The translations under genes were made by a program, and so were the position numbers. A stretch of 64,000 nucleotides of DNA. Origin: Bacillus rhizoplanae. Its GTDB lineage: Bacteria > Bacillota > Bacilli > Bacillales > Bacillaceae_G. A model generated the notes under the pieces. The model was given only the letters and a program-made list of their open reading frames with translations. It was not told the origin of the DNA and did not search any database. The stretch lies in contig NZ_CAKJTI010000008.1 in NCBI RefSeq assembly GCF_917563915.1, positions 1-64,000 of the forward strand. Reading direction: 5' to 3'. Positions 1 through 64,000 of the stretch are shown here, piece after piece; the stretch's first letter is position 1; each line of letters begins with the position of its first letter.

Positions 1-484
1 TTTCTTGATCAAAGACATCTATCTCCTCTACATCAGTTTGCATGGTTTCTTGACCAACGACATCTATCTCCTCTACATCTGTTTGCATGGTTTCTTGACC
101 AACGACATCTATCTCCTCTACATCCGTTTGCATGGTTTCTTGATCAATGACATCTATCTCCTCTACATCTGTTTGCATGGTTTCTTGATCAATGACATCT
201 ATCTCCTCTACATCTGTTTGCATGGTTTCTTGATCAATGGCATCTATCTCCTCTACATCCGTTTGCATAGTTTGTTGAGCAACGACATCTATCTTCTCTG
301 CAATATGGTGAGTCTGTTCACTATTTTCAACATTATCTATTTCGTTTTCCTGTGTTTTAGCCGTTTGTCCTGTCTCTTTCACAATCACACTCCGCTGTAT
401 ATGGTGTTGAAGTGTATATAAATCCAAATGTTGAATATATAATAACGGTTGATTTTTTTCTTTCTTTATTTGTTTACCAGTCAT
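1..484 (-). CDS. Probable CotO-like spore coat protein with 15-residue tandem repeats (3' end outside window)
   Basis: Open reading frame on the minus strand from an ATG at 484 (AAAGGAGG ten bases upstream) that stays open to the window edge. The N-terminus is lysine-rich followed by a PLLYIQ motif, which recalls the start of CotO, a coat morphogenetic protein that in B. cereus-group spores helps exosporium attachment. After about 65 residues come at least six near-identical 15-residue units of the type ETMQTDVEEIDVxDQ, encoded by 45-bp DNA repeats at 14, 59, 104, 149, 194 and 239, plus a degenerate unit at 284. The repeats are strongly acidic. The open frame on the opposite strand through the same bases is a shadow: it has no ribosome binding site and a tyrosine/leucine-rich translation. 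In B. subtilis cotO follows fabI; here fabI lies 26 kb away in the same orientation. The CotO assignment rests on the first 20 residues only. Confidence 0.55.
   Translation of the reverse strand, partial: MTGKQIKKEKNQPLLYIQHLDLYTLQHHIQRSVIVKETGQTAKTQENEIDNVENSEQTHHIAEKIDVVAQQTMQTDVEEIDAIDQETMQTDVEEIDVIDQETMQTDVEEIDVIDQETMQTDVEEIDVVGQETMQTDVEEIDVVGQETMQTDVEEIDVFDQE
14..300. repeat. 45-bp in-frame tandem repeat, 6 close copies plus a degenerate one
   Basis: Units begin at 14, 59, 104, 149, 194, 239 and (degenerate) 284, each opening with GACATCTATC or a one-base variant. The period is a multiple of three, so copy-number change keeps the minus-strand reading frame. This is coding repeat, not a CRISPR: there are no spacers. 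Confidence 0.9.
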
Positions 485-638
485 CTCCAAGCCTCCTTTT
501 TTTCTAAAACGTGCGTTATTACAGTTATATTCATATAGGGCGGAGAAGTTTCGTTAAAAATCGATTCTTTATCTATCTACGCAAGGCACTTTGCTTATTT
601 CCTTAAAATTAGAAGTTTGTCTATAATACTGTTGGTTT

Positions 639-807
639 GGAATAAAGTTTGATCAAAAAACACCTCACAAACTCGTATTTTATGGTAAATAAGAAGAATC
701 CGTTTTGAAAAAGATTGATCAAAATGGATTCTTCTCTAGCATATTTAAGTTTCGGTTTTATAAAAAAGTTTGATCAAACTTTTTTATAAATTATCAAACT
801 TTATTTC
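639..807. repeat. Nested inverted repeats around TGATCA cores
   Basis: Three layers are visible. The outer arms 639-653 and 793-807 match in 14 of 15 positions. A hairpin has arms 692-708 and 719-735 (16 of 17 pairs). A perfect 34-bp palindrome lies at 757-790. TGATCA occurs at the centre of the palindrome, in the left outer arm and in the hairpin loop edge. No gene overlaps it. It may be a small non-autonomous repeat or a strong two-way terminator; its identity is unknown. Confidence 0.75.
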
Positions 808-843
808 AAAGCTACAAATACTTCTCTATTCCCTTCATTTTTT

Positions 844-893
844 ATAAAGTGAAACTTCCATCAGTGGGAATTTTCTTCATCCCCCACTGATAG
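844..893 (+). repeat. bcr1-like repeat, left hairpin only
   Basis: Begins with ATAAAGTGAAAC and contains the ATCAGTGGG ... CCCACTGAT hairpin typical of the left end of the other copies, then stops. The right two thirds of the element are missing. Confidence 0.7.
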
Positions 894-1027
894 AAAATCA
901 AGAATACCCATAAAGTTTATGTGTAATTCTTATGAAACAATTAAATTAGGTTATCTTCACAAGAAAAAAACAATTAAAGATAATTTGATTTTTTTAAAAA
1001 ATGCGCCATTTCATGAGACAACCTGGT

Positions 1028-1054
1028 ACCATTTTTTTCATCATTCATAAAATA
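1028..1054 (+). promoter_or_regulatory. Sigma-K-type promoter for the BclB-domain protein
   Basis: AC at 1028-1029, 16 bases, then CATAAAATA at 1046-1054, an exact match to the known mother-cell sigma-K pattern (AC, N16-17, CATANNNTA). The start codon is 45 bases downstream. Late mother-cell expression fits an exosporium protein. Confidence 0.8.
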
Positions 1055-1099
1055 TATTGAAGTCACTATTTTTATATAGAAAATAAGGAGGATTTTAAT

Positions 1100-1714
1100 T
1101 TGGGCAATAATCAAGATGAACCAAGATGCTTTCCTTTCCCTTGTGCATTTCCTGTACCAGAACCGACGGTACCAGCTAGTTCTAGCACTATAATTCCATT
1201 TTCATCTGGCACAACACCTATTACACCAGCGACTGCGCTTCCGCCTGCTCTTGGGCTTGTAAGTCTCATTGGATTTGGATCAGCTATTCCGACTGTCACT
1301 TTATTAGGAACGTCTCCTAACACTTTTACTCTTAGCGGAGCAACAGAAGCATTTACGATGCCTCGTAATGGCACAATTAAGTCTGTATGGGCAAACTTTA
1401 CTGCTACAGGTATTAATGTAACTCTCCCTCTTGATGGTAGCATTACCGTTCGAGCATCATTATATATTAATACTGTAGCTAACAATAAAACGAACACTTT
1501 TACTGAACTTACAAGTACTGTAGTAAATTTAAGTCCAAGCATTACATCCTTACTTGCATTCCCTGCAAATCTTGCTGGTTCTAATACTACAGTGAGTCAA
1601 CCCGTAAATGCTGGAGATCGTCTAGTCATGGTCTTTTCTATAATCGGTACTGGTGGTCTTACTGCTGTTGCTACTCTTACAGGATTGGCAAGTGCCGGAG
1701 TTGAAATTGTTTAG
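1100..1714 (+). CDS. Exosporium protein with BclB-type C-terminal domain
   Basis: 204 residues, TTG start with AAGGAGG about seven bases upstream. The short N-terminus is rich in Cys, Phe and Pro (CFPFPCAFPVPEP), as in proteins targeted to the exosporium basal layer. The rest, from about residue 30, is a hydrophobic beta-rich domain (IIPFSSG, LIGFGSA, MPRNGTI, GDRLVMVFS) that matches the C-terminal domain of BclB exosporium glycoproteins. Unlike BclB there is no Gly-X-Y collagen segment, so it is the head domain alone. It has its own sigma-K promoter and a terminator at 1787, and so is monocistronic. It is probably a structural part of the spore surface. Confidence 0.8.
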   Translation: MGNNQDEPRCFPFPCAFPVPEPTVPASSSTIIPFSSGTTPITPATALPPALGLVSLIGFGSAIPTVTLLGTSPNTFTLSGATEAFTMPRNGTIKSVWANFTATGINVTLPLDGSITVRASLYINTVANNKTNTFTELTSTVVNLSPSITSLLAFPANLAGSNTTVSQPVNAGDRLVMVFSIIGTGGLTAVATLTGLASAGVEIV

Positions 1715-1786
1715 TTAAAATATTTTCCATGGTAAAGTTTTAATAACTTTGTTACGTCTATTCAACAAAACGGAAGATATTTAAAT

Positions 1787-1825
1787 AATGAGGAGGCTCT
1801 ACGGCCTCCTCATTGCTTATTTTTC
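1787..1825 (+). terminator. Rho-independent terminator
   Basis: 11-bp perfect stem (1787-1797 with 1804-1814, AATGAGGAGGC), six-base loop, followed by a T-rich tail. It closes the BclB-domain gene. Confidence 0.85.
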
Positions 1826-1918
1826 TTTTCCTGCTTATTTACATTATAAGTATTAACATCTTTTCAATCATCCTATTTCTACCAAATTAAATAAACTACC
1901 ATTCATTTAAATATGAAA

Positions 1919-2833
1919 TTATACTTTACGAAAGTAAGAAACGGTTTCTTTCAATCCTTGAAGCAATGAAAATTGCGGCTCCCAATTTAAGTGTCTTCTA
2001 GCTTTCTTATTTAATAGAGAGCTAGAAATAATATCTCCTGATCTTCTCTTTTTGTATATTCTCTTATCTTCTATTTTCATTACACTACAGATCATATCCA
2101 ACAATTCATTGACTGAAGTTTGTTGATTCGAACTAATATTACATATTTGATTATCAGCATTCCTAAGAGCTAAAAAGTTAGCATATGCTACATCTTTAAC
2201 AAAAATAAAATCTCTTGTTTGATTTCCGTCACCATATATAATCGGACTATCATTCTTTAATAATCGGTCCAAAAAAATAGAAACAACACCAGCTTCCCCA
2301 TTTGCATCCTGTCTTGCGCCATACACATTAGAATATCTAAGAATTGTATACTTTAAACCCGAAAGCTTTGCAAATAATTGAATATAGGCTTCACTCGTCA
2401 ATTTCGATAAACCATAAAATGATATAGGATTAAGGTCATGCTTCTCATCAATAGGTAAATATTTAGGATTCCCGTATACAGCAGCGGTTGATGCATGGAT
2501 AATTTTTTTCACGTTATACTTTATACAAGATTGTAGAATATTTATGGTAGCCATAATATTTTCACTACAATCGTAAAGCGGCTGTTTTACAGATTCCTGA
2601 ACAGACACCTGCGCCGCTTGATGTATTACAAAATCTGGTTTTTCTATCATAAAAATTTTATCAATATCGGGATCGCGTATATCAAAATGATAAAAAGCAG
2701 CTCTCGATGGAATATGACGCTTATGGCCAGTAGCCAAATTATCAATAACTACTGTCTCGATATTGTTTTCTAATAAGGATTCAACAATATGTGAACCTAT
2801 GAAACCCGCTCCACCTGTAACTAAGGCCTTCAA
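1919..2833 (-). CDS. NAD-dependent epimerase/dehydratase, UDP-glucose 4-epimerase type
   Basis: 304 residues, TTG start preceded by AAAGGGAGG. Extended short-chain dehydrogenase: N-terminal Rossmann motif TGGAGFIGSH (residues 7-16), HQAAQVSV, the STAAVYGNP strand and the catalytic Tyr-Lys in YGLSK. The length and the YGDGNQTRDF motif are typical of bacterial GalE-like enzymes acting on nucleotide sugars. The exact substrate (UDP-Glc/UDP-GlcNAc or another) cannot be read from sequence. It is the downstream partner of a broken glycosyltransferase gene, five bases away. It presumably supplies a sugar nucleotide for the surface glycan made by the neighbouring genes. Confidence 0.85.
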   Translation of the reverse strand: MKALVTGGAGFIGSHIVESLLENNIETVVIDNLATGHKRHIPSRAAFYHFDIRDPDIDKIFMIEKPDFVIHQAAQVSVQESVKQPLYDCSENIMATINILQSCIKYNVKKIIHASTAAVYGNPKYLPIDEKHDLNPISFYGLSKLTSEAYIQLFAKLSGLKYTILRYSNVYGARQDANGEAGVVSIFLDRLLKNDSPIIYGDGNQTRDFIFVKDVAYANFLALRNADNQICNISSNQQTSVNELLDMICSVMKIEDKRIYKKRRSGDIISSSLLNKKARRHLNWEPQFSLLQGLKETVSYFRKV

Positions 2834-2837
2834 ATGG

Positions 2838-3195
2838 TTACCCTCCCTTTAATATTTCATGAATCATCTCTTTTAGTTGTTGAGCCTGTTGAGTAGTTGA
2901 ATGCTTTTCTTGTACAAGTTCAAATCCATTCTTACCAATTTCTTCTCGTTCTTTATCATCTGTTAAATAGTAATTTGCCTTTTCCATAAAATTATTTTCA
3001 TCTATTTCAACAAAGTGTACCCCTGGCTTTAAACATAAATCTAAAATCTCATCTGAGCTTTGGGCTAGTAATAAAGTGTTATATGCAAACACTTCATTGT
3101 ATAACCATATTGAATTACACGATTGTTAATCATATTGCAATTATGCGATCCTCTTATTACACAACCGATAACTCCTAAATACCGTTTCCAATAGA
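2838..3195 (-). pseudogene. Remnant of a CgeB-like glycosyltransferase
   Basis: The longest open piece (GTG at 3092 to 2838) gives only about 84 residues resembling the C-terminal third of CgeB/YkvP-type glycosyltransferases (VFAYNTLLLAQ ... YYLTDDKEREEI). In-frame codons upstream of the GTG continue as IWLYNE and then hit a stop. The missing homologous stretch (RYLGVIGCVIRGSHN, MINNRV) is readable in another frame from about 3195 down to 3110, so a frameshift lies near 3110-3120. Nothing recognisable remains further upstream. It was probably an intact gene ahead of the epimerase, related in family to the gene at 5892. Confidence 0.7.
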
Positions 3196-3305
3196 AATAA
3201 TATTGTTATAATTTATGTAAACTATATATACTTTGCCACAACAAGTTCATGACTCATATATAGTCACTTACCATGCCCCTTAAAAAATGCTTAAAAAGGT
3301 GAAAA

Positions 3306-3333
3306 TCACCAATTTACTAAATAAAATTGGTGA
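3306..3333 (-). terminator. Terminator after the acetyltransferase gene
   Basis: TCACCAATTT pairs with AAATTGGTGA across an eight-base loop. On the minus strand it is followed by TTTTCACCTTTTT. Confidence 0.7.
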
Positions 3334-3378
3334 CTTCCTATTTTGAATTCCAGTAGATAATCTACCTTTCTTATAAAC

Positions 3379-4035
3379 TTATAGATATTTATCTCCTTTT
3401 TCTCTAGATTTTATTTTTGTTGCCGGTACGCCAAACGCAATGACGTAGGAGCCGATATCTTTTACAACTGTAGCACCAGCACCGATTACGGTATGCTCCC
3501 CTATCGTAATAGAATGGATTACATTTGCTCCTAAAGAGATGACAGAATAATTCCCAATCTTAACATTCCCTCCAAGAGTAGCACCTGGTGCGATAGTCGC
3601 ATAATTATCAATTACACAATCATGATCAACACTGGACTTTGTATTAACAATGCAGTGTTCTCCTATACGCACATTACTATTAATCACAGCTCCTCCCGCT
3701 ACTACCGTTCCTGCTCGAATGATTACATCTTCGCTAATAATCGCAGATGGATGAATAGCACAAACAAAAAGAAAATCTGGAATAATAGTCTTTACTTTCT
3801 CCACTATCTTTCTTCTTATCCAATTATCTCCTACAGCTACAATTCCCCCATGGATATTATCTTTAATAGATAATAGGCTAGATTCATCCCCTATTACTTC
3901 GTAACCATAAACCATTTCATTTTGTGAACGAAAGCCGTCAACTATTCCATAAATATCATATTCTCCAGCTCGTCGAATTACATCAATAACAACCTTGGCA
4001 TGGCCTCCTGAACCAAAAACAACAATTTTTTTCAC
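3379..4035 (-). CDS. NeuD/PglD-family sugar acetyltransferase, candidate GDP-perosamine N-acetyltransferase
   Basis: 218 residues from a GTG at 4035, chosen because AAGGAAGTG lies just upstream; an in-frame ATG at 4059 is less well placed. The N-terminal Rossmann-like half has FGSGGHAKVV. The C-terminal half is a left-handed beta-helix made of hexapeptide repeats (IRAGTVVAGGAVIN, IGEHCIVN, IGNYSVIS, IGAGATVV). SSVDHDC holds the His expected to be catalytic in PglD-like enzymes. The family transfers acetyl from acetyl-CoA to amino sugars or sialic acid. As the window also encodes gmd and a perosamine-synthase-like enzyme, and the known perosamine acetyltransferase PerB belongs to this fold, the 4-amino group of GDP-perosamine is a plausible target (inference). 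Confidence 0.75.
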   Translation of the reverse strand: MKKIVVFGSGGHAKVVIDVIRRAGEYDIYGIVDGFRSQNEMVYGYEVIGDESSLLSIKDNIHGGIVAVGDNWIRRKIVEKVKTIIPDFLFVCAIHPSAIISEDVIIRAGTVVAGGAVINSNVRIGEHCIVNTKSSVDHDCVIDNYATIAPGATLGGNVKIGNYSVISLGANVIHSITIGEHTVIGAGATVVKDIGSYVIAFGVPATKIKSREKGDKYL

Positions 4036-4320
4036 ACTCTTCACTTCCTTGTATATCACTAAAGACGATTAACATTTTTCATAGTTGAATTTACATTTAT
4101 ATACAAGAAAATTACTTATAATAATTATTTATGATTTTAGTTTCTTTATTATGAACATTTAACAATAGAAATGAGCTGATTACTCCCGTATCTTCACACA
4201 GGCAATATTTACAGCATATGATAAATCTAACGTACCTTTATTATCCCCTCGAATGATTTACACTCATATCTACATGTGCTAATACAATTTTTATTGGCAC
4301 AGTAGAGAGGAGAAAAGATA

Positions 4321-4489
4321 ATGACAAGAGACAGATTAAAAACACTTCAACAAAAAATCGAAAAAGGAAATATGCCTTTGTATGATTGTAAAAAGTGAAT
4401 TAAAAATTATAGAAAGATGTTTAAATTCTACTAAATCAATTATTGATTTTATTTCGATCTGTGATGCTATGGATGTTTTTATAAAGTGA
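4321..4489 (+). pseudogene. Small frameshifted gene ending inside a bcr1-like repeat
   Basis: ATG at 4321 with GAGAGGAG upstream opens a frame of 25 codons (starting MTRDRLKTLQQKIEKGN) that stops at 4398. In the adjacent frame from 4388 the peptide continues as VKSELKIIERCLNSTK and on to ISICDAMDVFIK, stopping at 4489. A one-base change in the T/A run near 4387-4394 would join the two into a protein of about 56 residues. Its last codons and stop come from the ATAAAGTGA start of the repeat, so the original C-terminus may have been longer. Function unknown. Confidence 0.5.
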
Positions 4490-4627
4490 AACTTCCATCA
4501 GTGTTTTTTCATCTCCCACTGTTAGCCCCCCAACTGGACTTTTAAGGGCCGTTATCTCCCATCTATCTTCTTAACTTTTCTCTCAATCTTAAGATGGGGG
4601 TTTTAATGCCCACGAATAGCCGGGTAA
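4481..4627 (+). repeat. bcr1-like repeat, diverged full-length copy
   Basis: Has the ATAAAGTGAAAC left end, the first hairpin, the CTATCTTCTT ... ATCTTAAGATGGGGG second hairpin and a CCGGGTAA right end, with several substitutions relative to the clean copies at 33904 and 56917. It lies directly upstream of the ExsF-like gene. Confidence 0.75.
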
Positions 4628-4662
4628 GTCCCTATTTTTTTAAAAATGGGGACTTATCCATA

Positions 4663-4690
4663 ACAATTTAGCTTGCTATTTCATTAAATA
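4663..4690 (+). promoter_or_regulatory. Sigma-K-like promoter for the ExsF-like gene
   Basis: AC at 4663, 17 bases, CATTAAATA at 4682-4690 (one mismatch to CATANNNTA). The same AC-N17-CATTAAATA arrangement precedes the other ExsF-like gene at 24094, which supports it. Confidence 0.65.
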
Positions 4691-4718
4691 TAGTAAGAAA
4701 CTTAAAAGAGGTGAAAAA

Positions 4719-5243
4719 ATGGGTAACAATTTCAATTGCCCTCCGGCATTTCCTGTCGACTTCCCCGCACCGCCTCCTCCAGCATACGGATTTATATTTA
4801 CTCAAGTAACGCAAACACTTGCTAATGGCACAAATATTATAACTTTCCCTTCAAGCGGTCCACTAAATAATACAGTAAATACAACTAATGGATTATTGAT
4901 TAACGTACCTGGGGTATATCAAATTGACTATACTGTAACTTTCAATATTCCTTTTTCAGTTATTCCCCCTGACTTAGTCGATTTCACTGGAGTATTAACC
5001 TCTACTACTGGTTCTGCTCAAATTCCTGGTTCGTTCTCTAGGGTCGCAGATTCAACTGTAGAAGCGATTCCAGGTACTGGTGGCGGTGGATTTACAGGTC
5101 GATATGCTGGTATATTAACTGGCTCCGTTCTTTTCAAAGCAACCACAGGTACTATCATTGGGGTTGACGTTATCTGGGACAAACTAGATTTAGATTCTGC
5201 ACAGGTTCAATTTGCTTCTCTACGAGCAGTACAAGTTGTTTAA
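4719..5243 (+). CDS. ExsF/BxpB-like exosporium protein
   Basis: 174 residues, ATG start, AGAGGTG ten bases upstream. N-terminus MGNNFNCPPAFP followed by a proline-rich stretch; the rest is a beta-sandwich-like domain with the pattern VPGVYQIDYTVTF and a closing SLRAVQVV that parallels the RSGIYQLSYTLTV ... AATLTVTQIA of the protein at 24094. ExsF (BxpB) family proteins sit in the exosporium basal layer and anchor BclA-type filaments. It is a diverged member, longer in the central loop (glycine-rich GTGGGGFTG). It is probably expressed late in the mother cell from the promoter at 4663. Confidence 0.7.
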   Translation: MGNNFNCPPAFPVDFPAPPPPAYGFIFTQVTQTLANGTNIITFPSSGPLNNTVNTTNGLLINVPGVYQIDYTVTFNIPFSVIPPDLVDFTGVLTSTTGSAQIPGSFSRVADSTVEAIPGTGGGGFTGRYAGILTGSVLFKATTGTIIGVDVIWDKLDLDSAQVQFASLRAVQVV

Positions 5244-5343
5244 CTACTTATGCAGAGAAAAATTAACTTCTAAATTTCTACTACGTGTACTGTTCCAAAT
5301 ATAATGGGTTCAGCTATGTTTGCTACAATTCAATATATCATCG

Positions 5344-5364
5344 GTCTAGGCTTCTTAAGCCTAG
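5344..5364. other. Short perfect hairpin between small surface genes
   Basis: TCTAGGCTT and AAGCCTAGA separated by three bases. There is no T-run, so it is a weak terminator or a processing site. The rest of 5244-5520 holds no convincing gene. Confidence 0.4.
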
Positions 5365-5522
5365 ATTGCTTCATCAATAGTTTCAAAGAGTTTATAGAAA
5401 CTGTCCTCTTTCCAGGAGTTTTCTTATTTAGAGAGACAATTTCTTATCAGCTAATAGAATTGTACACCTTTCATCATGAACCCTAAAACATTATATGAAT
5501 TAAAAGGAGGAAAAATTTACCT

Positions 5523-5828
5523 ATGGCACAAATATGTGATGGAAGCGCATGCTTTATATTCTCTACATTACCCCCAGGAACCGTTGTAACAATTGTAGGT
5601 AAATCAGGTCATATGTATGGACCTGCTACGTTTCAATTCTTAGATCCACAAAGTTGTGTAGTTACATTGCTAGAGGAAGACATGACGACTCCTATTTCTA
5701 CTATTATTCTGCAAATCGGCTGTAACGATATTGAAAGTGTCTCGTACAGTCCAGAAATTCCAGGAGGCGGTGGGGATCGCCCAACAACACCAGTTTCAGC
5801 TTTTGGAGAACAAGAAGATCGTTTTTAA
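5523..5828 (+). CDS. Small protein of unknown function, likely spore surface
   Basis: 101 residues, ATG at 5523 with AAAGGAGG about 12 bases upstream. Starts MAQICDGSACFIF, contains four cysteines (5, 10, 50, 67) and ends in a flexible Gly/Pro/Thr-rich acidic tail (GGGGDRPTTP). No signal peptide or membrane segment. I do not recognise the family. The position between an ExsF-like gene and a CgeB-like glycosyltransferase, and the small beta-rich cysteine-containing character, suggest a spore-surface component. Confidence 0.6.
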   Translation: MAQICDGSACFIFSTLPPGTVVTIVGKSGHMYGPATFQFLDPQSCVVTLLEEDMTTPISTIILQIGCNDIESVSYSPEIPGGGGDRPTTPVSAFGEQEDRF

Positions 5829-5891
5829 TATAATTTTTCAATAACAAGTGCTCAAGGGATTGTTATGAAGTAAAACTCTAATTGGTGGTGC

Positions 5892-6866
5892 ATGGTGAAA
5901 TTATTATATATCTCTTCCGGCTACCCAAGAATTTACGAATATTTTGATCAAAGTATAAAAGCTGAGCTAAGTAATAGTGATTATGAATGGCTTCACTTTC
6001 ATCCATTAGAGAGTATAGAGAAGTTAAAGGCGATTGTTGCTAATTTTCAGCCACAGCTAGTTTTAACAATATTAGGAGATCATCTCTCCTTATCAGCTAT
6101 TCAATATTTAAGAGAAAATGGTATCAAACTGGCATGTTGGCTGACCGAAGACCCTTTTTATATTGATAAAACTATTCAAATGATTCATCGATTTGATTAT
6201 ATCTTTACTATTGATAATGTTGCTCTCAGGCACTATCAATCTATTCATCCAAATGTCTACTATTTGCCGTTAGGAACAGACGCAACAATCTTTAAGCCCC
6301 TTCCTGCGGAAAATGTACACAAAAGCGATTTACTTCTTGTAGGATATCCATATCCCACAAGAGTAAATTTTATTCATTTTCTTTTAGATAATACTAAATA
6401 TCAAATCACGCTCATTGGTAAAGGTTGGTATAACAAACTACAAAAAAGATGGAGAAACAATCGGAGAATTATAATTAAAGATATTTGGATTGAACCGCAA
6501 AAGATCCCTTATTATTATAATGGAGCCAAAATCGTGTTAAATCCTCATCGAACTCACAATTTTTGGCTTAACAAAAATACACATGGAGTTATTAGCGAAA
6601 GTATAAATAACCGAACATTTGATATTGCATCCTGTGGGGCTTTTCAACTAATAGAAGAAAAGCCCGATCTTCGTTCCATCTTTACCGAAGAGGAAATGAT
6701 ATCTTACCTAGATTACGAGGATTGCTTACACAAATTAGGTATCTATATGGATGACGAAGAGCAAAGGAAGACTATCGCCCAAAAAGCTCGAAAAATAGTG
6801 ATAGAGCAACATACATTTGGTCATCGAGTTAAGAAAATGATTAAGACCATTTCAAAAACTGTTTAA
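5892..6866 (+). CDS. CgeB/YkvP-like glycosyltransferase
   Basis: 324 residues, ATG start after a weak GGTGG. The GT-B-like layout fits the CgeB/YkvP spore-maturation family: N-terminal VKLLYISSGYPR, a middle segment (CWLTEDPFYIDKT, YLPLGTDATIF) and a C-terminal nucleotide-sugar half with INPH-like LNPHRTHNF and ESINNRTFDIASCGAFQLIEE, then a helix-rich tail. CgeB contributes to the outermost glycosylated spore layer in B. subtilis. Its C-terminal part is homologous in type to the remnant at 2838-3195. It is followed by a terminator at 6940. Confidence 0.75.
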   Translation: MVKLLYISSGYPRIYEYFDQSIKAELSNSDYEWLHFHPLESIEKLKAIVANFQPQLVLTILGDHLSLSAIQYLRENGIKLACWLTEDPFYIDKTIQMIHRFDYIFTIDNVALRHYQSIHPNVYYLPLGTDATIFKPLPAENVHKSDLLLVGYPYPTRVNFIHFLLDNTKYQITLIGKGWYNKLQKRWRNNRRIIIKDIWIEPQKIPYYYNGAKIVLNPHRTHNFWLNKNTHGVISESINNRTFDIASCGAFQLIEEKPDLRSIFTEEEMISYLDYEDCLHKLGIYMDDEEQRKTIAQKARKIVIEQHTFGHRVKKMIKTISKTV

Positions 6867-6939
6867 TAGCTTCCCTTTCTTCTATACGCATATAGTTATT
6901 CATATCCCATATTATAAATTTATTTAGCTTCTAAATTAC

Positions 6940-6971
6940 AAAAATCATCGGTTGTATTACCGATGATTTTT
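6940..6971. terminator. Bidirectional terminator
   Basis: AAAAATCATCGGT pairs perfectly with ACCGATGATTTTT around a six-base loop. It lies between the convergent genes ending at 6866 and 7088. Confidence 0.85.
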
Positions 6972-7087
6972 CATTTTCTATAAAAATCCGATGGTTGTAA
7001 GAAGAAAAAGATATTGTACAACTGCGACATCAAAATTGAGAGTAAGGAAAGGAATTAACAATTTTATAAAAAGAAAAACTGCTGTTG

Positions 7088-8362
7088 CTATTTAAGAAAT
7101 CTTTTAAAATAGAAACTAATTGGTTCCCCCTTTTCAAACCCCTCCATCTCAGCTCTTGAAACGTATATGCAATCATTTATAAGGTTAAGCTTTTTCAATA
7201 TTTTTTTATCAATAAGATGAAGCTTACAATTCATCGTAATTGAGCATTGACCATTATATATAAATACTTTATTTTCTGGCAAGCAAGTATTATGCGATAA
7301 AATAGGATAGATTGGTAATCCATGAGGTATATGATCTAGTAAAGTTGAGTTTATTTTAATTACTTCATAAAAAGAAAATTTGAATTTACGAAAAGCTAAA
7401 TTATTCATTATTGGGCGTTTTGTATTATTTTCGAGGTAGAAAAATTTATTTTGTTCATTTTGAACAATACGTAAGTTGGGAACAATAGTTGGATCATCAA
7501 TAGGAGGACCTTCTACGTATCTATATAAAAAAGGATCAGGTATCATAACTACCTTCTTTAAGTTATACTTAAAATACGTAAACATCTCATTTGTAATGAG
7601 CCTTCTTTGCTGCTGGTCAATTAAAAAAACCTGTGGATTCCCCCCTTTTACCAAAGTCCCATTCGGAATTTTTATAGGTAAATTATTATATAGGTTTTGA
7701 AAAGAGTAAGGTGTTTTGTATGTTATATCAAGCACTATATCGATAGGATGGAATGGCTGAAAAGTGTTTAATCTCTCCCAGAAAGCCGCATCTCCATTAT
7801 ACCAATGAGCAGGACTTTCATCCCAATATTCCCCATACTTCTCCCGAACTTTCTCTAAAATTGCACGCGTATGCATAACTGAACAGTGATCAACAACGTT
7901 AGCTGCTTGATATAGTACACGCTGAGCTCTACTTACTCTTTCGGAAAGCAGCTTCAATTGGCTATTTACAAATTTCACTTGTTGAGAAGAATAAATAATA
8001 TCTATCTTAGCATTTATGTTAAAAAAAGATACCATTTCTTCTAATCTCTTCGGAACATAGACAGTGTCGTCTGTTAAATAAGAAATGTATGTTCCTTTTG
8101 TTAACGGAATAGCTTTATTGATAAGTACAGCATACCTCGTCTTTTTATAACGTTCCTCATCCTCTATGAAGCTATTTATATAAGTTATCCTTGGGTCATC
8201 CAAATATTGTTTAATAACATTTACTGTTTCTTCATTCGAATGATCATCCATGATAAACAGTTCCCATTCATCTAAAGTTTGCCTTAACACACTTTCAATC
8301 GCTTTTCCCACTAATGCAGGTTTATTATAACTAGTAAGAATGATTGATACTTTTGGATTCAA
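7088..8362 (-). CDS. CgeD-like family 2 glycosyltransferase with C-terminal repeats
   Basis: 424 residues, TTG start with GAGGGGGG upstream. The GT-A domain occupies about residues 1-225: VSIILTSYNKPALVGKAIES, MDDHS, YLTDDTVYVP (the DxD-like site) and WYNGDAAFWERL. The size and layout match B. subtilis CgeD, a spore-maturation protein. Residues about 228-424 contain three diverged repeats of roughly 50 residues, clearest in KGGNPQVFLIDQQQRRLI and FFYLENNTKRPIMNN, each ending in a hydrophobic strand and a PxG-like turn. Such repeats occur in bacterial surface proteins and may bind the glycan or the coat. A sigma-K -10 (CATAAATTA) lies 37 bases before the start. Confidence 0.75.
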   Translation of the reverse strand: MNPKVSIILTSYNKPALVGKAIESVLRQTLDEWELFIMDDHSNEETVNVIKQYLDDPRITYINSFIEDEERYKKTRYAVLINKAIPLTKGTYISYLTDDTVYVPKRLEEMVSFFNINAKIDIIYSSQQVKFVNSQLKLLSERVSRAQRVLYQAANVVDHCSVMHTRAILEKVREKYGEYWDESPAHWYNGDAAFWERLNTFQPFHPIDIVLDITYKTPYSFQNLYNNLPIKIPNGTLVKGGNPQVFLIDQQQRRLITNEMFTYFKYNLKKVVMIPDPFLYRYVEGPPIDDPTIVPNLRIVQNEQNKFFYLENNTKRPIMNNLAFRKFKFSFYEVIKINSTLLDHIPHGLPIYPILSHNTCLPENKVFIYNGQCSITMNCKLHLIDKKILKKLNLINDCIYVSRAEMEGFEKGEPISFYFKRFLK

Positions 8363-8378
8363 AAATCATCCCCCCTCT

Positions 8379-8407
8379 ACAGTCAATCATTTTACTCATA
8401 ATTTATG
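8379..8407. promoter_or_regulatory. Divergent overlapping sigma-K promoters
   Basis: Plus strand: AC at 8379, 16 bases, CATAATTTA at 8397-8405, an exact sigma-K match reading towards the sulfate operon. Minus strand: CATAAATTA at 8399-8407, also an exact -10, reading into the CgeD-like gene, although no AC is found at the right distance. The two -10 boxes share the 11-bp near-palindrome CATAATTTATG, so the polymerases could compete. The plus-strand leader to the permease start would be about 335 bases and holds a 10-bp hairpin (ATGTTTTATA type) near 8537-8569. Confidence 0.65.
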
Positions 8408-8747
8408 AATGCATTCACTCAATCAAAATATCCGAAAAGACATTTAATACGAAATTATTTTCTACAAATCTAGCTTACAAATGTATAAGTTCACAAAAAC
8501 AGTGTCAATTCACTAAAAATAACATATAAAGGTAATGAATGTTTTATATAGTGGAATTGATAAAACATTGGGATATAGTTACGCATTTTTCATGTACGCA
8601 CTCTATAGCGAAAGTAAGAGTACAATAAAGTAGTAAGGCACTACCCTAAGCTACTCTCCTTTAGATGATTTAACCAAACTGTTATTGTTATATCTTTTAC
8701 ACGCTAAATGTTCCTCAATGAAAACAACTTATAAATAGGTGAATCAT

Positions 8748-10541
8748 ATGACCATTCACGGTATAATTGCACTCCTTATTATTTTTATTACATTCATAGT
8801 TTTGATGTGCGAAAAATTTCCAGCTGATATCGTTATGTTCAGCGGACTAGTTTCTTTAATGATGTTTGGAGTTTTAGCTCCTTCTGAAGCTTTAGATGGG
8901 TTCTCAAATGAAGGAACATTAACAATTGGAGCCTTATTAATTATAGCTTCTGCCGTTAACAGTAACAATTTCATCAAACAAATTCCAAGGTTTATAATCG
9001 GTCATGAGAGAAGTCATAAAAAAGCAATTCTTAAACTAATGATGCCTGTAGCTAGTCTCTCCGCATTTATTAACAATACACCGATCATAGTAATTCTCAC
9101 ACCTATAATAAAAAATTGGGCGCAAAAAATCGGCCTGGCTCCTTCTAAACTGTTAATTCCCTTAGCATATGCAGCTAGTATGGGTGGGATGTGTACGTTG
9201 CTCGGTACATCTACAAATATTGTTGTAAACTCATTACTAAAAAAACAAGGTAATCATGGACTTTCTATGTTCGAATTAGGAATCATCGGTATCCCATGTA
9301 CTATAATCGGTATTCTATTCATGGTATTTATAGGAAGCAAACTCCTTCCTGAATACAAAAAAGGAAGCGAAATAGATGAAGAGAATAAAAGTGCATTTTT
9401 AGCAGAAGTTCAAGTTGAATCAAATTGCCCACTTATAGGAAAAACAATAAAACAAGCGAACTTACGTAACCTTGCAGGCTTATATTTAATTGGAGTTATG
9501 AGAAACGAAGACATAATACTCCCAATTTCTAGCGATTATATACTAAATAAAAATGACTGCTTGTTATTTACAGGAGACATTTCTACTATTTCCAACTTGG
9601 AAAAAATTGAGGGTTTAACATTACACCTCAGTTCTAGAATAAGTCTCGAAAACTCCTCCAATAATGACATCACTCTTTCAGAAATAGTAATATCCAAACA
9701 ATCTTGTTTATCCAACCGAACTGCTAAAGAAATTCAGTTTCGCTCAAAATACAACGCTGTTGTAATTGCTGTTTTTCGGAACGGTAAAAGAATTCTCTCT
9801 AAAATAGGGTCTATTCGCTTAAAAACAGGAGATATTTTATATATTTTATCAGAAAATAATTTTTTCATAGAGAACCAATACTCTAATGATTTTTACTTTC
9901 TTTCCCATGAAACTGGTTCCTTTAAAAATCCTTCTAGAAAACAAAAGATGACCTCCTTTATTCCTCTGCTTATCTTCCTTCTCATGATATTATGTGCAAG
10001 TATAGGGGTTCTACCGATTTTAACTTCTTCTTTTTTAAGTGTTATCTTGTTATTCATTACAAAGTCCATTTCAGTACAAGAAGCAAGAAAGTATTTAGAT
10101 TTACGCTTACTTATCATGATTGGATCATCTCTTGGAATGGCAAGCGCTTTGGAGAAAACAGGAGTCGCTGATTACCTTGCTAACACAATCGCAGGGGAAA
10201 CCGCAACATTTAGTCCAACAGCATTACTTGCTATCATTTATTTACTTACATGGATTAGTACCGAATTTTTATCAAATACGGCGGCGGCGGCCTTCATTTT
10301 CCCTATTGCTTATTCCATTGCTACACAACTATCTTTAAATCCCGAACCTTTTATTATAGCTATTACGATTGCTGCCTCTGCTAGTTTCGCAACACCTACA
10401 GGATATCAAGCAAATTTAATCGTTTATCAAGCAGGTGGCTATAAATTTGTAGATTTTCTTAAAATAGGTCTTCCGCTTGGTTTTCTTTTCATGATTATTT
10501 CTGTCCTACTTATCCCATACTTTTGGCCATTTTATACGTAA
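8748..10541 (+). CDS. SLC13/DASS-type anion permease with TrkA-C domains, probable sulfate uptake
   Basis: 597 residues. ATG at 8748 is chosen because TAGGTG lies six bases upstream. About six membrane helices form each half. The first half carries NNTPIIVILTP and LLGTSTNIVVNS, the second STEFLSNTAAAAF and ASASFATPTGYQANL, the inverted-repeat hairpin motifs of DASS/SLC13 carriers. Between them, about residues 215-395, lie two soluble TrkA-C (RCK_C) domains, common in bacterial sulfate carriers of this group. It is followed 89 bases later by APS kinase and then ATP sulfurylase, so inorganic sulfate is the likely substrate (inference from context). Confidence 0.85.
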   Translation: MTIHGIIALLIIFITFIVLMCEKFPADIVMFSGLVSLMMFGVLAPSEALDGFSNEGTLTIGALLIIASAVNSNNFIKQIPRFIIGHERSHKKAILKLMMPVASLSAFINNTPIIVILTPIIKNWAQKIGLAPSKLLIPLAYAASMGGMCTLLGTSTNIVVNSLLKKQGNHGLSMFELGIIGIPCTIIGILFMVFIGSKLLPEYKKGSEIDEENKSAFLAEVQVESNCPLIGKTIKQANLRNLAGLYLIGVMRNEDIILPISSDYILNKNDCLLFTGDISTISNLEKIEGLTLHLSSRISLENSSNNDITLSEIVISKQSCLSNRTAKEIQFRSKYNAVVIAVFRNGKRILSKIGSIRLKTGDILYILSENNFFIENQYSNDFYFLSHETGSFKNPSRKQKMTSFIPLLIFLLMILCASIGVLPILTSSFLSVILLFITKSISVQEARKYLDLRLLIMIGSSLGMASALEKTGVADYLANTIAGETATFSPTALLAIIYLLTWISTEFLSNTAAAAFIFPIAYSIATQLSLNPEPFIIAITIAASASFATPTGYQANLIVYQAGGYKFVDFLKIGLPLGFLFMIISVLLIPYFWPFYT

Positions 10542-10630
10542 ATAAAGCAAACACAAACTAACCTTGTATTGAAAAAGACGTTCTTGATTACTAAGCCATT
10601 TTTTACTTTATATGAAAGGAGAAATTTTTT

Positions 10631-11236
10631 TTGGAAAAACAAACAAATATATATTATCATCACTTTTCAATTACAAAAAAGGATCGACAAAATTTGCATA
10701 AACATAAAAGCTGCATTGTTTGGTTTACAGGTTTATCAGGATCTGGAAAATCCACAATTGCTAATATTGTTGAAAACAAGCTACATCAATTAGGGATCTC
10801 CACTTATATTCTTGATGGAGATAATCTTCGAAAGGGATTAAATCAAGATCTTAGTTTTTCAGTAGCAGATCGTAAAGAGAATATCCGCCGCGTAGGTGAG
10901 GTGTCAAAATTGTTTGTAGACTGCGGAGTTATTGTGTTGGCAACATTCATTTCACCGTACCGCAGCGATCGTGAAGCCGTTAGAAATAATGTACACCCTG
11001 ACGAGTTTATTGAAGTTTATATCGACTGCTCTCTAGAAAATTGCGAAAACAGAGATCCAAAAGGTTTATATAAAAAAGCTAGAAATGGAGAGATTATCGA
11101 ATTTACCGGAATTTCCTCCCCTTATGAAAAACCACTTAATCCAGAAATTACTCTTGATTCTAATCATTGTTCAGCTGAAGCATGTGCTATACAAGTCATA
11201 GATTTTCTCAAAAAACATCACTACTTATCAATTTAA
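10631..11236 (+). CDS. cysC: Adenylylsulfate (APS) kinase
   Basis: 201 residues, TTG start with AAAGGAG ten bases upstream. The P-loop GLSGSGKS at 34-41, DGDNLR, the RRVGEV segment and FISPYRSDR are all characteristic of CysC, which phosphorylates APS to PAPS, the universal sulfuryl donor. Cytoplasmic. The gene sits eight bases before sat and follows the anion permease. No CysH, CysI or CysJ gene is present, so PAPS made here is probably meant for sulfotransferases such as the one at 17355. Confidence 0.93.
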
Positions 11237-11244
11237 GGAGGATT

Positions 11245-12429
11245 ATGATGGACTGTCCAACAGACAAAATTTTACCTCATGGAGGTATACTCATTAACCG
11301 TGAATTACAAGAAGCGGAGCGTGAAGAATATTTAAAAAAGGTAAACGAACTTCCTTCTCTAACTATCTCTGCTTGGAGTATTTCTGACATTGAACTAATC
11401 GCAAACGGTGGCTTTAGTCCGCTCATCGGTTTTATGGATAGAAATGATTATGAAAGCGTCTTAATGACTATGCATTTAAAAAATGGACTGCCATGGACGA
11501 TTCCTATCACTTTACCTATTACACAAGAGGAAGCAAAAGATTTACGTATTGGAACTGAAGTGATTCTTTACGGAGAAGATAAGATTCCTTATGCAGTTAT
11601 GCAAATAACCGATATGTTTCATTACGATAAACAAAGAGAAGCGCAGCTCGTATTTGGTACAACAGATATTGCTCATCCAGGTGTGAAAAAACTGGATGAA
11701 CAAGGCGATATATATATATCCGGATCTATCTCTCTATTAAATAAACCTTCACACAAAGATTTTCAGGACTTTTACATGACCCCAAAAGAAACAAGAAACA
11801 TGTTTACTGCTTTAGGATGGAAAACCATTGTAGGATTTCAAACCCGCAATCCTGTGCATCGTGCACATGAATACCTACAAAAAACAGCACTTGAAATCGT
11901 TGACGGATTGTTATTAAATCCACTTGTTGGAGAAACAAAAGAAGATGACATCCCTGCGGATATTCGAATGGAAAGCTATAAAATATTACTAAAGAACTAT
12001 TATCCAGCTAACCGCACCCGCCTCGTTATCTATCCTGCCGCTATGCGTTACGCAGGTCCTCGTGAAGCTGTGATGCATGCGCTTGTACGAAAAAATTACG
12101 GTTGCACACACTTCATTGTCGGTCGCGATCATGCAGGAGTAGGAAATTATTACGGAACGTACGATGCCCAAAAAATCTTTCGTAATTTTGATCCCATTGC
12201 AATTGGAATTCACCCCCTATTTTTCGAACACAGTTTTTATTGTAAAAAGTGTATGAACATGGCTTCTGTCAAAACATGCCCACATTCTAATACCGATCGT
12301 GTTATTTTAAGTGGTACTCAAGTTAGAGAAATACTTCGCAGCGGACAAACTTTGCCGTCTGAGTTTACTCGTCCTGAAGTGGCGGAGGTGTTGATGAAAG
12401 GAATGAAGCGAAGCAATGCAAAAGACTGA
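11245..12429 (+). CDS. sat: Sulfate adenylyltransferase (ATP sulfurylase)
   Basis: 394 residues from ATG at 11245 (AAGGAGG six bases upstream; a further upstream in-frame ATG inside cysC lacks a site). Homo-oligomeric type: [12 protein letters not shown] at 199-210 with the catalytic HxxH, and GRDHAGVG near 293-300. A Cys-rich CKKCMN...CPH segment near the C-terminus is usual in bacterial Sat. It forms APS from ATP and sulfate. The end overlaps the next gene by 14 bases, showing translational coupling with a glycosyltransferase rather than with reductive sulfur genes. Confidence 0.93.
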
Positions 12430-13543
12430 AGCAACGCCATTAAAAAAAGGTATTAATTTAGTAGGATATGCACGTGCCGAATTTGGACTAGGAGAATCTT
12501 GTCGCCTAGCAGCAAAGTCCATTCAAAGTACAAATATTCCATTTGGCATTATTAATTATTCGCTTCCACATGTAAAATCATTAGATTTCTCTTGGAAACA
12601 TAAAGAAATAACCGATCCTATCCACGATATTAATATTTTTCATATGAATCCAGATGTATTTCCAACCGCTCATAAGCAGCTTGGACATCAATTTTTTAAC
12701 GGTCGCTACAATATTGGTTATTGGCATTGGGAGCTTCCGGAGCTTCCTAGGGAATGGTATACCAGCTTCAAACTTATCGATGAAGTATGGGTTCCCTCAT
12801 CTTTTGTACTAGAAGCTGTATCAAAAAAAACAAACCTTCCTGTAATCCGTATTCCACATTGCATCCAAGTAGAATGCTCTGAAGGTATAAGTCGTGAATA
12901 CTTTAATTTACCGACAGATCGCTTTTTATTTCTTTCCATGTATGATCCTAGAAGTATACAACAACGCAAAAATCCAGTTGCGTCTATTCAAGCATTCCAA
13001 AAAGCGTTTTCTAAGGATGATCCTTCCGTTGGGCTTGTTTTAAAAATCAATAATTCAAATTATAATCTTGCAGAAGTGAAACAGATTCAGCATCTAATTC
13101 GAGATAATCGTAATATTTATCTCATTAACCAATCATTAAATCGAGGAGAAGTAAATGCCTTAATTCAATCGGTTGACTGTGTTGTCTCTTTACACCGTTC
13201 TGAAGGATTTGGACTTGTACTAGCAGAAGCAATGTATTTAGGAAAACCAGTAATTGGTACAAATTGGTCTGGTAATACTGATTTTATGAACGCAGATAAT
13301 TCTTGTCCTGTCAATTATACCCTTGTCCCAATAAAACGAAATTACGGTCCTTACAAACATTATCAAATATGGGCTGAGCCAGATATTGAGCATGCTGCTT
13401 ATTTTATGCGCCAACTTATCTCCAATCAAACACAGTGTAATCTTATCGCAATGAAAGGACAAGAAACCATAATGACCGATTTTTCACCAAATGTGATTGG
13501 AAACATGATTGAAAAACGATTGACACAATTAGGATTTATTTAG
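12416..13543 (+). CDS. GT4-family glycosyltransferase in the sulfate operon
   Basis: 375 residues. ATG at 12416 lies within the last codons of sat. GT-B fold: the N-terminal half starts [19 protein letters not shown] and has [11 protein letters not shown]; the C-terminal half has [25 protein letters not shown], the typical EX7E donor-binding region. It is probably cytoplasmic and adds a sugar to a growing surface glycan. The tight coupling with PAPS synthesis suggests that the product or the acceptor carries sulfate, which is inference. The operon ends at the terminator at 13570. Confidence 0.82.
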
Positions 13544-13569
13544 TGTATAAATCATCTATTCATGATTCT

Positions 13570-13615
13570 AGAGAGACGAAACAATAATTGTAAAATTGTT
13601 TCGCCTCTCTATTTT
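13570..13615 (+). terminator. Terminator of the sulfate operon
   Basis: GAGAGACGAAACAAT pairs with ATTGTTTCGCCTCTC (one bulge), loop about nine bases, followed by TATTTTAC. Confidence 0.8.
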
Positions 13616-13722
13616 ACTGAGTTCTTCCATTCTCCCTATCCTATTCATGTAATGGTGAAAATAAACGGTATTTCAGTAGCAGTCAAGGTATATGAAACAT
13701 ATGATTAAAGGAGGTAAAAGTT

Positions 13723-14725
<1,003 letters not shown>

Positions 14726-14808
14726 AATTTGATTTTATAACCTTTTTATATTACCTATCCCTCTTGACTTGTACTTTAACTTTATTTTTATGCAGGGAGG
14801 ACATTTTG

Positions 14809-15930
14809 ATGACAAAATTTTATCCTATCGCTAGTCCTATATTAAATGGAAATGAAAAACAATATGTCATAGACTGCCTCGATTCAAATTGGATATCTTC
14901 AAACGGTTCATATATTCAAAAGTTTGAAGAACAATTTGCACAGTACTGCGGTGTAAAACATGCTATTTCTTGTAATAACGGAACAACCGCTTTACATCTT
15001 ACTCTGTTAGCATATGGGATTAAAGAAGGCGATGAAGTGATTATTCCGACTTTTACATTCGTTGCAACAGCAAATGCAGTCGTCTATTGTGGAGGAACGC
15101 CTGTATTTATTGATTCCGATTCAGCAACATGGAATATTGATCCTGCGAAAATAGAAGAAAAAATCACACCGCATACAAAAGGGATTATTCCCGTTCACAT
15201 CTATGGTCATCCAGCTGATATGGACCCTATTAAAGAATTGGCAAGGAAATATAATTTATTTGTTATAGAAGATGCTGCTCAGGCTGTAGGAGCGCAATAC
15301 AAAGGAAAAATGACAGGAGCAATTGGTGACTGTGCTACTTTTAGTTTGTTTGGCAATAAAATTATTACAACCGGTGAAGGGGGAATGATTACTACTAACG
15401 ATGACCACATAGCTGAAAAGATTCGAATTCTAAAGTCACAAGGAATGGATCTAAACCGCAAATATTGGTTTCCAGTTATCGGATATAACTATCGTATGAC
15501 CAACATTCAGGCAGCAATCGGCTGCGCACAACTCGAGAACATTAATTGGCATATTCAGCAACGAATCAGAATCGCTAATCAATATATACAAAATTTAAAA
15601 GATGATCATCGTCTCATATTACCAATCGAAAAAGATTGGGCTAAAAATGTATACTGGATGTTCAGCATTGTATGTAAAGATTTTACTGAAAACGAACGAA
15701 ATTTGTTAATGGATCGCTTAAAAGATAAAGGAATCGAAACTAGACCTTTTTTCTATCCTATGCATGCATTGCCTCCTTACCAAAATTTACAAGACCCATT
15801 AGAATTCCCTATAATAAACCGCATTTCTGCTCAGGGGATTAATGTTCCAAGTTACGGAAGCTTGACCGATGATGATATTCGATATATTAGCTTAAAAATA
15901 ACAGAAACATTAAACGAGATAAATACTTAG
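14809..15930 (+). CDS. per: DegT/DnrJ/EryC1 aminotransferase, probable GDP-perosamine synthase
   Basis: 373 residues from ATG at 14809 (AGGGAGG nine bases upstream; the in-frame ATG at 14722 overlaps gmd but would add a hydrophobic 29-residue leader unlike the family). The N-terminus runs SPILNGNEKQYV. CNNGTTALHL, VIEDAAQAVGA and SLFGNKIITTGEGGM, with the PLP lysine at 184, mark a sugar aminotransferase of the DegT family. Following gmd, the likely reaction is glutamate-dependent amination of GDP-4-keto-6-deoxymannose to GDP-perosamine. The symbol is given on the basis of context; a related 4-aminosugar product cannot be excluded. Confidence 0.83.
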   Translation: MTKFYPIASPILNGNEKQYVIDCLDSNWISSNGSYIQKFEEQFAQYCGVKHAISCNNGTTALHLTLLAYGIKEGDEVIIPTFTFVATANAVVYCGGTPVFIDSDSATWNIDPAKIEEKITPHTKGIIPVHIYGHPADMDPIKELARKYNLFVIEDAAQAVGAQYKGKMTGAIGDCATFSLFGNKIITTGEGGMITTNDDHIAEKIRILKSQGMDLNRKYWFPVIGYNYRMTNIQAAIGCAQLENINWHIQQRIRIANQYIQNLKDDHRLILPIEKDWAKNVYWMFSIVCKDFTENERNLLMDRLKDKGIETRPFFYPMHALPPYQNLQDPLEFPIINRISAQGINVPSYGSLTDDDIRYISLKITETLNEINT

Positions 15931-16451
15931 GAAATGATATCAAGCTTTTATCTCCCAATTGAAGAACGAAACACCACTCACTAGCTTCAGCAAAATAACA
16001 AAATTCACCTTACTACAAATATAATTAACTTCCCCATTTCAACCCTTATTCTCCGTATTAGACAATAAAACAAGCTTGGCCGAGAGGTGATTATAACACA
16101 ACTCCTCTCAAAAAATATGTAGCGATAGTAAAGTCTAGTATCATTAAACATCGAAAGTATTAATTATGTATGGACACATCTCTTCTGCTATGCATTGTAC
16201 CGAATTCACTGTGATGTGTCCTTAGAGCTATAAACACTTTAATTATAAGAAAATGGATATTGTACCTAAAGAGAATTGATATTTAAAATAGCTCGTTCAC
16301 CTTGCATTAAAGTAAGAAGACTTAGACTGTAGAAAGGGAACTAGCATGTACAATTCAAGTTAAGATCTTCCACTTCTCTTACTCAATGAAAACCCTACCC
16401 TTAAATTATTACTGTGTTTTGAATAGAGGTACCACTATAAAATCATTCTAT
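15931..16451. other. Non-coding stretch
   Basis: No plausible gene. Two inverted repeats are visible: GAGAGG/CCTCTC spanning 16081-16111, which may terminate the gmd operon, and GGACACATC/GATGTGTCC near 16171-16221. Confidence 0.5.
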
Positions 16452-17090
16452 CTAAGAAGTTAAAGTAATCCCATTAAATAACATTGTGCATGCATCTTTA
16501 TTGTGAATGTAATCCCTTACTGGATACATTTTAAATTGAACAACACAAGTATGCTCTAAACCCCAGTCAAGTTCTTTTATTTCTTCTGTATCTCCATCTA
16601 AAATAAGAAGAATCTGAAAGTTATGTTTAACCATACTTGATAAAGTTTTTTCAAGCTCAGCAACTTCTTCATACGTTCCACCTGAGCGGACAAAAAGAAT
16701 CCATTCACTTGTTTCCGTACAGTTTAAGAAACGTTGAATACGGCGATTGTATTTTTCTTTTATCTCCGTATATTGTGGGAATGAAGTTGGAGTATTAACA
16801 GTTGCTAAAAAATCATGTACAAAATCTATATTATACAAATTATCTCTAAATATTAAATTATGCCCACCTTCAGGCGTGTAACAAACAAAGGTAAGGTTTT
16901 GTAATTCTAAAAAATTAATAAATCTATTGTTTAATAATCGGTTTACATCTTTTAAAGAGGGGCTTCTCACCCAATCTAAAAATCCAGAAAACGGTCTTAA
17001 CTTAAATTGATTTAACCAAAAGCCTACATAACAATCTGCTCCCAAACTAAAAATTGCATGATAATTTCTTTTAATATCTGCTAACTTCAT
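16452..17090 (-). CDS. DUF1796-like protein (putative papain-like cysteine peptidase fold)
   Basis: 212 residues. ATG at 17090 is preferred to the GTG at 17102, which lies inside the AAAGGGG site. The N-terminus IFSLGADCYVGFWLNQFKLR, ending in SGFLDWV, matches the SLGxxC ... PFDW pattern of DUF1796, a family annotated as putative papain-like peptidases and often found in surface polysaccharide clusters. Cys24 region and downstream His residues could form a catalytic site, but this is not shown. It has an exact sigma-K promoter at 17115. Role unknown; it may modify or process glycan-linked components. Confidence 0.65.
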   Translation of the reverse strand: MKLADIKRNYHAIFSLGADCYVGFWLNQFKLRPFSGFLDWVRSPSLKDVNRLLNNRFINFLELQNLTFVCYTPEGGHNLIFRDNLYNIDFVHDFLATVNTPTSFPQYTEIKEKYNRRIQRFLNCTETSEWILFVRSGGTYEEVAELEKTLSSMVKHNFQILLILDGDTEEIKELDWGLEHTCVVQFKMYPVRDYIHNKDACTMLFNGITLTS

Positions 17091-17114
17091 TTCTGTATTC
17101 ACCCCTTTATTCTA

Positions 17115-17141
17115 TAGAATATGTTTTATATATGGACAAGT
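17115..17141 (-). promoter_or_regulatory. Sigma-K promoter for the DUF1796-like gene
   Basis: On the minus strand: AC (17141-17140), 16 bases, CATATTCTA (17123-17115). Exact match to the sigma-K pattern, 25 bases upstream of the chosen start codon. Confidence 0.8.
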
Positions 17142-17354
17142 TGCATTACAAGCTTAAAAATAGACTTTATATAAAAATAATATTCTATATATCCATTTTG
17201 ATATTTTAACGCATAAGCCATTACTATGCAGAATACAAAATGTTGTATTTTCATATCAACAACAGAAAAGACTGAAACAAAATAAATCCTGTTCCAGTCT
17301 TTTAAATATCCCCTAAAATATATCTGTTACAATTATTCAAATAAAAAACAATAA

Positions 17355-18101
17355 CTAATCATTAGTTTGAAATGCGCGCAATTCTCTAATTGAGGCAGCA
17401 TCTAAGGAAGCAATCTTTTTTTCTAACATTTCTTTAGCATAATTATATAATTGAAAATCTATTTCATTTTTCTCTACAATCTTATCAATAACTGTCTGCG
17501 GAATTTGTTCCCTTTGAGCTCTTTGTGCATTAACATTTAATTTTTGATATTTAACATTCTTCCAACCAAATTCTCTTTTCATAATATATAAAGATTCATC
17601 AAACAACTCCGTAATACCTACTACAGAAAAATAATTTTCTATATTCTCTTTTGCTATTTGTAAATCTGCAACATCACTACCTGTAATGAAACGAGATTGG
17701 AAGTTAATCGTATAATAATCGAAATCTGGATTATTTATATAATCATCAATTGTCCCTTCAAAAAATAATTCTTTATATTGATTTAGATTCTTATGTGCAA
17801 AATAAAACCATGAAAGGACTTGCTCAACTGGATTCCTTAACATCGTAATATAAGTACACGGTCTAGAAATATGGTGATGTACGCCAAACAAAAGGTGACC
17901 ACATAAAGTATCAGCTGTTGTTAACTTTTCTTTTAGTAACAACACACTTTGCTGATTCAACCCATACTGATCAACATCGTAGAGAATATTATCAGGGTAT
18001 TGCCTATAAATTACATCTGTTAATGTAGTTCCTCCCGCTTTTGGTATGTGAATATAAATCAACAAAGGTTTTTGTTTGCTATTGGATTGATTTTGCGTCA
18101 T
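17355..18101 (-). CDS. PAPS-dependent sulfotransferase family protein
   Basis: 248 residues, ATG start with AAAGGGG upstream. Two PAPS-binding elements are visible: the 5'-phosphosulfate loop IHIPKAGGTTL (residues 17-27) and the 3'-phosphate motif YITMLRNPVEQVLSWF (Arg89, Ser97). This is the carbohydrate/heparan-type Sulfotransfer_2-like family, which moves sulfate from PAPS to a sugar hydroxyl. No signal peptide, so it should act on a cytoplasmic acceptor, for instance a lipid-linked or nucleotide-linked glycan. PAPS can come from the permease-cysC-sat operon 5 kb away. The promoter at 18140 is sigma-K-like. Confidence 0.85.
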   Translation of the reverse strand: MTQNQSNSKQKPLLIYIHIPKAGGTTLTDVIYRQYPDNILYDVDQYGLNQQSVLLLKEKLTTADTLCGHLLFGVHHHISRPCTYITMLRNPVEQVLSWFYFAHKNLNQYKELFFEGTIDDYINNPDFDYYTINFQSRFITGSDVADLQIAKENIENYFSVVGITELFDESLYIMKREFGWKNVKYQKLNVNAQRAQREQIPQTVIDKIVEKNEIDFQLYNYAKEMLEKKIASLDAASIRELRAFQTND

Positions 18102-18139
18102 ACACTCGTACCCCTTTCCGTCTGTTATAGCTTATATTT

Positions 18140-18166
18140 CAGTATATGATCCATACTGTTTTCTGT
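18140..18166 (-). promoter_or_regulatory. Sigma-K-like promoter for the sulfotransferase gene
   Basis: Minus strand: AC (18166-18165), 16 bases, CATATACTG (18148-18140), which departs from CATANNNTA only in the last base. It is divergent to the promoter at 18228. Confidence 0.6.
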
Positions 18167-18227
18167 AACTGAGGATTCGTCCAAAATGCAATGTCTTTTT
18201 CTTCTCCAACAAGTTTTTTGCTCGCTC

Positions 18228-18255
18228 ACAAAATTGTCTGAACTTGCATACATTA
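18228..18255 (+). promoter_or_regulatory. Sigma-K promoter for the GT4 gene
   Basis: AC at 18228, 17 bases, CATACATTA at 18247-18255: exact match. The start codon at 18298 follows after 42 bases. Confidence 0.8.
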
Positions 18256-18297
18256 GATAGGAACATGTGGATCTTCAAATAAAGGTGGTACAAACCG

Positions 18298-19458
18298 ATG
18301 AGAATTCTAATTTGGACTCAAAACGTGTCCCCTGGCGGAGGAGCTAGGCTTTTGGCTAATCTTCTGCCAGCTATAGCCAAGCAAGACGATATCGAGTTAG
18401 TTCGATTAGTCATCTCTCCTAAGTCTAAATTTAAAGAAAGAATTGATGTAGCGAATCTATCAAATATTGAAATTATTTATTTTGATGAAAATATCAATTC
18501 ACAACAAGGGAAGAAATTTGTTCAGGACTGTCACGTTGTCTATTATTTTTGGCCTCATCTTCATGAATATGTCGATGTTAACAGGCCTAGTGTTTGCACA
18601 TTTCACGATGCTACGATTCTTGACTTTGTTCCTCCGTTTACGAGCGGATCACAAATAAAGAAATACTGGGAAGATTCCAAAAAGTGGTTAGAAAACTGTA
18701 CCACTGTAGTAGCTTCATCACATCATGTAAAAAGCCGCATCATCGCACACTTCGGGGGCTATTTACAAAGCACTGTCGTCATTCCTCATGCTATTTTGCC
18801 AACAGGATATTCTTCTGAACAAATTTCAGATTCGGACTTAGCAGCTCACTTGCCGGCTGAGTACTTTGTGTACCCTGCTAACACATCTCCTCATAAAAAT
18901 CACTACAATCTGATACTTGCATACTCCAAATTTACAAAACGAAAAGAATATCCGTTAGTTCTATTTGGATCTTTTATAGACTTGCTTCGAAATGAACCAC
19001 CATTTTGGCCGGAAATCCCATTTATTCCGACGCTTGTTTCCTTAATAAATCGAGTGGGACTACGCAGAGGTAAAGATATATATCCAATTGGATTTGTAAA
19101 TGATCAAGATGTCACACCTACTATTAAAAATGCTAAGGCACTCATTATGCCTAGTTTATCAGAAGGCGGAGGAAGCTATCCTGTAGAAGAAGCGCTGAGA
19201 TTAGGAGTACCGGTTCTTTGCTCTGATATTCCTGTTATGCGTGAACACTTGGCGCGCCATAGCACAAAAGTCGTTTGGTTTAACCCCGAATCGATCGATT
19301 CAATTGTGCAAGCTCTTGAAGAAATAACTGCAAATTACGATGAGTATAAAGCATCTGCTCTTCAAGGTATAAATGACCCTGCTGAATCATGGGAAGATAT
19401 TGCCAAAAAATATATACATGTAATGCGCCAAGCATATCTCAAGTATTACAATAAATAA
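18298..19458 (+). CDS. GT4-family glycosyltransferase
   Basis: 386 residues, ATG start with AAAGGTGG upstream. N-terminus MRILIWTQNVSPGGGARLL; C-terminal donor domain with YPANTSPHKNHYNLI, IMPSLSEGGGSYPVEEALRL and VLCSDIPVMREH, the GT4 signature. It most resembles mannosyl/rhamnosyltransferases of O-antigen-like pathways. It is divergent from the sulfotransferase gene, each with its own late mother-cell promoter, so the two are likely co-expressed and may act on the same glycan. Confidence 0.83.
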   Translation: MRILIWTQNVSPGGGARLLANLLPAIAKQDDIELVRLVISPKSKFKERIDVANLSNIEIIYFDENINSQQGKKFVQDCHVVYYFWPHLHEYVDVNRPSVCTFHDATILDFVPPFTSGSQIKKYWEDSKKWLENCTTVVASSHHVKSRIIAHFGGYLQSTVVIPHAILPTGYSSEQISDSDLAAHLPAEYFVYPANTSPHKNHYNLILAYSKFTKRKEYPLVLFGSFIDLLRNEPPFWPEIPFIPTLVSLINRVGLRRGKDIYPIGFVNDQDVTPTIKNAKALIMPSLSEGGGSYPVEEALRLGVPVLCSDIPVMREHLARHSTKVVWFNPESIDSIVQALEEITANYDEYKASALQGINDPAESWEDIAKKYIHVMRQAYLKYYNK

Positions 19459-19961
19459 AGTGAAACCTCTCTCTGTATCTTAAAAGAAATCTTACTTCCA
19501 CAAATAGCGAGATAAATATTCAATAGTTATACACAATCAATATATCTTCTTCATTCGAATTTTACATTACGATTAGAGAACAGTTTTTCATGTGAAGATA
19601 ATTTTATATAATTTTTAGGAATCTCTAATAGCTTGCACATACTATTAATTAACGGGCATTATTTATTTTTGATTTAAAAAATAAGCAACACTTATCCTAA
19701 TATATGTTTTATACCTCACTTTTGTACTATAAAGACCGTGTAACACATAAACTGTATACAATTTTAAGCATGAGACTTATCCACTTTGCTGCTAAAACTG
19801 AACACTGTTGCATAGTGATAGAATCAGATAAAGAAAAAATATAATAAAACGTCAAATAGCATCATTGACCAAATTTAAAACAATAGTTAGTATTCCTATA
19901 AAATATAGAAGATTATTTTTGATTTATCATTTGAATTTAAAGATATAAAGGGGGTACTATT
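19459..19961. other. Non-coding stretch
   Basis: AT-rich, no gene or strong hairpin seen. It must hold the promoter of the following glycosyltransferase, but no good sigma-K match was found. Confidence 0.4.
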
Positions 19962-21647
19962 ATGAGTCATCACGACCAAAATCAGCCTACCATTATCGAT
20001 ATGATAAGAAAAATCATGCAGATCTCTAACGAAGCATTTGTTCACGAGGTATATATACAAATTTTACACAGGAAACCCTTAGACGAAGAAGAGCAGTATT
20101 TTTCGAAAAAACTCACGCACAAACCCAAAATAGCAATTATTCAAGAAATTATGGTAAAGGAAGAAGCACAAGCACTATATACAAAAGCAATTCAAATAAA
20201 CGAAGCCAGATCCAATCAAGCAAAAACTATTTCCTATCTTATTCAGTCCTTTTATTGTTTCGATGATAAACAGTTTCTCCATTCATTATACGAACAATTA
20301 TTAAACCGCTCCCCAGATTCAATAGGCTTTCAAAACCACTTAAATGCTTTAGCTTCAGGATTTCCAAGAGTACAGTTAATGGAGCAATTTTTATTATCTG
20401 AAGAGTGTCGACAATTTTTAGAAACTCCCCTTTTACATCCCGAAATTCAAACAAATCAGAAGCCTTCACCAAAAATCGGTCTTTTTATCGGCTATTTAGG
20501 AAGAGTCGGCAAACATTTTGGCGGCGAAGGCATTGGACGATTTTCTATCCGACTGGCAGAAAGCTTACTGCATCACGATAAGAATGCAACCGTAACCGTC
20601 GCAATTGATGGACTAAACTATGTGGATATTAGTAAGTCCTTTAAGGAAGTTTCATTATCCTTTCCTGATAGATTCTCAACCAAAAGATTTGATAATGTAA
20701 AATCGGTCAATGCCACCATTCCTGTCGATGTTTGGATTGTTCCTTATGTAGGCATGGAGTTAGCGTTACAATTAGAGAAGCCAATTATTGTTTGTTTACA
20801 TGACTTAGTATATCTACATTTTAAAGAACTATATGATAAAGCGTATCCGAATTTCTGTGATAAACTCCATGTTATTGTTAGTAAATTAGTCACAAAAGCA
20901 TCAAAAGTCGTATTTAACTCGAACTTTGTAAGAGACCATGAGGGACTTAAGTTTATGAAGCTGCCTTCGGAAAAAATGCATGTAATTAGGTTAGCTGCCC
21001 CAGTCGAAGAATATAGCTCTGTTGGTTCATTAGATGAGAGTACCTTTAGAAAGAAATACAAATTAAATAATGACTATATTGTGTATCCTTCTGTGATTCG
21101 TCCGCATAAAAATCATGATCGGCTAATTGAAGCATTTTTGAAATTTAAGCAAACCTATATAGACACTGCCTCTAACCTTAGTCTGGCTTTAACTGATGAT
21201 TTCCAAAATGGACCAAAGAAGAAAGAAATTGCAACATTGCTTAATGATTGCGAAGATCCGCATATACGGAATAGTGTTGTATTTTTAGGCAGAATACCTA
21301 CAAGTGATGTTCCATTTCTATATAAACACGCAATAGGAACCATCGTTCCTACACTTTTTGAAGGAAGCTGTCCTTTTCAACTATTAGAATCTTTAATTAT
21401 GGATACTCCTGTAGCAGTTAGTAAGCTTGAAGTTGTTGAAGAAATTATAACGGATATCGAAAAATTCATCACATTTAATCCATATTCTGTAGATGAAATA
21501 ATACTTGCCATTCATCACCTTTGGCAACACAATAACACTTTCTTAACCCAACAACAAATAGCAATTGAGCATATCCTAAAGAGAACTTGGGCCAACGTTG
21601 CACAGGAATACTATACACTACTAACGGAAATTTTCATAAATAATTAA
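19962..21647 (+). CDS. Glycosyltransferase with N-terminal DUF4214-like repeats
   Basis: 561 residues, ATG start, AAAGGGGG nine bases upstream. Residues 1-165 hold two helical units of DUF4214 type (YIQILHRKPLDEEE and YEQLLNRSPDSIGFQNHL), a module found in glycosyltransferases and surface proteins. Residues about 170-560 are a GT4 domain: GGEGIGRFSIRLAES, VCLHDLVYLHF, YPSVIRPHKNHDRLIEA and PTLFEGSCPFQLLESL. No membrane segment. A terminator follows at 21725. It is probably another transferase for the spore-surface polysaccharide. Confidence 0.8.
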   Translation: MSHHDQNQPTIIDMIRKIMQISNEAFVHEVYIQILHRKPLDEEEQYFSKKLTHKPKIAIIQEIMVKEEAQALYTKAIQINEARSNQAKTISYLIQSFYCFDDKQFLHSLYEQLLNRSPDSIGFQNHLNALASGFPRVQLMEQFLLSEECRQFLETPLLHPEIQTNQKPSPKIGLFIGYLGRVGKHFGGEGIGRFSIRLAESLLHHDKNATVTVAIDGLNYVDISKSFKEVSLSFPDRFSTKRFDNVKSVNATIPVDVWIVPYVGMELALQLEKPIIVCLHDLVYLHFKELYDKAYPNFCDKLHVIVSKLVTKASKVVFNSNFVRDHEGLKFMKLPSEKMHVIRLAAPVEEYSSVGSLDESTFRKKYKLNNDYIVYPSVIRPHKNHDRLIEAFLKFKQTYIDTASNLSLALTDDFQNGPKKKEIATLLNDCEDPHIRNSVVFLGRIPTSDVPFLYKHAIGTIVPTLFEGSCPFQLLESLIMDTPVAVSKLEVVEEIITDIEKFITFNPYSVDEIILAIHHLWQHNNTFLTQQQIAIEHILKRTWANVAQEYYTLLTEIFINN

Positions 21648-22594
21648 TTAAAAGTATAATAAACACCATTGAATAAATAGACAGTATGTTTAAAAATTGA
21701 ATCTTAATAATTATTATGTAAAGAACCCACTTTCTTATAATCCTAGAGGAGAAAGTGGTTTTTTATATTTATATAATACAAATATAATATATATATATTC
21801 CATAAACAGCAACCCCCACTCCTTTCTCCTCAAAAACTTCTTTGAGCTACCCTCTACATGACAATATCATTTCGAATTATAGTTCTTTGCTTATCAATAA
21901 GGATAAAAAAATAACGTTTCACATTGCAGATTGATTCTACGTTAATAAGCGAACACGAGCTTCTATATAAACAATATTTGAATAAGACATCCATTTTATG
22001 AATATATCATCACCTATTCGCTATGAACCACATATAATTTTATTAAACGAGTTATTAAGTCCGTTTTTATATTTATAAGCTTTTATATAAGTACGCCTAC
22101 ATGTAGTTAATTGTCATACTGATACAATAGAGGTATCGACAAAAGCAATCATTATGCCTCAAATAAGAAATTACTAAATTTATAGAATGTATTTTAAACT
22201 AACATGCTAATAGCCGAATAAGCATACTTTAACGAAGTTATATAATCTCCATATCAACAGCTGGCGAAGCTTATTTTACATGATTTTAATTAAAGGAACC
22301 AGTATTACTCAACTTGTTTTATGTAGCATACTATGAGAATAAAAAAGTACGAGCCAATAGTTATAACAACATTCATGACAAATTACTTCTCGAGGCACTC
22401 CAAAAGCAACTCACTTAATAAAAAGAATATAAAGAACAAAAATGCTTGTAAATGGACTTATGTTGCTACTAAATACTAGCCTTTATTGGATTATAAACGC
22501 ATGCTTCTTAAAGAAGCCGCACAGGTACAAAACCCTGTACTTATTTTATTAACCATAACATCGAGGTTTAATACTACTAGAAAGTTGGGATAAT
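21648..22594. other. Long non-coding stretch (947 bp)
   Basis: Begins with a terminator at 21725-21765 (CCCACTTTCT pairs with AGAAAGTGG, then a T-run). Beyond it I see no open frame with a ribosome binding site, no repeat of the bcr1 type and no clear promoter; a short GTACA/TGTAC hairpin lies near 22527-22543. It could be the relic of a deleted gene. Confidence 0.5.
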
Positions 22595-23971
22595 ATGAAA
22601 CTTATTTTACTATCTGGAGGGTCTGGAAAACGCTTATGGCCATTATCAAACAACTCTAGATCTAAACAATTTTTAAAAATACTTCGTAACCAGTATGGTA
22701 TTCAGGAATCCATGATTCAAAGAATTGTGGGACAAGTTCAATCTATTGGTCTAACAAACTCTACTTATATAGCAACTTGCAAATCTCAAACAGATATTAT
22801 TCAAAATCAACTTAACAATAAACTTCCTCTTATCATCGAACCAGATCGACGAGATACCTTCCCTGCTATTGCCTTAGCATCAGTCTATCTCTATTCTGTT
22901 CTAAATGTTGATGTAAACGAGACTATTTGTATCATGCCTGTTGATGCTTATGTAGAGAATTCTTTCTTTGAAGCCTTACTTAAACTTGACCAAGTATTGA
23001 CAGACTCAAATGCATCACTTGCACTTATGGGCGTTCGACCTTCACATCCTTCTGAACAATATGGTTATATTACAACTACCCCTAGTCACTCTTCATCAGT
23101 ACAAACACCTCCATATATGAAAGTTAACCAGTTTATTGAAAAACCAATGCAAAGCAAGGCAAAAGAGCTTATTAAACAAGAAGCGCTTTGGAATTGTGGC
23201 GTATTCACATTTAAATTAGGTTTTTTAATTCAATGCCTAACTTCTATGAAAATACCAGTTCAGTATGAAGAGCTTATCCAACAATATTCCACCCTTCCTC
23301 AAAAAAGCTTTGACTATGAAGTTGTAGAAAGATGCGATGATATTGTGGTAATGCCCTATGAAGGAGCATGGCGTGATTTAGGAACTTGGAGTACCCTTAC
23401 AGAGATTATGGATACACAAATTATTGGAAATGGAATTTTAAGTGAAAATACCCTTAATACTCATATCATTAATGAACTAAATCTTCCTCTTGTTGTAGCA
23501 AATATTTGCAATAGCATTATAATAGCGAGTCATGAAGGTATTTTGATAGCTGATAAGCAGGAAAGTGGAAAAATCAAAGAACTTATTAATCACGAGAATC
23601 CTAGACCTATGTATGAGGAAAAGCGTTGGGGAAACTACCGTGTTCTAGATTATGAAAAACTTAAAGATGGGAATGAAATTTTAACCAAAAGGCTTAAAAT
23701 TTTAGCGGGAAAAAATCTCAGTTATCAAATGCATTTTAAGCGCGAAGAAATTTGGACAATTATTGCAGGAGAAGGCGAACTTATTATAGACGAGAAATTC
23801 AAACTGATAAAACCTGGCGATGTTATTTACATTCCGGTTGGAACAATGCATGGAGCACGTGCTATTACTGACCTAGAATTTATTGAAGTTCAAATGGGAA
23901 GTAAGCTAGTAGAAGATGATATTATACGTACTCATATGACATGGGAAGAAATCGAACGAGATTTTAGATAA
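22595..23971 (+). CDS. manC: Mannose-1-phosphate guanylyltransferase, bifunctional type
   Basis: 458 residues, ATG start with a weak upstream site. The N-terminal nucleotidyltransferase has LLSGGSGKRLWPLSNNSRSK (the GGxGxRLWPLS signature), PVDAYVEN and FIEKP. The C-terminal cupin (about residues 345-455: LSYQMHFKREEIW, IPVGTMHGAR, EVQMGSKLVEDDIIR) is the type II phosphomannose isomerase domain. It makes GDP-mannose and possibly also mannose-6-P from fructose-6-P. It feeds gmd and per; phosphomannomutase is not in the window. Confidence 0.9.
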   Translation: MKLILLSGGSGKRLWPLSNNSRSKQFLKILRNQYGIQESMIQRIVGQVQSIGLTNSTYIATCKSQTDIIQNQLNNKLPLIIEPDRRDTFPAIALASVYLYSVLNVDVNETICIMPVDAYVENSFFEALLKLDQVLTDSNASLALMGVRPSHPSEQYGYITTTPSHSSSVQTPPYMKVNQFIEKPMQSKAKELIKQEALWNCGVFTFKLGFLIQCLTSMKIPVQYEELIQQYSTLPQKSFDYEVVERCDDIVVMPYEGAWRDLGTWSTLTEIMDTQIIGNGILSENTLNTHIINELNLPLVVANICNSIIIASHEGILIADKQESGKIKELINHENPRPMYEEKRWGNYRVLDYEKLKDGNEILTKRLKILAGKNLSYQMHFKREEIWTIIAGEGELIIDEKFKLIKPGDVIYIPVGTMHGARAITDLEFIEVQMGSKLVEDDIIRTHMTWEEIERDFR

Positions 23972-24037
23972 AACTTCCATATAATTCTATTATTAGGTAT
24001 ATTCCTTATTTTCAATGAAATTAGTAACCTGTCTATA

Positions 24038-24065
24038 ACATTTTACTTATTTTTTTCATTAAATA
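24038..24065 (+). promoter_or_regulatory. Sigma-K-like promoter for the ExsF paralogue
   Basis: AC at 24038, 17 bases, CATTAAATA at 24057-24065. The -10 and spacing are identical to those before the other ExsF-like gene (4663). Confidence 0.65.
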
Positions 24066-24093
24066 GAATGAGAATATACAAAGGAGTGAAAAT

Positions 24094-24606
24094 ATGGATT
24101 GTTGCAATAATTTCTTTGCTTTTCCAGCGAAAGAATTCCCTGCCTTTGGGATTGCTTTTTCGGCAAGTGATACACCTGTTTCGATAGGTCAACCAATTCC
24201 TTTACCAAGTAATAATACAAATCCAAACGTATCCACCCCTGTTCTTCTTGATGTAGTAAGTACTGGACATGGACTTGTCGTCAAAAGATCTGGAATATAT
24301 CAGCTTAGCTATACATTAACAGTTTCTTTAGATAATGTGCCTGCTCCACCTGATGGTAGTGGACGCGAATCTGCTACATTTTTCTTAACATTAAATGGTA
24401 CCAATGTCTCTAATGCTATTCCTGGTTCTGGAACGGCTGTACGTACAACCTTCAATGACACAGGTCTAGCTGTAGTAACAAGCAGCGTAGTTCTGATTAA
24501 CTTAACCGAAAATGACTTAATACAAATTGTCCCAACAAATATAATAGACGCAATAAACACTGTAGATATTCGAGCTGCTACTTTAACAGTGACACAAATT
24601 GCCTAA
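24094..24606 (+). CDS. exsF: ExsF/BxpB-family exosporium protein
   Basis: 170 residues, ATG with AAAGGAG nine bases upstream. It follows the known ExsF (BxpB) pattern closely: short Cys/Phe-rich start, FPAFGIAFSAS, a RSGIYQLSYTLTVSLDN strand, IPGSGTAVR and the final DIRAATLTVTQIA. ExsF proteins form the exosporium basal layer and are needed for stable BclA attachment. B. cereus-group strains carry two paralogues; which one this is cannot be told from sequence alone. A BclA-type gene lies 1.4 kb downstream. Confidence 0.85.
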   Translation: MDCCNNFFAFPAKEFPAFGIAFSASDTPVSIGQPIPLPSNNTNPNVSTPVLLDVVSTGHGLVVKRSGIYQLSYTLTVSLDNVPAPPDGSGRESATFFLTLNGTNVSNAIPGSGTAVRTTFNDTGLAVVTSSVVLINLTENDLIQIVPTNIIDAINTVDIRAATLTVTQIA

Positions 24607-24612
24607 ATACAA

Positions 24613-24646
24613 GGCCACCTCATATATTGTGAGATGGCCCTGCTTT
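24613..24646. terminator. Terminator between convergent genes
   Basis: GGCCACCTCA pairs with TGAGATGGCC (one mismatch), seven-base loop, then CTGCTTTTC. Confidence 0.75.
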
Positions 24647-24716
24647 TCATTTAAAAGGTAATCAATTTATCACATTTTTTATACATTTCTCATTATGAAC
24701 TTTCTTACAAATCAAC

Positions 24717-25808
24717 TCATTCTTGTGTATTATCTTTGAATAGATTTCGAAAATATTCTCGATTATATTTCACCGAAACATGATCCGGTACATATACTGC
24801 CGCTTGTTCATTATGATAATTTGCTTTTTCATTATCCCCTAACCGGCTATAGCAAACACATAACTGTAAATGAGGGACCCATGTATAAGATGCATAATCT
24901 ATAAATCTAGTTGAATCTTGAAACGGAACATGAATCGCCATCTCATACCAAAAGGTTGCTTGTTTGTAATCTCCTTTTTCCATAAACATGTGACCTACAC
25001 GACAACAAATTTCTCCTCTTGGAATGTCATATTGAAAAGAACGAAAACATGCTTGCAGTGCTTCTTCCGACTTTTGCAGTTGCTTATAGCAATCTGCTAA
25101 TCTCCCACATGCGTGTATACAATCTTCCACCCAACCTTCTTTTCCATCTAAAAACTGATTATATAATTCAATTGCTTTTTCATATTTTTTGTGATCAACG
25201 CATTCATTAGCATAATAAACGATATCCCTCGGTGTAAAAGTTCTTCCTTCTCGGAGTGCCTTCTCGAAAATTCGAAGATTACGATTGCTATGTTCTTTTT
25301 CTTTTTTATGCATAATCGCTATATCACTTTTCATTATATTTCCATAAACAGCTAAATATTCATGAACAAATCCAATCCACTGGAAATTCTTTATCCGCTT
25401 TACTAGACGATTTCGAACAGAACTGTAAGTAGGCTTCCCCTTTTCATCAACTGCAAGATAATAGGACATAGAAACTGCATCTACATTAGAATCCAAATTT
25501 TCTTTCAGATGTAACAACTTATCTTTTTCTGTTTCCATTAAAATATCATCCGCATCTAACCACAAAACATAGTCCTTTGTTGCTTTTGAAAACGAAAAAT
25601 TTCGAGCAGCTGCAAAATCATCTATCCATTCAAAGTCATAAATATAAGGGGTATACTCTCTAACAATCTCTTTTGTTTGATCCGTTGAACCTGTATCCAC
25701 AATAATGATTTCATCAATAACCTCTTGTACTGATTCTAAACATCTAGCAATTGTCTGTTCTTCATCTTTCACAATCATACATAAGCTAATTGTAATGCTC
25801 TCCTTCAC
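24717..25808 (-). CDS. Family 2 glycosyltransferase with C-terminal TPR repeats
   Basis: 363 residues; GTG at 25808 is chosen for spacing from GGAGGAGGGG (a TTG at 25811 is alternative). The GT-A domain spans about residues 1-215: SLCMIVKDEEQTIARCLES, IIIVDTGSTDQTKEIV, FSKATKDYVLWLDADDI (DxDD metal site). Residues about 215-360 are helical TPR units (DIVYYANECVDHKKYEKAIE). The layout matches protein glycosyltransferases of the SunS/BclA-locus type, placed beside a BclA gene in this group. It may start O-glycosylation of the collagen-like region. The upstream -10 CATATACTA (25834-25842) is an exact sigma-K box but lacks an AC. Confidence 0.8.
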   Translation of the reverse strand: MKESITISLCMIVKDEEQTIARCLESVQEVIDEIIIVDTGSTDQTKEIVREYTPYIYDFEWIDDFAAARNFSFSKATKDYVLWLDADDILMETEKDKLLHLKENLDSNVDAVSMSYYLAVDEKGKPTYSSVRNRLVKRIKNFQWIGFVHEYLAVYGNIMKSDIAIMHKKEKEHSNRNLRIFEKALREGRTFTPRDIVYYANECVDHKKYEKAIELYNQFLDGKEGWVEDCIHACGRLADCYKQLQKSEEALQACFRSFQYDIPRGEICCRVGHMFMEKGDYKQATFWYEMAIHVPFQDSTRFIDYASYTWVPHLQLCVCYSRLGDNEKANYHNEQAAVYVPDHVSVKYNREYFRNLFKDNTQE

Positions 25809-25833
25809 CAAAACCCCTCCTCCTTTCCCCTTG

Positions 25834-25842
25834 TAGTATATG
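25834..25842 (-). promoter_or_regulatory. Sigma-K -10 box of the TPR glycosyltransferase gene
   Basis: CATATACTA on the minus strand, 25 bases upstream of the start codon. No AC at 16-17 bases, so only the -10 supports it. Confidence 0.5.
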
Positions 25843-25977
25843 AAAAATGAAAGAAAAATTTACTGGCATGACTGCATTATATTACAATATATTGTTTTTA
25901 TAATATTTAAAACAACTATATCATTTCGATTCCCTTCTGCATTTAATATATATTGAAAAGCTTTTGGAGGTGAATAC

Positions 25978-26823
25978 ATGAAAAATGAAAAATCTGCTAA
26001 TCAATTTCATTCAATAGAGTATATTGTTTCTGCTGTATTAGGTCCTACTCTGCCGCCAGTCCCACCTGGTGGAAATAGTGGACCTACTGGCGCTACTGGA
26101 CCTACTGGCGCTACTGGACCTACTGGCGACACGGGACCTCAAGGACCTCAGGGTATTCAAGGCGTCACTGGCGCTACTGGACCTACCGGCGACACGGGAC
26201 CTCAAGGACCTCAAGGTATTCAAGGCGTCACTGGCGCTACAGGACCTACCGGCGACACGGGACCTCAAGGACCTCAGGGTATTCAAGGCGTCACTGGCGC
26301 TACGGGACCTACCGGCGACACGGGACCTAACGTTCTAGCAAACGGATTCTCTGCTAATATTTCAACTTTCTCAATACCTGCAGGGGCTACCGGCGCTACA
26401 CTCACGAACTGGAGTACAACATCCCCTTATTACGGTAATGCTGCATTCGATGCTACTACTGGAGTATTTACAGTCCCTGCAACAGGAAGATATGTATTTG
26501 AGGCGACTATTAACTACTCAACACTTACTTCACTTTCTGTTTCACTCGGTCCAACTGTTAATCCAGCATTTGTTATCCGAAGAATCTCTCCAACCACAGA
26601 TGATTTAATAAGTGGCTTATTCCCAATATTAGATGTGAGCGTTACACTATTAACCCTTAGAGCCGTTCTCGGCGATGGAGCTGTGACATTAACTGGTGAT
26701 TTAGAATTAACTGCTGGAGACCAAATTGCTTTATTCTATGTAGGTAATGGATTAACAATTGCTCTTGATTTAGGTGGTACCAATAGTAATGGTATTATTT
26801 GGTCTGTCCATCGCATCACGTAA
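25978..26823 (+). CDS. BclA-family collagen-like exosporium glycoprotein
   Basis: 281 residues, ATG with GGAGGTG nine bases upstream. Residues 20-30 ([11 protein letters not shown]) are the exosporium leader motif that targets BclA-type proteins to ExsF. Residues about 35-116 are Gly-X-Y collagen sequence, mostly three 21-residue units with many GPT/GAT triplets, known O-glycosylation sites in BclA. Residues 118-281 form a beta-rich TNF-like trimerisation head ([19 protein letters not shown] ... SVHRIT). The head differs from my recollection of B. anthracis BclA, so this is a paralogue or strain variant. It would form the hair-like nap. A likely -10, CATTTAATA, lies at 25940-25948. Confidence 0.85.
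26132..26320. repeat. 63-bp collagen-coding tandem repeat
   Basis: Three nearly identical 63-bp units encoding a 21-residue Gly-X-Y block ([21 protein letters not shown]). Such arrays vary in length between strains. The long open frames on other frames and strand here are by-products of the repeat. Confidence 0.85.
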
Positions 26824-26883
26824 CCTATGCTAAAAATTGAATAGAATATAGCACATTTGATTATACGTTTTTTCGATAGCAAC

Positions 26884-26935
26884 AAAAAGCCGTTTCCATC
26901 CTATGAAATACTCGGAAAGAAACGGCTTTTTATTT
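26884..26935. terminator. Bidirectional terminator between bclA-type gene and fabI
   Basis: AAAAAGCCGTTTC pairs perfectly with GAAACGGCTTTTT over a 22-base loop. Confidence 0.85.
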
Positions 26936-26942
26936 GTCTATA

Positions 26943-27719
26943 TTATCCTAAAATGTGGTATCCAGAATCAACATGAATATTCTCGCCAGTCACTCCGCTT
27001 GCTAAGTCACTGAATAAGAATAACGCTGTATTTCCAACTTCTTCTTGTGTTACATTGCGGCGAAGCGGTGCGCGTTCTTCAATTTGTTTTAAGATGCTGT
27101 TGAAGTCGCCAACACCTTTTGCTGATAATGTGCGGATTGGTCCTGCAGATACTGCGTTGACGCGAATATTATGCTTTCCTAAGTCGTTCGCTAAATATTT
27201 TACGCTCGCTTCTAATGATGCTTTTGCAACACCCATTACGTTGTAGTTCGATACAACACGCTCGCCGCCTAGATATGTTAGCGTTACGATACTTCCACCT
27301 TCTGTCATCACTTCTTTCGCTGCTCTTGCTACAGCTGTTAAAGAGAATGAACTAATATTTTGTGCTAATAAGAAACCATTACGAGATGTATCAACGAACT
27401 CACCTTTTAAATCATCACGTTCTGCGAATGCAATGCAATGAGCCAATCCATGAATAACGCCAACCTCTTCCTTAATTGCTTGGAAGCAGCTTGCGATATC
27501 TTCATCACTTGTTACATCACATGGCAATACAAGTGATTTTTGTCCTTCTAATGATTCTGCTAAATCACGTACATTCTTTTCTAATCGTTCCCCAGCATAT
27601 GTGAAAATTAAGTTTGCGCCTGCGTTATGTAATGAACGAGCAATACCCCAAGCGATGCTTCGTTGGTTCGCAACGCCCATCACGACAATATTTTTTCCTT
27701 TTACATTGAGAAGATTCAT
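26943..27719 (-). CDS. fabI: Enoyl-[acyl-carrier-protein] reductase (NADH)
   Basis: 258 residues, ATG with AGGAGG eight bases upstream. FabI-type SDR: MGVANQRSIAWGIARSL (NAD binding), LPCDVTSDED, GLAHCIAFA, the YNVMGVAKASLE block with the catalytic Tyr and Lys spaced as Y-x6-K, and a C-terminal GENIHVDSGYH. It completes each fatty acid elongation cycle in the cytoplasm. In Bacillus subtilis fabI lies next to spore coat genes (cotO, cotZ). A FapR-like operator is present upstream (27754-27772). Confidence 0.95.
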   Translation of the reverse strand: MNLLNVKGKNIVVMGVANQRSIAWGIARSLHNAGANLIFTYAGERLEKNVRDLAESLEGQKSLVLPCDVTSDEDIASCFQAIKEEVGVIHGLAHCIAFAERDDLKGEFVDTSRNGFLLAQNISSFSLTAVARAAKEVMTEGGSIVTLTYLGGERVVSNYNVMGVAKASLEASVKYLANDLGKHNIRVNAVSAGPIRTLSAKGVGDFNSILKQIEERAPLRRNVTQEEVGNTALFLFSDLASGVTGENIHVDSGYHILG

Positions 27720-27753
27720 ATATTTATCCTCCTATATTTATAAATTATAGTTG

Positions 27754-27772
27754 TTATTAGAACCTGGTACTA
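27754..27772 (-). promoter_or_regulatory. Probable FapR operator before fabI
   Basis: Minus-strand TAGTACCAGGTTCTAATAA, 35 bases upstream of the start codon. It agrees well with the FapR inverted-repeat pattern (TTAGTACC ... TCTAATA) that represses fatty acid genes in Bacillus until malonyl-CoA accumulates. Confidence 0.6.
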
Positions 27773-27810
27773 TTTTTATATTAACATAAAATACTCTAAA
27801 GGCAAACAAA

Positions 27811-27838
27811 AATCACTAGTCCAAATTCACTAGTGATT
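27811..27838 (-). terminator. Terminator of the rhamnose operon
   Basis: AATCACTAGT pairs with ACTAGTGATT over eight bases; on the minus strand it is followed by TTTTTGTTTG. It overlaps the last codons of rfbD. Confidence 0.8.
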
Positions 27839-28684
27839 CTTTGTTTCGCTAAAGAAGCGTTCTAATCCTTCTTCCCAAGATGGCATTTGTGAAAAACCAT
27901 TTAATTTTAACATTTTATGCTGTAAGATTGAGTATTGGGGCCTCGGTGCTTTTGCGCCAAATTCTTCTGTTGAGATAGGTAAGACGTGTACCTTCTTGTT
28001 TGCATACGAAAAAATTTTCTTAGCAAACTCGTACCAAGAACACGCTCCGCTATTTGATACATGGTATGTACCATATAATGATGTACGTATGAGTTTCTTT
28101 ATAACGGAAACTAAGTCTTTTACAGAAGTAGGAGATCCTACTTGATCAGAAACAATCGATACACTCTCTTTCTCTTCACTAACCCTTAACATTGTTTTAA
28201 CAAAGTTGTTTCCATATTTCCCGTAAAGCCAAGACGTGCGAATAATAAAGTATTGATTATGAAATTTTTCCACAAATTGCTCCCCTGCATATTTTGAAAG
28301 ACCATATACATTTACTGGTTTTGGTATATGGAATTCATGATAGCCCTCTATTCTAACACCAGAAAATACATAATCTGTACTAATATAAATAAGCTTTGCT
28401 CCTACATTTTGCGCAATAACCGCTATATTTCTTGTTCCAATTGCGTTTGTTAAATATGCTAAATCTTGTTCTTCCTCTGCTTGATCTACTTTTGTATAAG
28501 CGGCACAATGTATAATGATATGAGGCTTTATCGTCTTTATTACACGCTCTACTTGTGACATGTCAGTAATATTTAACGACTTTTTATCAAATGGATATAT
28601 TTCATACAATTTTGAATCCAAATCTTCTACTATTTGTTTCCCTAATTGACCATTTGCTCCCGTTATCATAACCCGTTCTTTCAT
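27830..28684 (-). CDS. rfbD: dTDP-4-dehydrorhamnose reductase
   Basis: 284 residues from ATG at 28684 (AAGGGG seven bases upstream; the longer frame to 28723 would overlap rfbB). SDR with MITGANGQLGKQIV, CAAYTKVDQAE, YISTDYVFSG and the catalytic YGLSKYAGE. It is the last step of dTDP-L-rhamnose synthesis, with NADPH reduction of the 4-keto sugar. Rhamnose is a major sugar of BclA glycans and links the collagen region to the side chains. Final gene of a leftward operon. Confidence 0.93.
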   Translation of the reverse strand: MKERVMITGANGQLGKQIVEDLDSKLYEIYPFDKKSLNITDMSQVERVIKTIKPHIIIHCAAYTKVDQAEEEQDLAYLTNAIGTRNIAVIAQNVGAKLIYISTDYVFSGVRIEGYHEFHIPKPVNVYGLSKYAGEQFVEKFHNQYFIIRTSWLYGKYGNNFVKTMLRVSEEKESVSIVSDQVGSPTSVKDLVSVIKKLIRTSLYGTYHVSNSGACSWYEFAKKIFSYANKKVHVLPISTEEFGAKAPRPQYSILQHKMLKLNGFSQMPSWEEGLERFFSETKNH

Positions 28685-28695
28685 CTGCGAGCCCC

Positions 28696-29667
28696 TTACT
28701 TTTCTTTTAATGGTCGCCACCATTGCACGTTTTGTTTATACCAACGAACGGTTTCTTCGATCCCTTGCTTAAACGTATACACCGGCTTCCATCCTAATTC
28801 TTGCTTTATTTTTTTCGCATCAATTGCATAGCGGCGGTCGTGTCCTAAGCGGTCTGTAACATGATAGATATCATCTTTTCCTCTTTTCAATAACGCCAAA
28901 ATCTGCTCAACAACTTCTACATTCGGTTTTTCATTATCTCCGCCAATGTTATACACTTCCCCAATTTTCCCTTTATGCAGTACAACATCAATTGCACTAC
29001 AATGGTCATTCACATGAAGCCAATCTCTTATATTCAATCCATCTCCGTATAACGGCAATTTCTTCCCCTCAAGTGCATTTGTAATTATAAGTGGAATTAA
29101 TTTCTCTGGATATTGATATGGTCCATAGTTATTGGAACAACGGGTAACAATAATAGGCAATTGATACGTTTTGTAATAGGATAAAGCAATCATATCTGCA
29201 CTCGCCTTACTAGAAGAATACGGACTGCTCGGATCTAACGGTGTTTGTTCTGTAAATTTCCCTGCTTCCCCTAATGAGCCATACACCTCATCTGTTGAGA
29301 CTTGCACCATTTTTATATGAGGATATTTTTTGACTAACTCTAATAACGTTACCGTTCCAATTATATTCGTATCATAGAAAGGAATAGGATTTTCAATGCT
29401 GCGATCAACATGTGATTCCGCTGCAAAGTTAACAATGGCATCTACCTTATATTCCTGAATAGCATATTCTAAAAGCTCACGATTTTGAATCGTGCCTTTT
29501 AGAAAAACATAGCGAGGATCTTGCTCAACAGAACGTAAATTTTCAAGATTGCCGCTATATGTTAACGCATCATAATTAATAACATGGTAATTTTTGTATA
29601 CTTTCAATATATAATGAACAAAATTACTACCAATAAATCCAGCTCCGCCTGTTACTAATATATTCAT
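28696..29667 (-). CDS. rfbB: dTDP-glucose 4,6-dehydratase
   Basis: 323 residues from ATG at 29667 (AGGAGAG upstream). ILVTGGAGFIGSNFV NAD-binding start, FAAESHVDRSI, the VSTDEVYGSLGE motif with Thr-Asp-Glu catalytic residues, and YSSSKASAD (Tyr/Lys). NNYGPYQYPEKLIPLI is diagnostic of RmlB. It converts dTDP-glucose to dTDP-4-keto-6-deoxyglucose. Eleven bases before rfbD, nine bases after the end of rfbC: one transcript. Confidence 0.95.
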   Translation of the reverse strand: MNILVTGGAGFIGSNFVHYILKVYKNYHVINYDALTYSGNLENLRSVEQDPRYVFLKGTIQNRELLEYAIQEYKVDAIVNFAAESHVDRSIENPIPFYDTNIIGTVTLLELVKKYPHIKMVQVSTDEVYGSLGEAGKFTEQTPLDPSSPYSSSKASADMIALSYYKTYQLPIIVTRCSNNYGPYQYPEKLIPLIITNALEGKKLPLYGDGLNIRDWLHVNDHCSAIDVVLHKGKIGEVYNIGGDNEKPNVEVVEQILALLKRGKDDIYHVTDRLGHDRRYAIDAKKIKQELGWKPVYTFKQGIEETVRWYKQNVQWWRPLKEK

Positions 29668-29682
29668 AGACAACTCTCCTAC

Positions 29683-30228
29683 TTAAAAACAATCTTTGCA
29701 CTCAATAAGCGATGGCAGCAGCCGATCTTTTTTTGACAAAGTGGGCTCTTTTACCGGCCATGGAATGTTCAAATCTTTATCCCGCCAATACACACCGCTA
29801 TCGTGCGGGGCACTATAATACTCATCAACTTTATACATAACAACTGTATGCGGAACAAGCGTACAAAATCCATGAGCAAAACCTTTTGGAACAAGCAATT
29901 GCCGGCGATTCTCTTCACTTAAAATATATGCTTGCCACTGTTCATACGTAGGGGATTCTTTACGTAAATCAACAATGACATCATAAATAGCACCTTGTAA
30001 AACTTGAACTAGTTTTGTTTGGGCTTTCGGTTCCTTTTGAAAATGCAAACCGCGAATCGTACCTGCTTTCGCAGAAGAAGATAGATTATCTTGTACAAAC
30101 GAATATGTAATACCAATCTTCTCCAACGTTTCTTTGTTATAATTCTCCATAAAAAAACCTCGTTCGTCTTCAAACAAATGTGGTTCTAACAGTTTTACAT
30201 CTCGAAAAGATGTGTCAATCACTTTCAT
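29683..30228 (-). CDS. rfbC: dTDP-4-dehydrorhamnose 3,5-epimerase
   Basis: 181 residues from ATG at 30228 (AGGTGA seven bases upstream); the open frame continues upstream into rfbA but that part is antigenic to another frame of rfbA and not real. RmlC cupin: MKVIDTSFRDVKLLEPH, FEDERGFFMENYN, QDNLSSSAKAGTIRGLHFQ (catalytic His in RGLHFQ), PKGFAHGFCTL. It epimerises C3 and C5 of the 4-keto sugar. Overlaps nothing; rfbA ends nine bases upstream. Confidence 0.94.
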   Translation of the reverse strand: MKVIDTSFRDVKLLEPHLFEDERGFFMENYNKETLEKIGITYSFVQDNLSSSAKAGTIRGLHFQKEPKAQTKLVQVLQGAIYDVIVDLRKESPTYEQWQAYILSEENRRQLLVPKGFAHGFCTLVPHTVVMYKVDEYYSAPHDSGVYWRDKDLNIPWPVKEPTLSKKDRLLPSLIECKDCF

Positions 30229-30236
30229 ATACTCAC

Positions 30237-30974
30237 CTACTCCCCATTGAACTGCTTTCCAAAGTCTATATTTCGCGCCAACGTATTTGCTCTCTGAAGA
30301 GAAGTATGAGTTCCTGCATCCGTCCACCAGCCATTTAACATATTGTAAGTAAGAATTCCTCTCTGTAAATACCAATTGTTCAAATCTGTAACCTCTAGCT
30401 CACCTCGTGCTGATGGCTTTAGCTGCTTTATATATGAAAAGACTTGTGCGTCATACATATAAATGCCTGTAACCGCATATGAACTTTTTGGTTCTTTCGG
30501 TTTTTCTTCAATTTCGATAATTTTTCCATCTTTAATAAAAGGTACGCCAAATCTTGTAGAATTTTCTACTGCTTTTAGTAATACTTTTGCACCTTGTTCT
30601 TGTTTCATATATTCTTCTACATATGGACGAAGGTCATCTGAAAAAATATTGTCTCCTAGTATAACGAGCATTCGGTCCTTATTAACGAAATGTTCACATA
30701 ATCCTAAAGCCTCTGCAATCCCTCCCGCACGGTCTTGCACCCGATAAGTAAACGATACACCAAATTCTTCCCCGCTCCCTAAGAAATCCACGACAGCCCC
30801 CATGTGCTCTCTCCCGGTAACTACCATAATATCTGTAATTTCACATTGTTTTAATTTGTATACTGAATGATAAATCATCGGATATCGTCCGACTGGAAGG
30901 AGATGCTTATTTGTTACTTTCGTAATCGGATATAGCCTTGATCCCGTTCCTCCTGCTAAAATAATCCCCTTCAT
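30237..30974 (-). CDS. rfbA: Glucose-1-phosphate thymidylyltransferase
   Basis: 245 residues from ATG at 30974 (GGGAGTG upstream). KGIILAGGTGSRLYPIT (nucleotide-binding loop), LPVGRYPMIYHSV, VILGDNIFSDD (metal-binding Asp) and IEEKPKEPKS mark RmlA. It makes dTDP-glucose from glucose-1-P and dTTP. It is slightly shorter than the classic 290-residue enzyme and belongs to the short form common in Bacillus. First of the four rhamnose genes, 14 bases after the preceding glycosyltransferase. Confidence 0.93.
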   Translation of the reverse strand: MKGIILAGGTGSRLYPITKVTNKHLLPVGRYPMIYHSVYKLKQCEITDIMVVTGREHMGAVVDFLGSGEEFGVSFTYRVQDRAGGIAEALGLCEHFVNKDRMLVILGDNIFSDDLRPYVEEYMKQEQGAKVLLKAVENSTRFGVPFIKDGKIIEIEEKPKEPKSSYAVTGIYMYDAQVFSYIKQLKPSARGELEVTDLNNWYLQRGILTYNMLNGWWTDAGTHTSLQRANTLARNIDFGKQFNGE

Positions 30975-30987
30975 CTCAATCACTCCC

Positions 30988-31671
30988 TTATGTTGGAAAT
31001 GAAGTATTCATATAGCTACGCAAAAAGATTTGCCGATATTTTTCATAGGCCAATGCATCAAATTCATCCCCATTATAATGAAGACACCATGGCCGCATTT
31101 GGTTAGAAACACCTACTAAATAACCTGCTTTACGGAATTCAAATGACTGGGAAACATCATAAAAATGAAACCCATCAAATAAATCTTCCCTCCATGGCAA
31201 ATCATATTGCGTAGCCATAAACAAACCGTCTATTGCTTGAACAGGAGTAAAAAGATTCGGTTCATAAAAGCCTGTTTCAAAACTTAATAATTGATAATTC
31301 TGTCTTCTGTACTCAATAACTTGCCCAGCTAATTTTCCCCCTTCCCACCATATACCATTTTCCGGCATATGCTGACAGCCTGCTACTCCAATTAGCCCGA
31401 GGTTTTCATTAGATGTAAAAATAGAGATAAGATTAATAAAAATATTCCGATCGATAAGAAATGTATCTTGATGCAAATACACTTTATACTTTGCTGGATA
31501 TGAAATTGCTTGATTATATGCACTTGTCATACTCGTTGCATTATAGATTGGAAGTATTTGAACTTGATATTCATGTGGAACAAACACATTTTTAATTTGC
31601 CTCTCACATTGTGTAAAAAGCTCTTCGCTATTGACACAAACGACTACCAAAATTGTCTTTTCTTTCATCAT
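30988..31671 (-). CDS. Glycosyltransferase in the rhamnose operon
   Basis: 227 residues, ATG start. GT-A-like: ILVVVCVNSEELFTQC, NATSMTSAYNQAI, KVYLHQDTFLIDRNIF (HQD in place of DxD), AIDGLFMATQ and FDGFHFYDVSQSFEF. This is the glycosyltransferase group often found between methyltransferase and rml genes in this locus in B. cereus-group genomes. It is probably a rhamnosyl- or other deoxysugar transferase for exosporium protein glycosylation. Three genes of the operon precede it; a hairpin at 31700-31734 lies in the gap. Confidence 0.75.
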   Translation of the reverse strand: MMKEKTILVVVCVNSEELFTQCERQIKNVFVPHEYQVQILPIYNATSMTSAYNQAISYPAKYKVYLHQDTFLIDRNIFINLISIFTSNENLGLIGVAGCQHMPENGIWWEGGKLAGQVIEYRRQNYQLLSFETGFYEPNLFTPVQAIDGLFMATQYDLPWREDLFDGFHFYDVSQSFEFRKAGYLVGVSNQMRPWCLHYNGDEFDALAYEKYRQIFLRSYMNTSFPT

Positions 31672-31699
31672 GGTAATCCTTTCTTTTCTGTTTGTGAAT

Positions 31700-31734
31700 G
31701 TAATCCCTTATAGATACAACAAATAAGGGATTAC
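31700..31734. other. Intra-operon hairpin with bcr1 fragment beside it
   Basis: GTAATCCCTTA pairs perfectly with TAAGGGATTAC over 13 bases, with no T-run on the minus strand. Immediately right (31734-31761) is CAGTGACCTGCGAATAGCGGGATAA-like sequence, the right end of a bcr1 repeat. It may be an RNA processing or attenuation point. Confidence 0.5.
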
Positions 31735-31781
31735 ATCAGTGACCTGCGAATAGCGGGATAACAGTCATTTCTCCGCTTCAT

Positions 31782-32465
31782 TCACACTTTCATTGCTTCA
31801 ATTACATATTGATATACACTTGTCTCCGTCATAAAGTTACTTCCAATATTATATTTCTTACAAACTTCATATAAGTCTTGTATGATCGGTGTATACGTAT
31901 CGTAATTAACATATACACGTTCCACTTGATTAATCGAAAAGCCTGCATTCACAAACAGACGTAACATCTCTTTAAACGTAAAAAAGCGAATATGTGTTTT
32001 ATCCATCAATCCAGCTTTTTCATACGTCCAATCTCCATTCAGAAGGGGAATCAATACTGAAATATGCGCAACGTTCGGTATACTTGTTAAAATAACACCG
32101 CCTTGTTTTACATACGGTTTTACTTTCTCTAAAACAGCCCACGGATCAAACAAATGCTCTAATACATCTCCAAAAATAATACAATCAAACTGTTCTTTCT
32201 CATACGGTAAGTCCATTGTTTCTATATTATCTCTGATCACATGATCCAGTTTTGTTTTTGCAATTTGTGCTGCTTCTTCAAAAGCTTCAATACCTGAAAC
32301 ACGTATCCCCTTTTCTTTTATAGCAGCTCCTAACCCACCTCGTGAACAACCAATATCCAGAACTTCTTTCCACTCTTTTTTTATATGCTTTAATAAATAA
32401 GGATTTGCACCTTCATAATAATCATCACGCTTTTCTCGATATAAAGAGGAGTCTTCTGTTCCCAT
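31782..32465 (-). CDS. SAM-dependent methyltransferase
   Basis: 227 residues, ATG with AGGAGGGG seven bases upstream. Class I Rossmann methyltransferase: VLDIGCSRGGLGAAIKE (motif I), VSGIEAFEEAAQ, FDCIIFGDVLEHLFDPW (motif post-II with the DVLEHL helix) and GGVILTSIPNVAHIS. It is likely to O-methylate a sugar; 2- and 3-O-methylrhamnose are known components of B. cereus-group exosporium glycans. Co-transcribed with the fusion gene upstream. Confidence 0.82.
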   Translation of the reverse strand: MGTEDSSLYREKRDDYYEGANPYLLKHIKKEWKEVLDIGCSRGGLGAAIKEKGIRVSGIEAFEEAAQIAKTKLDHVIRDNIETMDLPYEKEQFDCIIFGDVLEHLFDPWAVLEKVKPYVKQGGVILTSIPNVAHISVLIPLLNGDWTYEKAGLMDKTHIRFFTFKEMLRLFVNAGFSINQVERVYVNYDTYTPIIQDLYEVCKKYNIGSNFMTETSVYQYVIEAMKV

Positions 32466-32509
32466 CCTATTCCCCTCCTATACATTCAACTTAAAGTACC
32501 ATAATGATG

Positions 32510-33838
32510 TTATGCATGTGAAACAATAACATTATACCCCGCTAAATGTGCATCCATTTTACCAATAAGTGAAGTGCAATAGGACGCATATTGTTCATTC
32601 CATCTTCCTAAATCACCTGCCAGTTCTTGAATATTCATCACTTTTAATCGCTCTTTTTCTAATAAAATCATGATTTCTTCTAGACTGTAACTCTGCTCAT
32701 CTTCCTCATTCTTACCTTGAACTTGAAATCGTTGTTCAATTCGTGTGTAGTAATTAGAATTAGGAAATGACATAATCAGAACACCATCTTGATGTAATAA
32801 ACGGGAGATTCCTCTTATGACAGCTAACATATGTTCACGGTACACAGGACATGAAAGTAGAATTATAGAAAACTTATCATTTAAAAAATTCCCCTCTAAT
32901 TCATTTAGTTTCGCATGCAGTGTCGGTGCTGCATACTCAGCAATTCTCACCGCTTCCTTTTTCTCTTCAACGCCCAAAAAATTCCCATTTTGATAACGAC
33001 GCTTCATTTCAAGCAATGTTGCACCGCACCCTGCACCAATATGAAGAATATTCATCCCTTCTTTGTAATACATATCCGACAATTGTAATAAATCGAAGCG
33101 AATGAATAAATCACTAGAAGGGAATCCCCATTTCTGTTGAAATTTCAATCCATTTGCATGCAACAAATTATAAAATTGAGGAATATTTTCTTTCCAAGAT
33201 ACACTTCCATAATGATGAACAAATGTATCACGGCATAAATATAATTTATATCCCTTTTGGCGCATCCGAAGTGATATATCATCATCCTCATAATTGCCTG
33301 GTGTAAATCGTTCATCTAGTAAACCAATCTCATTTAAAACCTCTCTCTTTATAAGCATACAAAAGCCGATTAATTTTATTCTTTCTTCCCATTTCGTTGC
33401 ATCACTTTGATTATATGCAGCAGCAAACTCTTGCATCTCTTCTAAATTTGTATAAGAAACAGGAATTGTACTGTAATAGGAAGCACTGTTCGTTACCGGT
33501 CCTACAGCTGCTGTATCAGGCTGTTCATATAAACAATTTAGTAAGTTCTTTAACCAATTTTCTGTTACAACTACATCATTGTTTAATAATAAAATGTTGT
33601 CACCTTTCGCTTTTTCAATTCCTTGGTTGCACCCTCGTGGAAACCCAACGTTAGCTGCATTCTTCACAAGAAGTATATCTGACTGCAATTGTAACCACTC
33701 TACCGTTCCATCCGTTGATGCATTATCAATAACAATTAACTCGTAGCTTTCTTTTTCTGTATAGTTCCTTATACTATCAATACATTGTTTCGTGTAATGG
33801 AGTTGGTTGTGAGTTAAAATAACAATACTTGTTAACAT
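32510..33838 (-). CDS. Glycosyltransferase (GT2) fused to a methyltransferase-like domain
   Basis: 442 residues, ATG with GGGGGAGGAG upstream. Residues 1-245 are a GT2 domain like rhamnosyltransferases: SIVILTHNQLHYTKQCID, VIDNASTDGTVEWL, ILLLNNDVVV (DxD equivalent), TPGNYEDDDISLRMR, HHYGSVSW. Residues about 265-380 resemble a class I methyltransferase (MNILHIGAGCGATLLEMKR, LLHQDGVLIMSFPN), followed by a helical tail. It is the first gene of the rhamnose operon. Its upstream region (33839-33903) is short and is flanked by a bcr1 repeat. No good sigma-K box was seen. Confidence 0.8.
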   Translation of the reverse strand: MLTSIVILTHNQLHYTKQCIDSIRNYTEKESYELIVIDNASTDGTVEWLQLQSDILLVKNAANVGFPRGCNQGIEKAKGDNILLLNNDVVVTENWLKNLLNCLYEQPDTAAVGPVTNSASYYSTIPVSYTNLEEMQEFAAAYNQSDATKWEERIKLIGFCMLIKREVLNEIGLLDERFTPGNYEDDDISLRMRQKGYKLYLCRDTFVHHYGSVSWKENIPQFYNLLHANGLKFQQKWGFPSSDLFIRFDLLQLSDMYYKEGMNILHIGAGCGATLLEMKRRYQNGNFLGVEEKKEAVRIAEYAAPTLHAKLNELEGNFLNDKFSIILLSCPVYREHMLAVIRGISRLLHQDGVLIMSFPNSNYYTRIEQRFQVQGKNEEDEQSYSLEEIMILLEKERLKVMNIQELAGDLGRWNEQYASYCTSLIGKMDAHLAGYNVIVSHA

Positions 33839-33903
33839 AAAACGCTCCTCCCCCTCAAATATCGTACAATTTCCAGTAGTGGAGGCTTCCTTCTTTCCAA
33901 ACC

Positions 33904-34054
33904 ATAAAGTGAAACTTCCATCAGTGGGGGATCCCCCCCACTGATGGTTAGTTGAACCAATCGGGCTTTTACGGACAGTTATCCCCCACCTTTCTTCTTC
34001 GCTTTTCTCTGCATCTTGAGGCGGGGGTCTTACTGTCCGTTAATGCGGGATAAA
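33904..34054 (+). repeat. bcr1-like repeat, full length
   Basis: 151 bp from ATAAAGTGAAAC to GCGGGATAAA. Three hairpins: CATCAGTGGGGG/CCCCCACTGATG, then CCCCCACCT/AGGCGGGGG nested within ACGGACAGT/ACTGTCCGT. Confidence 0.88.
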
Positions 34055-34428
34055 TGAATTAAAAATTAAGCGACAATTCTCTTTTATCATATCCCTATAA
34101 CATTATTAAAATGGAAGCAAATTTTCCCCTTCAAAGATAGCATTTATATGGAACACATTGCCCCAAAATTATAATCCGAGTTTTATAAAATAAACCTAAA
34201 GAAATCTTATGTTTTTCAAGTTTATTTTATGATTATCAATTAATATGTTATCCCTGTTTATATATGCATATAGATGAAACGCATAAAAACTTTAATGTTA
34301 TAACAGTCTACACATCTGACATTCCCAACTTAAATCTAAACAACATATTTGCAAACAACAAAAAATCCGCTAAGATGGTAATAGTGTCTTTTTTAATAAC
34401 AATGAGTCATAGAAAGGAATACAGTACG

Positions 34429-35592
34429 GTGAAAGATAAAAATTCTCGATATCAAATAGATTACGTCTTGATAATGATTGTACTTGCAATCGCTATAGTA
34501 AGTTGCTTTGCCATCGCCAGTGCACAGCCATCCTTGCCACCAAATTTACAAAAGGTTAACTTCGTGGCTAAACAAATTCAATGGTATGTAATTGGTGTGA
34601 TTGCAATTGCTGCTGTTATGGTCATCGATTTTGATCGTTACAAGCAAATTTGTTGGTATTTATACGGATTCGCAATGGTTCTTCTTCTTGGACTTGAGTT
34701 TCATATTCCTGGTTCTCAAACGATTAAAGGGGCAACCGCTTGGTATGCATTACCAGCAGGGCTTGGTAATTTCCAACCCTCAGAAATCATGAAACTCTTT
34801 TTAATTCTTGTAGTTGGACGTATTATCGTAGACCATAATGAAAAATATACGATTCGAACGCCACGAGAAGATCTACTCTTACTTGGAAAAATATTTGCAG
34901 CGAGTTTACCACCATTACTGTTAATCGCAAAAGAACCAGATTTAGGGAATACAATGGTAATTTCAGCAATGCTTGCAGCCATGATTTTAGTATCAGGTAT
35001 ACGTTGGCGCTTTATTTTCGGTTTAGCTGGCATTGTCGCTGCAGTTGCTGCACTACTCGTTTATATTTACTTTGCACACACAGCATTTTTTAAAGCACAT
35101 ATTTTAAAAGAGTATCAGCTAGATCGTTTCTACGGCTGGTTAGCACCTTATGAATACCCAACACAGGGTTATCAATTAACTCAAGCCCTTTTAGCTACCG
35201 GATCAGGCGAGTTATACGGAAAAGGTTGGGACGGTGGAGAAGTATACTTCCCTGAACCTCATACCGATTTTATTTTTACAAATATTGCTGAGAAATTCGG
35301 ATTTTTAGGAGCAAGCGTCGTTATTTCGCTCTATTTCCTACTCATTTATCGTATGATTCATATTGCGTTAGAAAGCAATGATCCATACGGAAGCTATATA
35401 TGCGCGGGAACCGTCGGGATGTTTACATTCCAAGTGTTCCAAAATATTGGTATGACAATCGGGCTACTTCCTATTACCGGTATTACATTACCGCTTTTAA
35501 GTTACGGTGGTAGTTCCTTGGTCACCTATATGATTGCGATTGGCTTCATTCTGAATGTACAGTCGCGAACCAAGAAATTTATGTTTGATTAA
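34429..35592 (+). CDS. SEDS-family peptidoglycan polymerase, RodA/FtsW type
   Basis: 387 residues from GTG at 34429, chosen because AGAAAGGA lies eight bases upstream; the open frame extends to 34264 without a ribosome binding site. About ten membrane helices. SEDS hallmarks include IPGSQTIKGATAWYALP, NFQPSEIMKLFLI, AKEPDLGNTMV and, in the last loop, ITGITLPLLSYGGSSLV, which holds the conserved catalytic-region residues. It polymerises lipid II with a class B penicillin-binding protein. RodA is favoured over FtsW by length and by the SYGGSSL variant; no partner gene is adjacent. Confidence 0.88.
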   Translation: MKDKNSRYQIDYVLIMIVLAIAIVSCFAIASAQPSLPPNLQKVNFVAKQIQWYVIGVIAIAAVMVIDFDRYKQICWYLYGFAMVLLLGLEFHIPGSQTIKGATAWYALPAGLGNFQPSEIMKLFLILVVGRIIVDHNEKYTIRTPREDLLLLGKIFAASLPPLLLIAKEPDLGNTMVISAMLAAMILVSGIRWRFIFGLAGIVAAVAALLVYIYFAHTAFFKAHILKEYQLDRFYGWLAPYEYPTQGYQLTQALLATGSGELYGKGWDGGEVYFPEPHTDFIFTNIAEKFGFLGASVVISLYFLLIYRMIHIALESNDPYGSYICAGTVGMFTFQVFQNIGMTIGLLPITGITLPLLSYGGSSLVTYMIAIGFILNVQSRTKKFMFD

Positions 35593-35620
35593 ACCATATC
35601 CTAGTGGATATGGTTTTTTT
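35592..35620 (+). terminator. Terminator of the SEDS gene
   Basis: AACCATATCC pairs with GGATATGGTT over a four-base loop, followed by seven T. Confidence 0.88.
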
Positions 35621-35669
35621 CTTACCCTTGTAGAGGTATACTAATCAAAAAAAGAGTAGGTGATCAAAT

Positions 35670-36410
35670 ATGAAGTATGATGTTATCGGAGATATTCATG
35701 GCTGTTTAGAAGAGTTTCAATCATTAACAAAGCAGCTTGGATATCAATGGGATAGCGGGTTACCTGTTCATCCACAAAAACGGCAGCTTGCTTTCGTCGG
35801 TGATATTACAGACCGTGGTCCTCATTCTCTTCGAATGATTGAAATTGTGTGGGAACTTGTCATACATAAAAAAGAAGCATATTATGCCCCGGGTAACCAT
35901 TGTAACAAATTATATCGTTACTTCCTTGGGCGCAAAGTGCAAGTGGCACATGGCTTAGAAACAACCGTTGCAGAATACGAAGCATTAAACACACGTGAGC
36001 AAAAAATCGTGCAGAAAAAGTTTATTGATCTTTACGAACAGGCGCCTCTCTATCACGTACTAGATAACGGAAAACTCGTTGTTTGTCACGCTGGTATTCG
36101 CCAAGATTATATCGGGAGAAGTGATAAAAAAGTCCAAACTTTCGTCTTGTACGGTGATATTACAGGCGAAAGGCACCCTGACGGTTCTCCTGTCCGTCGT
36201 GACTGGGCGAAACATTATACTGGAGATGCTTGGATTGTATACGGACATACACCGGTACAAGAACCTCGATTCGTCAATCATACTGTGAATATCGATACTG
36301 GATCAGTATTTGGCGGAAAATTAACAGGACTTCGTTATCCGGAAATGGAAACGGTGTCCGTTCCTTCTTCAATGCCGTTTGTACCGGAGAAATTTCGTTC
36401 TATTGACTAA
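35670..36410 (+). CDS. prpE: Bis(5'-nucleosyl)-tetraphosphatase, metallophosphatase PrpE
   Basis: 246 residues, ATG with GTAGGTG upstream. Calcineurin-like metallophosphatase: DVIGDIHGC (metal site 1), [21 protein letters not shown] (GNH), VCHAGIR and VYGHTPVQ. The order and spacing fit Bacillus PrpE, which hydrolyses Ap4A symmetrically and has been reported to affect spore germination. It is convergent with the pseudouridine synthase gene, sharing the terminator at 36412. Confidence 0.92.
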
Positions 36411-36411
36411 A

Positions 36412-36446
36412 AAAAGCTGATGGAATCATGATTCCATCAGCTTTCT
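36412..36446. terminator. Bidirectional terminator
   Basis: AAAGCTGATGGAATCATG is followed by its own mirror ATTCCATCAGCTTT. It overlaps the end of the pseudouridine synthase gene. Confidence 0.85.
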
Positions 36447-37322
36447 CATATCTTCCGGCAACTCCGCATGAAATGTAAGCTGCTTTTCTAATACAGGATG
36501 ATAAAATGTTAAATTTGTACTATGCAATGCTTGTCTCTTTATTTCATCCTTTTTCCCACCATACAAATCATCACCAAGTAACGCATGGCCAAGATGCGCC
36601 ATATGTACTCTAATTTGATGCGTCCGCCCTGTTTCTAATTGAAGTGTCACATGCGTCTTACCTTTCAATCTCTTTTGCACATGAAAGTGGGTAACTGCTC
36701 GCTGCCCATCTTCACGGACCATGCGCTCAATAATACTATCATCTTTTCGTGCAATGGGAGCATCAATTGTTCCGCTGTCCTCTGCTATCGTTCCATGAAC
36801 GATAGCTTCATATGTTCTTTTTACTTGTTTTTGCTGATGTTGCTTTGATAGCAAATGGTGAATAAAACGATTTTTTGCAATTAACATTAAACCAGATGTA
36901 TCTCGGTCGAGCCTTGTTACAATATGTACTGTACTTGCAAGGTTTTGCTGATCATAATAATGCAAAAGAGCATTAGCTACACTCCCGCTTGGATGCTCTC
37001 TTGATGGAATTGTTGACATATACGGCCGCTTATTAATAACAAGAACAGAATCGTCTTCATACACAACCGAAAGTGGAATGTTCTCGCTTAGCATCCCTTC
37101 ACTTCTTTGCTCAGGTGGGAAGCATACTGCTAACTTTTCTCCCTCTTGCAAAGCATGACGTACATTTACAGAATGTCCGTTCACTTCAATCGCTCCGCCA
37201 TGAAACTTTATATCTGTTAACGCTGCTTTAGAAATACCCTTCGCTTTCAAAAACTCTCGAATAAGCATTCCATCATCTGTTTCTGTTATACACCAAGTTA
37301 AAGTAAACCTTCTCAACTGCAT
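36426..37322 (-). CDS. RluA-family RNA pseudouridine synthase (YjbO type)
   Basis: 298 residues, ATG start. N-terminal S4-like segment (LIREFLKAKGISKAALTDI). The catalytic motif TRLDRDTSGLML contains the essential Asp of RluA enzymes, followed by GRTHQIRVHMAHLGHALLGDDLYGG. It isomerises uridine in rRNA or tRNA. Its place between prpE and NAD kinase matches yjbO in B. subtilis. The gap to NAD kinase is filled by tandem bcr1-like repeats. Confidence 0.92.
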   Translation of the reverse strand: MQLRRFTLTWCITETDDGMLIREFLKAKGISKAALTDIKFHGGAIEVNGHSVNVRHALQEGEKLAVCFPPEQRSEGMLSENIPLSVVYEDDSVLVINKRPYMSTIPSREHPSGSVANALLHYYDQQNLASTVHIVTRLDRDTSGLMLIAKNRFIHHLLSKQHQQKQVKRTYEAIVHGTIAEDSGTIDAPIARKDDSIIERMVREDGQRAVTHFHVQKRLKGKTHVTLQLETGRTHQIRVHMAHLGHALLGDDLYGGKKDEIKRQALHSTNLTFYHPVLEKQLTFHAELPEDMRKLMES

Positions 37323-37384
37323 AACTCTATTCTATTCCTCTCTACCAGTGTTCTTTACGTGTTCCCAATGTATTCCTCTGATCC

Positions 37385-37676
37385 CGGATTCAACTAACTA
37401 GCAGCGGGAAAAATGTCCGCTGCTAGAGGTTTCGCTTTACCCCGCTCTAACGGGCGGTACCTTTATGTATTTCACGATGCAAAACCGCCCGTATGAGCCC
37501 GATTGGTTCAACTAGCTAGCAGCGGGAAAAACGCCCGCTACTAGAAGTTTCACTTTACCCCGCTCTAACGGGCGGTACCTTTATGTATTTCACGATGCAA
37601 AACCGCCCGTATGAGCCCGATTGGTTCAACTAGCTAGCAGCGGGAAAAACGCCCGCTACTAGAAGTTTCACTTTAC
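37385..37676 (-). repeat. Tandem bcr1-like repeats (short variant), 56 + 118 + 118 bp
   Basis: Minus-oriented copies ending in TTTCACTTTAC. The units at 37441-37558 and 37559-37676 are 118 bp long and, as read, identical; a half unit precedes them at 37385. The outer parts match bcr1 (GTTCAAC, CCCGATTGG, CCCGCTCTAACGGGC) but the central TCTTGAGGTGGGGG hairpin is replaced by another segment. The last bases supply the NAD kinase stop codon. Confidence 0.85.
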
Positions 37677-38470
37677 TGATCTGCCACAAAGGAATCACGC
37701 ACTCGTTTCCAAAATGGAAATGGACGAAACCGCACAAATCGAACCCTTTGATTTGCCACTCGGTATTGAATCGATTTAACATCTTGTTGATCCATCGTCA
37801 AATGATCAATTGTAATTTGCAAGTTCATTCCAGTAGCTGGTTTTAACACACACGTATGATGCTTCGGTAATACGAGCGGAGATCCAACTGTACGAAAAAC
37901 TCGATTGTTAATAGACGCCATTTCTGTAATTTGAATGGCTTCCAAGGATGGATGAATAATCGCTCCGCCCAGTGCTTTATTATACGCGGTACTCCCAGAA
38001 GGTGTTGAAATACAAAGACCGTCACCGCGAAATGTTTCAAAGTATTCACCGCGAATTTCTACATCCATAACAAGCGTTCCTTCGTTGCTTTTTACCGTCG
38101 CTTCATTTAGCGCTAAATATTGTGATTCTTTACTTCCATTCATGTAACGAATAATGACCTCTAATAATGGATATTCAACAACTTGAAAAGGCGTTTTCGC
38201 AATCGCAATGACAAGCTTCTCAACTTCTGTTGGTAACCAATCTGCATAAAATCCTAGATGCCCAGTATGTACACCGACAAATGCTGTTTTGTCTAACCGA
38301 TTCTGATAGCAATGAAACGCATGCAGCAATGTTCCATCTCCTCCAACAGAAATTACAATATCTGGCTCTTCTTCATCCATGGTAAATTCAAAATCACGTA
38401 AGTACTCTGTCATCGTACTTGTAAGCGCATTTGATGATTGATCTCCCTTTGACATAATTGCAAATTTCAT
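37673..38470 (-). CDS. nadK: NAD kinase
   Basis: 265 residues, ATG with AAAGGGTG upstream. [15 protein letters not shown] carries the GGDGT ATP-binding motif; NEATVKS (NE motif) and [16 protein letters not shown] follow, all diagnostic of bacterial NAD kinase, which makes NADP. It lies 21 bases after relQ in the same direction, as in the B. subtilis yjbM-yjbN pair. The TAA stop overlaps the TAAAGTGAAAC end of a bcr1-like repeat. Confidence 0.95.
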
Positions 38471-38491
38471 CGCCCAACACCCTTTAGATTA

Positions 38492-39127
38492 TTATTCTGT
38501 TTCTTTCGCCTCTTGCTTGCGCAAAAAGATCTTTTGTGCTTCTTTGATTTCAAGACGAATCGAAGACATTTCTTCGTCTAATAGATAAGCTGCTTCAGCT
38601 GCGCGCTGCAAACGCACTTTAATATCTTCTGGAAAGCGCCCACGATATTTATAATTTAAAGAATGCTCAATTGTTGCCCAAAAATTCATTGCTAACGTTC
38701 GAATTTGAATTTCAACTAACACTTTTTTCTCCCCACGAATCGTTTGCACAGGATAACTAATGACAACGTGATAGGAACGATATCCACTTTCCTTCTTTTG
38801 TGTCACATAATCGCGTTCTTCCACAAGTTCAAAATCGTTACGTTTTCGTAAAAACTCTACAACTGGCTTAATATCATCAACAAATTGACACATCATACGA
38901 AGCCCAGCAATATCTTGCATTTCTTCCTGCAAACGATCGAGTGGAATATTGCGTTTTGCTGCTTTATCAATAATACTTGCAACAGATTTGACTCTACCTG
39001 TTACAAACTCAATGGGCGAATGTTCAGCCAACATTTCAAACTGAGAACGCATTCCTTTTAATTTTACTTTCAACTCTCCTACAGCTTGATGATAGGGAGC
39101 TAAAAATTCTTCCCAATTTCGATCCAA
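38492..39127 (-). CDS. relQ: Small alarmone synthetase (GTP pyrophosphokinase)
   Basis: 211 residues. TTG at 39127 is chosen because GGTGGTGG lies just upstream and the resulting start (DRNWEEFLAPYHQAVGELK) matches B. subtilis YjbM/RelQ. Synthetase-only RelA/SpoT domain: PIEFVTGRVKSVASI, QDIAGLRMMCQFVDD, ESGYRSYHVV and VEIQIRTLAMNFWATIEH. It makes (p)ppGpp under stress; no hydrolase domain. First gene of the relQ-nadK pair. Confidence 0.93.
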   Translation of the reverse strand: MDRNWEEFLAPYHQAVGELKVKLKGMRSQFEMLAEHSPIEFVTGRVKSVASIIDKAAKRNIPLDRLQEEMQDIAGLRMMCQFVDDIKPVVEFLRKRNDFELVEERDYVTQKKESGYRSYHVVISYPVQTIRGEKKVLVEIQIRTLAMNFWATIEHSLNYKYRGRFPEDIKVRLQRAAEAAYLLDEEMSSIRLEIKEAQKIFLRKQEAKETE

Positions 39128-39160
39128 TGTAACCACCACCAAAACAAATCAGTTTCTTCT

Positions 39161-39269
39161 ATCCCGCTCTAATGGGCAGTATCTTTAAGTGTTTCAGCCC
39201 TTAAGAGCCCGATTGGTTCAACTAACCATCAGTGGGATGAAACGTCCACTGATGGAAGTTTCACTTTAC
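39161..39269 (-). repeat. bcr1-like repeat, short variant
   Basis: Minus orientation: CCCGCTCTAATGGGC, GAGCCCGATTGG, CATCAGTGG/CCACTGATG hairpin, TTTCACTTTAC. Same central segment class as the copies at 37385 and 40419. Its right end provides the TAA of the UPF0738 gene. Confidence 0.85.
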
Positions 39270-39637
39270 AGAAACACTTTTTCTACTGCACTTACGAGTT
39301 CCTCACCGTAATTCGCATTTCCTTCGATATTTTCAATTAAATATTCCAATTCTTCTTTCATTTGTTCTAACTCGATTTCAACGTCATGAATACGAACAAA
39401 CATTGTTTCATCGTTCTTCATCGCATTTTTTAAATCTTCCCAGCACGTATGCGGGATACTCACGTAAATAAAAGAGGTTTCATTCTCTAAAATATATAAA
39501 AATGATAAATTGTCTGAATCTACAAGTACGTGACTACGTGCCTTTAAACCGTCTACACGTAGCTCTGTATTTTCCGCACAAAAAATAAGAGCATCTTCTC
39601 TTTTTTCTACGCTCTTAACTTGAATTTTATTTTGCAT
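39266..39637 (-). CDS. UPF0738 family protein (YjbL-like)
   Basis: 123 residues, ATG with GGAGGAG nine bases upstream. No signal peptide; mixed alpha/beta with an acidic helical second half (EIELEQMKEELEYLIENIEG). Position between relQ and the CYTH gene corresponds to B. subtilis yjbL. Function unknown. The stop codon TAA is formed at the junction with a bcr1-like repeat, so the extreme C-terminus (SAVEKVFL) may have been altered by the insertion. Confidence 0.8.
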   Translation of the reverse strand: MQNKIQVKSVEKREDALIFCAENTELRVDGLKARSHVLVDSDNLSFLYILENETSFIYVSIPHTCWEDLKNAMKNDETMFVRIHDVEIELEQMKEELEYLIENIEGNANYGEELVSAVEKVFL

Positions 39638-39780
39638 GCTTTAACTCCTCCATATCATACTTCCTGTCATAATCAACACTTTTATTGTAACATAACATAC
39701 AACGAAACAAATAAAACATTGAATGAAATTTAGGAAAAAGCGATAATGAGTACCAGATATTTCACAAAAGGAGAGCGCAT

Positions 39781-40359
39781 ATGCAGCAAGAAATTGAAAT
39801 CGAATTTAAAAACATGGTCACAAAAGAGGAATTCCATTCTTTATGTCAGGCATTTTCTATTACAACATTCGCAAAACAAGTAAATCACTATTTCGAAACG
39901 CCTACATTTTCATTAAAAAATGCTGGCTCTGCACTTCGTATTCGTTGTAAAAATAATACTTATACACTAACACTAAAACAACCGGCAGAGATTGGATTGT
40001 TAGAGACGCATCAAACTTTAACAGAAGAAGAAGCTAAAATAATGATTGAAACAAATAGGTTAATCAAGGGAGCTGTTTCCAAGCAATTAGAAACCCTACA
40101 AATTCCTGTTTCTTCATTACAATACATGGGAAGCTTAACAACAGAGCGAGCAGAAACAACATTTGAAGGCGGTACCCTCGTATTCGATCATAGTTTTTAT
40201 TACGAACATGATGATTATGAACTTGAATACGAAGTAAGCGATGAACAGGCTGGACAAGCAGCATTTGCTTCTTTATTAAAAGAACATAATATTCCTACCA
40301 GACATACAAAAAACAAAGTGCAACGCTTTTTTCTTGCCAAAGGCCAAAAAGAACAATAA
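39781..40359 (+). CDS. CYTH domain protein (YjbK-like)
   Basis: 192 residues, ATG with AAAGGAGAG upstream. Starts EIEIEFK, the ExExK signature of CYTH (adenylate cyclase IV/thiamine triphosphatase) enzymes. Further basic and acidic residues line a predicted beta-barrel tunnel (LRIRCKNN, TLTLKQPA, ERAETTFE, ELEYEVSD). These enzymes act on triphosphates with divalent metals; the substrate of YjbK is not certain. Divergent from UPF0738. Confidence 0.88.
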   Translation: MQQEIEIEFKNMVTKEEFHSLCQAFSITTFAKQVNHYFETPTFSLKNAGSALRIRCKNNTYTLTLKQPAEIGLLETHQTLTEEEAKIMIETNRLIKGAVSKQLETLQIPVSSLQYMGSLTTERAETTFEGGTLVFDHSFYYEHDDYELEYEVSDEQAGQAAFASLLKEHNIPTRHTKNKVQRFFLAKGQKEQ

Positions 40360-40418
40360 ACTAGCAAAGGATTGATTAAGAGCTATTTATTTGCTCTTCG
40401 TGACAATCCGTTGCTACA

Positions 40419-40539
40419 ATAAAGTGAAACTTCCTTCTAGGATGCTTTTCTCTAGAAGGTTAGTTGAACCAATCGGGTTCTTATGGGCAGTTTTGCATCA
40501 TGGAACACCTAAAGATACTGCCCATTAGAGCGGGATAAA
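40419..40539 (+). repeat. bcr1-like repeat, short variant
   Basis: Left end ATAAAGTGAAAC; first hairpin replaced by CCTTCTAG/CTAGAAGG; centre as in the 37385 copies; right end GAGCGGGATAAA, which is also the start of the next copy. Confidence 0.8.
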
Positions 40540-40685
40540 GTCAAACTTCCATCAGTGGACGCTTTGTCCCACTGATGGTTAATTGAACCAATCGGGCACA
40601 GTTCGCAGTTAGCCCCTATCTCCTTTGAATGATTTCTCATGAAATTAAGGTGGAGACCTTACTGCCTACAAGTAGCGGGATAGAT
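40535..40685 (+). repeat. bcr1-like repeat, long variant, diverged
   Basis: Shares the GGGATAAAG junction with the preceding copy. Contains CATCAGTGG/CCACTGATG, then GCAGTTAGCCCC ... AAGGTGGAGA and AGTAGCGGGATA. Two elements in head-to-tail contact. Confidence 0.75.
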
Positions 40686-40715
40686 ATACATTTGATGGAA
40701 AAAGGAGTTACAAGG

Positions 40716-41111
40716 ATGAACAAGCAACCAACGACACCATTTGAAGCAATTGGCGGTGAACAAGGCATTGCAAAATTAGTCGATACATTTTATTCCTATG
40801 TCAGTAAACACCCTGACTTATCTCCCATCTTCCCAGACGATTTAACAGAAACTGCTAGGAAGCAAAAACAATTTTTAACACAATATTTAGGAGGACCAAG
40901 CCTTTATACAGAAGAGCATGGTCACCCAATGTTACGTGCTCGTCATTTGCCGTTCGAAATTACACCGAAACGCGCAAAAGCTTGGCTCTCGTGTATGGAA
41001 CAAGCGATGGATGATACCGATGTACACGGACCGATTCGTGATTTTGTATTTGAACGTTTGACGTTAACGGCGCAGCACATGGTCAATACTCCCGAAACAG
41101 GTGAAGCTTAA
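40716..41111 (+). CDS. Truncated hemoglobin (YjbI-like)
   Basis: 131 residues from ATG at 40716 (AAAGGAG upstream). Group II truncated globin: [20 protein letters not shown], the [11 protein letters not shown] turn, QYLGGPSLY and [11 protein letters not shown] with the proximal heme His. A C-terminal RLTLTAQHM helix. It binds oxygen or handles NO/peroxide. It overlaps spxH by one base (TAATG), matching the B. subtilis yjbI-yjbH pair. Confidence 0.9.
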
Positions 41112-42004
41112 TGGAAAAACAGGAAGCAAAACATATTGCATCAATCTCGCCTTCCAAATGTGAGCCTAAGTCTGTAGAAGCATATTTATTTATTGATCCA
41201 CTTTGCAAAGATTGTTGGGATATCGAGCCATTGATGATTAAACTATGGCTCGAATATGGAAAATATTTTTCACTCCGTCACATTGTTACCGGTAAGGTAG
41301 AAGGGGCCATCTCCCCATCACACAAATGGAATAAACCTGCTAATATTCGATTTGTGTGGGAAAAAACAACAAGTTTACACGGATTTTCTTGCGACGGAAA
41401 AGTATATACGCACGGGGCTTCATCAACTCCGTATATAACTTCGCTTGCCATTAAGGCGGCAGAATTACAAGGTCGAAAAGCAGGTTCGAAATTTTTACGA
41501 AAACTTCAAGAATCCATTTTACTTGAAAATATATCAAAGCCAGATATGGATATGCTGCTTATATGTGCGAAACAAAGCGGAATTGATATTGAAGAATTTA
41601 AACAAGATTTACATTCTGTCAGTGCCGCAAAAGCATTTCAATGTGATTTGAAATTTACAAATGAAATGCACATTACAGAAATCCCTTCTCTCGTTTTCTT
41701 TCATGCTAATTCAAATGAAGAAGGAATTAAAATTGCTGGTATTTATTCTTACGATGTATATGTACAAGTATTAAAAGAAATTGTGAAAGAAGAAATTGAA
41801 CCACAACCACTTCCTTCTCTAGAAGTATTACTAGAGCAAGTTCAATTTATGTCAACAAAAGAAATTGCCTTTATTTATAATTACTCTCAAAATGAAATAG
41901 AACGAGAAATGAAAAAATTGCTACTGAAAAGAAAAGTACGCATGGTTGATACAAAACGAGAGCGTTATTGGAAATGGATTACAAAAGAAAACGACCTGGT
42001 GTAA
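41111..42004 (+). CDS. spxH: Spx adaptor protein (ClpXP adaptor YjbH/SpxH)
   Basis: 297 residues, ATG overlapping the globin stop codon. DsbA-like domain beginning [17 protein letters not shown] with the CxxC-like CKDC site, then LRHIVTGK and [10 protein letters not shown]. The C-terminal HTH-like tail ([22 protein letters not shown]) is the part expected to contact Spx. It delivers Spx to ClpXP; spx itself is at 51500. Strong terminator follows. Confidence 0.92.
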
Positions 42005-42024
42005 AACACCAGGTCGTTTTCTTT
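41987..42024 (+). terminator. Terminator of yjbI-spxH
   Basis: GAAAACGACCTGGTG pairs perfectly with CACCAGGTCGTTTTC over a five-base loop. Confidence 0.9.
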
Positions 42025-42220
42025 ACGGCTTATAAAAATATTAAAGGGGATGGGAGAAATTTCACGTTCAAACAAAGGGGTATATGTTTGTATGTGAATT
42101 CGTTCACGTTTATTATATTACAAGATTCGACGTCAGATGACAACCCTTTTTGTCGAATTTCACATTTCTGTCACATTCTAAACGTTTTCATTTCGGAATA
42201 TAGTATATAAAGAGTATTTG

Positions 42221-42272
42221 TCCCGCTATTCGCGGGCAGTAAGACCCCCACTGATGGAAGTTTCACTTTATA
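42221..42272 (-). repeat. bcr1-like repeat, internally deleted
   Basis: CCCGCTATTCGCGGGCAGTAAGA is joined directly to CCCCACTGATGG and the TTTCACTTTAT end, so about 100 bp of the middle are missing. It abuts the ribosome binding site of the small gene at 42285. Confidence 0.75.
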
Positions 42273-42284
42273 GGAGGGTTTCCA

Positions 42285-42458
42285 TTGAAAAAATCCCATC
42301 TTTTATTATTTATTTGTATCGTCTTCCTCTTCTTTTGTTTATACGTCCTATCATTGTTACAAGTATTCCCACTAATTTTATCACTTCCCCTTTTATTTGG
42401 AGCAATCGTATTGGCTGTATCATACTTCAATAACCAAAAGCGATTTAAAGGATTTTAA
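42285..42458 (+). CDS. Small two-helix membrane protein, 57 residues
   Basis: TTG start with TAGGAGGG seven bases upstream. Translation begins MKKSHLLLFICIVFLFFCLY; hydrophobic stretches at about residues 5-25 and 28-48 with a short basic tail ending QKRFKGF. Stop at 42458, followed two bases later by a terminator. No family recognised. Its clean ribosome binding site and terminator suggest a real gene; it lies between spxH and pepF. Confidence 0.7.
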   Translation: MKKSHLLLFICIVFLFFCLYVLSLLQVFPLILSLPLLFGAIVLAVSYFNNQKRFKGF

Positions 42459-42460
42459 AC

Positions 42461-42492
42461 AAAAACGAGAGTCATACGACTCTCGTTTTTTC
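42461..42492. terminator. Bidirectional terminator
   Basis: AAAAACGAGAGTC pairs with GACTCTCGTTTTT. It serves the small membrane gene and pepF. Confidence 0.9.
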
Positions 42493-44318
42493 TACTTCTC
42501 TTCAAATAGAAGTGCTTCTAATTCATTTAATTTCTCTTCAAATACTTGCATTGCTTCTTTTACAGGCTCTGATGACGTCATATCAACACCAGCTTTTTTC
42601 AATACTTCAATCGGATAGTCAGAGCTTCCTGCTTTCAAGAACTCATTAATGTAACGTTCTACTGCTGGCTTACCTTCTTCTAAAATTTGTTTTGATAAGG
42701 CAGTTGCTGCACTAAAGCCTGTTGCATATTGATATACATAATAATTGTAGTAGAAATGCGGAATACGAGACCACTCTAAACCAATTTCTTTATCGATGGC
42801 TAAACTATCACCGAAATACTTTTTATTTAGCTCATAGTAAATTTCCGTTAACATATCTGGTGTTACTGCATGACCTTCTTGCACTTTTTGATGAATAACG
42901 TGTTCAAACTCAGCAAACATTGTTTGACGGAATACTGTACCGCGGAAACCTTCTAAATAATGATTTAATAAGTATAGACGCTTCTTCTTATCATCTGTCG
43001 TTTTTAATAAATAATCATTTAGAAGTGCTTCATTACATGTAGACGCTACCTCTGCAACGAAAATTGAATAATCCCCGTACACATAAGGCTGCGTTTTTCT
43101 TGTATAGTAACTATGCACAGAATGACCAAATTCGTGAGCAAGCGTAAATAAATTATTTACATTATCATGCCAGTTCATTAAAACGTATGGATTTGTTCCA
43201 TAAGCACCAGATGAATAAGCACCGCTTCGCTTCCCTTTATTTTCATATACATCTACCCAGCGATTTTCGTAAGCTTCTTTTAAAATATCAACATACTCTT
43301 CCCCAAGTACATTTAATGATTGTAATAATATATCTTGCGCTTCTTTATATGTTACGTTCATTTTCACTTCTGGTACGAGCGGTGTATATAAATCATACAT
43401 GTGCAATTCTTCTAATCCAAGTGCTCGTTTACGGATATCGATGTAACGATGTAATAAATGTAAGTTTTCATTTACTGTTTCCACAAGCTGATCATAAACA
43501 GACTCAGGAATATTATTATTGCTCAGTGCAGATTGGCGAGCAGAATCATACTTACGAACATTCCCATAAAAATTATTTCGTTTAATTGCACCATTTAATG
43601 TACTTGCAAATGTATTCTTATACTTCCCATACGTTTCATATACAGCATGAAAAGCATCATGGCGAACGCGACGATCATCACTTTCTAAAAATTGAATGTA
43701 GCGGCCATGAGTCACTTCTACCTCTTCCCCATTTTCATCTTGAATAGATGGAAACTTTAAATCGGCGTTATTTAATATACCAAATGTATTACTAGATGCA
43801 CCCATAACTTCAGAAGCCTGAGCTAATAACGCTTCTTCCGCTTCTGATAATACGTGAGAACGCTGACGTGTAATTTCCTCTAATGCATGCTCATACACTT
43901 TTAACTCTTTATTTTCTTGTAAAAATGATCGCAATGTCTCTTCTGAAATCGTTAAAATTTCCGGAACAATGTACGCCATACTACTTGATACTTGTGAATA
44001 TAAACTTGTTGCACGGTCATTTAACGCTTGATAAGATGAATTTGTTGTATCTTGGTCGTAGCGCATATGTGCGTATGTATACAATTTACCAAGGCGCATC
44101 GATACTTCATCTTCATACTGCAGCGTTTCTAACAACGCATTTGCCGATTCTCCAAGCTTTCCTTTAAATTCCGTAAGTTTTGGTAGTAACTCTTTCACCG
44201 CTTGAAATTCCGTCTCCCACTCTGCATCCGTTTGGAAAATATCTTCTAAGCGCCATGTGTTTTCTACTTCAACTTCACTACGTGCTGGCAGTGCTCTTAC
44301 TGTTTTTTGTTCAGCCAT
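42492..44318 (-). CDS. pepF: Oligoendopeptidase F
   Basis: 608 residues from ATG at 44318 (AAGGAGGG eight bases upstream; an in-frame ATG at 44339 lacks a site). M3-family zinc peptidase: TLAHEFGHSVHSYY contains HEFGH, with the downstream Glu in FVAEVASTCNEALL. A long helical N-terminal half closes over the active site. It cleaves short peptides in the cytoplasm. Position next to coiA as in B. subtilis yjbG. Confidence 0.95.
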   Translation of the reverse strand: MAEQKTVRALPARSEVEVENTWRLEDIFQTDAEWETEFQAVKELLPKLTEFKGKLGESANALLETLQYEDEVSMRLGKLYTYAHMRYDQDTTNSSYQALNDRATSLYSQVSSSMAYIVPEILTISEETLRSFLQENKELKVYEHALEEITRQRSHVLSEAEEALLAQASEVMGASSNTFGILNNADLKFPSIQDENGEEVEVTHGRYIQFLESDDRRVRHDAFHAVYETYGKYKNTFASTLNGAIKRNNFYGNVRKYDSARQSALSNNNIPESVYDQLVETVNENLHLLHRYIDIRKRALGLEELHMYDLYTPLVPEVKMNVTYKEAQDILLQSLNVLGEEYVDILKEAYENRWVDVYENKGKRSGAYSSGAYGTNPYVLMNWHDNVNNLFTLAHEFGHSVHSYYTRKTQPYVYGDYSIFVAEVASTCNEALLNDYLLKTTDDKKKRLYLLNHYLEGFRGTVFRQTMFAEFEHVIHQKVQEGHAVTPDMLTEIYYELNKKYFGDSLAIDKEIGLEWSRIPHFYYNYYVYQYATGFSAATALSKQILEEGKPAVERYINEFLKAGSSDYPIEVLKKAGVDMTSSEPVKEAMQVFEEKLNELEALLFEEK

Positions 44319-44364
44319 GTGTAAACCCTCCTTATTCATATCTCCTAGTACAATTCGATTCTTC

Positions 44365-45606
44365 TTATGTAATTCCTTCCGGGTACTTTTTTATTATATC
44401 CGTTTTCTCTTTACTCATGTTATACTTTGCTTCCACAAGCATAAGAGCTTCTGTTAAAAATAAGCGATCAAACTTCTGTATCTCTTTTTCTGTTTTTGGC
44501 ACAAAAAAACATCGTACTTTTCGATATTTGTAAACGTCAACTTCCTCAATATTCCCAATTAGACATAAAAACCGCATATATTCTCTCACTGCTTGTTGCC
44601 AAAATGCTTGTGGAAAATACGGTAGTAACCGTCTATGAATCGCTCTGTGCCTCTCAACATACTGAAAAATGGTATGCAATGAAAAATATTCTCCTACCGT
44701 AAATTTGCCTAATAGCTCAATTAAAATGTAAGCTTGCCATATGAAAGAATGAGTACGAAATGCCAGAAGCGATGGTAAAGGAACACCAATTTCAGCAGGA
44801 AAACAAGATGGGGATATATGATGATGATAAAGAAGCTCTAAAAAGGAGCGCTCACTCCGATTCCACATATGAATACCATTTGCCCGGAGGCGCTGTTTTT
44901 TATTCATCCACTCTTTTTCTAAACATTGGATTGATATAGGTGATGTTGTAAGAAGAGTTGTTAATGTAGTCGTATGAAGCGGAAAATAAATTGCATGTGA
45001 AAAAACGATAGACGAGGAAAAAGGTAAAAGAAGATTGCATTTAAAAAAAGCTTTTGCATCAGGACAAAAATAAAGGAGATAAGGGCTTGAATGATATTGC
45101 ACACAGCAGGAGTGAAAAGAAGAAAGCGACATCCAATATGTTGCATGACGTTTTAACTGATTCCCTCCCAAAATCCATAATATTTGAATTCCTTCTTTCC
45201 AATACCCTTTCGTTCGTTTTAACAGCTGCTCTGCTGATAAAGTTGAACATTGATATTCAATAGCGATTTGTCGATTACCAATTGTTACAAACAAGTCCGG
45301 TCGCTGCTGAATTGTGGCCAAATAATGCTCGATTTTGATAGAACAAACTTGTGACTGCAGCCATCTATATAACTGCTCTTTCCCCCGTAAGTGGTACGCC
45401 GATTCATTTTCAAGCTCGATTTTACAGCTATGTGATTTTTTATGAGCGAAATGCCACTGTTTTTGTTTTCCCAATTTCAGCTGTACTTCTAAGTGACAAA
45501 TGGGACAGAAAAAGCGCTCATTCTTCCGTAGCATAGTGAGCTGTTTTTCCTTCCATCCATGAAGAAGATGAATTTCTTCCCCATTTTCTCTCTTTGCAAC
45601 AAACAT
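44365..45606 (-). CDS. coiA: Competence protein CoiA-like
   Basis: 413 residues from ATG at 45606. N-terminal zinc-finger-like FFCPICHLEVQLKLGKQKQWHFAHKK (CxxC and HFAH), then a nuclease-like centre (IEYQCSTLSAEQLLKRTKGYWK) with the ExQ motif and a variable C-terminus, as in CoiA. CoiA promotes recombination during transformation. The gene sits between pepF and cls, as yjbF does in B. subtilis. Confidence 0.88.
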   Translation of the reverse strand: MFVAKRENGEEIHLLHGWKEKQLTMLRKNERFFCPICHLEVQLKLGKQKQWHFAHKKSHSCKIELENESAYHLRGKEQLYRWLQSQVCSIKIEHYLATIQQRPDLFVTIGNRQIAIEYQCSTLSAEQLLKRTKGYWKEGIQILWILGGNQLKRHATYWMSLSSFHSCCVQYHSSPYLLYFCPDAKAFFKCNLLLPFSSSIVFSHAIYFPLHTTTLTTLLTTSPISIQCLEKEWMNKKQRLRANGIHMWNRSERSFLELLYHHHISPSCFPAEIGVPLPSLLAFRTHSFIWQAYILIELLGKFTVGEYFSLHTIFQYVERHRAIHRRLLPYFPQAFWQQAVREYMRFLCLIGNIEEVDVYKYRKVRCFFVPKTEKEIQKFDRLFLTEALMLVEAKYNMSKEKTDIIKKYPEGIT

Positions 45607-45672
45607 CAAATCACTCCCTTTCTTCCGTATGGACTATTCTACAATGACGAGCGAATTCCTGCTGTAATGAAA

Positions 45673-45696
45673 AAAGACTCATTTCCATGAGTCTTT
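45673..45696 (-). terminator. Weak terminator at the end of cls
   Basis: AAAGACTCAT pairs with ATGAGTCTTT over four bases; on the minus strand it is followed by TTTTCATTACAG. Confidence 0.6.
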
Positions 45697-47239
45697 AGAG
45701 TAAAGGAGACAATAACCGATATGTCGATTCCACAATCCGCATCACAAGGCGGCGGTTCTTAAAGCGATCAACATAAATTTCATTTGATACCTGCAAATCT
45801 TCTTCAAAATCTGCCACAAGCTTGCGAATACTGCTTGTATCATATAAAAAGGCATTCACCTCAAAATTCAAATGAAAACTTCTCATATCCATATTTGCTG
45901 TTCCAATTGATGCCAAATCAGAATCAACAATCACAACCTTGCTGTGTAAAAAACCTTTTTCATATTCATATATTTTTACGCCTGCCTCTAATAATTCTGG
46001 AAAATAAGAACGAGACGCATAAAATACAGTCTTCTTATCCGGTTTGCTCGGCATTAACAAGCGAACGTCAATACCTGCTAAGGCCGCTACTTTTAATGCT
46101 GATAAAATATCATCATCTGGAATAAAATATGGCGTTGCAATCCAAATTGATTTCCTTGCTGAAGCAATCATCGCAAAATATAAATGCTTAATCGTTTCCC
46201 ATTTACTATCAGGTCCGCCCGCAACGAGCTGCACGCCCCCCTGTCCATCTCCCTCTACGATATCGACCTGTAAATAGTCTGATGTTAATACCGCTTCGCC
46301 TGTCATATAAAACCAATCTTGTAAAAAGATAAGTTGCAAACTTTGCACTGCTTCGCCTCGTAAATATAGATGAGTATCTCGCCAAAATCCAAAATATTTA
46401 TTTTCTCCTAAATATTCATCTCCAATGTTTAAACCGCCAACGAAGCCTTCATTTCCATCAATGACAATAATTTTCCGGTGATTTCGATAGTTAATTTTGT
46501 CATTTAAAATGGGAACGCGGACAGGAAAAAACGGTACCATCTCAACACCTGCATTATTTAATTCCTCAATATATGTTTTTGACAGTTTAAAACTCCCTAC
46601 TGCATCGTATAAAAATCGAACTGCCACGCCTTCTTTTGCTTTTTGGATGAGAATGTCTTTAATTTTTGTACCAATTTTATCATCACGCACAATGTAATAT
46701 TCCATATGAATATGATGCTTGGCCTTTTTCAACCCATCTAAAATTGCTTGAAATGTCTCTTCCCCATTTGTTAATACTTTCGTTTCCGTATGAAAAGAAA
46801 TATTTAATGCCCCAAGACGATCTGCTAGTCGAAACAATAATTCTTGATGTTCATGTTTTTTCAATATACGGTCATGATAATACTCATGCCCTTTATACTG
46901 CAAAAACGCCTGCTCGTCTAAAAGCGCCTTCTTTTGAAACATTCGTTTTCTCCGAAAATTTTGTCCAAATAAAAGATATGCAAAAAAACCTATTACCGGA
47001 AAAATCCCAAGCACAATTAACCAAGTTAATGTTTTCGAGGGATTACGATTTTCTAAAAAAATCACAGATCCAATTAGAAATGCTGATATCGTAAATAATG
47101 TACTTAAAATTCCCAAAAATGAAATATCTTTAATCCCAATCACATCTGAATAAAATGTTACATCAATAAATAGACGTAACGAAATAAACACAACGAATAA
47201 ACCAATCAAAAAGAAAAATAGCTTCAATATATTTTTCAT
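45695..47239 (-). CDS. cls: Cardiolipin synthase
   Basis: 514 residues from ATG at 47239 (AAGGGGGG seven bases upstream). Two N-terminal membrane helices plus a third (LGILSTLFTISAFLIGSVIF, WLIVLGIFPVIGFFAYLLF). Two phospholipase D HKD motifs: NHRKIIVIDGNEGFVGG and LHSKVVIVDSDLASIGTANMD. Joins two phosphatidylglycerol molecules to cardiolipin at the membrane. Upstream neighbour of coiA, downstream of mecA. Confidence 0.93.
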   Translation of the reverse strand: MKNILKLFFFLIGLFVVFISLRLFIDVTFYSDVIGIKDISFLGILSTLFTISAFLIGSVIFLENRNPSKTLTWLIVLGIFPVIGFFAYLLFGQNFRRKRMFQKKALLDEQAFLQYKGHEYYHDRILKKHEHQELLFRLADRLGALNISFHTETKVLTNGEETFQAILDGLKKAKHHIHMEYYIVRDDKIGTKIKDILIQKAKEGVAVRFLYDAVGSFKLSKTYIEELNNAGVEMVPFFPVRVPILNDKINYRNHRKIIVIDGNEGFVGGLNIGDEYLGENKYFGFWRDTHLYLRGEAVQSLQLIFLQDWFYMTGEAVLTSDYLQVDIVEGDGQGGVQLVAGGPDSKWETIKHLYFAMIASARKSIWIATPYFIPDDDILSALKVAALAGIDVRLLMPSKPDKKTVFYASRSYFPELLEAGVKIYEYEKGFLHSKVVIVDSDLASIGTANMDMRSFHLNFEVNAFLYDTSSIRKLVADFEEDLQVSNEIYVDRFKNRRLVMRIVESTYRLLSPLL

Positions 47240-47283
47240 ATCCGCCCCCCTTACATACAATCCCTTTTAGTATATCCACATTT

Positions 47284-47316
47284 AAAAAGCCGATTTCAGT
47301 GTAAAGAAATCGGCCT
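47284..47316 (-). terminator. Terminator of mecA
   Basis: AAAGCCGATTTC pairs with GAAATCGGCC with a short loop; on the minus strand it is followed by TTTTTAAATG. Confidence 0.75.
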
Positions 47317-47986
47317 ACATTCCAGGAGAAAAATGATTACGGATTGTTTCAAGTGCATTTTCAGAAACAATTGGCTTTCCGTATTCACGAACGCGATGAA
47401 TCGTTAAAGCGGATTCTTCTCCATATTCTAATATCACACTTAAAATACGGTCAATCTCCTCTTCATCGTGCACTACCTCATCAAATTCGACATATACATA
47501 ATAGCGGTCTTCAAATGAATATAATTCATCTTTTATCTCTTCAAATATAAGTCGATGACTTAATGAAATAACATGCTCAAAATCGTCGAATTTAATTAAA
47601 AAACCGAATATACCATCTTCATTAAAAATTGCTCCGGTTTCTTCTTCTATTTCCTGTTCAAATAACGATTCAATTCGCTCATCAAGGGGAATATCGATAA
47701 TTTTATCGAGGCCAATTGGTAATTCTAATTTTTGCCCGTCTTTCGAAAGCTGCGCTTTCGTCACAAGTACTTCAATTCCTTTTTCAAGTGCTTGAACTTG
47801 AATCCAAAGCGGTCCATCAATAAAAAAGTCGTCATGGTCACGGACTTCATCCATCATTTCCCAAAATAGTTGTTCACTTTTGTCGCGGTTATACCAAATC
47901 TCTTCACGGTTAAATCCGCGGTCTTCTATATCAATGTACGAGATATAAAATTTCATCGTATGATCATTAACTCTTTCAATATCCAA
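47315..47986 (-). CDS. mecA: Adaptor protein MecA
   Basis: 223 residues, TTG start after AGGGAGAGGTG. N-terminal substrate-binding domain MDIERVNDHTMKFYISYIDIEDRGF, an acidic linker (EEETGAIFNEDG) and a C-terminal ClpC-binding domain (FEDRYYVYVEFDEVVHDEEEID). In Bacillus it targets ComK and ComS to ClpCP and also influences sporulation. The order spx ... mecA, coiA, pepF is the B. subtilis order. Confidence 0.93.
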   Translation of the reverse strand: MDIERVNDHTMKFYISYIDIEDRGFNREEIWYNRDKSEQLFWEMMDEVRDHDDFFIDGPLWIQVQALEKGIEVLVTKAQLSKDGQKLELPIGLDKIIDIPLDERIESLFEQEIEEETGAIFNEDGIFGFLIKFDDFEHVISLSHRLIFEEIKDELYSFEDRYYVYVEFDEVVHDEEEIDRILSVILEYGEESALTIHRVREYGKPIVSENALETIRNHFSPGM

Positions 47987-48376
47987 AATACACCTCTCCC
48001 TTCCTATTTGGAATGGTTATGAAGGGATTCCCCAATCATATTACAAAAAAAGTTAGAATCTTGTACTCTCATTTTATGATAAGATGCTCCAGAATGGAAA
48101 TAAAATCACCATATTTTAAAAAAAAACAGTTATTTACCTAATTTTTTATTTGATAAAGTACTCTCCTTAACGAAATAATGACTCCTCCATATTTCAAGAA
48201 AGATATTGGACATGTTATTCATGTAAATGATTGTCCTATATTCTTTTTTCCTGCATATGATGTAAACGAAACAAACTAAAAAAGACATTCCTTCTTCTCT
48301 AATTTACAATACATTTACCGTTCATATTAATTACAATCCTTTTCTTACATAGTGATTCTAACTAAAACAAATCCGA
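47987..48376. other. Intergenic region between mecA and terC
   Basis: Divergent promoter region, AT-rich, no gene or repeat recognised. No bcr1 copy is present here. Confidence 0.4.
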
Positions 48377-48407
48377 TCCTAATAGACAGTGTTTCTGTCT
48401 ATTAGGA
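48377..48407 (+). promoter_or_regulatory. Perfect hairpin in the terC leader
   Basis: 13-bp perfect stem (TCCTAATAGACAG with its complement) and a five-base loop, ending 12 bases before GGAGG. No T-run follows, so it is not a normal terminator. It may be an operator or a translational control element. It does not resemble the yybP-ykoY manganese riboswitch. Confidence 0.5.
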
Positions 48408-48430
48408 CAAAACAAACGGAGGCAAACTGA

Positions 48431-49099
48431 ATGGATTTAGACTTTCTCTCATCCATCCTTATAATCGTTGGTATCGACATTGTACTAGGCGGTGACAACG
48501 CGATTGTCATCGCACTCGCAAGTCGCAATTTACCAGAAACAGAGCGAAATAAAGCGATTATTTTAGGAACTGGTTTAGCCATCATACTACGTATCTTCCT
48601 CACAGTACTTGCCGTTTATTTGCTTGACATTCCTTTTTTACAATTAACTGGCGGGATTTTACTTACTCTCATCGCAATCAATCTGCTCACAGATAACAAT
48701 CATGATCTTTCTAGTATTAAGGCAAAGACGACCTTATTTCAAGCCGTACGAACAATCGTTTTCGCAGACCTTGTTATGGGGTTTGATAATGTACTTGCAA
48801 TCGCCGGGGCTGCACATGGAAATATTACATTAGTTATTATCGGATTACTCATTTCCATTCCTATTATCATTTGGGGAAGTAAACTCATTTTATTATGCAT
48901 GGAAAGATTTCCTCTTCTCGTTTATATTGGTGCTGCTATCTTAGCTTATACAGCGGGTAATATGGTAACACATGAAAAATTTTTCACATCATTTTTCGAG
49001 AAGAATCCATTTTTCACAGCAAGTATTCCCGTTCTCTTCACGATTACAGTGTTACTCGTTGGAATTTTTGTAAACCAAGTAAAGCTGCGAAATACATGA
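48431..49099 (+). CDS. TerC-family membrane protein (YjbE-like)
   Basis: 222 residues, ATG with GGAGG eight bases upstream. Seven membrane helices. TerC signatures VGIDIVLGGDNAIVIALA and FADLVMGFDNVLAIAGA contain the conserved Asp residues that bind metal. Bacillus TerC proteins export manganese, in part to serve secreted metalloenzymes; the specific ion here is inferred. Confidence 0.88.
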   Translation: MDLDFLSSILIIVGIDIVLGGDNAIVIALASRNLPETERNKAIILGTGLAIILRIFLTVLAVYLLDIPFLQLTGGILLTLIAINLLTDNNHDLSSIKAKTTLFQAVRTIVFADLVMGFDNVLAIAGAAHGNITLVIIGLLISIPIIIWGSKLILLCMERFPLLVYIGAAILAYTAGNMVTHEKFFTSFFEKNPFFTASIPVLFTITVLLVGIFVNQVKLRNT

Positions 49100-49129
49100 A
49101 GTTCAACTACTCAGACACCTGGTGTCCTG

Positions 49130-49260
49130 TTATGAAAACTCCCGCCACTTATCTCCTTCGGATCTTGAAGTGGGGGTTTCTCGTGTATCACCTTCAAGGG
49201 ATGCTTAACACGAGTGGAGTTGACACAGCTGCCTGATGGCACAACCCTTCTATTCCATCG
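49130..49260 (-). ncRNA. Predicted omega-RNA (TnpB guide RNA) at the element's 3' end
   Basis: In TnpB systems the guide RNA scaffold overlaps the end of tnpB and reaches the right end of the element, with the guide continuing into flanking DNA. Here that zone contains the hairpin 49140-49177. The location follows from the family; the boundaries are a guess. Confidence 0.45.
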
Positions 49261-50815
49261 GCAAATACCTTTGGAACTGCTTTTTTTAAGATGTTATAGG
49301 AACCATTCACATCTGCGTTCAGTAGTTTGTTCTCTTTCGTGCGATACAAGTCACGTTTGATACGTTTCCCACTGAACTCAGGAATATCTTCCTCACCGTA
49401 AGTGGGAATTGCGTCATTGTCTAGAAAGGATGTCTTGCTTGTATACGATTCTTCCACGACTTGTACAGTAATACCTTTTCGTTTTGCCTTATAGGTGATC
49501 ATTTCAATGAGTATATTATGCGGGATATGGCAAAAGGATTGATTCTGTTGTTTCCCCATCTCACTGTTTTGTTTCCATGATGTATTTTTTCCAATCACAA
49601 TCATAGAAATCTCATGTTGAACTGCAAAATTGACAATATGATAACTCATTTTGTGAAAGAGATCCTTTATTTTCAGAAACCGTTTTTCATGAAGCCTCTC
49701 TAAACGTTTGGATGTGTGTGGTCCTTCTTTTGGTTCTTTTCCATGACGAAGAATACCCAGTAAATAAGCCTTTTTCTTGTTGTAGTATTGATTAATACTT
49801 TTGATGACATTGCCCTTTGCTAACACAGGAGTGGCCCCTGTATTCGTTGTGATAGTTGCAATGTTATTGATCCCTAAATCAATACTCATGTAGCGATTAT
49901 TGTCTACATGATCAGGTGCTGGCTCAGATTGTTCTGTCACAATTTCCACCTTAAACTTCCCATAAGCAGGAGAAACACGTACCTCTTTGAGATTGCCAAT
50001 CCGTCCAAACAATTTACCAATATTTAATTTTATGCTTGTTTTTGGAAAACGAATATACTTATCTTGGAGTTTACATACTTGATTCGTGAATACAACTTCT
50101 CTCATAGATGATTTGATATAGTTGGGAATGCGAGGTCTGCCAGTAAAAGTGAAAGGGTGTTTTTTGTATTTTTTCATGGAATCAAAAAATGAATCCCAGT
50201 TTTGGTAAAGCTTTCTCATAACTGCTTGATTCACTTGTGATGGTAGGTTTATATAGTCTTGTTGCTTCATTGTTTTAAACAAACAATCTAGAAAGTTATA
50301 GGATAGGAATGATTTCTCTTTTGTCGGTAACGTAAACAGATTACACTTGATTTCTTTCCGTTCTTCTGCCGGCTTTTCTTTCTGTTTTTGCACGCGCTTT
50401 TGATACGCATGAAGTTGATTTTCATTCATGACTTCAATATGTTCTTGTAATGTATGGAGAACTTCTTGTTGAAGCGGCTGTAATGGTTGATCAGTACGTA
50501 AGGCCGTATACACTTGGCGAATGTAGAAGTTTGTTGTATTGTAGAGATTTTTTGCGTTTTGACACATTTCTAGGAAGTAAGAGTATAACTTATGACCTTT
50601 CTTGATCCAAATTTGATAGGCTGCATATTCTTTTTCTTTCGTCATAATTTTCACCTCCTTCTTTCTTTCATGATACTACAAAACACCAAAAAGGAACATA
50701 CATTCGTATTGGTGTGAAAATATTTTTACGGATGCGACGGCAATTCATCCCTACCTTAAACTGGGCTATGTCCTATACGTTTTGAAGGTGGGGTTTTCTT
50801 GCCAATTTGCCGATA
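49135..50815 (-). mobile_element. Solitary TnpB element (IS605/IS1341 type)
   Basis: tnpB without a tnpA transposase. The 3' side has a hairpin at 49140-49177 (CCGCCACTT ... AAGTGGGGG) and the 5' side another at about 50749-50804 (CCCTACCTT ... GAAGGTGGGG), as expected of subterminal palindromes in this superfamily. No terminal inverted repeats and no target duplication, again as expected. The exact ends cannot be fixed without an empty site for comparison. Confidence 0.7.
49194..50645 (-). CDS. tnpB: TnpB-family RNA-guided endonuclease, canonical RuvC-II Glu absent
   Basis: 483 residues from ATG at 50645 (AAGGAGGTG seven bases upstream). An N-terminal helical/OB part precedes the RuvC domain: YMSIDLGINNIATI (Asp256), SMIVIGKNTSWKQ (the usual IVIEDL Glu is Gly352) and LLNADVNGSYNI (Asp445). 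The usual CxxC ... CxxC zinc finger is also missing; in its place is VEESYTSKTSFLDNDAIP. Glu398 or Glu399 there could serve as a relocated catalytic residue, as reported for TnpB/Fanzor lineages with rearranged RuvC sites. Native activity is plausible but unproven. Confidence 0.88.
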   Translation of the reverse strand: MTKEKEYAAYQIWIKKGHKLYSYFLEMCQNAKNLYNTTNFYIRQVYTALRTDQPLQPLQQEVLHTLQEHIEVMNENQLHAYQKRVQKQKEKPAEERKEIKCNLFTLPTKEKSFLSYNFLDCLFKTMKQQDYINLPSQVNQAVMRKLYQNWDSFFDSMKKYKKHPFTFTGRPRIPNYIKSSMREVVFTNQVCKLQDKYIRFPKTSIKLNIGKLFGRIGNLKEVRVSPAYGKFKVEIVTEQSEPAPDHVDNNRYMSIDLGINNIATITTNTGATPVLAKGNVIKSINQYYNKKKAYLLGILRHGKEPKEGPHTSKRLERLHEKRFLKIKDLFHKMSYHIVNFAVQHEISMIVIGKNTSWKQNSEMGKQQNQSFCHIPHNILIEMITYKAKRKGITVQVVEESYTSKTSFLDNDAIPTYGEEDIPEFSGKRIKRDLYRTKENKLLNADVNGSYNILKKAVPKVFADGIEGLCHQAAVSTPLVLSIP

Positions 50816-50941
50816 AATTTCACATGAATAGAATATACATAGGAAATAAGACTTCTCTATGCGAATCTATATAATTGGACAACCAAGCTAATTTAGCATG
50901 ATATGACGTTTGAAATAAAAATCAGAAAAAGGGGAATTTTC

Positions 50942-51364
50942 ATGCAAATAATCCAACAATGGAACCAAGAAGATAGTAATTACATTAGACAGAGGGTTAT
51001 AGAATATAATACTTCTCAACTACCAGATGAAGTAAAATCTCCTTCTGAGAATGTAAGCCTTGTGGTAAGAGACGAAGAAGGAAACATAATAGGTGGTATA
51101 ACAGGAACCATCTTTTGGCGTCACATGCATATTGATTATCTATGGGTAGATAATCAATTACGCCATAAAGGATGCGGAACTAAGTTACTACATAAAATGG
51201 AAGAGGTTGCAAAAGAGAAGAAATGTAGACTTATTATACTTGATACTTTCAGTTTCCAAGCTCCTGAATTTTACAAAAAACACGGCTATAAAGAATTTGG
51301 TCTCATTGAGGATCACCCAAAAGGATTCCGCCAACATTTTTTAGAAAAAAGACTGGAAGCATAG
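50942..51364 (+). CDS. GNAT-family acetyltransferase
   Basis: 140 residues from ATG at 50942 (AAAAAGGGG nine bases upstream). GNAT fold: [21 protein letters not shown], then the acetyl-CoA loop [15 protein letters not shown] (motif A, RxxGxG/A), [21 protein letters not shown] (motif B). Substrate unknown. Lies between the TnpB element and spx with no operon partner. Confidence 0.85.
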
Positions 51365-51499
51365 CTTCCGATAACAAGAATTATGTAAATGTTATCTCCT
51401 TTTAGCAAAATATGACATGTTTTATTCGTACAAAAAAAGAAGCTAATGGCCCACATTCCGCTAAAGCAGAATTGGGAATCAGCTCCTTTTCATATTATA

Positions 51500-51895
51500 T
51501 TAATTTACAAGACGCTGCGCTTCGCGTAATTGAAATGTTCTCACTGTACGCGGTAAAAAGCGGCGAATTTCATCTTCGTTATAACCAACTTGTAGGCGTT
51601 TTTCATCAATCATAATAGGACGACGAAGAATACCTGGGTAATCACGAATAAGCTTATATAAATCTTGAAGAGGTAAAGATTCTAAATTAATATTCAATTC
51701 CTGAAAAACTTTAGAACGAGTTGAAATAATTTCATCTGTTCCACTTTCTGTCATACGTAAAATCTCTTTAATTTCCTCAATCGATAATGGATCAGAGAAA
51801 ATATTACGTTCTGTATAAGGAATATGGTTTTCCTCTAACCATAATTTCGCTTTTCTACAAGACGTACAACTTGGAGAACTATATAGTGTTACCAT
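51500..51895 (-). CDS. spx: Transcriptional regulator Spx
   Basis: 131 residues, ATG with AAGGAGAGTG upstream. ArsC-like fold with the redox switch CTSC at residues 10-13, the RNIFSDPLS helix and [38 protein letters not shown] shared by Spx proteins (given here as a region, 77-112). Spx binds the RNA polymerase alpha subunit and directs the disulfide-stress response; it is degraded by ClpXP with SpxH, encoded at 41111. Confidence 0.95.
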
Positions 51896-52381
51896 ACATT
51901 ACTCACTCTCCTTAAAAGAGTACAAATTCTGTACTATTTCACATTTTCATAATTATGTTCAAACAAATTTTGTATCGCTCATGACTACTTGTCTAAAAAT
52001 AAAGAACTTCAAAACTTGTAAGCAAACCTTTCTAAAAAAACAATTACTTTAAATAAGTAACTTCTATAATCATTATACAATAGAACAAGAAAGAAATATA
52101 CAGTAAATTTTCTTCATAATATACATAAAAGTTATGTATAAGATGTGTATTTTGTAAGAAAAATATGCGTATTCAGCTGACAGGAACATTTGTTCTTTTT
52201 TATTTTATCAAACTACATTCCTTCTGTCTACATACATATTTACATAGGCACTATACTTGAATTTCACATTCTAAGAAACAAAAAGACGTCTTAGTACTTT
52301 ACTAGGACGTCTCCAACCTGCATTGACTTCATTAAAAATCCCCTTGTGTAATTATTATAGATAGGACAATGCCGCTCACAC
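51896..52381. other. Intergenic region upstream of spx
   Basis: AT-rich, no gene. Contains a hairpin with arms AGACGTC (52284-52290) and GACGTCT (52306-52312), a candidate terminator for the decarboxylase gene that ends at 52382. The rest presumably holds the spx promoters. Confidence 0.5.
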
Positions 52382-53857
52382 TTATTTTATAGGACGATGT
52401 TCTTTTATGACACGTAACGATTTCATCTCATAATCCCCGGCACCTTGTACAGGAAGACCTGCTTCTTTATTCTTTCTTGTATATATGAGGTTTTCTTCCG
52501 TAATAATCTCGCCAGGAATGAAAATAGGAATGCCTGGTGGATACACCATGACAAATTCAGCGATGATTCTTCCAACCGATTCTTCAAATGGGATCATTTC
52601 CGTTTCGGCATAAAAGGCATCGCGCGGTGTTAACGCTAGCACCGGGATGTCCGGCAATAACACAGAAGCATTTATCTTGAGATCAGCCTGATCTTGAAAT
52701 GTAGCCGACAGTTCTTTCAATGCATGTACAAGTATTGCTAGGTCTTCTTCGGTATCACCAGGTGTAATGATACAAAGAATGTTGTATAGGTCCGAAAGCT
52801 CGACTTCAATATTAAATTTTTCACGGAGCCATTTTTCTACATCATATCCAGTAATGCCAAGCTCTTTTACCGAAATCAAAAGTTTTGTTGGATCCATAGC
52901 AACCGCAGCGTTCGTTCCTAAAATTTCACGACCAGCGCAATACAAATAGTCAATCTCATTGATTTCGGCACGGGTTTGTTCTGCTAAACGAATCGTACGT
53001 TCCAATAAAGCTTGTCCCTCAATCGCTAATCGTTTTCTTGCCACATCCAAAGAAGCAAGCAAGATATAAGAAGTGGATGTCGTCGTTAACATACTTAAAA
53101 TCGTTTGTACATGCTTCGGTGAAACACGACTTCCTTGCACATTTAAAATGGAACTTTGTGTCAGTGAACTCCCTAGTTTATGCACACTTGTTGCTGCCAT
53201 ATCAGCACCTGCCTGCATAGCAGAAAGAGGCAGCTCATCGTGAAAATGAATGTGAGCCCCATGTGCTTCGTCTACTAAAACCGGAATATTACGTTCATGA
53301 GCGATGTCCACAATTTTTTTCAAGTCGCCAGAGATCCCAAAATAGGTAGGGTTAATCACAAGCACTGCTTTGGCATCTGGATACTGTACTAACGCTTTTT
53401 CTACGGATTCAGGTGTAATGCCGTGTGAAATACCGAGATTCGGATCAACCTCCGGATGGATGAAAATAGGTATTGCACCTGAGAAGATAATCCCGCTCAT
53501 AATGGATTTGTGTACATTACGCGGTACAAGAATTTTATCACCAGGTCCGCAAACACTCATCACCATTGTCATAATCACACCGCTCGTCCCTTGAACAGAA
53601 AAGAAGGTATGATCAGCGCCAAATGCTGTAGCTGCCAGATCTTGCGCTTGTTTGATGATTCCTTTTGGCTGATGTAAATCATCTAAGGGAGCGATGTTGA
53701 TTAAATCTATCGCAAGTGCATTTTCACCAATAAACTCTCTAAATTCAGGATCCATACCTTTTCCTTTTTTATGACCTGGAATATGGAATTGAATCGGTTC
53801 TTTTTCTGCATGTTCTACAAGTGCAGTAAACAATGGCGTATTAAATTGAGAACACAT
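52382..53857 (-). CDS. speA: Orn/Arg/Lys decarboxylase, probable arginine decarboxylase
   Basis: 491 residues; ATG at 53857 is chosen because GAGGTGG lies nine bases before it. Fold type I PLP enzyme of the SpeA/Cad/YaaO group: FHIPGHKKGKGMDPEF, FFSVQGTSGVIMTM, VLVDEAHGAHIHF and TSVHKLGSSLTQ with the PLP lysine (227 in this numbering). The ending ...PGIPIFIPGE is typical. It lacks an N-terminal wing domain, as Bacillus SpeA does. It would make agmatine for polyamine synthesis; lysine as substrate cannot be excluded. Confidence 0.85.
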   Translation of the reverse strand: MCSQFNTPLFTALVEHAEKEPIQFHIPGHKKGKGMDPEFREFIGENALAIDLINIAPLDDLHQPKGIIKQAQDLAATAFGADHTFFSVQGTSGVIMTMVMSVCGPGDKILVPRNVHKSIMSGIIFSGAIPIFIHPEVDPNLGISHGITPESVEKALVQYPDAKAVLVINPTYFGISGDLKKIVDIAHERNIPVLVDEAHGAHIHFHDELPLSAMQAGADMAATSVHKLGSSLTQSSILNVQGSRVSPKHVQTILSMLTTTSTSYILLASLDVARKRLAIEGQALLERTIRLAEQTRAEINEIDYLYCAGREILGTNAAVAMDPTKLLISVKELGITGYDVEKWLREKFNIEVELSDLYNILCIITPGDTEEDLAILVHALKELSATFQDQADLKINASVLLPDIPVLALTPRDAFYAETEMIPFEESVGRIIAEFVMVYPPGIPIFIPGEIITEENLIYTRKNKEAGLPVQGAGDYEMKSLRVIKEHRPIK

Positions 53858-54004
53858 TTTTAGCATCCACCTCTTTATTTATCTAATTTTTCTTTGATTC
53901 CCTATCCATTTTAGAGACTCGGATGGAGAATCAGCAGCTTATAATCAATCGATTAGTTGTCCATTACATAAAGCAGTTAACATTTTTAATTTTTATCGAA
54001 AAGA

Positions 54005-54036
54005 AAAATGATTCATGAACTTCACATGAATCATTT
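54005..54036 (-). terminator. Terminator of the MocR-type gene
   Basis: AAATGATTCATG pairs perfectly with CATGAATCATTT; on the minus strand TTTTCTTTTCG follows. Confidence 0.8.
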
Positions 54037-54042
54037 CTATCT

Positions 54043-54095
54043 ATTCCGCTATTCGCGGGTAGTAAACCTCTCCACCTCAAGATTCAGATAAATCC
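54043..54095 (-). repeat. bcr1-like repeat, right half only
   Basis: CCGCTATTCGCGGG, AGTAAACCTCTCCACCT and CAAGATTCAGATAAA correspond to the right third of the long variant in minus orientation. Confidence 0.7.
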
Positions 54096-54121
54096 TTCGT
54101 TTTTACTTTCAATATGCATGA

Positions 54122-55555
54122 TTATTTAATGCTATTTAAAGCCTCCGCGAATCTTGTAATACCTTCACGAATGAGGTTTGTGTCTCCTCTTCCAAAAGTG
54201 AAACGCACATACCCTTTTTCCGAACCAAAAATACTCCCTGGAACAAAGACTATACCCTTTCGTATAGATTCTTCCAATAAATGATATTCATTAATTGAAT
54301 TCGGTATCTTACACCATAAATGGATTCCACCTTCTGGAACAAGAAATTCAACTTGTTTACCTAAAAATTTATCAAGACTTAAGGTCATTTGATCCATTCT
54401 CTGTTTGAGTTGTTTTCGAAGCATACAAATATGCGCATTAAAATATTCCGATCTCAAAAATTGATTTGCCACCCATTGAGGGAATACACTATGTCCAAAA
54501 TCCACTTGCTGCTTCCCATCCGCCAGACGTTGAATGACTTGCGAAGGTCCAATAACCCATCCAATTCGTAATCCTGATGCTACAATTTTCGATAATGAAC
54601 TAATATATAAAACATTTCCATTGTAATCCATGGATTTTAAGGTTGGATTAACTTTTCCATTGAAAGAAGTTAAGCTATAAGGATCATCTTCTACAATAGG
54701 TATACCAAAATCGGACGACAATTCTAGAATCTTTTTACGACGTGCCAATGAAAGAACACTTCCTGTAGGATTATGATGATCGGGATTTAAAAATATCATT
54801 CGTAATCTATGTTTTTTGTGTAAATCTATAATATCATCTGGATTAATGCCATGTTGATCCATAGGTAAATGAAATGTTTTTAACCCAGCAGATTGGAATA
54901 CTGGAAGGGAAAAACAATAAGATGGATCTTCAATAGCAACAGCATCCCCCGGCTTAAGCAAGCATTGAACAATAAGATGTAGTGCTTGTTGAGCACCTGA
55001 TGTAATAAGAATAGAGGAAGGATCAGCATCTATATTTTTATAGTTATCAACATGCCAAGAAATTGTTTCCCTCAATATCTCATTGCCTTGTGGATGATCA
55101 TAACCTAAATGTCCTGTAAATGTTTGCTCTGAGAGAATGGTACGAAATTGATCCGTTGGAAACAAATCCGACGACAATTCTCCACCAGCTAAATTAATTA
55201 AATCCGTCTTTTGAGTTTCCGTACGAATTCGCTGAACTAGTGGCAAATTGGGAAGAAATGAACCATCCTCTACATATCGGCCCCAGTTCGGGATGCGTTT
55301 ATGTGATATTCCCCATATATCTGTACTTACACGCGTTCCGCTTCCTTTTTTTCGCTCTACTACCCCGAGCGACTGCAGCTCCTGATATGCAGATACTATC
55401 GTACTGCGATTAACTTGCAACTCTTTTGCTAAAGTACGTTCCGAAGGTAACATACTATTTGGTGAAAATTCTCCCGAAGAAATCCCATATTCAATATAGT
55501 CTGCAATTTGTTTGTAGACAGGCTTCTTATTCGCACGATCAGGTTTCCATTCCAT
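54122..55555 (-). CDS. MocR/PdxR-type regulator (GntR DNA-binding plus aminotransferase domain)
   Basis: 477 residues, ATG start. Residues 1-75 are a GntR winged helix: PVYKQIADYIEYGISSGEFSPN and LPSERTLAKELQVNRSTIV. The rest is an aminotransferase class I domain: ITSGAQQALHLIVQ, NPDHHNPTGSVLS, VEDDPYSL, and SSLSKIVASGLRIGW with the PLP lysine. Such regulators sense PLP or amino compounds and control one nearby gene; no obvious target is adjacent apart from speA, 260 bases downstream on the same strand. Confidence 0.88.
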   Translation of the reverse strand: MEWKPDRANKKPVYKQIADYIEYGISSGEFSPNSMLPSERTLAKELQVNRSTIVSAYQELQSLGVVERKKGSGTRVSTDIWGISHKRIPNWGRYVEDGSFLPNLPLVQRIRTETQKTDLINLAGGELSSDLFPTDQFRTILSEQTFTGHLGYDHPQGNEILRETISWHVDNYKNIDADPSSILITSGAQQALHLIVQCLLKPGDAVAIEDPSYCFSLPVFQSAGLKTFHLPMDQHGINPDDIIDLHKKHRLRMIFLNPDHHNPTGSVLSLARRKKILELSSDFGIPIVEDDPYSLTSFNGKVNPTLKSMDYNGNVLYISSLSKIVASGLRIGWVIGPSQVIQRLADGKQQVDFGHSVFPQWVANQFLRSEYFNAHICMLRKQLKQRMDQMTLSLDKFLGKQVEFLVPEGGIHLWCKIPNSINEYHLLEESIRKGIVFVPGSIFGSEKGYVRFTFGRGDTNLIREGITRFAEALNSIK

Positions 55556-55732
55556 TTCGTTTCATCCTTATCATCATTTCTTTATTTATAACTTTAATGA
55601 CATGAATAATTAAAATAAATTTAACAGTACTACCCTTCTTATAATAAACAAACATCTTAAAAAAATAACCATCCACTTCCATGATATTTTAATCATCCAC
55701 TTACCTAAAAAATCCACATATTAACAAAAACA

Positions 55733-55766
55733 AAAAAGGATTCCCTATATTTTAGGAATCCTTTTC
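55733..55766 (-). terminator. Terminator of the YfmQ-like gene
   Basis: AAAAGGATTCC pairs with GGAATCCTTTT, loop nine bases; T-run on both sides. Confidence 0.85.
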
Positions 55767-55797
55767 TTTCTATTTTAGATGGGAGCTTTACAAATGC

Positions 55798-56241
55798 TTA
55801 TAGTGCTTCAGCTGTCATTTCATCCATTTTCCCTGTTATTAACATAGAACGTTTTTGAAGGCCATTGGAACGCAGACTATACGCGACTACTTTCTTCTTG
55901 TACTGTTTGACTACATCAACGTGATCGTCGTAACTATACACAGAAAACCTAACATCGTTTTTGCCTCTTTTAGTATCAATGATTAATGGCGTCCCACTGC
56001 TATTTGGAGGAAAATAATATTTCTCTAAAAATAACGCTTCGTTAAAATGATTAATAACTTGAATTTTGTCTTCACCTTCCAAGCATTTTCCGTCGATCGT
56101 TACGGTGACATTCGCATCATTAAGTTTTGGATGCAATTCAAATTTTTGGGCAAACGATTCCACAACAGAGGTTGGAAGACTCGTCACTATTAATTTAATA
56201 GAAAACATAAGAATCAACGAAAGTATAAACCAGGTCGTCAT
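55798..56241 (-). CDS. YfmQ-like protein
   Basis: 147 residues, ATG with ACGGAG upstream. One N-terminal membrane helix (TTWFILSLILMFSIKLIV), then an extracytoplasmic alpha/beta domain with VTVTIDGKCLEGEDKIQVI and LRSNGLQKRSMLITG. It looks like the YfmQ family of Bacillus, of unknown function. Flanked by terminators, monocistronic. Confidence 0.7.
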   Translation of the reverse strand: MTTWFILSLILMFSIKLIVTSLPTSVVESFAQKFELHPKLNDANVTVTIDGKCLEGEDKIQVINHFNEALFLEKYYFPPNSSGTPLIIDTKRGKNDVRFSVYSYDDHVDVVKQYKKKVVAYSLRSNGLQKRSMLITGKMDEMTAEAL

Positions 56242-56386
56242 ATTTTATCATCTCCGTTACGTTCTAAAATAATATTTTTTGATTTCGATTCTTCTATTGA
56301 TTCCACTCTTGAATCATATCTTCGACAACGGCTAATCTGAGATTGTATTTAATAATTAAGATTACCTGCGAAACCACCGCCAAAAT

Positions 56387-56541
56387 ATAAAGTGAAACTT
56401 CCATCAGTGAGGGGTTTTTTCATCCCCCACTGATGGTTAGTTGAACCAATCGGGCTTTTACGGGCAGTTATCCCCCACCTATCTTCTTCGATTTCCTCTG
56501 AATCTTGAGGTGGGTCTTACTGCCCGTTAATGCGGGATAAA
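56387..56541 (+). repeat. bcr1-like repeat, full length (155 bp)
   Basis: From ATAAAGTGAAAC to GCGGGATAAA with all three hairpins. The length equals the published size of bcr1, as I recall it. Confidence 0.9.
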
Positions 56542-56555
56542 GGAATTCGCTAACC

Positions 56556-56585
56556 TTTATCCCGCTATTCGCGAGCAGTAAGACT
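56556..56585 (-). repeat. bcr1-like fragment
   Basis: TTATCCCGCTATTCGCGAGCAGTAAG: the right end of an element in the opposite orientation to its neighbour at 56387, so two elements meet tail to tail. It touches the stop codon of the small gene at 56584. Confidence 0.7.
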
Positions 56586-56778
56586 ACAAGATGACAATCG
56601 CATACCATGTAACTCCTATGAGAAGACTTAAAAGAAGTACAATATAAATAACAGACAAATTAGTCACATTCTGCTTCGTAGAGTTACCATAATTCTCCTC
56701 CGTATTTCTTGCAACTAATACCGTACCCAGGAGTGATACAATTATAATAATAATGACTAATAAAAATGCAAATTTCAT
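56584..56778 (-). CDS. Small membrane protein, 64 residues
   Basis: ATG with GAGAGGTG nine bases upstream. Two hydrophobic helices (FAFLLVIIIIIVSLLGTVLV and LSVIYIVLLLSLLIGVTWYA) separated by a polar loop NTEENYGNSTKQN. No known family recognised. The C-terminus ends at the border of a bcr1-like fragment and may have been trimmed. Confidence 0.65.
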   Translation of the reverse strand: MKFAFLLVIIIIIVSLLGTVLVARNTEENYGNSTKQNVTNLSVIYIVLLLSLLIGVTWYAIVIL

Positions 56779-56916
56779 TGGTTTTCACCTCTCTAAAATC
56801 AGTCTATTTGAACAGAAAACTTAATAAATAGATTTCCGAAAAATTTTACATTTTCTAGATGAGGACATTTGTCTATACTAAGGGATCATTCCCTAGTAAC
56901 TATATGGAATATAAAT

Positions 56917-57073
56917 ATAAAGTGAAACTTCCATCAGTGGGGGTTTTTTTCATCCCCCACTGATGGTTAGTTGAACCAATCGGGCTTTTACGGGCAGTTA
57001 TCCCCCACCTATCTTCCTCGTTTCTCTCTCAATCTTGAGGTGGGGGTCTTACTGCCCGTTAATGCGGGATAAA
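56917..57073 (+). repeat. bcr1-like repeat, full length (157 bp)
   Basis: Cleanest copy in the window: ATAAAGTGAAAC, CATCAGTGGGGG/CCCCCACTGATG, AACCAATCGGGC, CCCCCACCT ... AGGTGGGGG inside ACGGGCAGT/ACTGCCCGT, GCGGGATAAA. Confidence 0.92.
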
Positions 57074-57378
57074 AGACACATTCTATGCTTAAGAACATAA
57101 CCAATATACTTAAAGAATACTACCTTTCCCTTCTATAATAAGGGATATTTTTTTCAAAAGGTCCATCCAATTTCACAACATTTTTCTCATCCACTTTACG
57201 AGTAAAAAGTATAAAAGAAATTTAAACTTCTTTTTGAAGTAACTAAAAGGAACAATACTAACAAAAAAGCAAACAACGTACTAATTTATAAAAACATACA
57301 TATCTTTTCAGACAATTCTTTCTTTTCTATCTTTTTTCACATACAATACATATATACATATACAAAGGAGGCTTATAT

Positions 57379-57582
57379 ATGGGGGCATTTTTTCTTGATT
57401 TCGCAATCGTTGCAGCATTAGTCATTGGGATTACCGCAACAGTCGGAATTATCACAAATGGGATTGGAGAAAAATTGTTTGGCGGTAAAGACAAAATGAA
57501 ATTCGTAGATAAATCCTCTGAAGTGCAAGCCGGTTGGAATCAAGTTGGTGGTAAAGGAATTTATAAAAAACATACGTATTAA
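57379..57582 (+). CDS. Small protein with one membrane helix, 67 residues
   Basis: ATG with AAAGGAGG eight bases upstream. N-terminal hydrophobic segment (FLDFAIVAALVIGITATVGI) then a basic, glycine-containing soluble tail (EKLFGGKDKMKFVDKSS). Followed at once by a perfect terminator. I do not recognise a family. Between the bcr1 copy at 56917 and this gene lie 300 AT-rich bases without other features. Confidence 0.7.
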   Translation: MGAFFLDFAIVAALVIGITATVGIITNGIGEKLFGGKDKMKFVDKSSEVQAGWNQVGGKGIYKKHTY

Positions 57583-57617
57583 AAAATGAAGCAGGATTGG
57601 AATCCTGCTTCATTTTT
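57583..57617. terminator. Bidirectional terminator
   Basis: AAAATGAAGCAGGATT pairs perfectly with AATCCTGCTTCATTTT, loop two bases. Confidence 0.92.
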
Positions 57618-57721
57618 ATGCTCATCATTTTATTCTAAACTAACAAGTATTAAAGTTCCCGTTGATTCAACTAATAATCCGTAAGGAATGACGAAGCACC
57701 CTCTAGGATCAAAAATTCATT

Positions 57722-59362
57722 TTACTCACTTACAGAAGCCCATTTAAAGCTTAACTCCGGACCATATTTATTGATGTAAATATCCTGTACTGTTTCACGC
57801 TGTAAATACGCTCTTCCACGTTGGTATATCGGTGCAATGACTGCATCGTCAAATAGCATTTTCTCTGCACTCAATAAATTATTCCAACGAGCTTGTAAAT
57901 CTGATCCATCTTTTTTACCTTTTGTAATGATTTCATCATACTTAGGGTTTGAGTAACCCATTTTATTTTGTGTACCGTTTGTCACAAACATATCAAGGAA
58001 TGTCATTGGATCTGGGAAGTCTGGTCCCCAACCGCTAAATGACATATCAAACTGACTGCTATTTTCTAATTTAAGCATTTGTGCAAAAGGTTGTGTTTTA
58101 ATATTCACTTTTAAGCCTGGCAGGTTCTTTTCGAGCTCACCTTTTAGATACTCACTCGTTTTCTTTGCTAATTCTGTATCAGTATTTAACAATTCAAGTT
58201 CAATTGTATCTTTTCCAAGTTCTTTTTTACCAGCTTCCCAATACTTTTTCGCTTCTTTCACATCAGTTTTTACAAGCTTTCCATTCTCTTTACGGAAATC
58301 CTTTCCGTCCGGCCCCTTAGTAAAATCAGCTGGAACTAAACCATATGCTCCTTTTGAACCATTATTCAACAGCGTATTTACCATTGCTTCGCGCTCAAAG
58401 CCCATGGAAATTGCTTTACGAATATTTTTGTTTGCTAAAACAGGATTTTTTTCATTTAAACGCAAGAAATATACTGTTGGATCGCTTGTCGTTTTAAAAT
58501 CTTTTCCTCCTTTATATTTATCTACAAATTCTGCTGATAAATAAACGCGGTCAATTGCTTTTGTTTCATATAAATTTACCGCTGTTGCTGTATCCTTTAC
58601 GATATTAAAGTTTACTTCCTCTAATTTTACTGTTTTGTTATCCCAATAAGATGGATTTTTCTTTAATTGGAAGCTTTGCTCATGTTTCCATTCATTTAAT
58701 ACAAATGGACCATTATACAATGTTGTATTTGCTTCTAATCCATACTTCGCACCTTGTTCTTTCACATATTTTTCATTAAGAGGATAGAACAATGGATACA
58801 CTGTTAAATCTACAAAATATGGAACTGGATTATCTAACTCTACTTCTAATGTATAATCATCAACCGCTTTTACACCTAATTGTTCTGGCGGCAATTGTTT
58901 CATATTGATCTTCTCTGCATTCTTCACATCAAACATTATGTAAGCAGATTTTGCAGCTGTATCTGGATTTACTGCTCGCTGCCAAGAATACACAAAATCT
59001 TTTGCAGTTACTGGGTCACCATTTGACCATTTTGCATCTTTACGTAATTTAAACGTATATTTTTTTCCATCTGCTGTTTTTTCATACGACTCGGCAACAC
59101 CTGGAACTAATTTATTATCTTTTCCAAGACGATATAACCCTTCCATTGTATTGTTCATTACGTTTGAAGATGCTGCATCTGTTGTTAATGTTGTATCCAT
59201 CGTTGGAATCTCAGCTGTTTCAACAAGGTTAATTACCTGTTTTGCACTGCTTGTGTCCCCTTTTGCTTTCGCTTGCGAGTCTTCTTTTGTATATCCGCAA
59301 GCTCCTAGAATCATACTTACTGTTACTGTTGATGCAAGTAGCATCGGCACCTTTTTCTTCAT
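57722..59362 (-). CDS. oppA: Oligopeptide ABC transporter substrate-binding lipoprotein (OppA-like)
   Basis: 546 residues, ATG with GGGGAGGG upstream. Type II signal peptide with lipobox ILGAC, lipidated Cys22. SBP_bac_5 fold: VETAEIPTMDTTL, LYRLGKDNKLVPGVAESYE, DAKWSNGDPVTAKDFVYSWQ, and SFSGWGPDFPDPMTF near the C-terminus. It captures peptides outside the membrane for OppBCDF. It lies downstream of oppF with its own promoter region (59363-59620), separate from the damaged copy upstream of oppB, and probably replaces it. Confidence 0.92.
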   Translation of the reverse strand: MKKKVPMLLASTVTVSMILGACGYTKEDSQAKAKGDTSSAKQVINLVETAEIPTMDTTLTTDAASSNVMNNTMEGLYRLGKDNKLVPGVAESYEKTADGKKYTFKLRKDAKWSNGDPVTAKDFVYSWQRAVNPDTAAKSAYIMFDVKNAEKINMKQLPPEQLGVKAVDDYTLEVELDNPVPYFVDLTVYPLFYPLNEKYVKEQGAKYGLEANTTLYNGPFVLNEWKHEQSFQLKKNPSYWDNKTVKLEEVNFNIVKDTATAVNLYETKAIDRVYLSAEFVDKYKGGKDFKTTSDPTVYFLRLNEKNPVLANKNIRKAISMGFEREAMVNTLLNNGSKGAYGLVPADFTKGPDGKDFRKENGKLVKTDVKEAKKYWEAGKKELGKDTIELELLNTDTELAKKTSEYLKGELEKNLPGLKVNIKTQPFAQMLKLENSSQFDMSFSGWGPDFPDPMTFLDMFVTNGTQNKMGYSNPKYDEIITKGKKDGSDLQARWNNLLSAEKMLFDDAVIAPIYQRGRAYLQRETVQDIYINKYGPELSFKWASVSE

Positions 59363-59624
59363 GTATTATACCCTCCCCCAAAATGTTAGCCCTTTCATCA
59401 AAAAGTACGAAAAGTGAATAAGTTCTAACAATTCATATTATACATACAAATAGATTTTTTGTATACTTATTTTTCTATCTTATTAAAATTTTCAGTTAAT
59501 ATTTTATACCACACTCGTATTTATGTATCAATATTCATGCTTATTTTTCTACTCATTTAAATTATCTGAATATAATTATAGGATTTTTATAATATATTTT
59601 GTTAAAAGGTACTAAAGGAATGAA

Positions 59625-59655
59625 AAAACGAGCACATTTTTCATGTGCTCGTTTT
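59625..59655 (-). terminator. Terminator of the oppBCDF operon
   Basis: AAAACGAGCACAT pairs perfectly with ATGTGCTCGTTTT over five bases; T-run on the minus strand. Confidence 0.9.
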
Positions 59656-59658
59656 CTC

Positions 59659-60594
59659 TTATTGATAAATTTCTTTATATTTCTTATATTCAGCTTCTGA
59701 GCAAAGAACGAAATGCCCCGGGCGAATTTCTCGCATCTTTGGCTCTTCATTACCATATTGATGCTGAGATGGATCATACACGATACGTTTACGATTGCGC
59801 TCATAATCTGGATCTGGAAGTGGAATTGCTGATAATAGTGATTTTGTATACGAATGAATTGGATGCTGATATAACTCTTCACTCGTTGCAAGCTCCACAA
59901 TTTTCCCATGATACATTACACCGATGCGATCACTAATATATTTTACCATTGATAAATCGTGCGCAATGAATAAAAATGTTAGCCCTTTTTCTTTTTGCAA
60001 TGTTTTTAATAAGTTAACCACTTGCGCTTGAATCGACACGTCGAGTGCTGAAATTGGCTCATCCGCGATAATAAAATCTGGCTCTACTGCTAGCGCTCTC
60101 GCAATTCCAATACGTTGACGTTGTCCGCCAGAGAATTCATGAGGGAAACGACTTGCATGCTCACGGTTTAGGCCAACTGTTTCAAGTAATTCGTACACAC
60201 GCTTCATACGATCTTCTTTGTCCTTTGCAAGACCATGAATATCAATACCTTCTGCAATAATGTCCCCAACGCTCATACGCGGGTTTAATGATGCATACGG
60301 ATCTTGGAAAATCATTTGCATTTTACGGTTAAATTTCTTCAATTCAGCACGTGATTTTTTACCGTGCACATTTTCACCATTAAATAATACTTCTCCTCCT
60401 GTTGCATCATACAAACGAATAATCGTTCTTCCTGTTGTCGATTTACCAGAACCAGACTCTCCTACAAGTCCGAATGTTTCTCCGCGGTAAATATCAAACG
60501 TAACATCATCAACTGCTTTTACAACTCCACCGCTCACATTAAAATATTGCTTTACATTTTTTACTTCAATCAATTTTTCACGATTATTAGTCAT
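59659..60594 (-). CDS. oppF: Oligopeptide ABC transporter ATP-binding protein OppF
   Basis: 311 residues from ATG at 60594 (AAAGCGGG nine bases upstream; overlaps oppD by eight bases). Walker A GESGSGKSTTG, signature LSGGQ-type FSGGQRQRIGIARAL, Walker B FIIADEPISALD, then the C-terminal oligopeptide domain (PIHSYTKSLLSAIPLPDP). With OppD it powers peptide import. Confidence 0.94.
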   Translation of the reverse strand: MTNNREKLIEVKNVKQYFNVSGGVVKAVDDVTFDIYRGETFGLVGESGSGKSTTGRTIIRLYDATGGEVLFNGENVHGKKSRAELKKFNRKMQMIFQDPYASLNPRMSVGDIIAEGIDIHGLAKDKEDRMKRVYELLETVGLNREHASRFPHEFSGGQRQRIGIARALAVEPDFIIADEPISALDVSIQAQVVNLLKTLQKEKGLTFLFIAHDLSMVKYISDRIGVMYHGKIVELATSEELYQHPIHSYTKSLLSAIPLPDPDYERNRKRIVYDPSQHQYGNEEPKMREIRPGHFVLCSEAEYKKYKEIYQ

Positions 60595-61633
60595 GCTGTT
60601 CACCCGCTTTCATTTGTCGAATACGTCTTTGGACAATTTCAGGCGGCTCCACATTCGGAGCTTGTTCATGAAGTAGCCACGTCGCTGCATAATGCGTATC
60701 ACTTACTTTGAATAAAGGTGGTTCCATTTCAAAATCAATCTTTAACGCCTTTGGATTACGCGCTGCAAATGCATCGCCTTTTGGCGGCTTTAATAAGTCT
60801 GGCGGCGTTCCTGGAATTGCATACAATTCCTCTTCTCCGCCGTCTAAACTTGGCATAGAAGCTAATAATCCCCATGTATACGGATGTTTTGGATTATAGA
60901 AAATCTCATCAACTGTTCCAATTTCTACAACTTTCCCCGCATACATAACAGCCACGCGATCCGCCACATTCGCAACAACGCCCAAGTCATGCGTAATAAA
61001 GATGATAGCTGCTTCTGTTTTTTGCTGAATGTCTTTCATTAATTCTAAAATTTGCGCTTGAATTGTTACATCAAGTGCAGTCGTCGGCTCATCGGCGATT
61101 AATAATTTCGGGTTACAAGCAAGCGCCATTGCAATAACAACACGTTGTCTCATACCGCCTGAAAATTGATGCGGATACTGTTTTAAGCGCGCTTCCGGAT
61201 TTGGGATTCCAACAAGATCAAGGAGCTCTACCGCCACTTTGCGAGCGTCTGCTTTACTCATTCCTTGATGCTTAATAAGACCTTCCATAATTTGGTTCCC
61301 GATTGTCATCGTTGGATTCAATGATGTCATTGGATCTTGGAAAATCATTGCAATTTCTTTTCCGCGAATTTGCTGCATTTCTTTTTCTGTTAACTTCGTT
61401 AAATCACGACCGTCAAAAATAATTTCTCCGTTTTTAATACGCCCTGGCGGCTTTGGAATTAAGTCCATCAACGCTTTAGATGTAACGGATTTACCAGAAC
61501 CAGACTCCCCTACAATCGCTAACGTCTCTCCTTTTTTTAAGTCAAAAGTAACTCCGCGCACCGCTTGTACTTCACCAGCATGCGTATCGAAAGAAACGTG
61601 TAGATCTTTTACTTCTAACAATGTTTTCATCAT
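60587..61633 (-). CDS. oppD: Oligopeptide ABC transporter ATP-binding protein OppD
   Basis: 348 residues, ATG (a second ATG follows at once) with GGAGACAGG upstream. Walker A GESGSGKSVTS, signature FSGGMRQRVVIAMAL, Walker B LLIADEPTTALDVT, then HPYTWGLLASMPSLDG and a C-terminal oligopeptide-transporter extension. Overlaps oppF. Confidence 0.94.
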   Translation of the reverse strand: MMKTLLEVKDLHVSFDTHAGEVQAVRGVTFDLKKGETLAIVGESGSGKSVTSKALMDLIPKPPGRIKNGEIIFDGRDLTKLTEKEMQQIRGKEIAMIFQDPMTSLNPTMTIGNQIMEGLIKHQGMSKADARKVAVELLDLVGIPNPEARLKQYPHQFSGGMRQRVVIAMALACNPKLLIADEPTTALDVTIQAQILELMKDIQQKTEAAIIFITHDLGVVANVADRVAVMYAGKVVEIGTVDEIFYNPKHPYTWGLLASMPSLDGGEEELYAIPGTPPDLLKPPKGDAFAARNPKALKIDFEMEPPLFKVSDTHYAATWLLHEQAPNVEPPEIVQRRIRQMKAGEQHD

Positions 61634-61650
61634 CCTGTCTCCTTTCTTCC

Positions 61651-62664
61651 TTATTTACGCATTTTCGGATCTAACGCGTCACGTAAACCGTCTGCTACTA
61701 AGTTAAATGCTAAAATTAACAAACTAATTACAGCCGCTGGAATAAACATCATATGTGGATATGTTTGAATTGACTTATACCCATCACTTACTAGAGAACC
61801 TAATGACGCTAACGGCGGTTGAATTCCAAGACCGATGAAACTTAAGAAAGCTTCCCCAAACACTGCGCTTGGAATTGTGAACATTGTCATAATAATAATA
61901 GAACCCATTAAGTTTGGCACTAAATGTTTTACAATTAATTGTGTATTTGTTGCTCCAAGTGTACGTGATGCTAATACATACTCTTGATTTTTCATTTTTA
62001 ATACTTGTCCACGCACAATACGTGACATTCCGATCCATCCTGTAAGAGCCATTGCAAATGTAATCGATAAAATACCAGGATCCATTATAATTACCATTAA
62101 AATTACGATAATTAAGTACGGAATACCATTTAATATTTCAACAAAACGTTGCATTAAGTTATCAACGCGGCCCCCGTAGAATGCGGAAATACCGCCATAT
62201 GCAACCCCGATGACTAAATCAATTGCCGCTGCTAATAATGCGATATATAAAGATACTCGTGTTCCTTCCCACGTTCTTGTCCAAATGTCGCGGCCAAGAT
62301 CATCTGTACCAAACCAGAAATATTCTTTAATATCTCGTTTTTCATATTGGTTTACACCGTATTGATCCACACCATCAAACGGCAGCCAATGAATATTCTC
62401 TAACACCGGTATTCTCGGTGGCATTTTCGCACGGTTTAAATCTTGATCTTTATAAGAATATTTACTCATCATCGGACCAAAAATCGCTAATAGAGTAATT
62501 AGAACTAGAATAACTATCCCCAAAACTGCACCTTTATGTTGAAATAGACGTCTTCTTACATCTTCCCAAAATTTTATACTCGGTCGGGCAATGACTTCAT
62601 TATCAGTATTGCTGCGATTTGCTGGCTGAAATAAATCTGGCGATATTTTTTGGATATCTTTCAT
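61651..62664 (-). CDS. oppC: Oligopeptide ABC transporter permease OppC
   Basis: 337 residues, ATG overlapping the oppB stop codon (TAATG). Six membrane helices, the first near residues 45-65 (GAVLGIVILVLITLLAIFGPM), and the permease EAA-like loop REALALGATxxxI seen as YVLASRTLGATNTQLIVKHL. Confidence 0.94.
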   Translation of the reverse strand: MKDIQKISPDLFQPANRSNTDNEVIARPSIKFWEDVRRRLFQHKGAVLGIVILVLITLLAIFGPMMSKYSYKDQDLNRAKMPPRIPVLENIHWLPFDGVDQYGVNQYEKRDIKEYFWFGTDDLGRDIWTRTWEGTRVSLYIALLAAAIDLVIGVAYGGISAFYGGRVDNLMQRFVEILNGIPYLIIVILMVIIMDPGILSITFAMALTGWIGMSRIVRGQVLKMKNQEYVLASRTLGATNTQLIVKHLVPNLMGSIIIMTMFTIPSAVFGEAFLSFIGLGIQPPLASLGSLVSDGYKSIQTYPHMMFIPAAVISLLILAFNLVADGLRDALDPKMRK

Positions 62665-63593
62665 TATTTTTTCCCTCCCGTTAAACGAATACGAGGATCA
62701 ACTACACCATATAGTATATCGACAATAAATATAACAAAAATGAAAATTGCACTATAGAAAAGGGTTGTACCCATAATAACTGTGTAGTCGTTCAATTGAA
62801 TAGACTTAACGAACTGTTCCCCTAAACCTGGTATAGCAAATACTTGCTCAATAACAAGTGTTCCTGTCATCAAGTTAGCAACCATTGGACCTAAAATTGT
62901 AATAATCGGAATAAGAGCATTTCGTAACGCATGTTTTACAATGATTACACCTTTACTAAGCCCTTTTGCTTTTGCTGTTAAAATATAATCAGCCTGCATA
63001 ACCTCAATTAATTCTGTACGTGCAAAACGAGCAATTGTAGCTGTTACACCTACAGATAACGCAATCGTCGGTAGAATTGTGTATTCAAATCCTTTCCAAA
63101 ATGCTACCGGCAGCCATTCCGCTTGTACTGCTACATAATATTGTAATAATGCGGCAAAAACGAATCCTGGTACAGACATTCCGAGTACCGAAATGAATGT
63201 TGCCCCGTAATCAGCCCACGTATTCGTACGAAGAGCTGCAACAATGCCCAGTAATAATCCAACAAGAGTTCCTAACACAATCGCTTGAAAACCTAATTGT
63301 GCTGATGGACCAATACGACCAACAATCATATCTGTTACTGGACGGTTATCGTACTGGAATGATACCCCTAAATCTCCTTTAACTAAATTCTCCATGTAAC
63401 GTGCATATTGCACTGGTAGAGGATCATTTAAACCATACTTTTCTAAAATGATTTCCCTTTGTGCTGGCGATAATTTCTCTTGGTTTTTAAGCGGAGAACC
63501 CGGCAATAATTTCATTAAAAAGAATGTTAATGTTGTGATTAAAAATAATGTAATAACCATGTACGCGAAACGTTGCAATGTATAACGTCCCAT
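62664..63593 (-). CDS. oppB: Oligopeptide ABC transporter permease OppB
   Basis: 309 residues from ATG at 63593 (GGGAGGTG seven bases upstream). Six membrane helices; YTLQRFAYMVITLFLITTLTF first helix, EAA loop DYILTAKAKGLSKGVIIVKHALRNAL (residues about 215-240). First intact gene of the operon; a damaged oppA precedes it. Confidence 0.94.
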   Translation of the reverse strand: MGRYTLQRFAYMVITLFLITTLTFFLMKLLPGSPLKNQEKLSPAQREIILEKYGLNDPLPVQYARYMENLVKGDLGVSFQYDNRPVTDMIVGRIGPSAQLGFQAIVLGTLVGLLLGIVAALRTNTWADYGATFISVLGMSVPGFVFAALLQYYVAVQAEWLPVAFWKGFEYTILPTIALSVGVTATIARFARTELIEVMQADYILTAKAKGLSKGVIIVKHALRNALIPIITILGPMVANLMTGTLVIEQVFAIPGLGEQFVKSIQLNDYTVIMGTTLFYSAIFIFVIFIVDILYGVVDPRIRLTGGKK

Positions 63594-63668
63594 AACTAGC
63601 ACCTCCCCATTTTCTCAAAAGCAATAAGATAGTTTGAAATATTCTTACTATTATTTATTTAAAATAAG

Positions 63669-63692
63669 AGCATATGCCCATCATAGGCATAT
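63669..63692. other. Hairpin between oppA remnant and oppB
   Basis: GCATATGCC pairs with GGCATATAC with a short loop. In intact opp operons such a structure would set the oppA to oppB expression ratio; here it lies after the broken oppA. Confidence 0.5.
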
Positions 63693-63721
63693 ACCCGTTG
63701 TAACCGATGGAATAAAGTATA

Positions 63722-64000
63722 TTATTGTTGGACAGAAGCCCACTTGTAAAAAAACTTGTCGCCATAATTATGTTTGACAACATCTTTTACAGCGCCTTTT
63801 TGCATATATGATGTTCCCTTTTGGAACACAGGAGCAATAACTGCATCCTCTTGAATTAAAACTTTCTCAAGTTCATTCCAACTCGGTATAGCTCTTCCAT
63901 CGTATCGTCTAATACGTTGGAAGATTCAGAATATTATATCGAAAACACATCCATTGTCGGAATTTCAGATACTTCTGTTAAACTCAGCTCTTGCTTCCCA
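63722..64000 (-). pseudogene. oppA remnant with large internal deletion (continues beyond window)
   Basis: Read on the minus strand, the right edge encodes KQELSLTEVSEIPTMDVFSI then a stop, and in the next frame SESSNVLDDTMEELYRVG, both matching the mature N-terminus of OppA (compare VETAEIPTMD and SSNVMNNTMEGLYRLG at 57722-59362). Within a few bases the reading changes to WNELEKVLIQEDAVIAPV and ends YKWASVQQ with a stop at 63722, matching the OppA C-terminus. About 400 central residues are missing and there is a frameshift. The oppBCDF genes beside it look intact. Confidence 0.85.

Follow-up and report, generated by a model that had tools for sequence, protein, structure and literature searches.

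A candidate late-sporulation glycan sulfation module in an exosporium-type locus of Bacillus rhizoplanae

In the window analysed here, a 64,000-nucleotide stretch of Bacillus rhizoplanae DNA, genes for sulfate activation and a carbohydrate sulfotransferase lie among exosporium-type protein genes and genes for nucleotide sugars and their transfer. The FabI protein of the window scored 480 bits against PDB chains 5ycr/2qio, which we take to be B. anthracis/B. cereus FabI, and 491 bits (85% identity) against FabI of a related genome; since it is no closer to the former than to the latter, the window appears to belong to an outlying lineage rather than to B. cereus proper. The relevant features are listed below; the sigma-K consensus is AC-N16/17-CATANNNTA.

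1100-1714, plus strand: BclB-related exosporium protein (TIGR03721, 106.9 bits, cut-off 93.15); an exact sigma-K site ends 46 nt upstream
3379-4059, minus strand: PglD/NeuD-like sugar N-acyltransferase (PF17836, 7.2e-19; Hexapep)
7088-8362, minus strand: GT2 glycosyltransferase, divergent from the operon (PF00535)
8379-8405, plus strand: exact sigma-K-type site oriented towards the operon; the permease start is 334 nt downstream
8739-10541, plus strand: SLC13/CitMHS-type permease with TrkA_C domains (CitMHS, 7.5e-75, and Na_sulph_symp, 6.5e-25, both over cut-off; TrkA_C)
10631-11236, plus strand: CysC, APS kinase (TIGR00455, 268.8 bits, cut-off 138.7; PDB 3uie, 2.5e-63)
11248-12429, plus strand: Sat, ATP sulfurylase (TIGR00339, 458.4 bits, cut-off 322.95; PDB 8a8d, 5.7e-106)
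12416-13543, plus strand: GT4-type glycosyltransferase, GT4a (PF00534, 1e-12)
13569-13611, plus strand: rho-independent terminator closing the likely operon (hairpin of -19.2 kcal/mol, z -5.6)
13751-14725, plus strand: GDP-mannose 4,6-dehydratase, gmd (TIGR01472, over cut-off)
14809-15930, plus strand: DegT-type sugar aminotransferase (PF01041, 1.6e-131)
16452-17102, minus strand: DUF1796 papain-like protein (PF08795, 1.7e-23)
17115-17141: exact sigma-K site before the DUF1796 gene
17355-18101, minus strand: soluble PAPS-type carbohydrate sulfotransferase (PF06990, 1.9e-11; PF03567, 1.6e-9)
18140-18166, minus strand: sigma-K-like site before the sulfotransferase gene, one mismatch, ending 38 nt upstream
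18228-18255: exact sigma-K site before the GT4b gene
18298-19458, plus strand: GT4-type glycosyltransferase, GT4b
19962-21647, plus strand: glycosyltransferase with DUF4214, GT4c
22595-23971, plus strand: mannose-1-phosphate guanylyltransferase type, ManC (PF00483, PF01050)
25978-26823, plus strand: collagen-like BclA-type protein (PF01391, 1.3e-13)
27830-30983, minus strand: rmlD, rmlB, rmlC and rmlA for dTDP-rhamnose (TIGR01214, TIGR01181 and TIGR01221 over cut-off; RmlA via its solved relative 3hl3)

The original prediction had read the permease, APS kinase, ATP sulfurylase and glycosyltransferase genes as one operon, with a PAPS-type sulfotransferase 4-5 kb away and spore-surface glycan genes around it, and this architecture is borne out. 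The permease and CysC genes are separated by 89 nt, CysC and Sat by 11 nt, and Sat and GT4a overlap by 14 nt; because of this tight spacing and the terminator hairpin, it is likely that 8739-13543 forms a single operon. The permease, which matched the DASS family model TIGR00785 only below that model's cut-off, is presumed to be a sulfate importer, and relatives at 36-43% identity adjoin sat and cysC in many Sat loci. As in a PAPS-supplied polysaccharide sulfation cluster, the genes for ATP sulfurylase and APS kinase both lie inside the glycan locus and are accompanied by an anion-transporter-family permease; a CysQ PAP phosphatase, which is not essential to such clusters, was not found in the window. 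BclB-related, collagen-like and nucleotide-sugar genes surround the module, the pairing of gmd with DegT suggests a GDP-perosamine-type sugar, and the PglD/NeuD-like N-acyltransferase is a possible partner of these two enzymes.

Measured from the end of the operon, the sulfotransferase gene has its near end at a distance of 3.8 kb and its start at 4.6 kb, and its product scored 38.7 and 44 bits against PF03567 and PF06990, for which the curated cut-offs are 22 and 27. Profile searches matched it to heparan sulfate 6-O-sulfotransferase (1.3e-11), where the strong part of the match is the C-terminal stretch only, and to heparan sulfate 2-O-sulfotransferase (6.8e-11), where the match spans the putative PAPS-binding stretches. 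These stretches, which align with the solved 2-O-sulfotransferase, surround K21 and R89/S97, three residues that are invariant among four relatives and presumably bind PAPS. A single-sequence fold model was of low confidence (pLDDT 36). Heparan sulfate 2-O- and 6-O-sulfotransferases are animal Golgi membrane enzymes, whereas the window enzyme, in whose sequence no strongly hydrophobic segment was found, is a soluble bacterial protein.

Sigma-K promoter logos are given in PMC517825, and within the first 34 kb of the window, intergenic DNA contains four exact sigma-K sites facing gene starts (the BclB-like gene, the permease, DUF1796 and GT4b) against 0.33 expected, a number reached in 0 of 400 simulations. 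The exact site that had been predicted to face the operon is indeed present; however, it is rather far from the permease and, taken alone, is weak and could be due to chance, since the whole window has 10 exact sites against 5.1 expected. The near-exact site predicted before the sulfotransferase was also recovered, and the predicted sigma-K control is borne out when the sites of the locus are taken together. No riboswitch was found in the window by Rfam at gathering thresholds.

The comparison was extended to 397 Bacillales genomes, which did not include that of the window and among which no B. cereus-group genomes were identified. PF03567 was carried by 47 of them, giving 49 neighbourhoods of up to about 10 kb either side of the sulfotransferase gene; 40 control stretches were taken from 40 genomes, namely, G304 and 39 of the 47 carriers. 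The proposed co-occurrence of sulfotransferase and operon genes was found in these other Bacillales: sat and/or cysC were present at 20/49 sulfotransferase loci and 0/40 control stretches, and a CysQ-type PAP phosphatase was also present at 7 of the 20 (7/49 overall). Because neither sat nor cysC was in the fetched stretch at 29 of the 49 loci, local PAPS supply appears to be common but not needed, and core CysC could serve. Hand-tallied counts, to which a Fisher test was applied, gave an APS kinase in 47/47 PF03567-bearing genomes versus 276 of the 350 other genomes; two or more copies were present in 27/47 versus 48/350.

Exact sigma-K sites stood upstream of genes at 35/49 sulfotransferase loci (and upstream of no gene at the other 14) versus 10/40 controls, with densities of 0.555 and 0.115 per kb of upstream DNA, respectively (4.8-fold), and sigma-A, sigma-E and sigma-G patterns and a scrambled motif were not enriched at these loci over controls. 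Upstream of the PAPS and permease genes at sulfotransferase loci, 28 stretches held four exact sites against 0.18 expected. Relatives of glycosyltransferases and nucleotide-sugar enzymes were frequent at sulfotransferase loci, whereas among the control stretches they were rare, a single one (L225) having GT4a and manC relatives; the GT2 family of the window recurred in 9/49 loci versus 0/40 controls, and DUF1796 in 3/49 versus 0/40.

L200 is the closest relative in terms of synteny and brings together relatives of the sulfotransferase (47% identity), GT4a (51%), GT4c (46%), gmd, DegT and the PglD-like protein (39%), the last of which is placed between degT and GT4a; the only APS kinase of that genome is on another contig. 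The loci nearest to the window in the Sat tree, L082 and L172, have TauE-cysC-sat behind exact sigma-K sites, within glycan loci that include a sulfotransferase. Among 19 family genomes, PF03567 or PF13469 was found only in the related genome G304, where sat-cysC, TauE and two Pfam-recognised sulfotransferases lie near fabI, the same chromosomal place as in the window, and stand apart from a core cysH-sat-cysC operon with a nitrite/sulfite-reductase-type gene. The G304 set differs from that of the window in Sat lineage, permease family and sulfotransferases, and the two were probably assembled independently; judging by gene content and the Sat tree, modules of this kind seem to have been put together repeatedly within Bacillales. 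No sigma-K site was found upstream of the G304 sat and TauE genes even with one mismatch allowed, although the 20-kb G304 stretch (L110) has six exact sites on either strand. Finally, a relative of the sulfotransferase is present on Priestia megaterium plasmid pBM600, which is reported to be needed for the exosporium (PMC4674009).

On this basis, we consider it highly probable that the locus encodes a late-sporulation glycan sulfation module that would O-sulfate spore-surface glycans. Sulfate import and spore-glycan sulfation by the mother cell had been predicted, and support for this comes from comparison between genomes, namely, the sat/cysC association (20/49 versus 0/40) and the sigma-K enrichment. 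In the mother cell, late in sporulation, the permease would import sulfate, Sat and CysC would convert it to PAPS, and the sulfotransferase would transfer the sulfuryl group from PAPS to a spore-surface glycan, at one of its hydroxyls. This glycan would be made by the glycosyltransferases of the locus and is probably rhamnose- and GDP-mannose-derived, perhaps of the perosamine type. Because exosporium assembly proceeds from the mother-cell side, a cytosolic sulfotransferase could modify the exosporium with PAPS from the cytosol, and no export would be needed; the spore surface would thereby gain sulfate esters with their negative charge.

Alternatively, the operon could be an additional set of assimilation genes that serves to increase reduced sulfur (cysteine, sulfolactate) at a late stage of sporulation, as in B. 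subtilis, with the sulfotransferase unrelated to it. B. subtilis yitBA-yisZ includes sulfate activation genes, and YitB is a PAPS reductase. Like the proposed module, yitBA-yisZ and yitCD are expressed late in the mother-cell programme, but they were inferred to act in phosphosulfolactate synthesis, and no sulfotransferase or glycan genes are named in the available text of that report, according to which spores of B. cereus and B. megaterium are without sulfolactate and B. cereus is without yitCD (PMC517825). In the window, PAPS reductase and nitrite/sulfite-reductase-type queries (the former verified by TIGR00434 over cut-off) had no match at E 1e-3, as had been predicted, and the reductases that accompany sat and cysC in assimilatory operons were likewise not found at the 49 sulfotransferase loci; cysH was present at 0/49, and among the loci from which the Sat tree was built, the identical query has matches in 79. 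In addition, the Sat gene of the window overlaps a glycosyltransferase gene, and its product clusters with glycan-locus Sats, apart from assimilatory ones, all of which makes an assimilatory role quite improbable.

Sulfation of a vegetative capsule or exopolysaccharide also has precedent, since marine Vibrio and Cobetia capsule clusters contain PAPS genes and sulfotransferases (PMC11641403, PMC11766843); however, we give this little credence for a module that is flanked by BclB-related and collagen-like exosporium genes, belongs to loci enriched in sigma-K-type rather than sigma-A-type promoter sequences and has a P. megaterium relative on an exosporium plasmid. Enzymes of the PF03567 type are diverse, and which acceptor they use is not readable from sequence; PAPS might thus serve the spore surface through a protein or small-molecule acceptor. 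The family and profile matches to carbohydrate sulfotransferases, and the sugar-enzyme relatives that set sulfotransferase loci apart from controls, nevertheless make a non-glycan acceptor very unlikely.

Beyond the window, we lean towards the view that spore-surface glycan sulfation is a widespread trait of late sporulation in Bacillales that has so far gone unrecognised: a PF03567 sulfotransferase is present in about one in eight sampled genomes, in many cases within a sigma-K-type locus, and dedicated PAPS modules may have been recruited independently several times, once being partly broken on an exosporium-type plasmid, to give species-specific sulfated, heparan-like spore surface chemistry. 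Spore surfaces govern adhesion, spread, host and insect recognition, and decontamination; if the proposal is true, a sulfate ester, charged at nearly any pH, would alter spore charge and binding. The finding supplies a gene set, a promoter signature and, in the laboratory species P. megaterium, a relative of the sulfotransferase on a plasmid reported to be required for the exosporium.

Known spore glycans include the legionaminic acid of the B. subtilis sps crust pathway (PMC7439481) and the rhamnose-anthrose tetrasaccharide of B. anthracis BclA (PMC6222408), which are spore-surface glycans like those proposed here; sulfation is not mentioned in the available text of either report. No sulfated spore glycan was described in the literature surveyed, and there seems to be no earlier report of sulfated sugars on spores. 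The cluster of Cobetia marina KMM 1449, whose capsule is reported to be sulfated, likewise brings together PAPS genes, a sulfate permease, a sulfotransferase, glycosyltransferases and GDP-Man/dTDP-Rha genes; unlike the window, with its Sat-type sulfurylase, sigma-K-type promoter sequences and spore-surface setting, it has a CysND-type sulfurylase, cysQ in the operon and capsule export genes (PMC11766843). Similarly, the capsule cluster of Vibrio sp. KMM 8419 has second copies of PAPS genes and sulfotransferases, one near a rhamnose operon, a combination termed a hallmark of sulfated polysaccharide synthesis, but it concerns a Gram-negative capsule and O-antigen, and a sporulation link is not mentioned in the available text (PMC11641403). 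Marine capsules thus already show the logic of glycan sulfation; its use during sporulation appears not to have been described, and the module proposed here would extend that logic to a developmental programme.

The module comprises a likely operon and a separate sulfotransferase gene, with the following features:

8739-13543, plus strand: likely operon of an SLC13/CitMHS-type permease, CysC (APS kinase), Sat (ATP sulfurylase) and a GT4 glycosyltransferase (GT4a), from gene calls and family matches
17355-18101, minus strand: sulfotransferase, scoring above cut-off for two Pfam families of such enzymes
Near the module: BclB-related exosporium protein
Near the module: collagen-like protein
Around the module: gmd, DegT aminotransferase, PglD-like acyltransferase and ManC-type gene
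In the glycan locus of the window: rmlD, B, C and A

The permease/APS kinase/ATP sulfurylase/glycosyltransferase operon of the original prediction was borne out: little DNA separates the genes, the reading frames of Sat and the glycosyltransferase share 14 nt, and 3' of the operon lies a strong hairpin followed by a T-rich tail. Matches of CysC and Sat to solved enzymes cover most of the length of each protein. The predicted PAPS-type sulfotransferase was upheld by both Pfam families and by a four-sequence profile, which matched heparan sulfate 6-O-sulfotransferase (1.3e-11) and 2-O-sulfotransferase (6.8e-11); no strongly hydrophobic segment was found in this protein. Weak off-family matches to CmoA/YecO-type methyltransferases appeared in neither the Pfam nor the profile results and are attributed to chance. 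As predicted for the PAPS and sulfite reductases, searches of the 64-kb window for relatives of PAPS reductase, nitrite/sulfite reductase and CysQ found none. In our reading, the mother cell would import and activate sulfate late in sporulation and O-sulfate a spore-surface glycan; we infer that the permease is the sulfate carrier, and likewise the identity of the sulfated sugar and the presence of sulfate on mature spores.

The BclB-related and collagen-like proteins, together with the gmd, DegT, PglD-like, ManC-type and rml genes, place the module within a spore-surface glycan locus, in agreement with the neighbors originally claimed. Two small proteins (4719-5243 and 24094-24606) look like BxpB/ExsF, with no model matched. 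FabI and RmlA, by their similarity to PDB entries from organisms of the B. cereus lineage, show the window to be a diverged relative of that lineage; the best FabI identity was 81% among 299 genomes and 85% among 19 genomes, and no B. cereus-group genome emerged from these searches. Elsewhere in the window are an RsaE/RoxS small RNA (41987-42107, minus strand; Rfam RF01820, 92.7 bits), the only Rfam match in the whole window at gathering thresholds, and an IS605 OrfB/TnpB-type protein (49194-50654, minus strand; PF01385, 3.4e-16; PF07282, 2.6e-10). An open frame at 5-421 (plus strand) consists of repeated units of ~15 residues and probably represents repetitive DNA, not a gene.

The sigma-K consensus is AC-N16/17-CATANNNTA. 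Exact matches numbered 10 in the whole window (5.1 expected); in the 6,772 bp of intergenic sequence from 0.7 to 34.3 kb, four faced a gene start at a distance of 400 nt or less, compared to 0.33 expected, and none of 400 simulations reached four. Both promoter sequences that had been claimed were found: an exact site faces the operon 334 nt from the permease start, and a site with one mismatch lies 38 nt upstream of the sulfotransferase gene.

PF03567 was present in 47 of 397 Bacillales genomes, in 45 of them above the cut-off; the matches in G095 and G202 fell below it, yet these genomes are within the 47, and the G095 locus (L203) was counted among those bearing sat or cysC. All 47 genomes contributed one or two neighborhoods of up to 20 kb, giving 49 sulfotransferase loci (8 shorter than ~20 kb). 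The controls were 40 hand-picked stretches at arbitrary coordinates, one each from G304 and 39 of the 47 genomes, with a slightly higher G+C content (0.394 versus 0.367). The co-occurrence check, run in Bacillales, favored the original prediction: sat or cysC was found in 20 of the 49 loci (17 each) and in none of the 40 controls, with a stricter threshold for the sulfotransferase loci (E<1e-25) than for the controls (E<=1e-20). An SLC13-type or TauE permease was present in 15/49 loci, and relatives of the GT2 glycosyltransferase of the window (7088-8362) were present in 9/49 loci versus 0/40 controls. cysH was absent from all 49 loci at E<1e-25, and neither cysH nor nitrite/sulfite reductase appeared even at E<1e-5; the same cysH query had hits in 79 loci of the set behind the Sat tree. 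By hand tally, APS kinase was encoded in 47/47 PF03567-bearing genomes and 276/350 others (Fisher, 4e-5), and in at least two copies in 27/47 versus 48/350 (Fisher, 2e-10). Counting against our reading, 29 of the 49 loci have neither sat nor cysC nearby. The collagen-repeat count, used as a spore-surface marker, was 0 in both sets and therefore uninformative.

Upstream DNA of the sulfotransferase loci (102.6 kb in total) held 57 exact sigma-K sites, spread over 35/49 loci, compared to 11 sites in 10/40 loci for the controls (95.3 kb). The corresponding counts were 3 versus 5 for a scrambled motif, 1 versus 2 for sigma-E, 1 versus 5 for sigma-A and 4 versus 5 for sigma-G. At the sulfotransferase loci, exact sites preceded PAPS and permease genes (4 versus 0.18 expected), the sulfotransferase genes themselves (2 versus 0.26) and glycosyltransferase and sugar genes (12 versus 0.47). 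A chance origin of the signal is thus rejected at the locus level by the simulation, the scrambled motif and the other sigma patterns; this rejection does not extend to the individual site at 8379. The site density was 0.564 per kb at the 29 loci without sat or cysC and 0.540 at the 20 with them; therefore, the signal is a property of the sulfotransferase loci as a whole, whose genes sigma-K would drive. Against this, 14 of the 49 loci lack an exact site. The 78 loci of a Sat-based set, a mixture that includes staphylococci and some glycan-type loci, had no site in 60 PAPS/permease upstream stretches (0.27 expected), a zero that does not in itself show absence; before the other genes of this set there was some excess (15 versus 4.7 expected).

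G304 was the sole carrier of PF03567 or PF13469 among the 19 genomes covered from a related family; the window sulfotransferase, used as the query, had no match at E 1e-8 in any of the 19, G304 included. In G304, the genes around fabI, ftsW, prpE and nadK among them, are arranged in synteny with those of the window, and within ~13 kb of fabI lie sat (56%), cysC (64%), a TauE permease, a glycosyltransferase gene, and one PF03567 and one PF13469 sulfotransferase; cysH was not found among these PAPS and sulfotransferase genes. A third protein there looks sulfotransferase-like, with no Pfam family matched. Two other G304 contigs carry, respectively, a further partial PF13469 match and a broken Sat copy near rml genes (L112, ~10273-11064; best piece 79% alike), and the genome has a separately located core operon that includes cysH (L113). 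At least 79 Sat loci were found in genome contigs; after removal of short and duplicate sequences from 121 hits, the Sat tree held 115 sequences including that of the window, with context labels of our own. The window Sat fell in a set of four (99% SH-aLRT), all from glycan loci, with Cytobacillus oceanisediminis (L005), Bacillus sp. ISL-34 (L082) and G282 (L172). The G304 Sat was placed elsewhere, albeit on a long branch. L082 and L172 have TauE-cysC-sat behind exact sigma-K sites and a sulfotransferase in the locus. From the differences in gene content and in this quick tree, different PAPS gene sets seem to have been installed at one and the same position in the chromosome.

In L200, a locus of G181, relatives of GT4c (the DUF4214 glycosyltransferase; 46%), the sulfotransferase (47%), DegT (58%), the PglD-like protein (39%), GT4a (51%), manC (30%), gmd (77%) and GT2 (45%) are encoded consecutively on one strand. 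GT4a, encoded in one operon with Sat here, is thus a neighbor of the sulfotransferase elsewhere. In Neobacillus muris (L066), GT4a, gmd, DegT and the PglD-like gene adjoin sat-permease-cysC. No relative of the sulfotransferase was returned from genome contigs, and no match was found for the sulfotransferase in phages, for GT4a in viral contigs or for 7000-19500 in plasmids (megablast).

Priestia megaterium QM B1551 encodes a sulfotransferase relative (BMQ_RS26695; 38%) on pBM600, a plasmid reported in PMC4674009 to carry essential exosporium components; the main text of that paper does not contain the word sulfotransferase. Neither sat nor cysC was present in the 64 kb examined of this 99.7-kb plasmid. 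On a second P. megaterium plasmid, p3, whose replicon falls in the same cluster, a broken sat (L251, 6348-7442), cysC and TauE are flanked by a GT2 gene on one side and by two genes annotated as encoding spore coat proteins on the other. An exact sigma-K site precedes this sat by ~230 nt, and the plasmid has a sulfotransferase gene at a distance of 22 kb. The broken sat copies of p3 and G304 suggest that local PAPS supply was lost while sulfotransferase genes were retained. A DUF1796 papain-like protein, encoded at 16452-17102 in the window, also occurs in L003, L159, L174, L180 and L251; such proteins lie beside spore-locus sulfotransferases in 3/49 loci versus 0/40 controls, and pBM600 (L255) encodes two more.

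An alternative role for the operon is the supply of sulfolactate or cysteine. In B. subtilis, yitBA-yisZ is expressed late in sporulation and was inferred to serve phosphosulfolactate; the same article describes B. cereus spores as lacking this compound (PMC517825). Given that result and the lack of a reductase relative in the window, this role was set aside in favor of glycan sulfation. Two capsule clusters have polysaccharides that are reported to be sulfated: the Vibrio KMM 8419 cluster has PAPS genes and sulfotransferases, and the Cobetia marina KMM 1449 cluster has both of these and a sulfate permease. Among the open-access matches listed (titles and beginnings of abstracts, with subscription journals mostly outside), neither a sulfated spore glycan nor a spore-surface sulfotransferase was described, and no open-access paper was found that combined exosporium, sulfotransferase and spore. 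Since sulfated capsule clusters are known and no description of spore glycan sulfation was found, the chemistry and the cluster logic are known, and it is the developmental setting that looks new.
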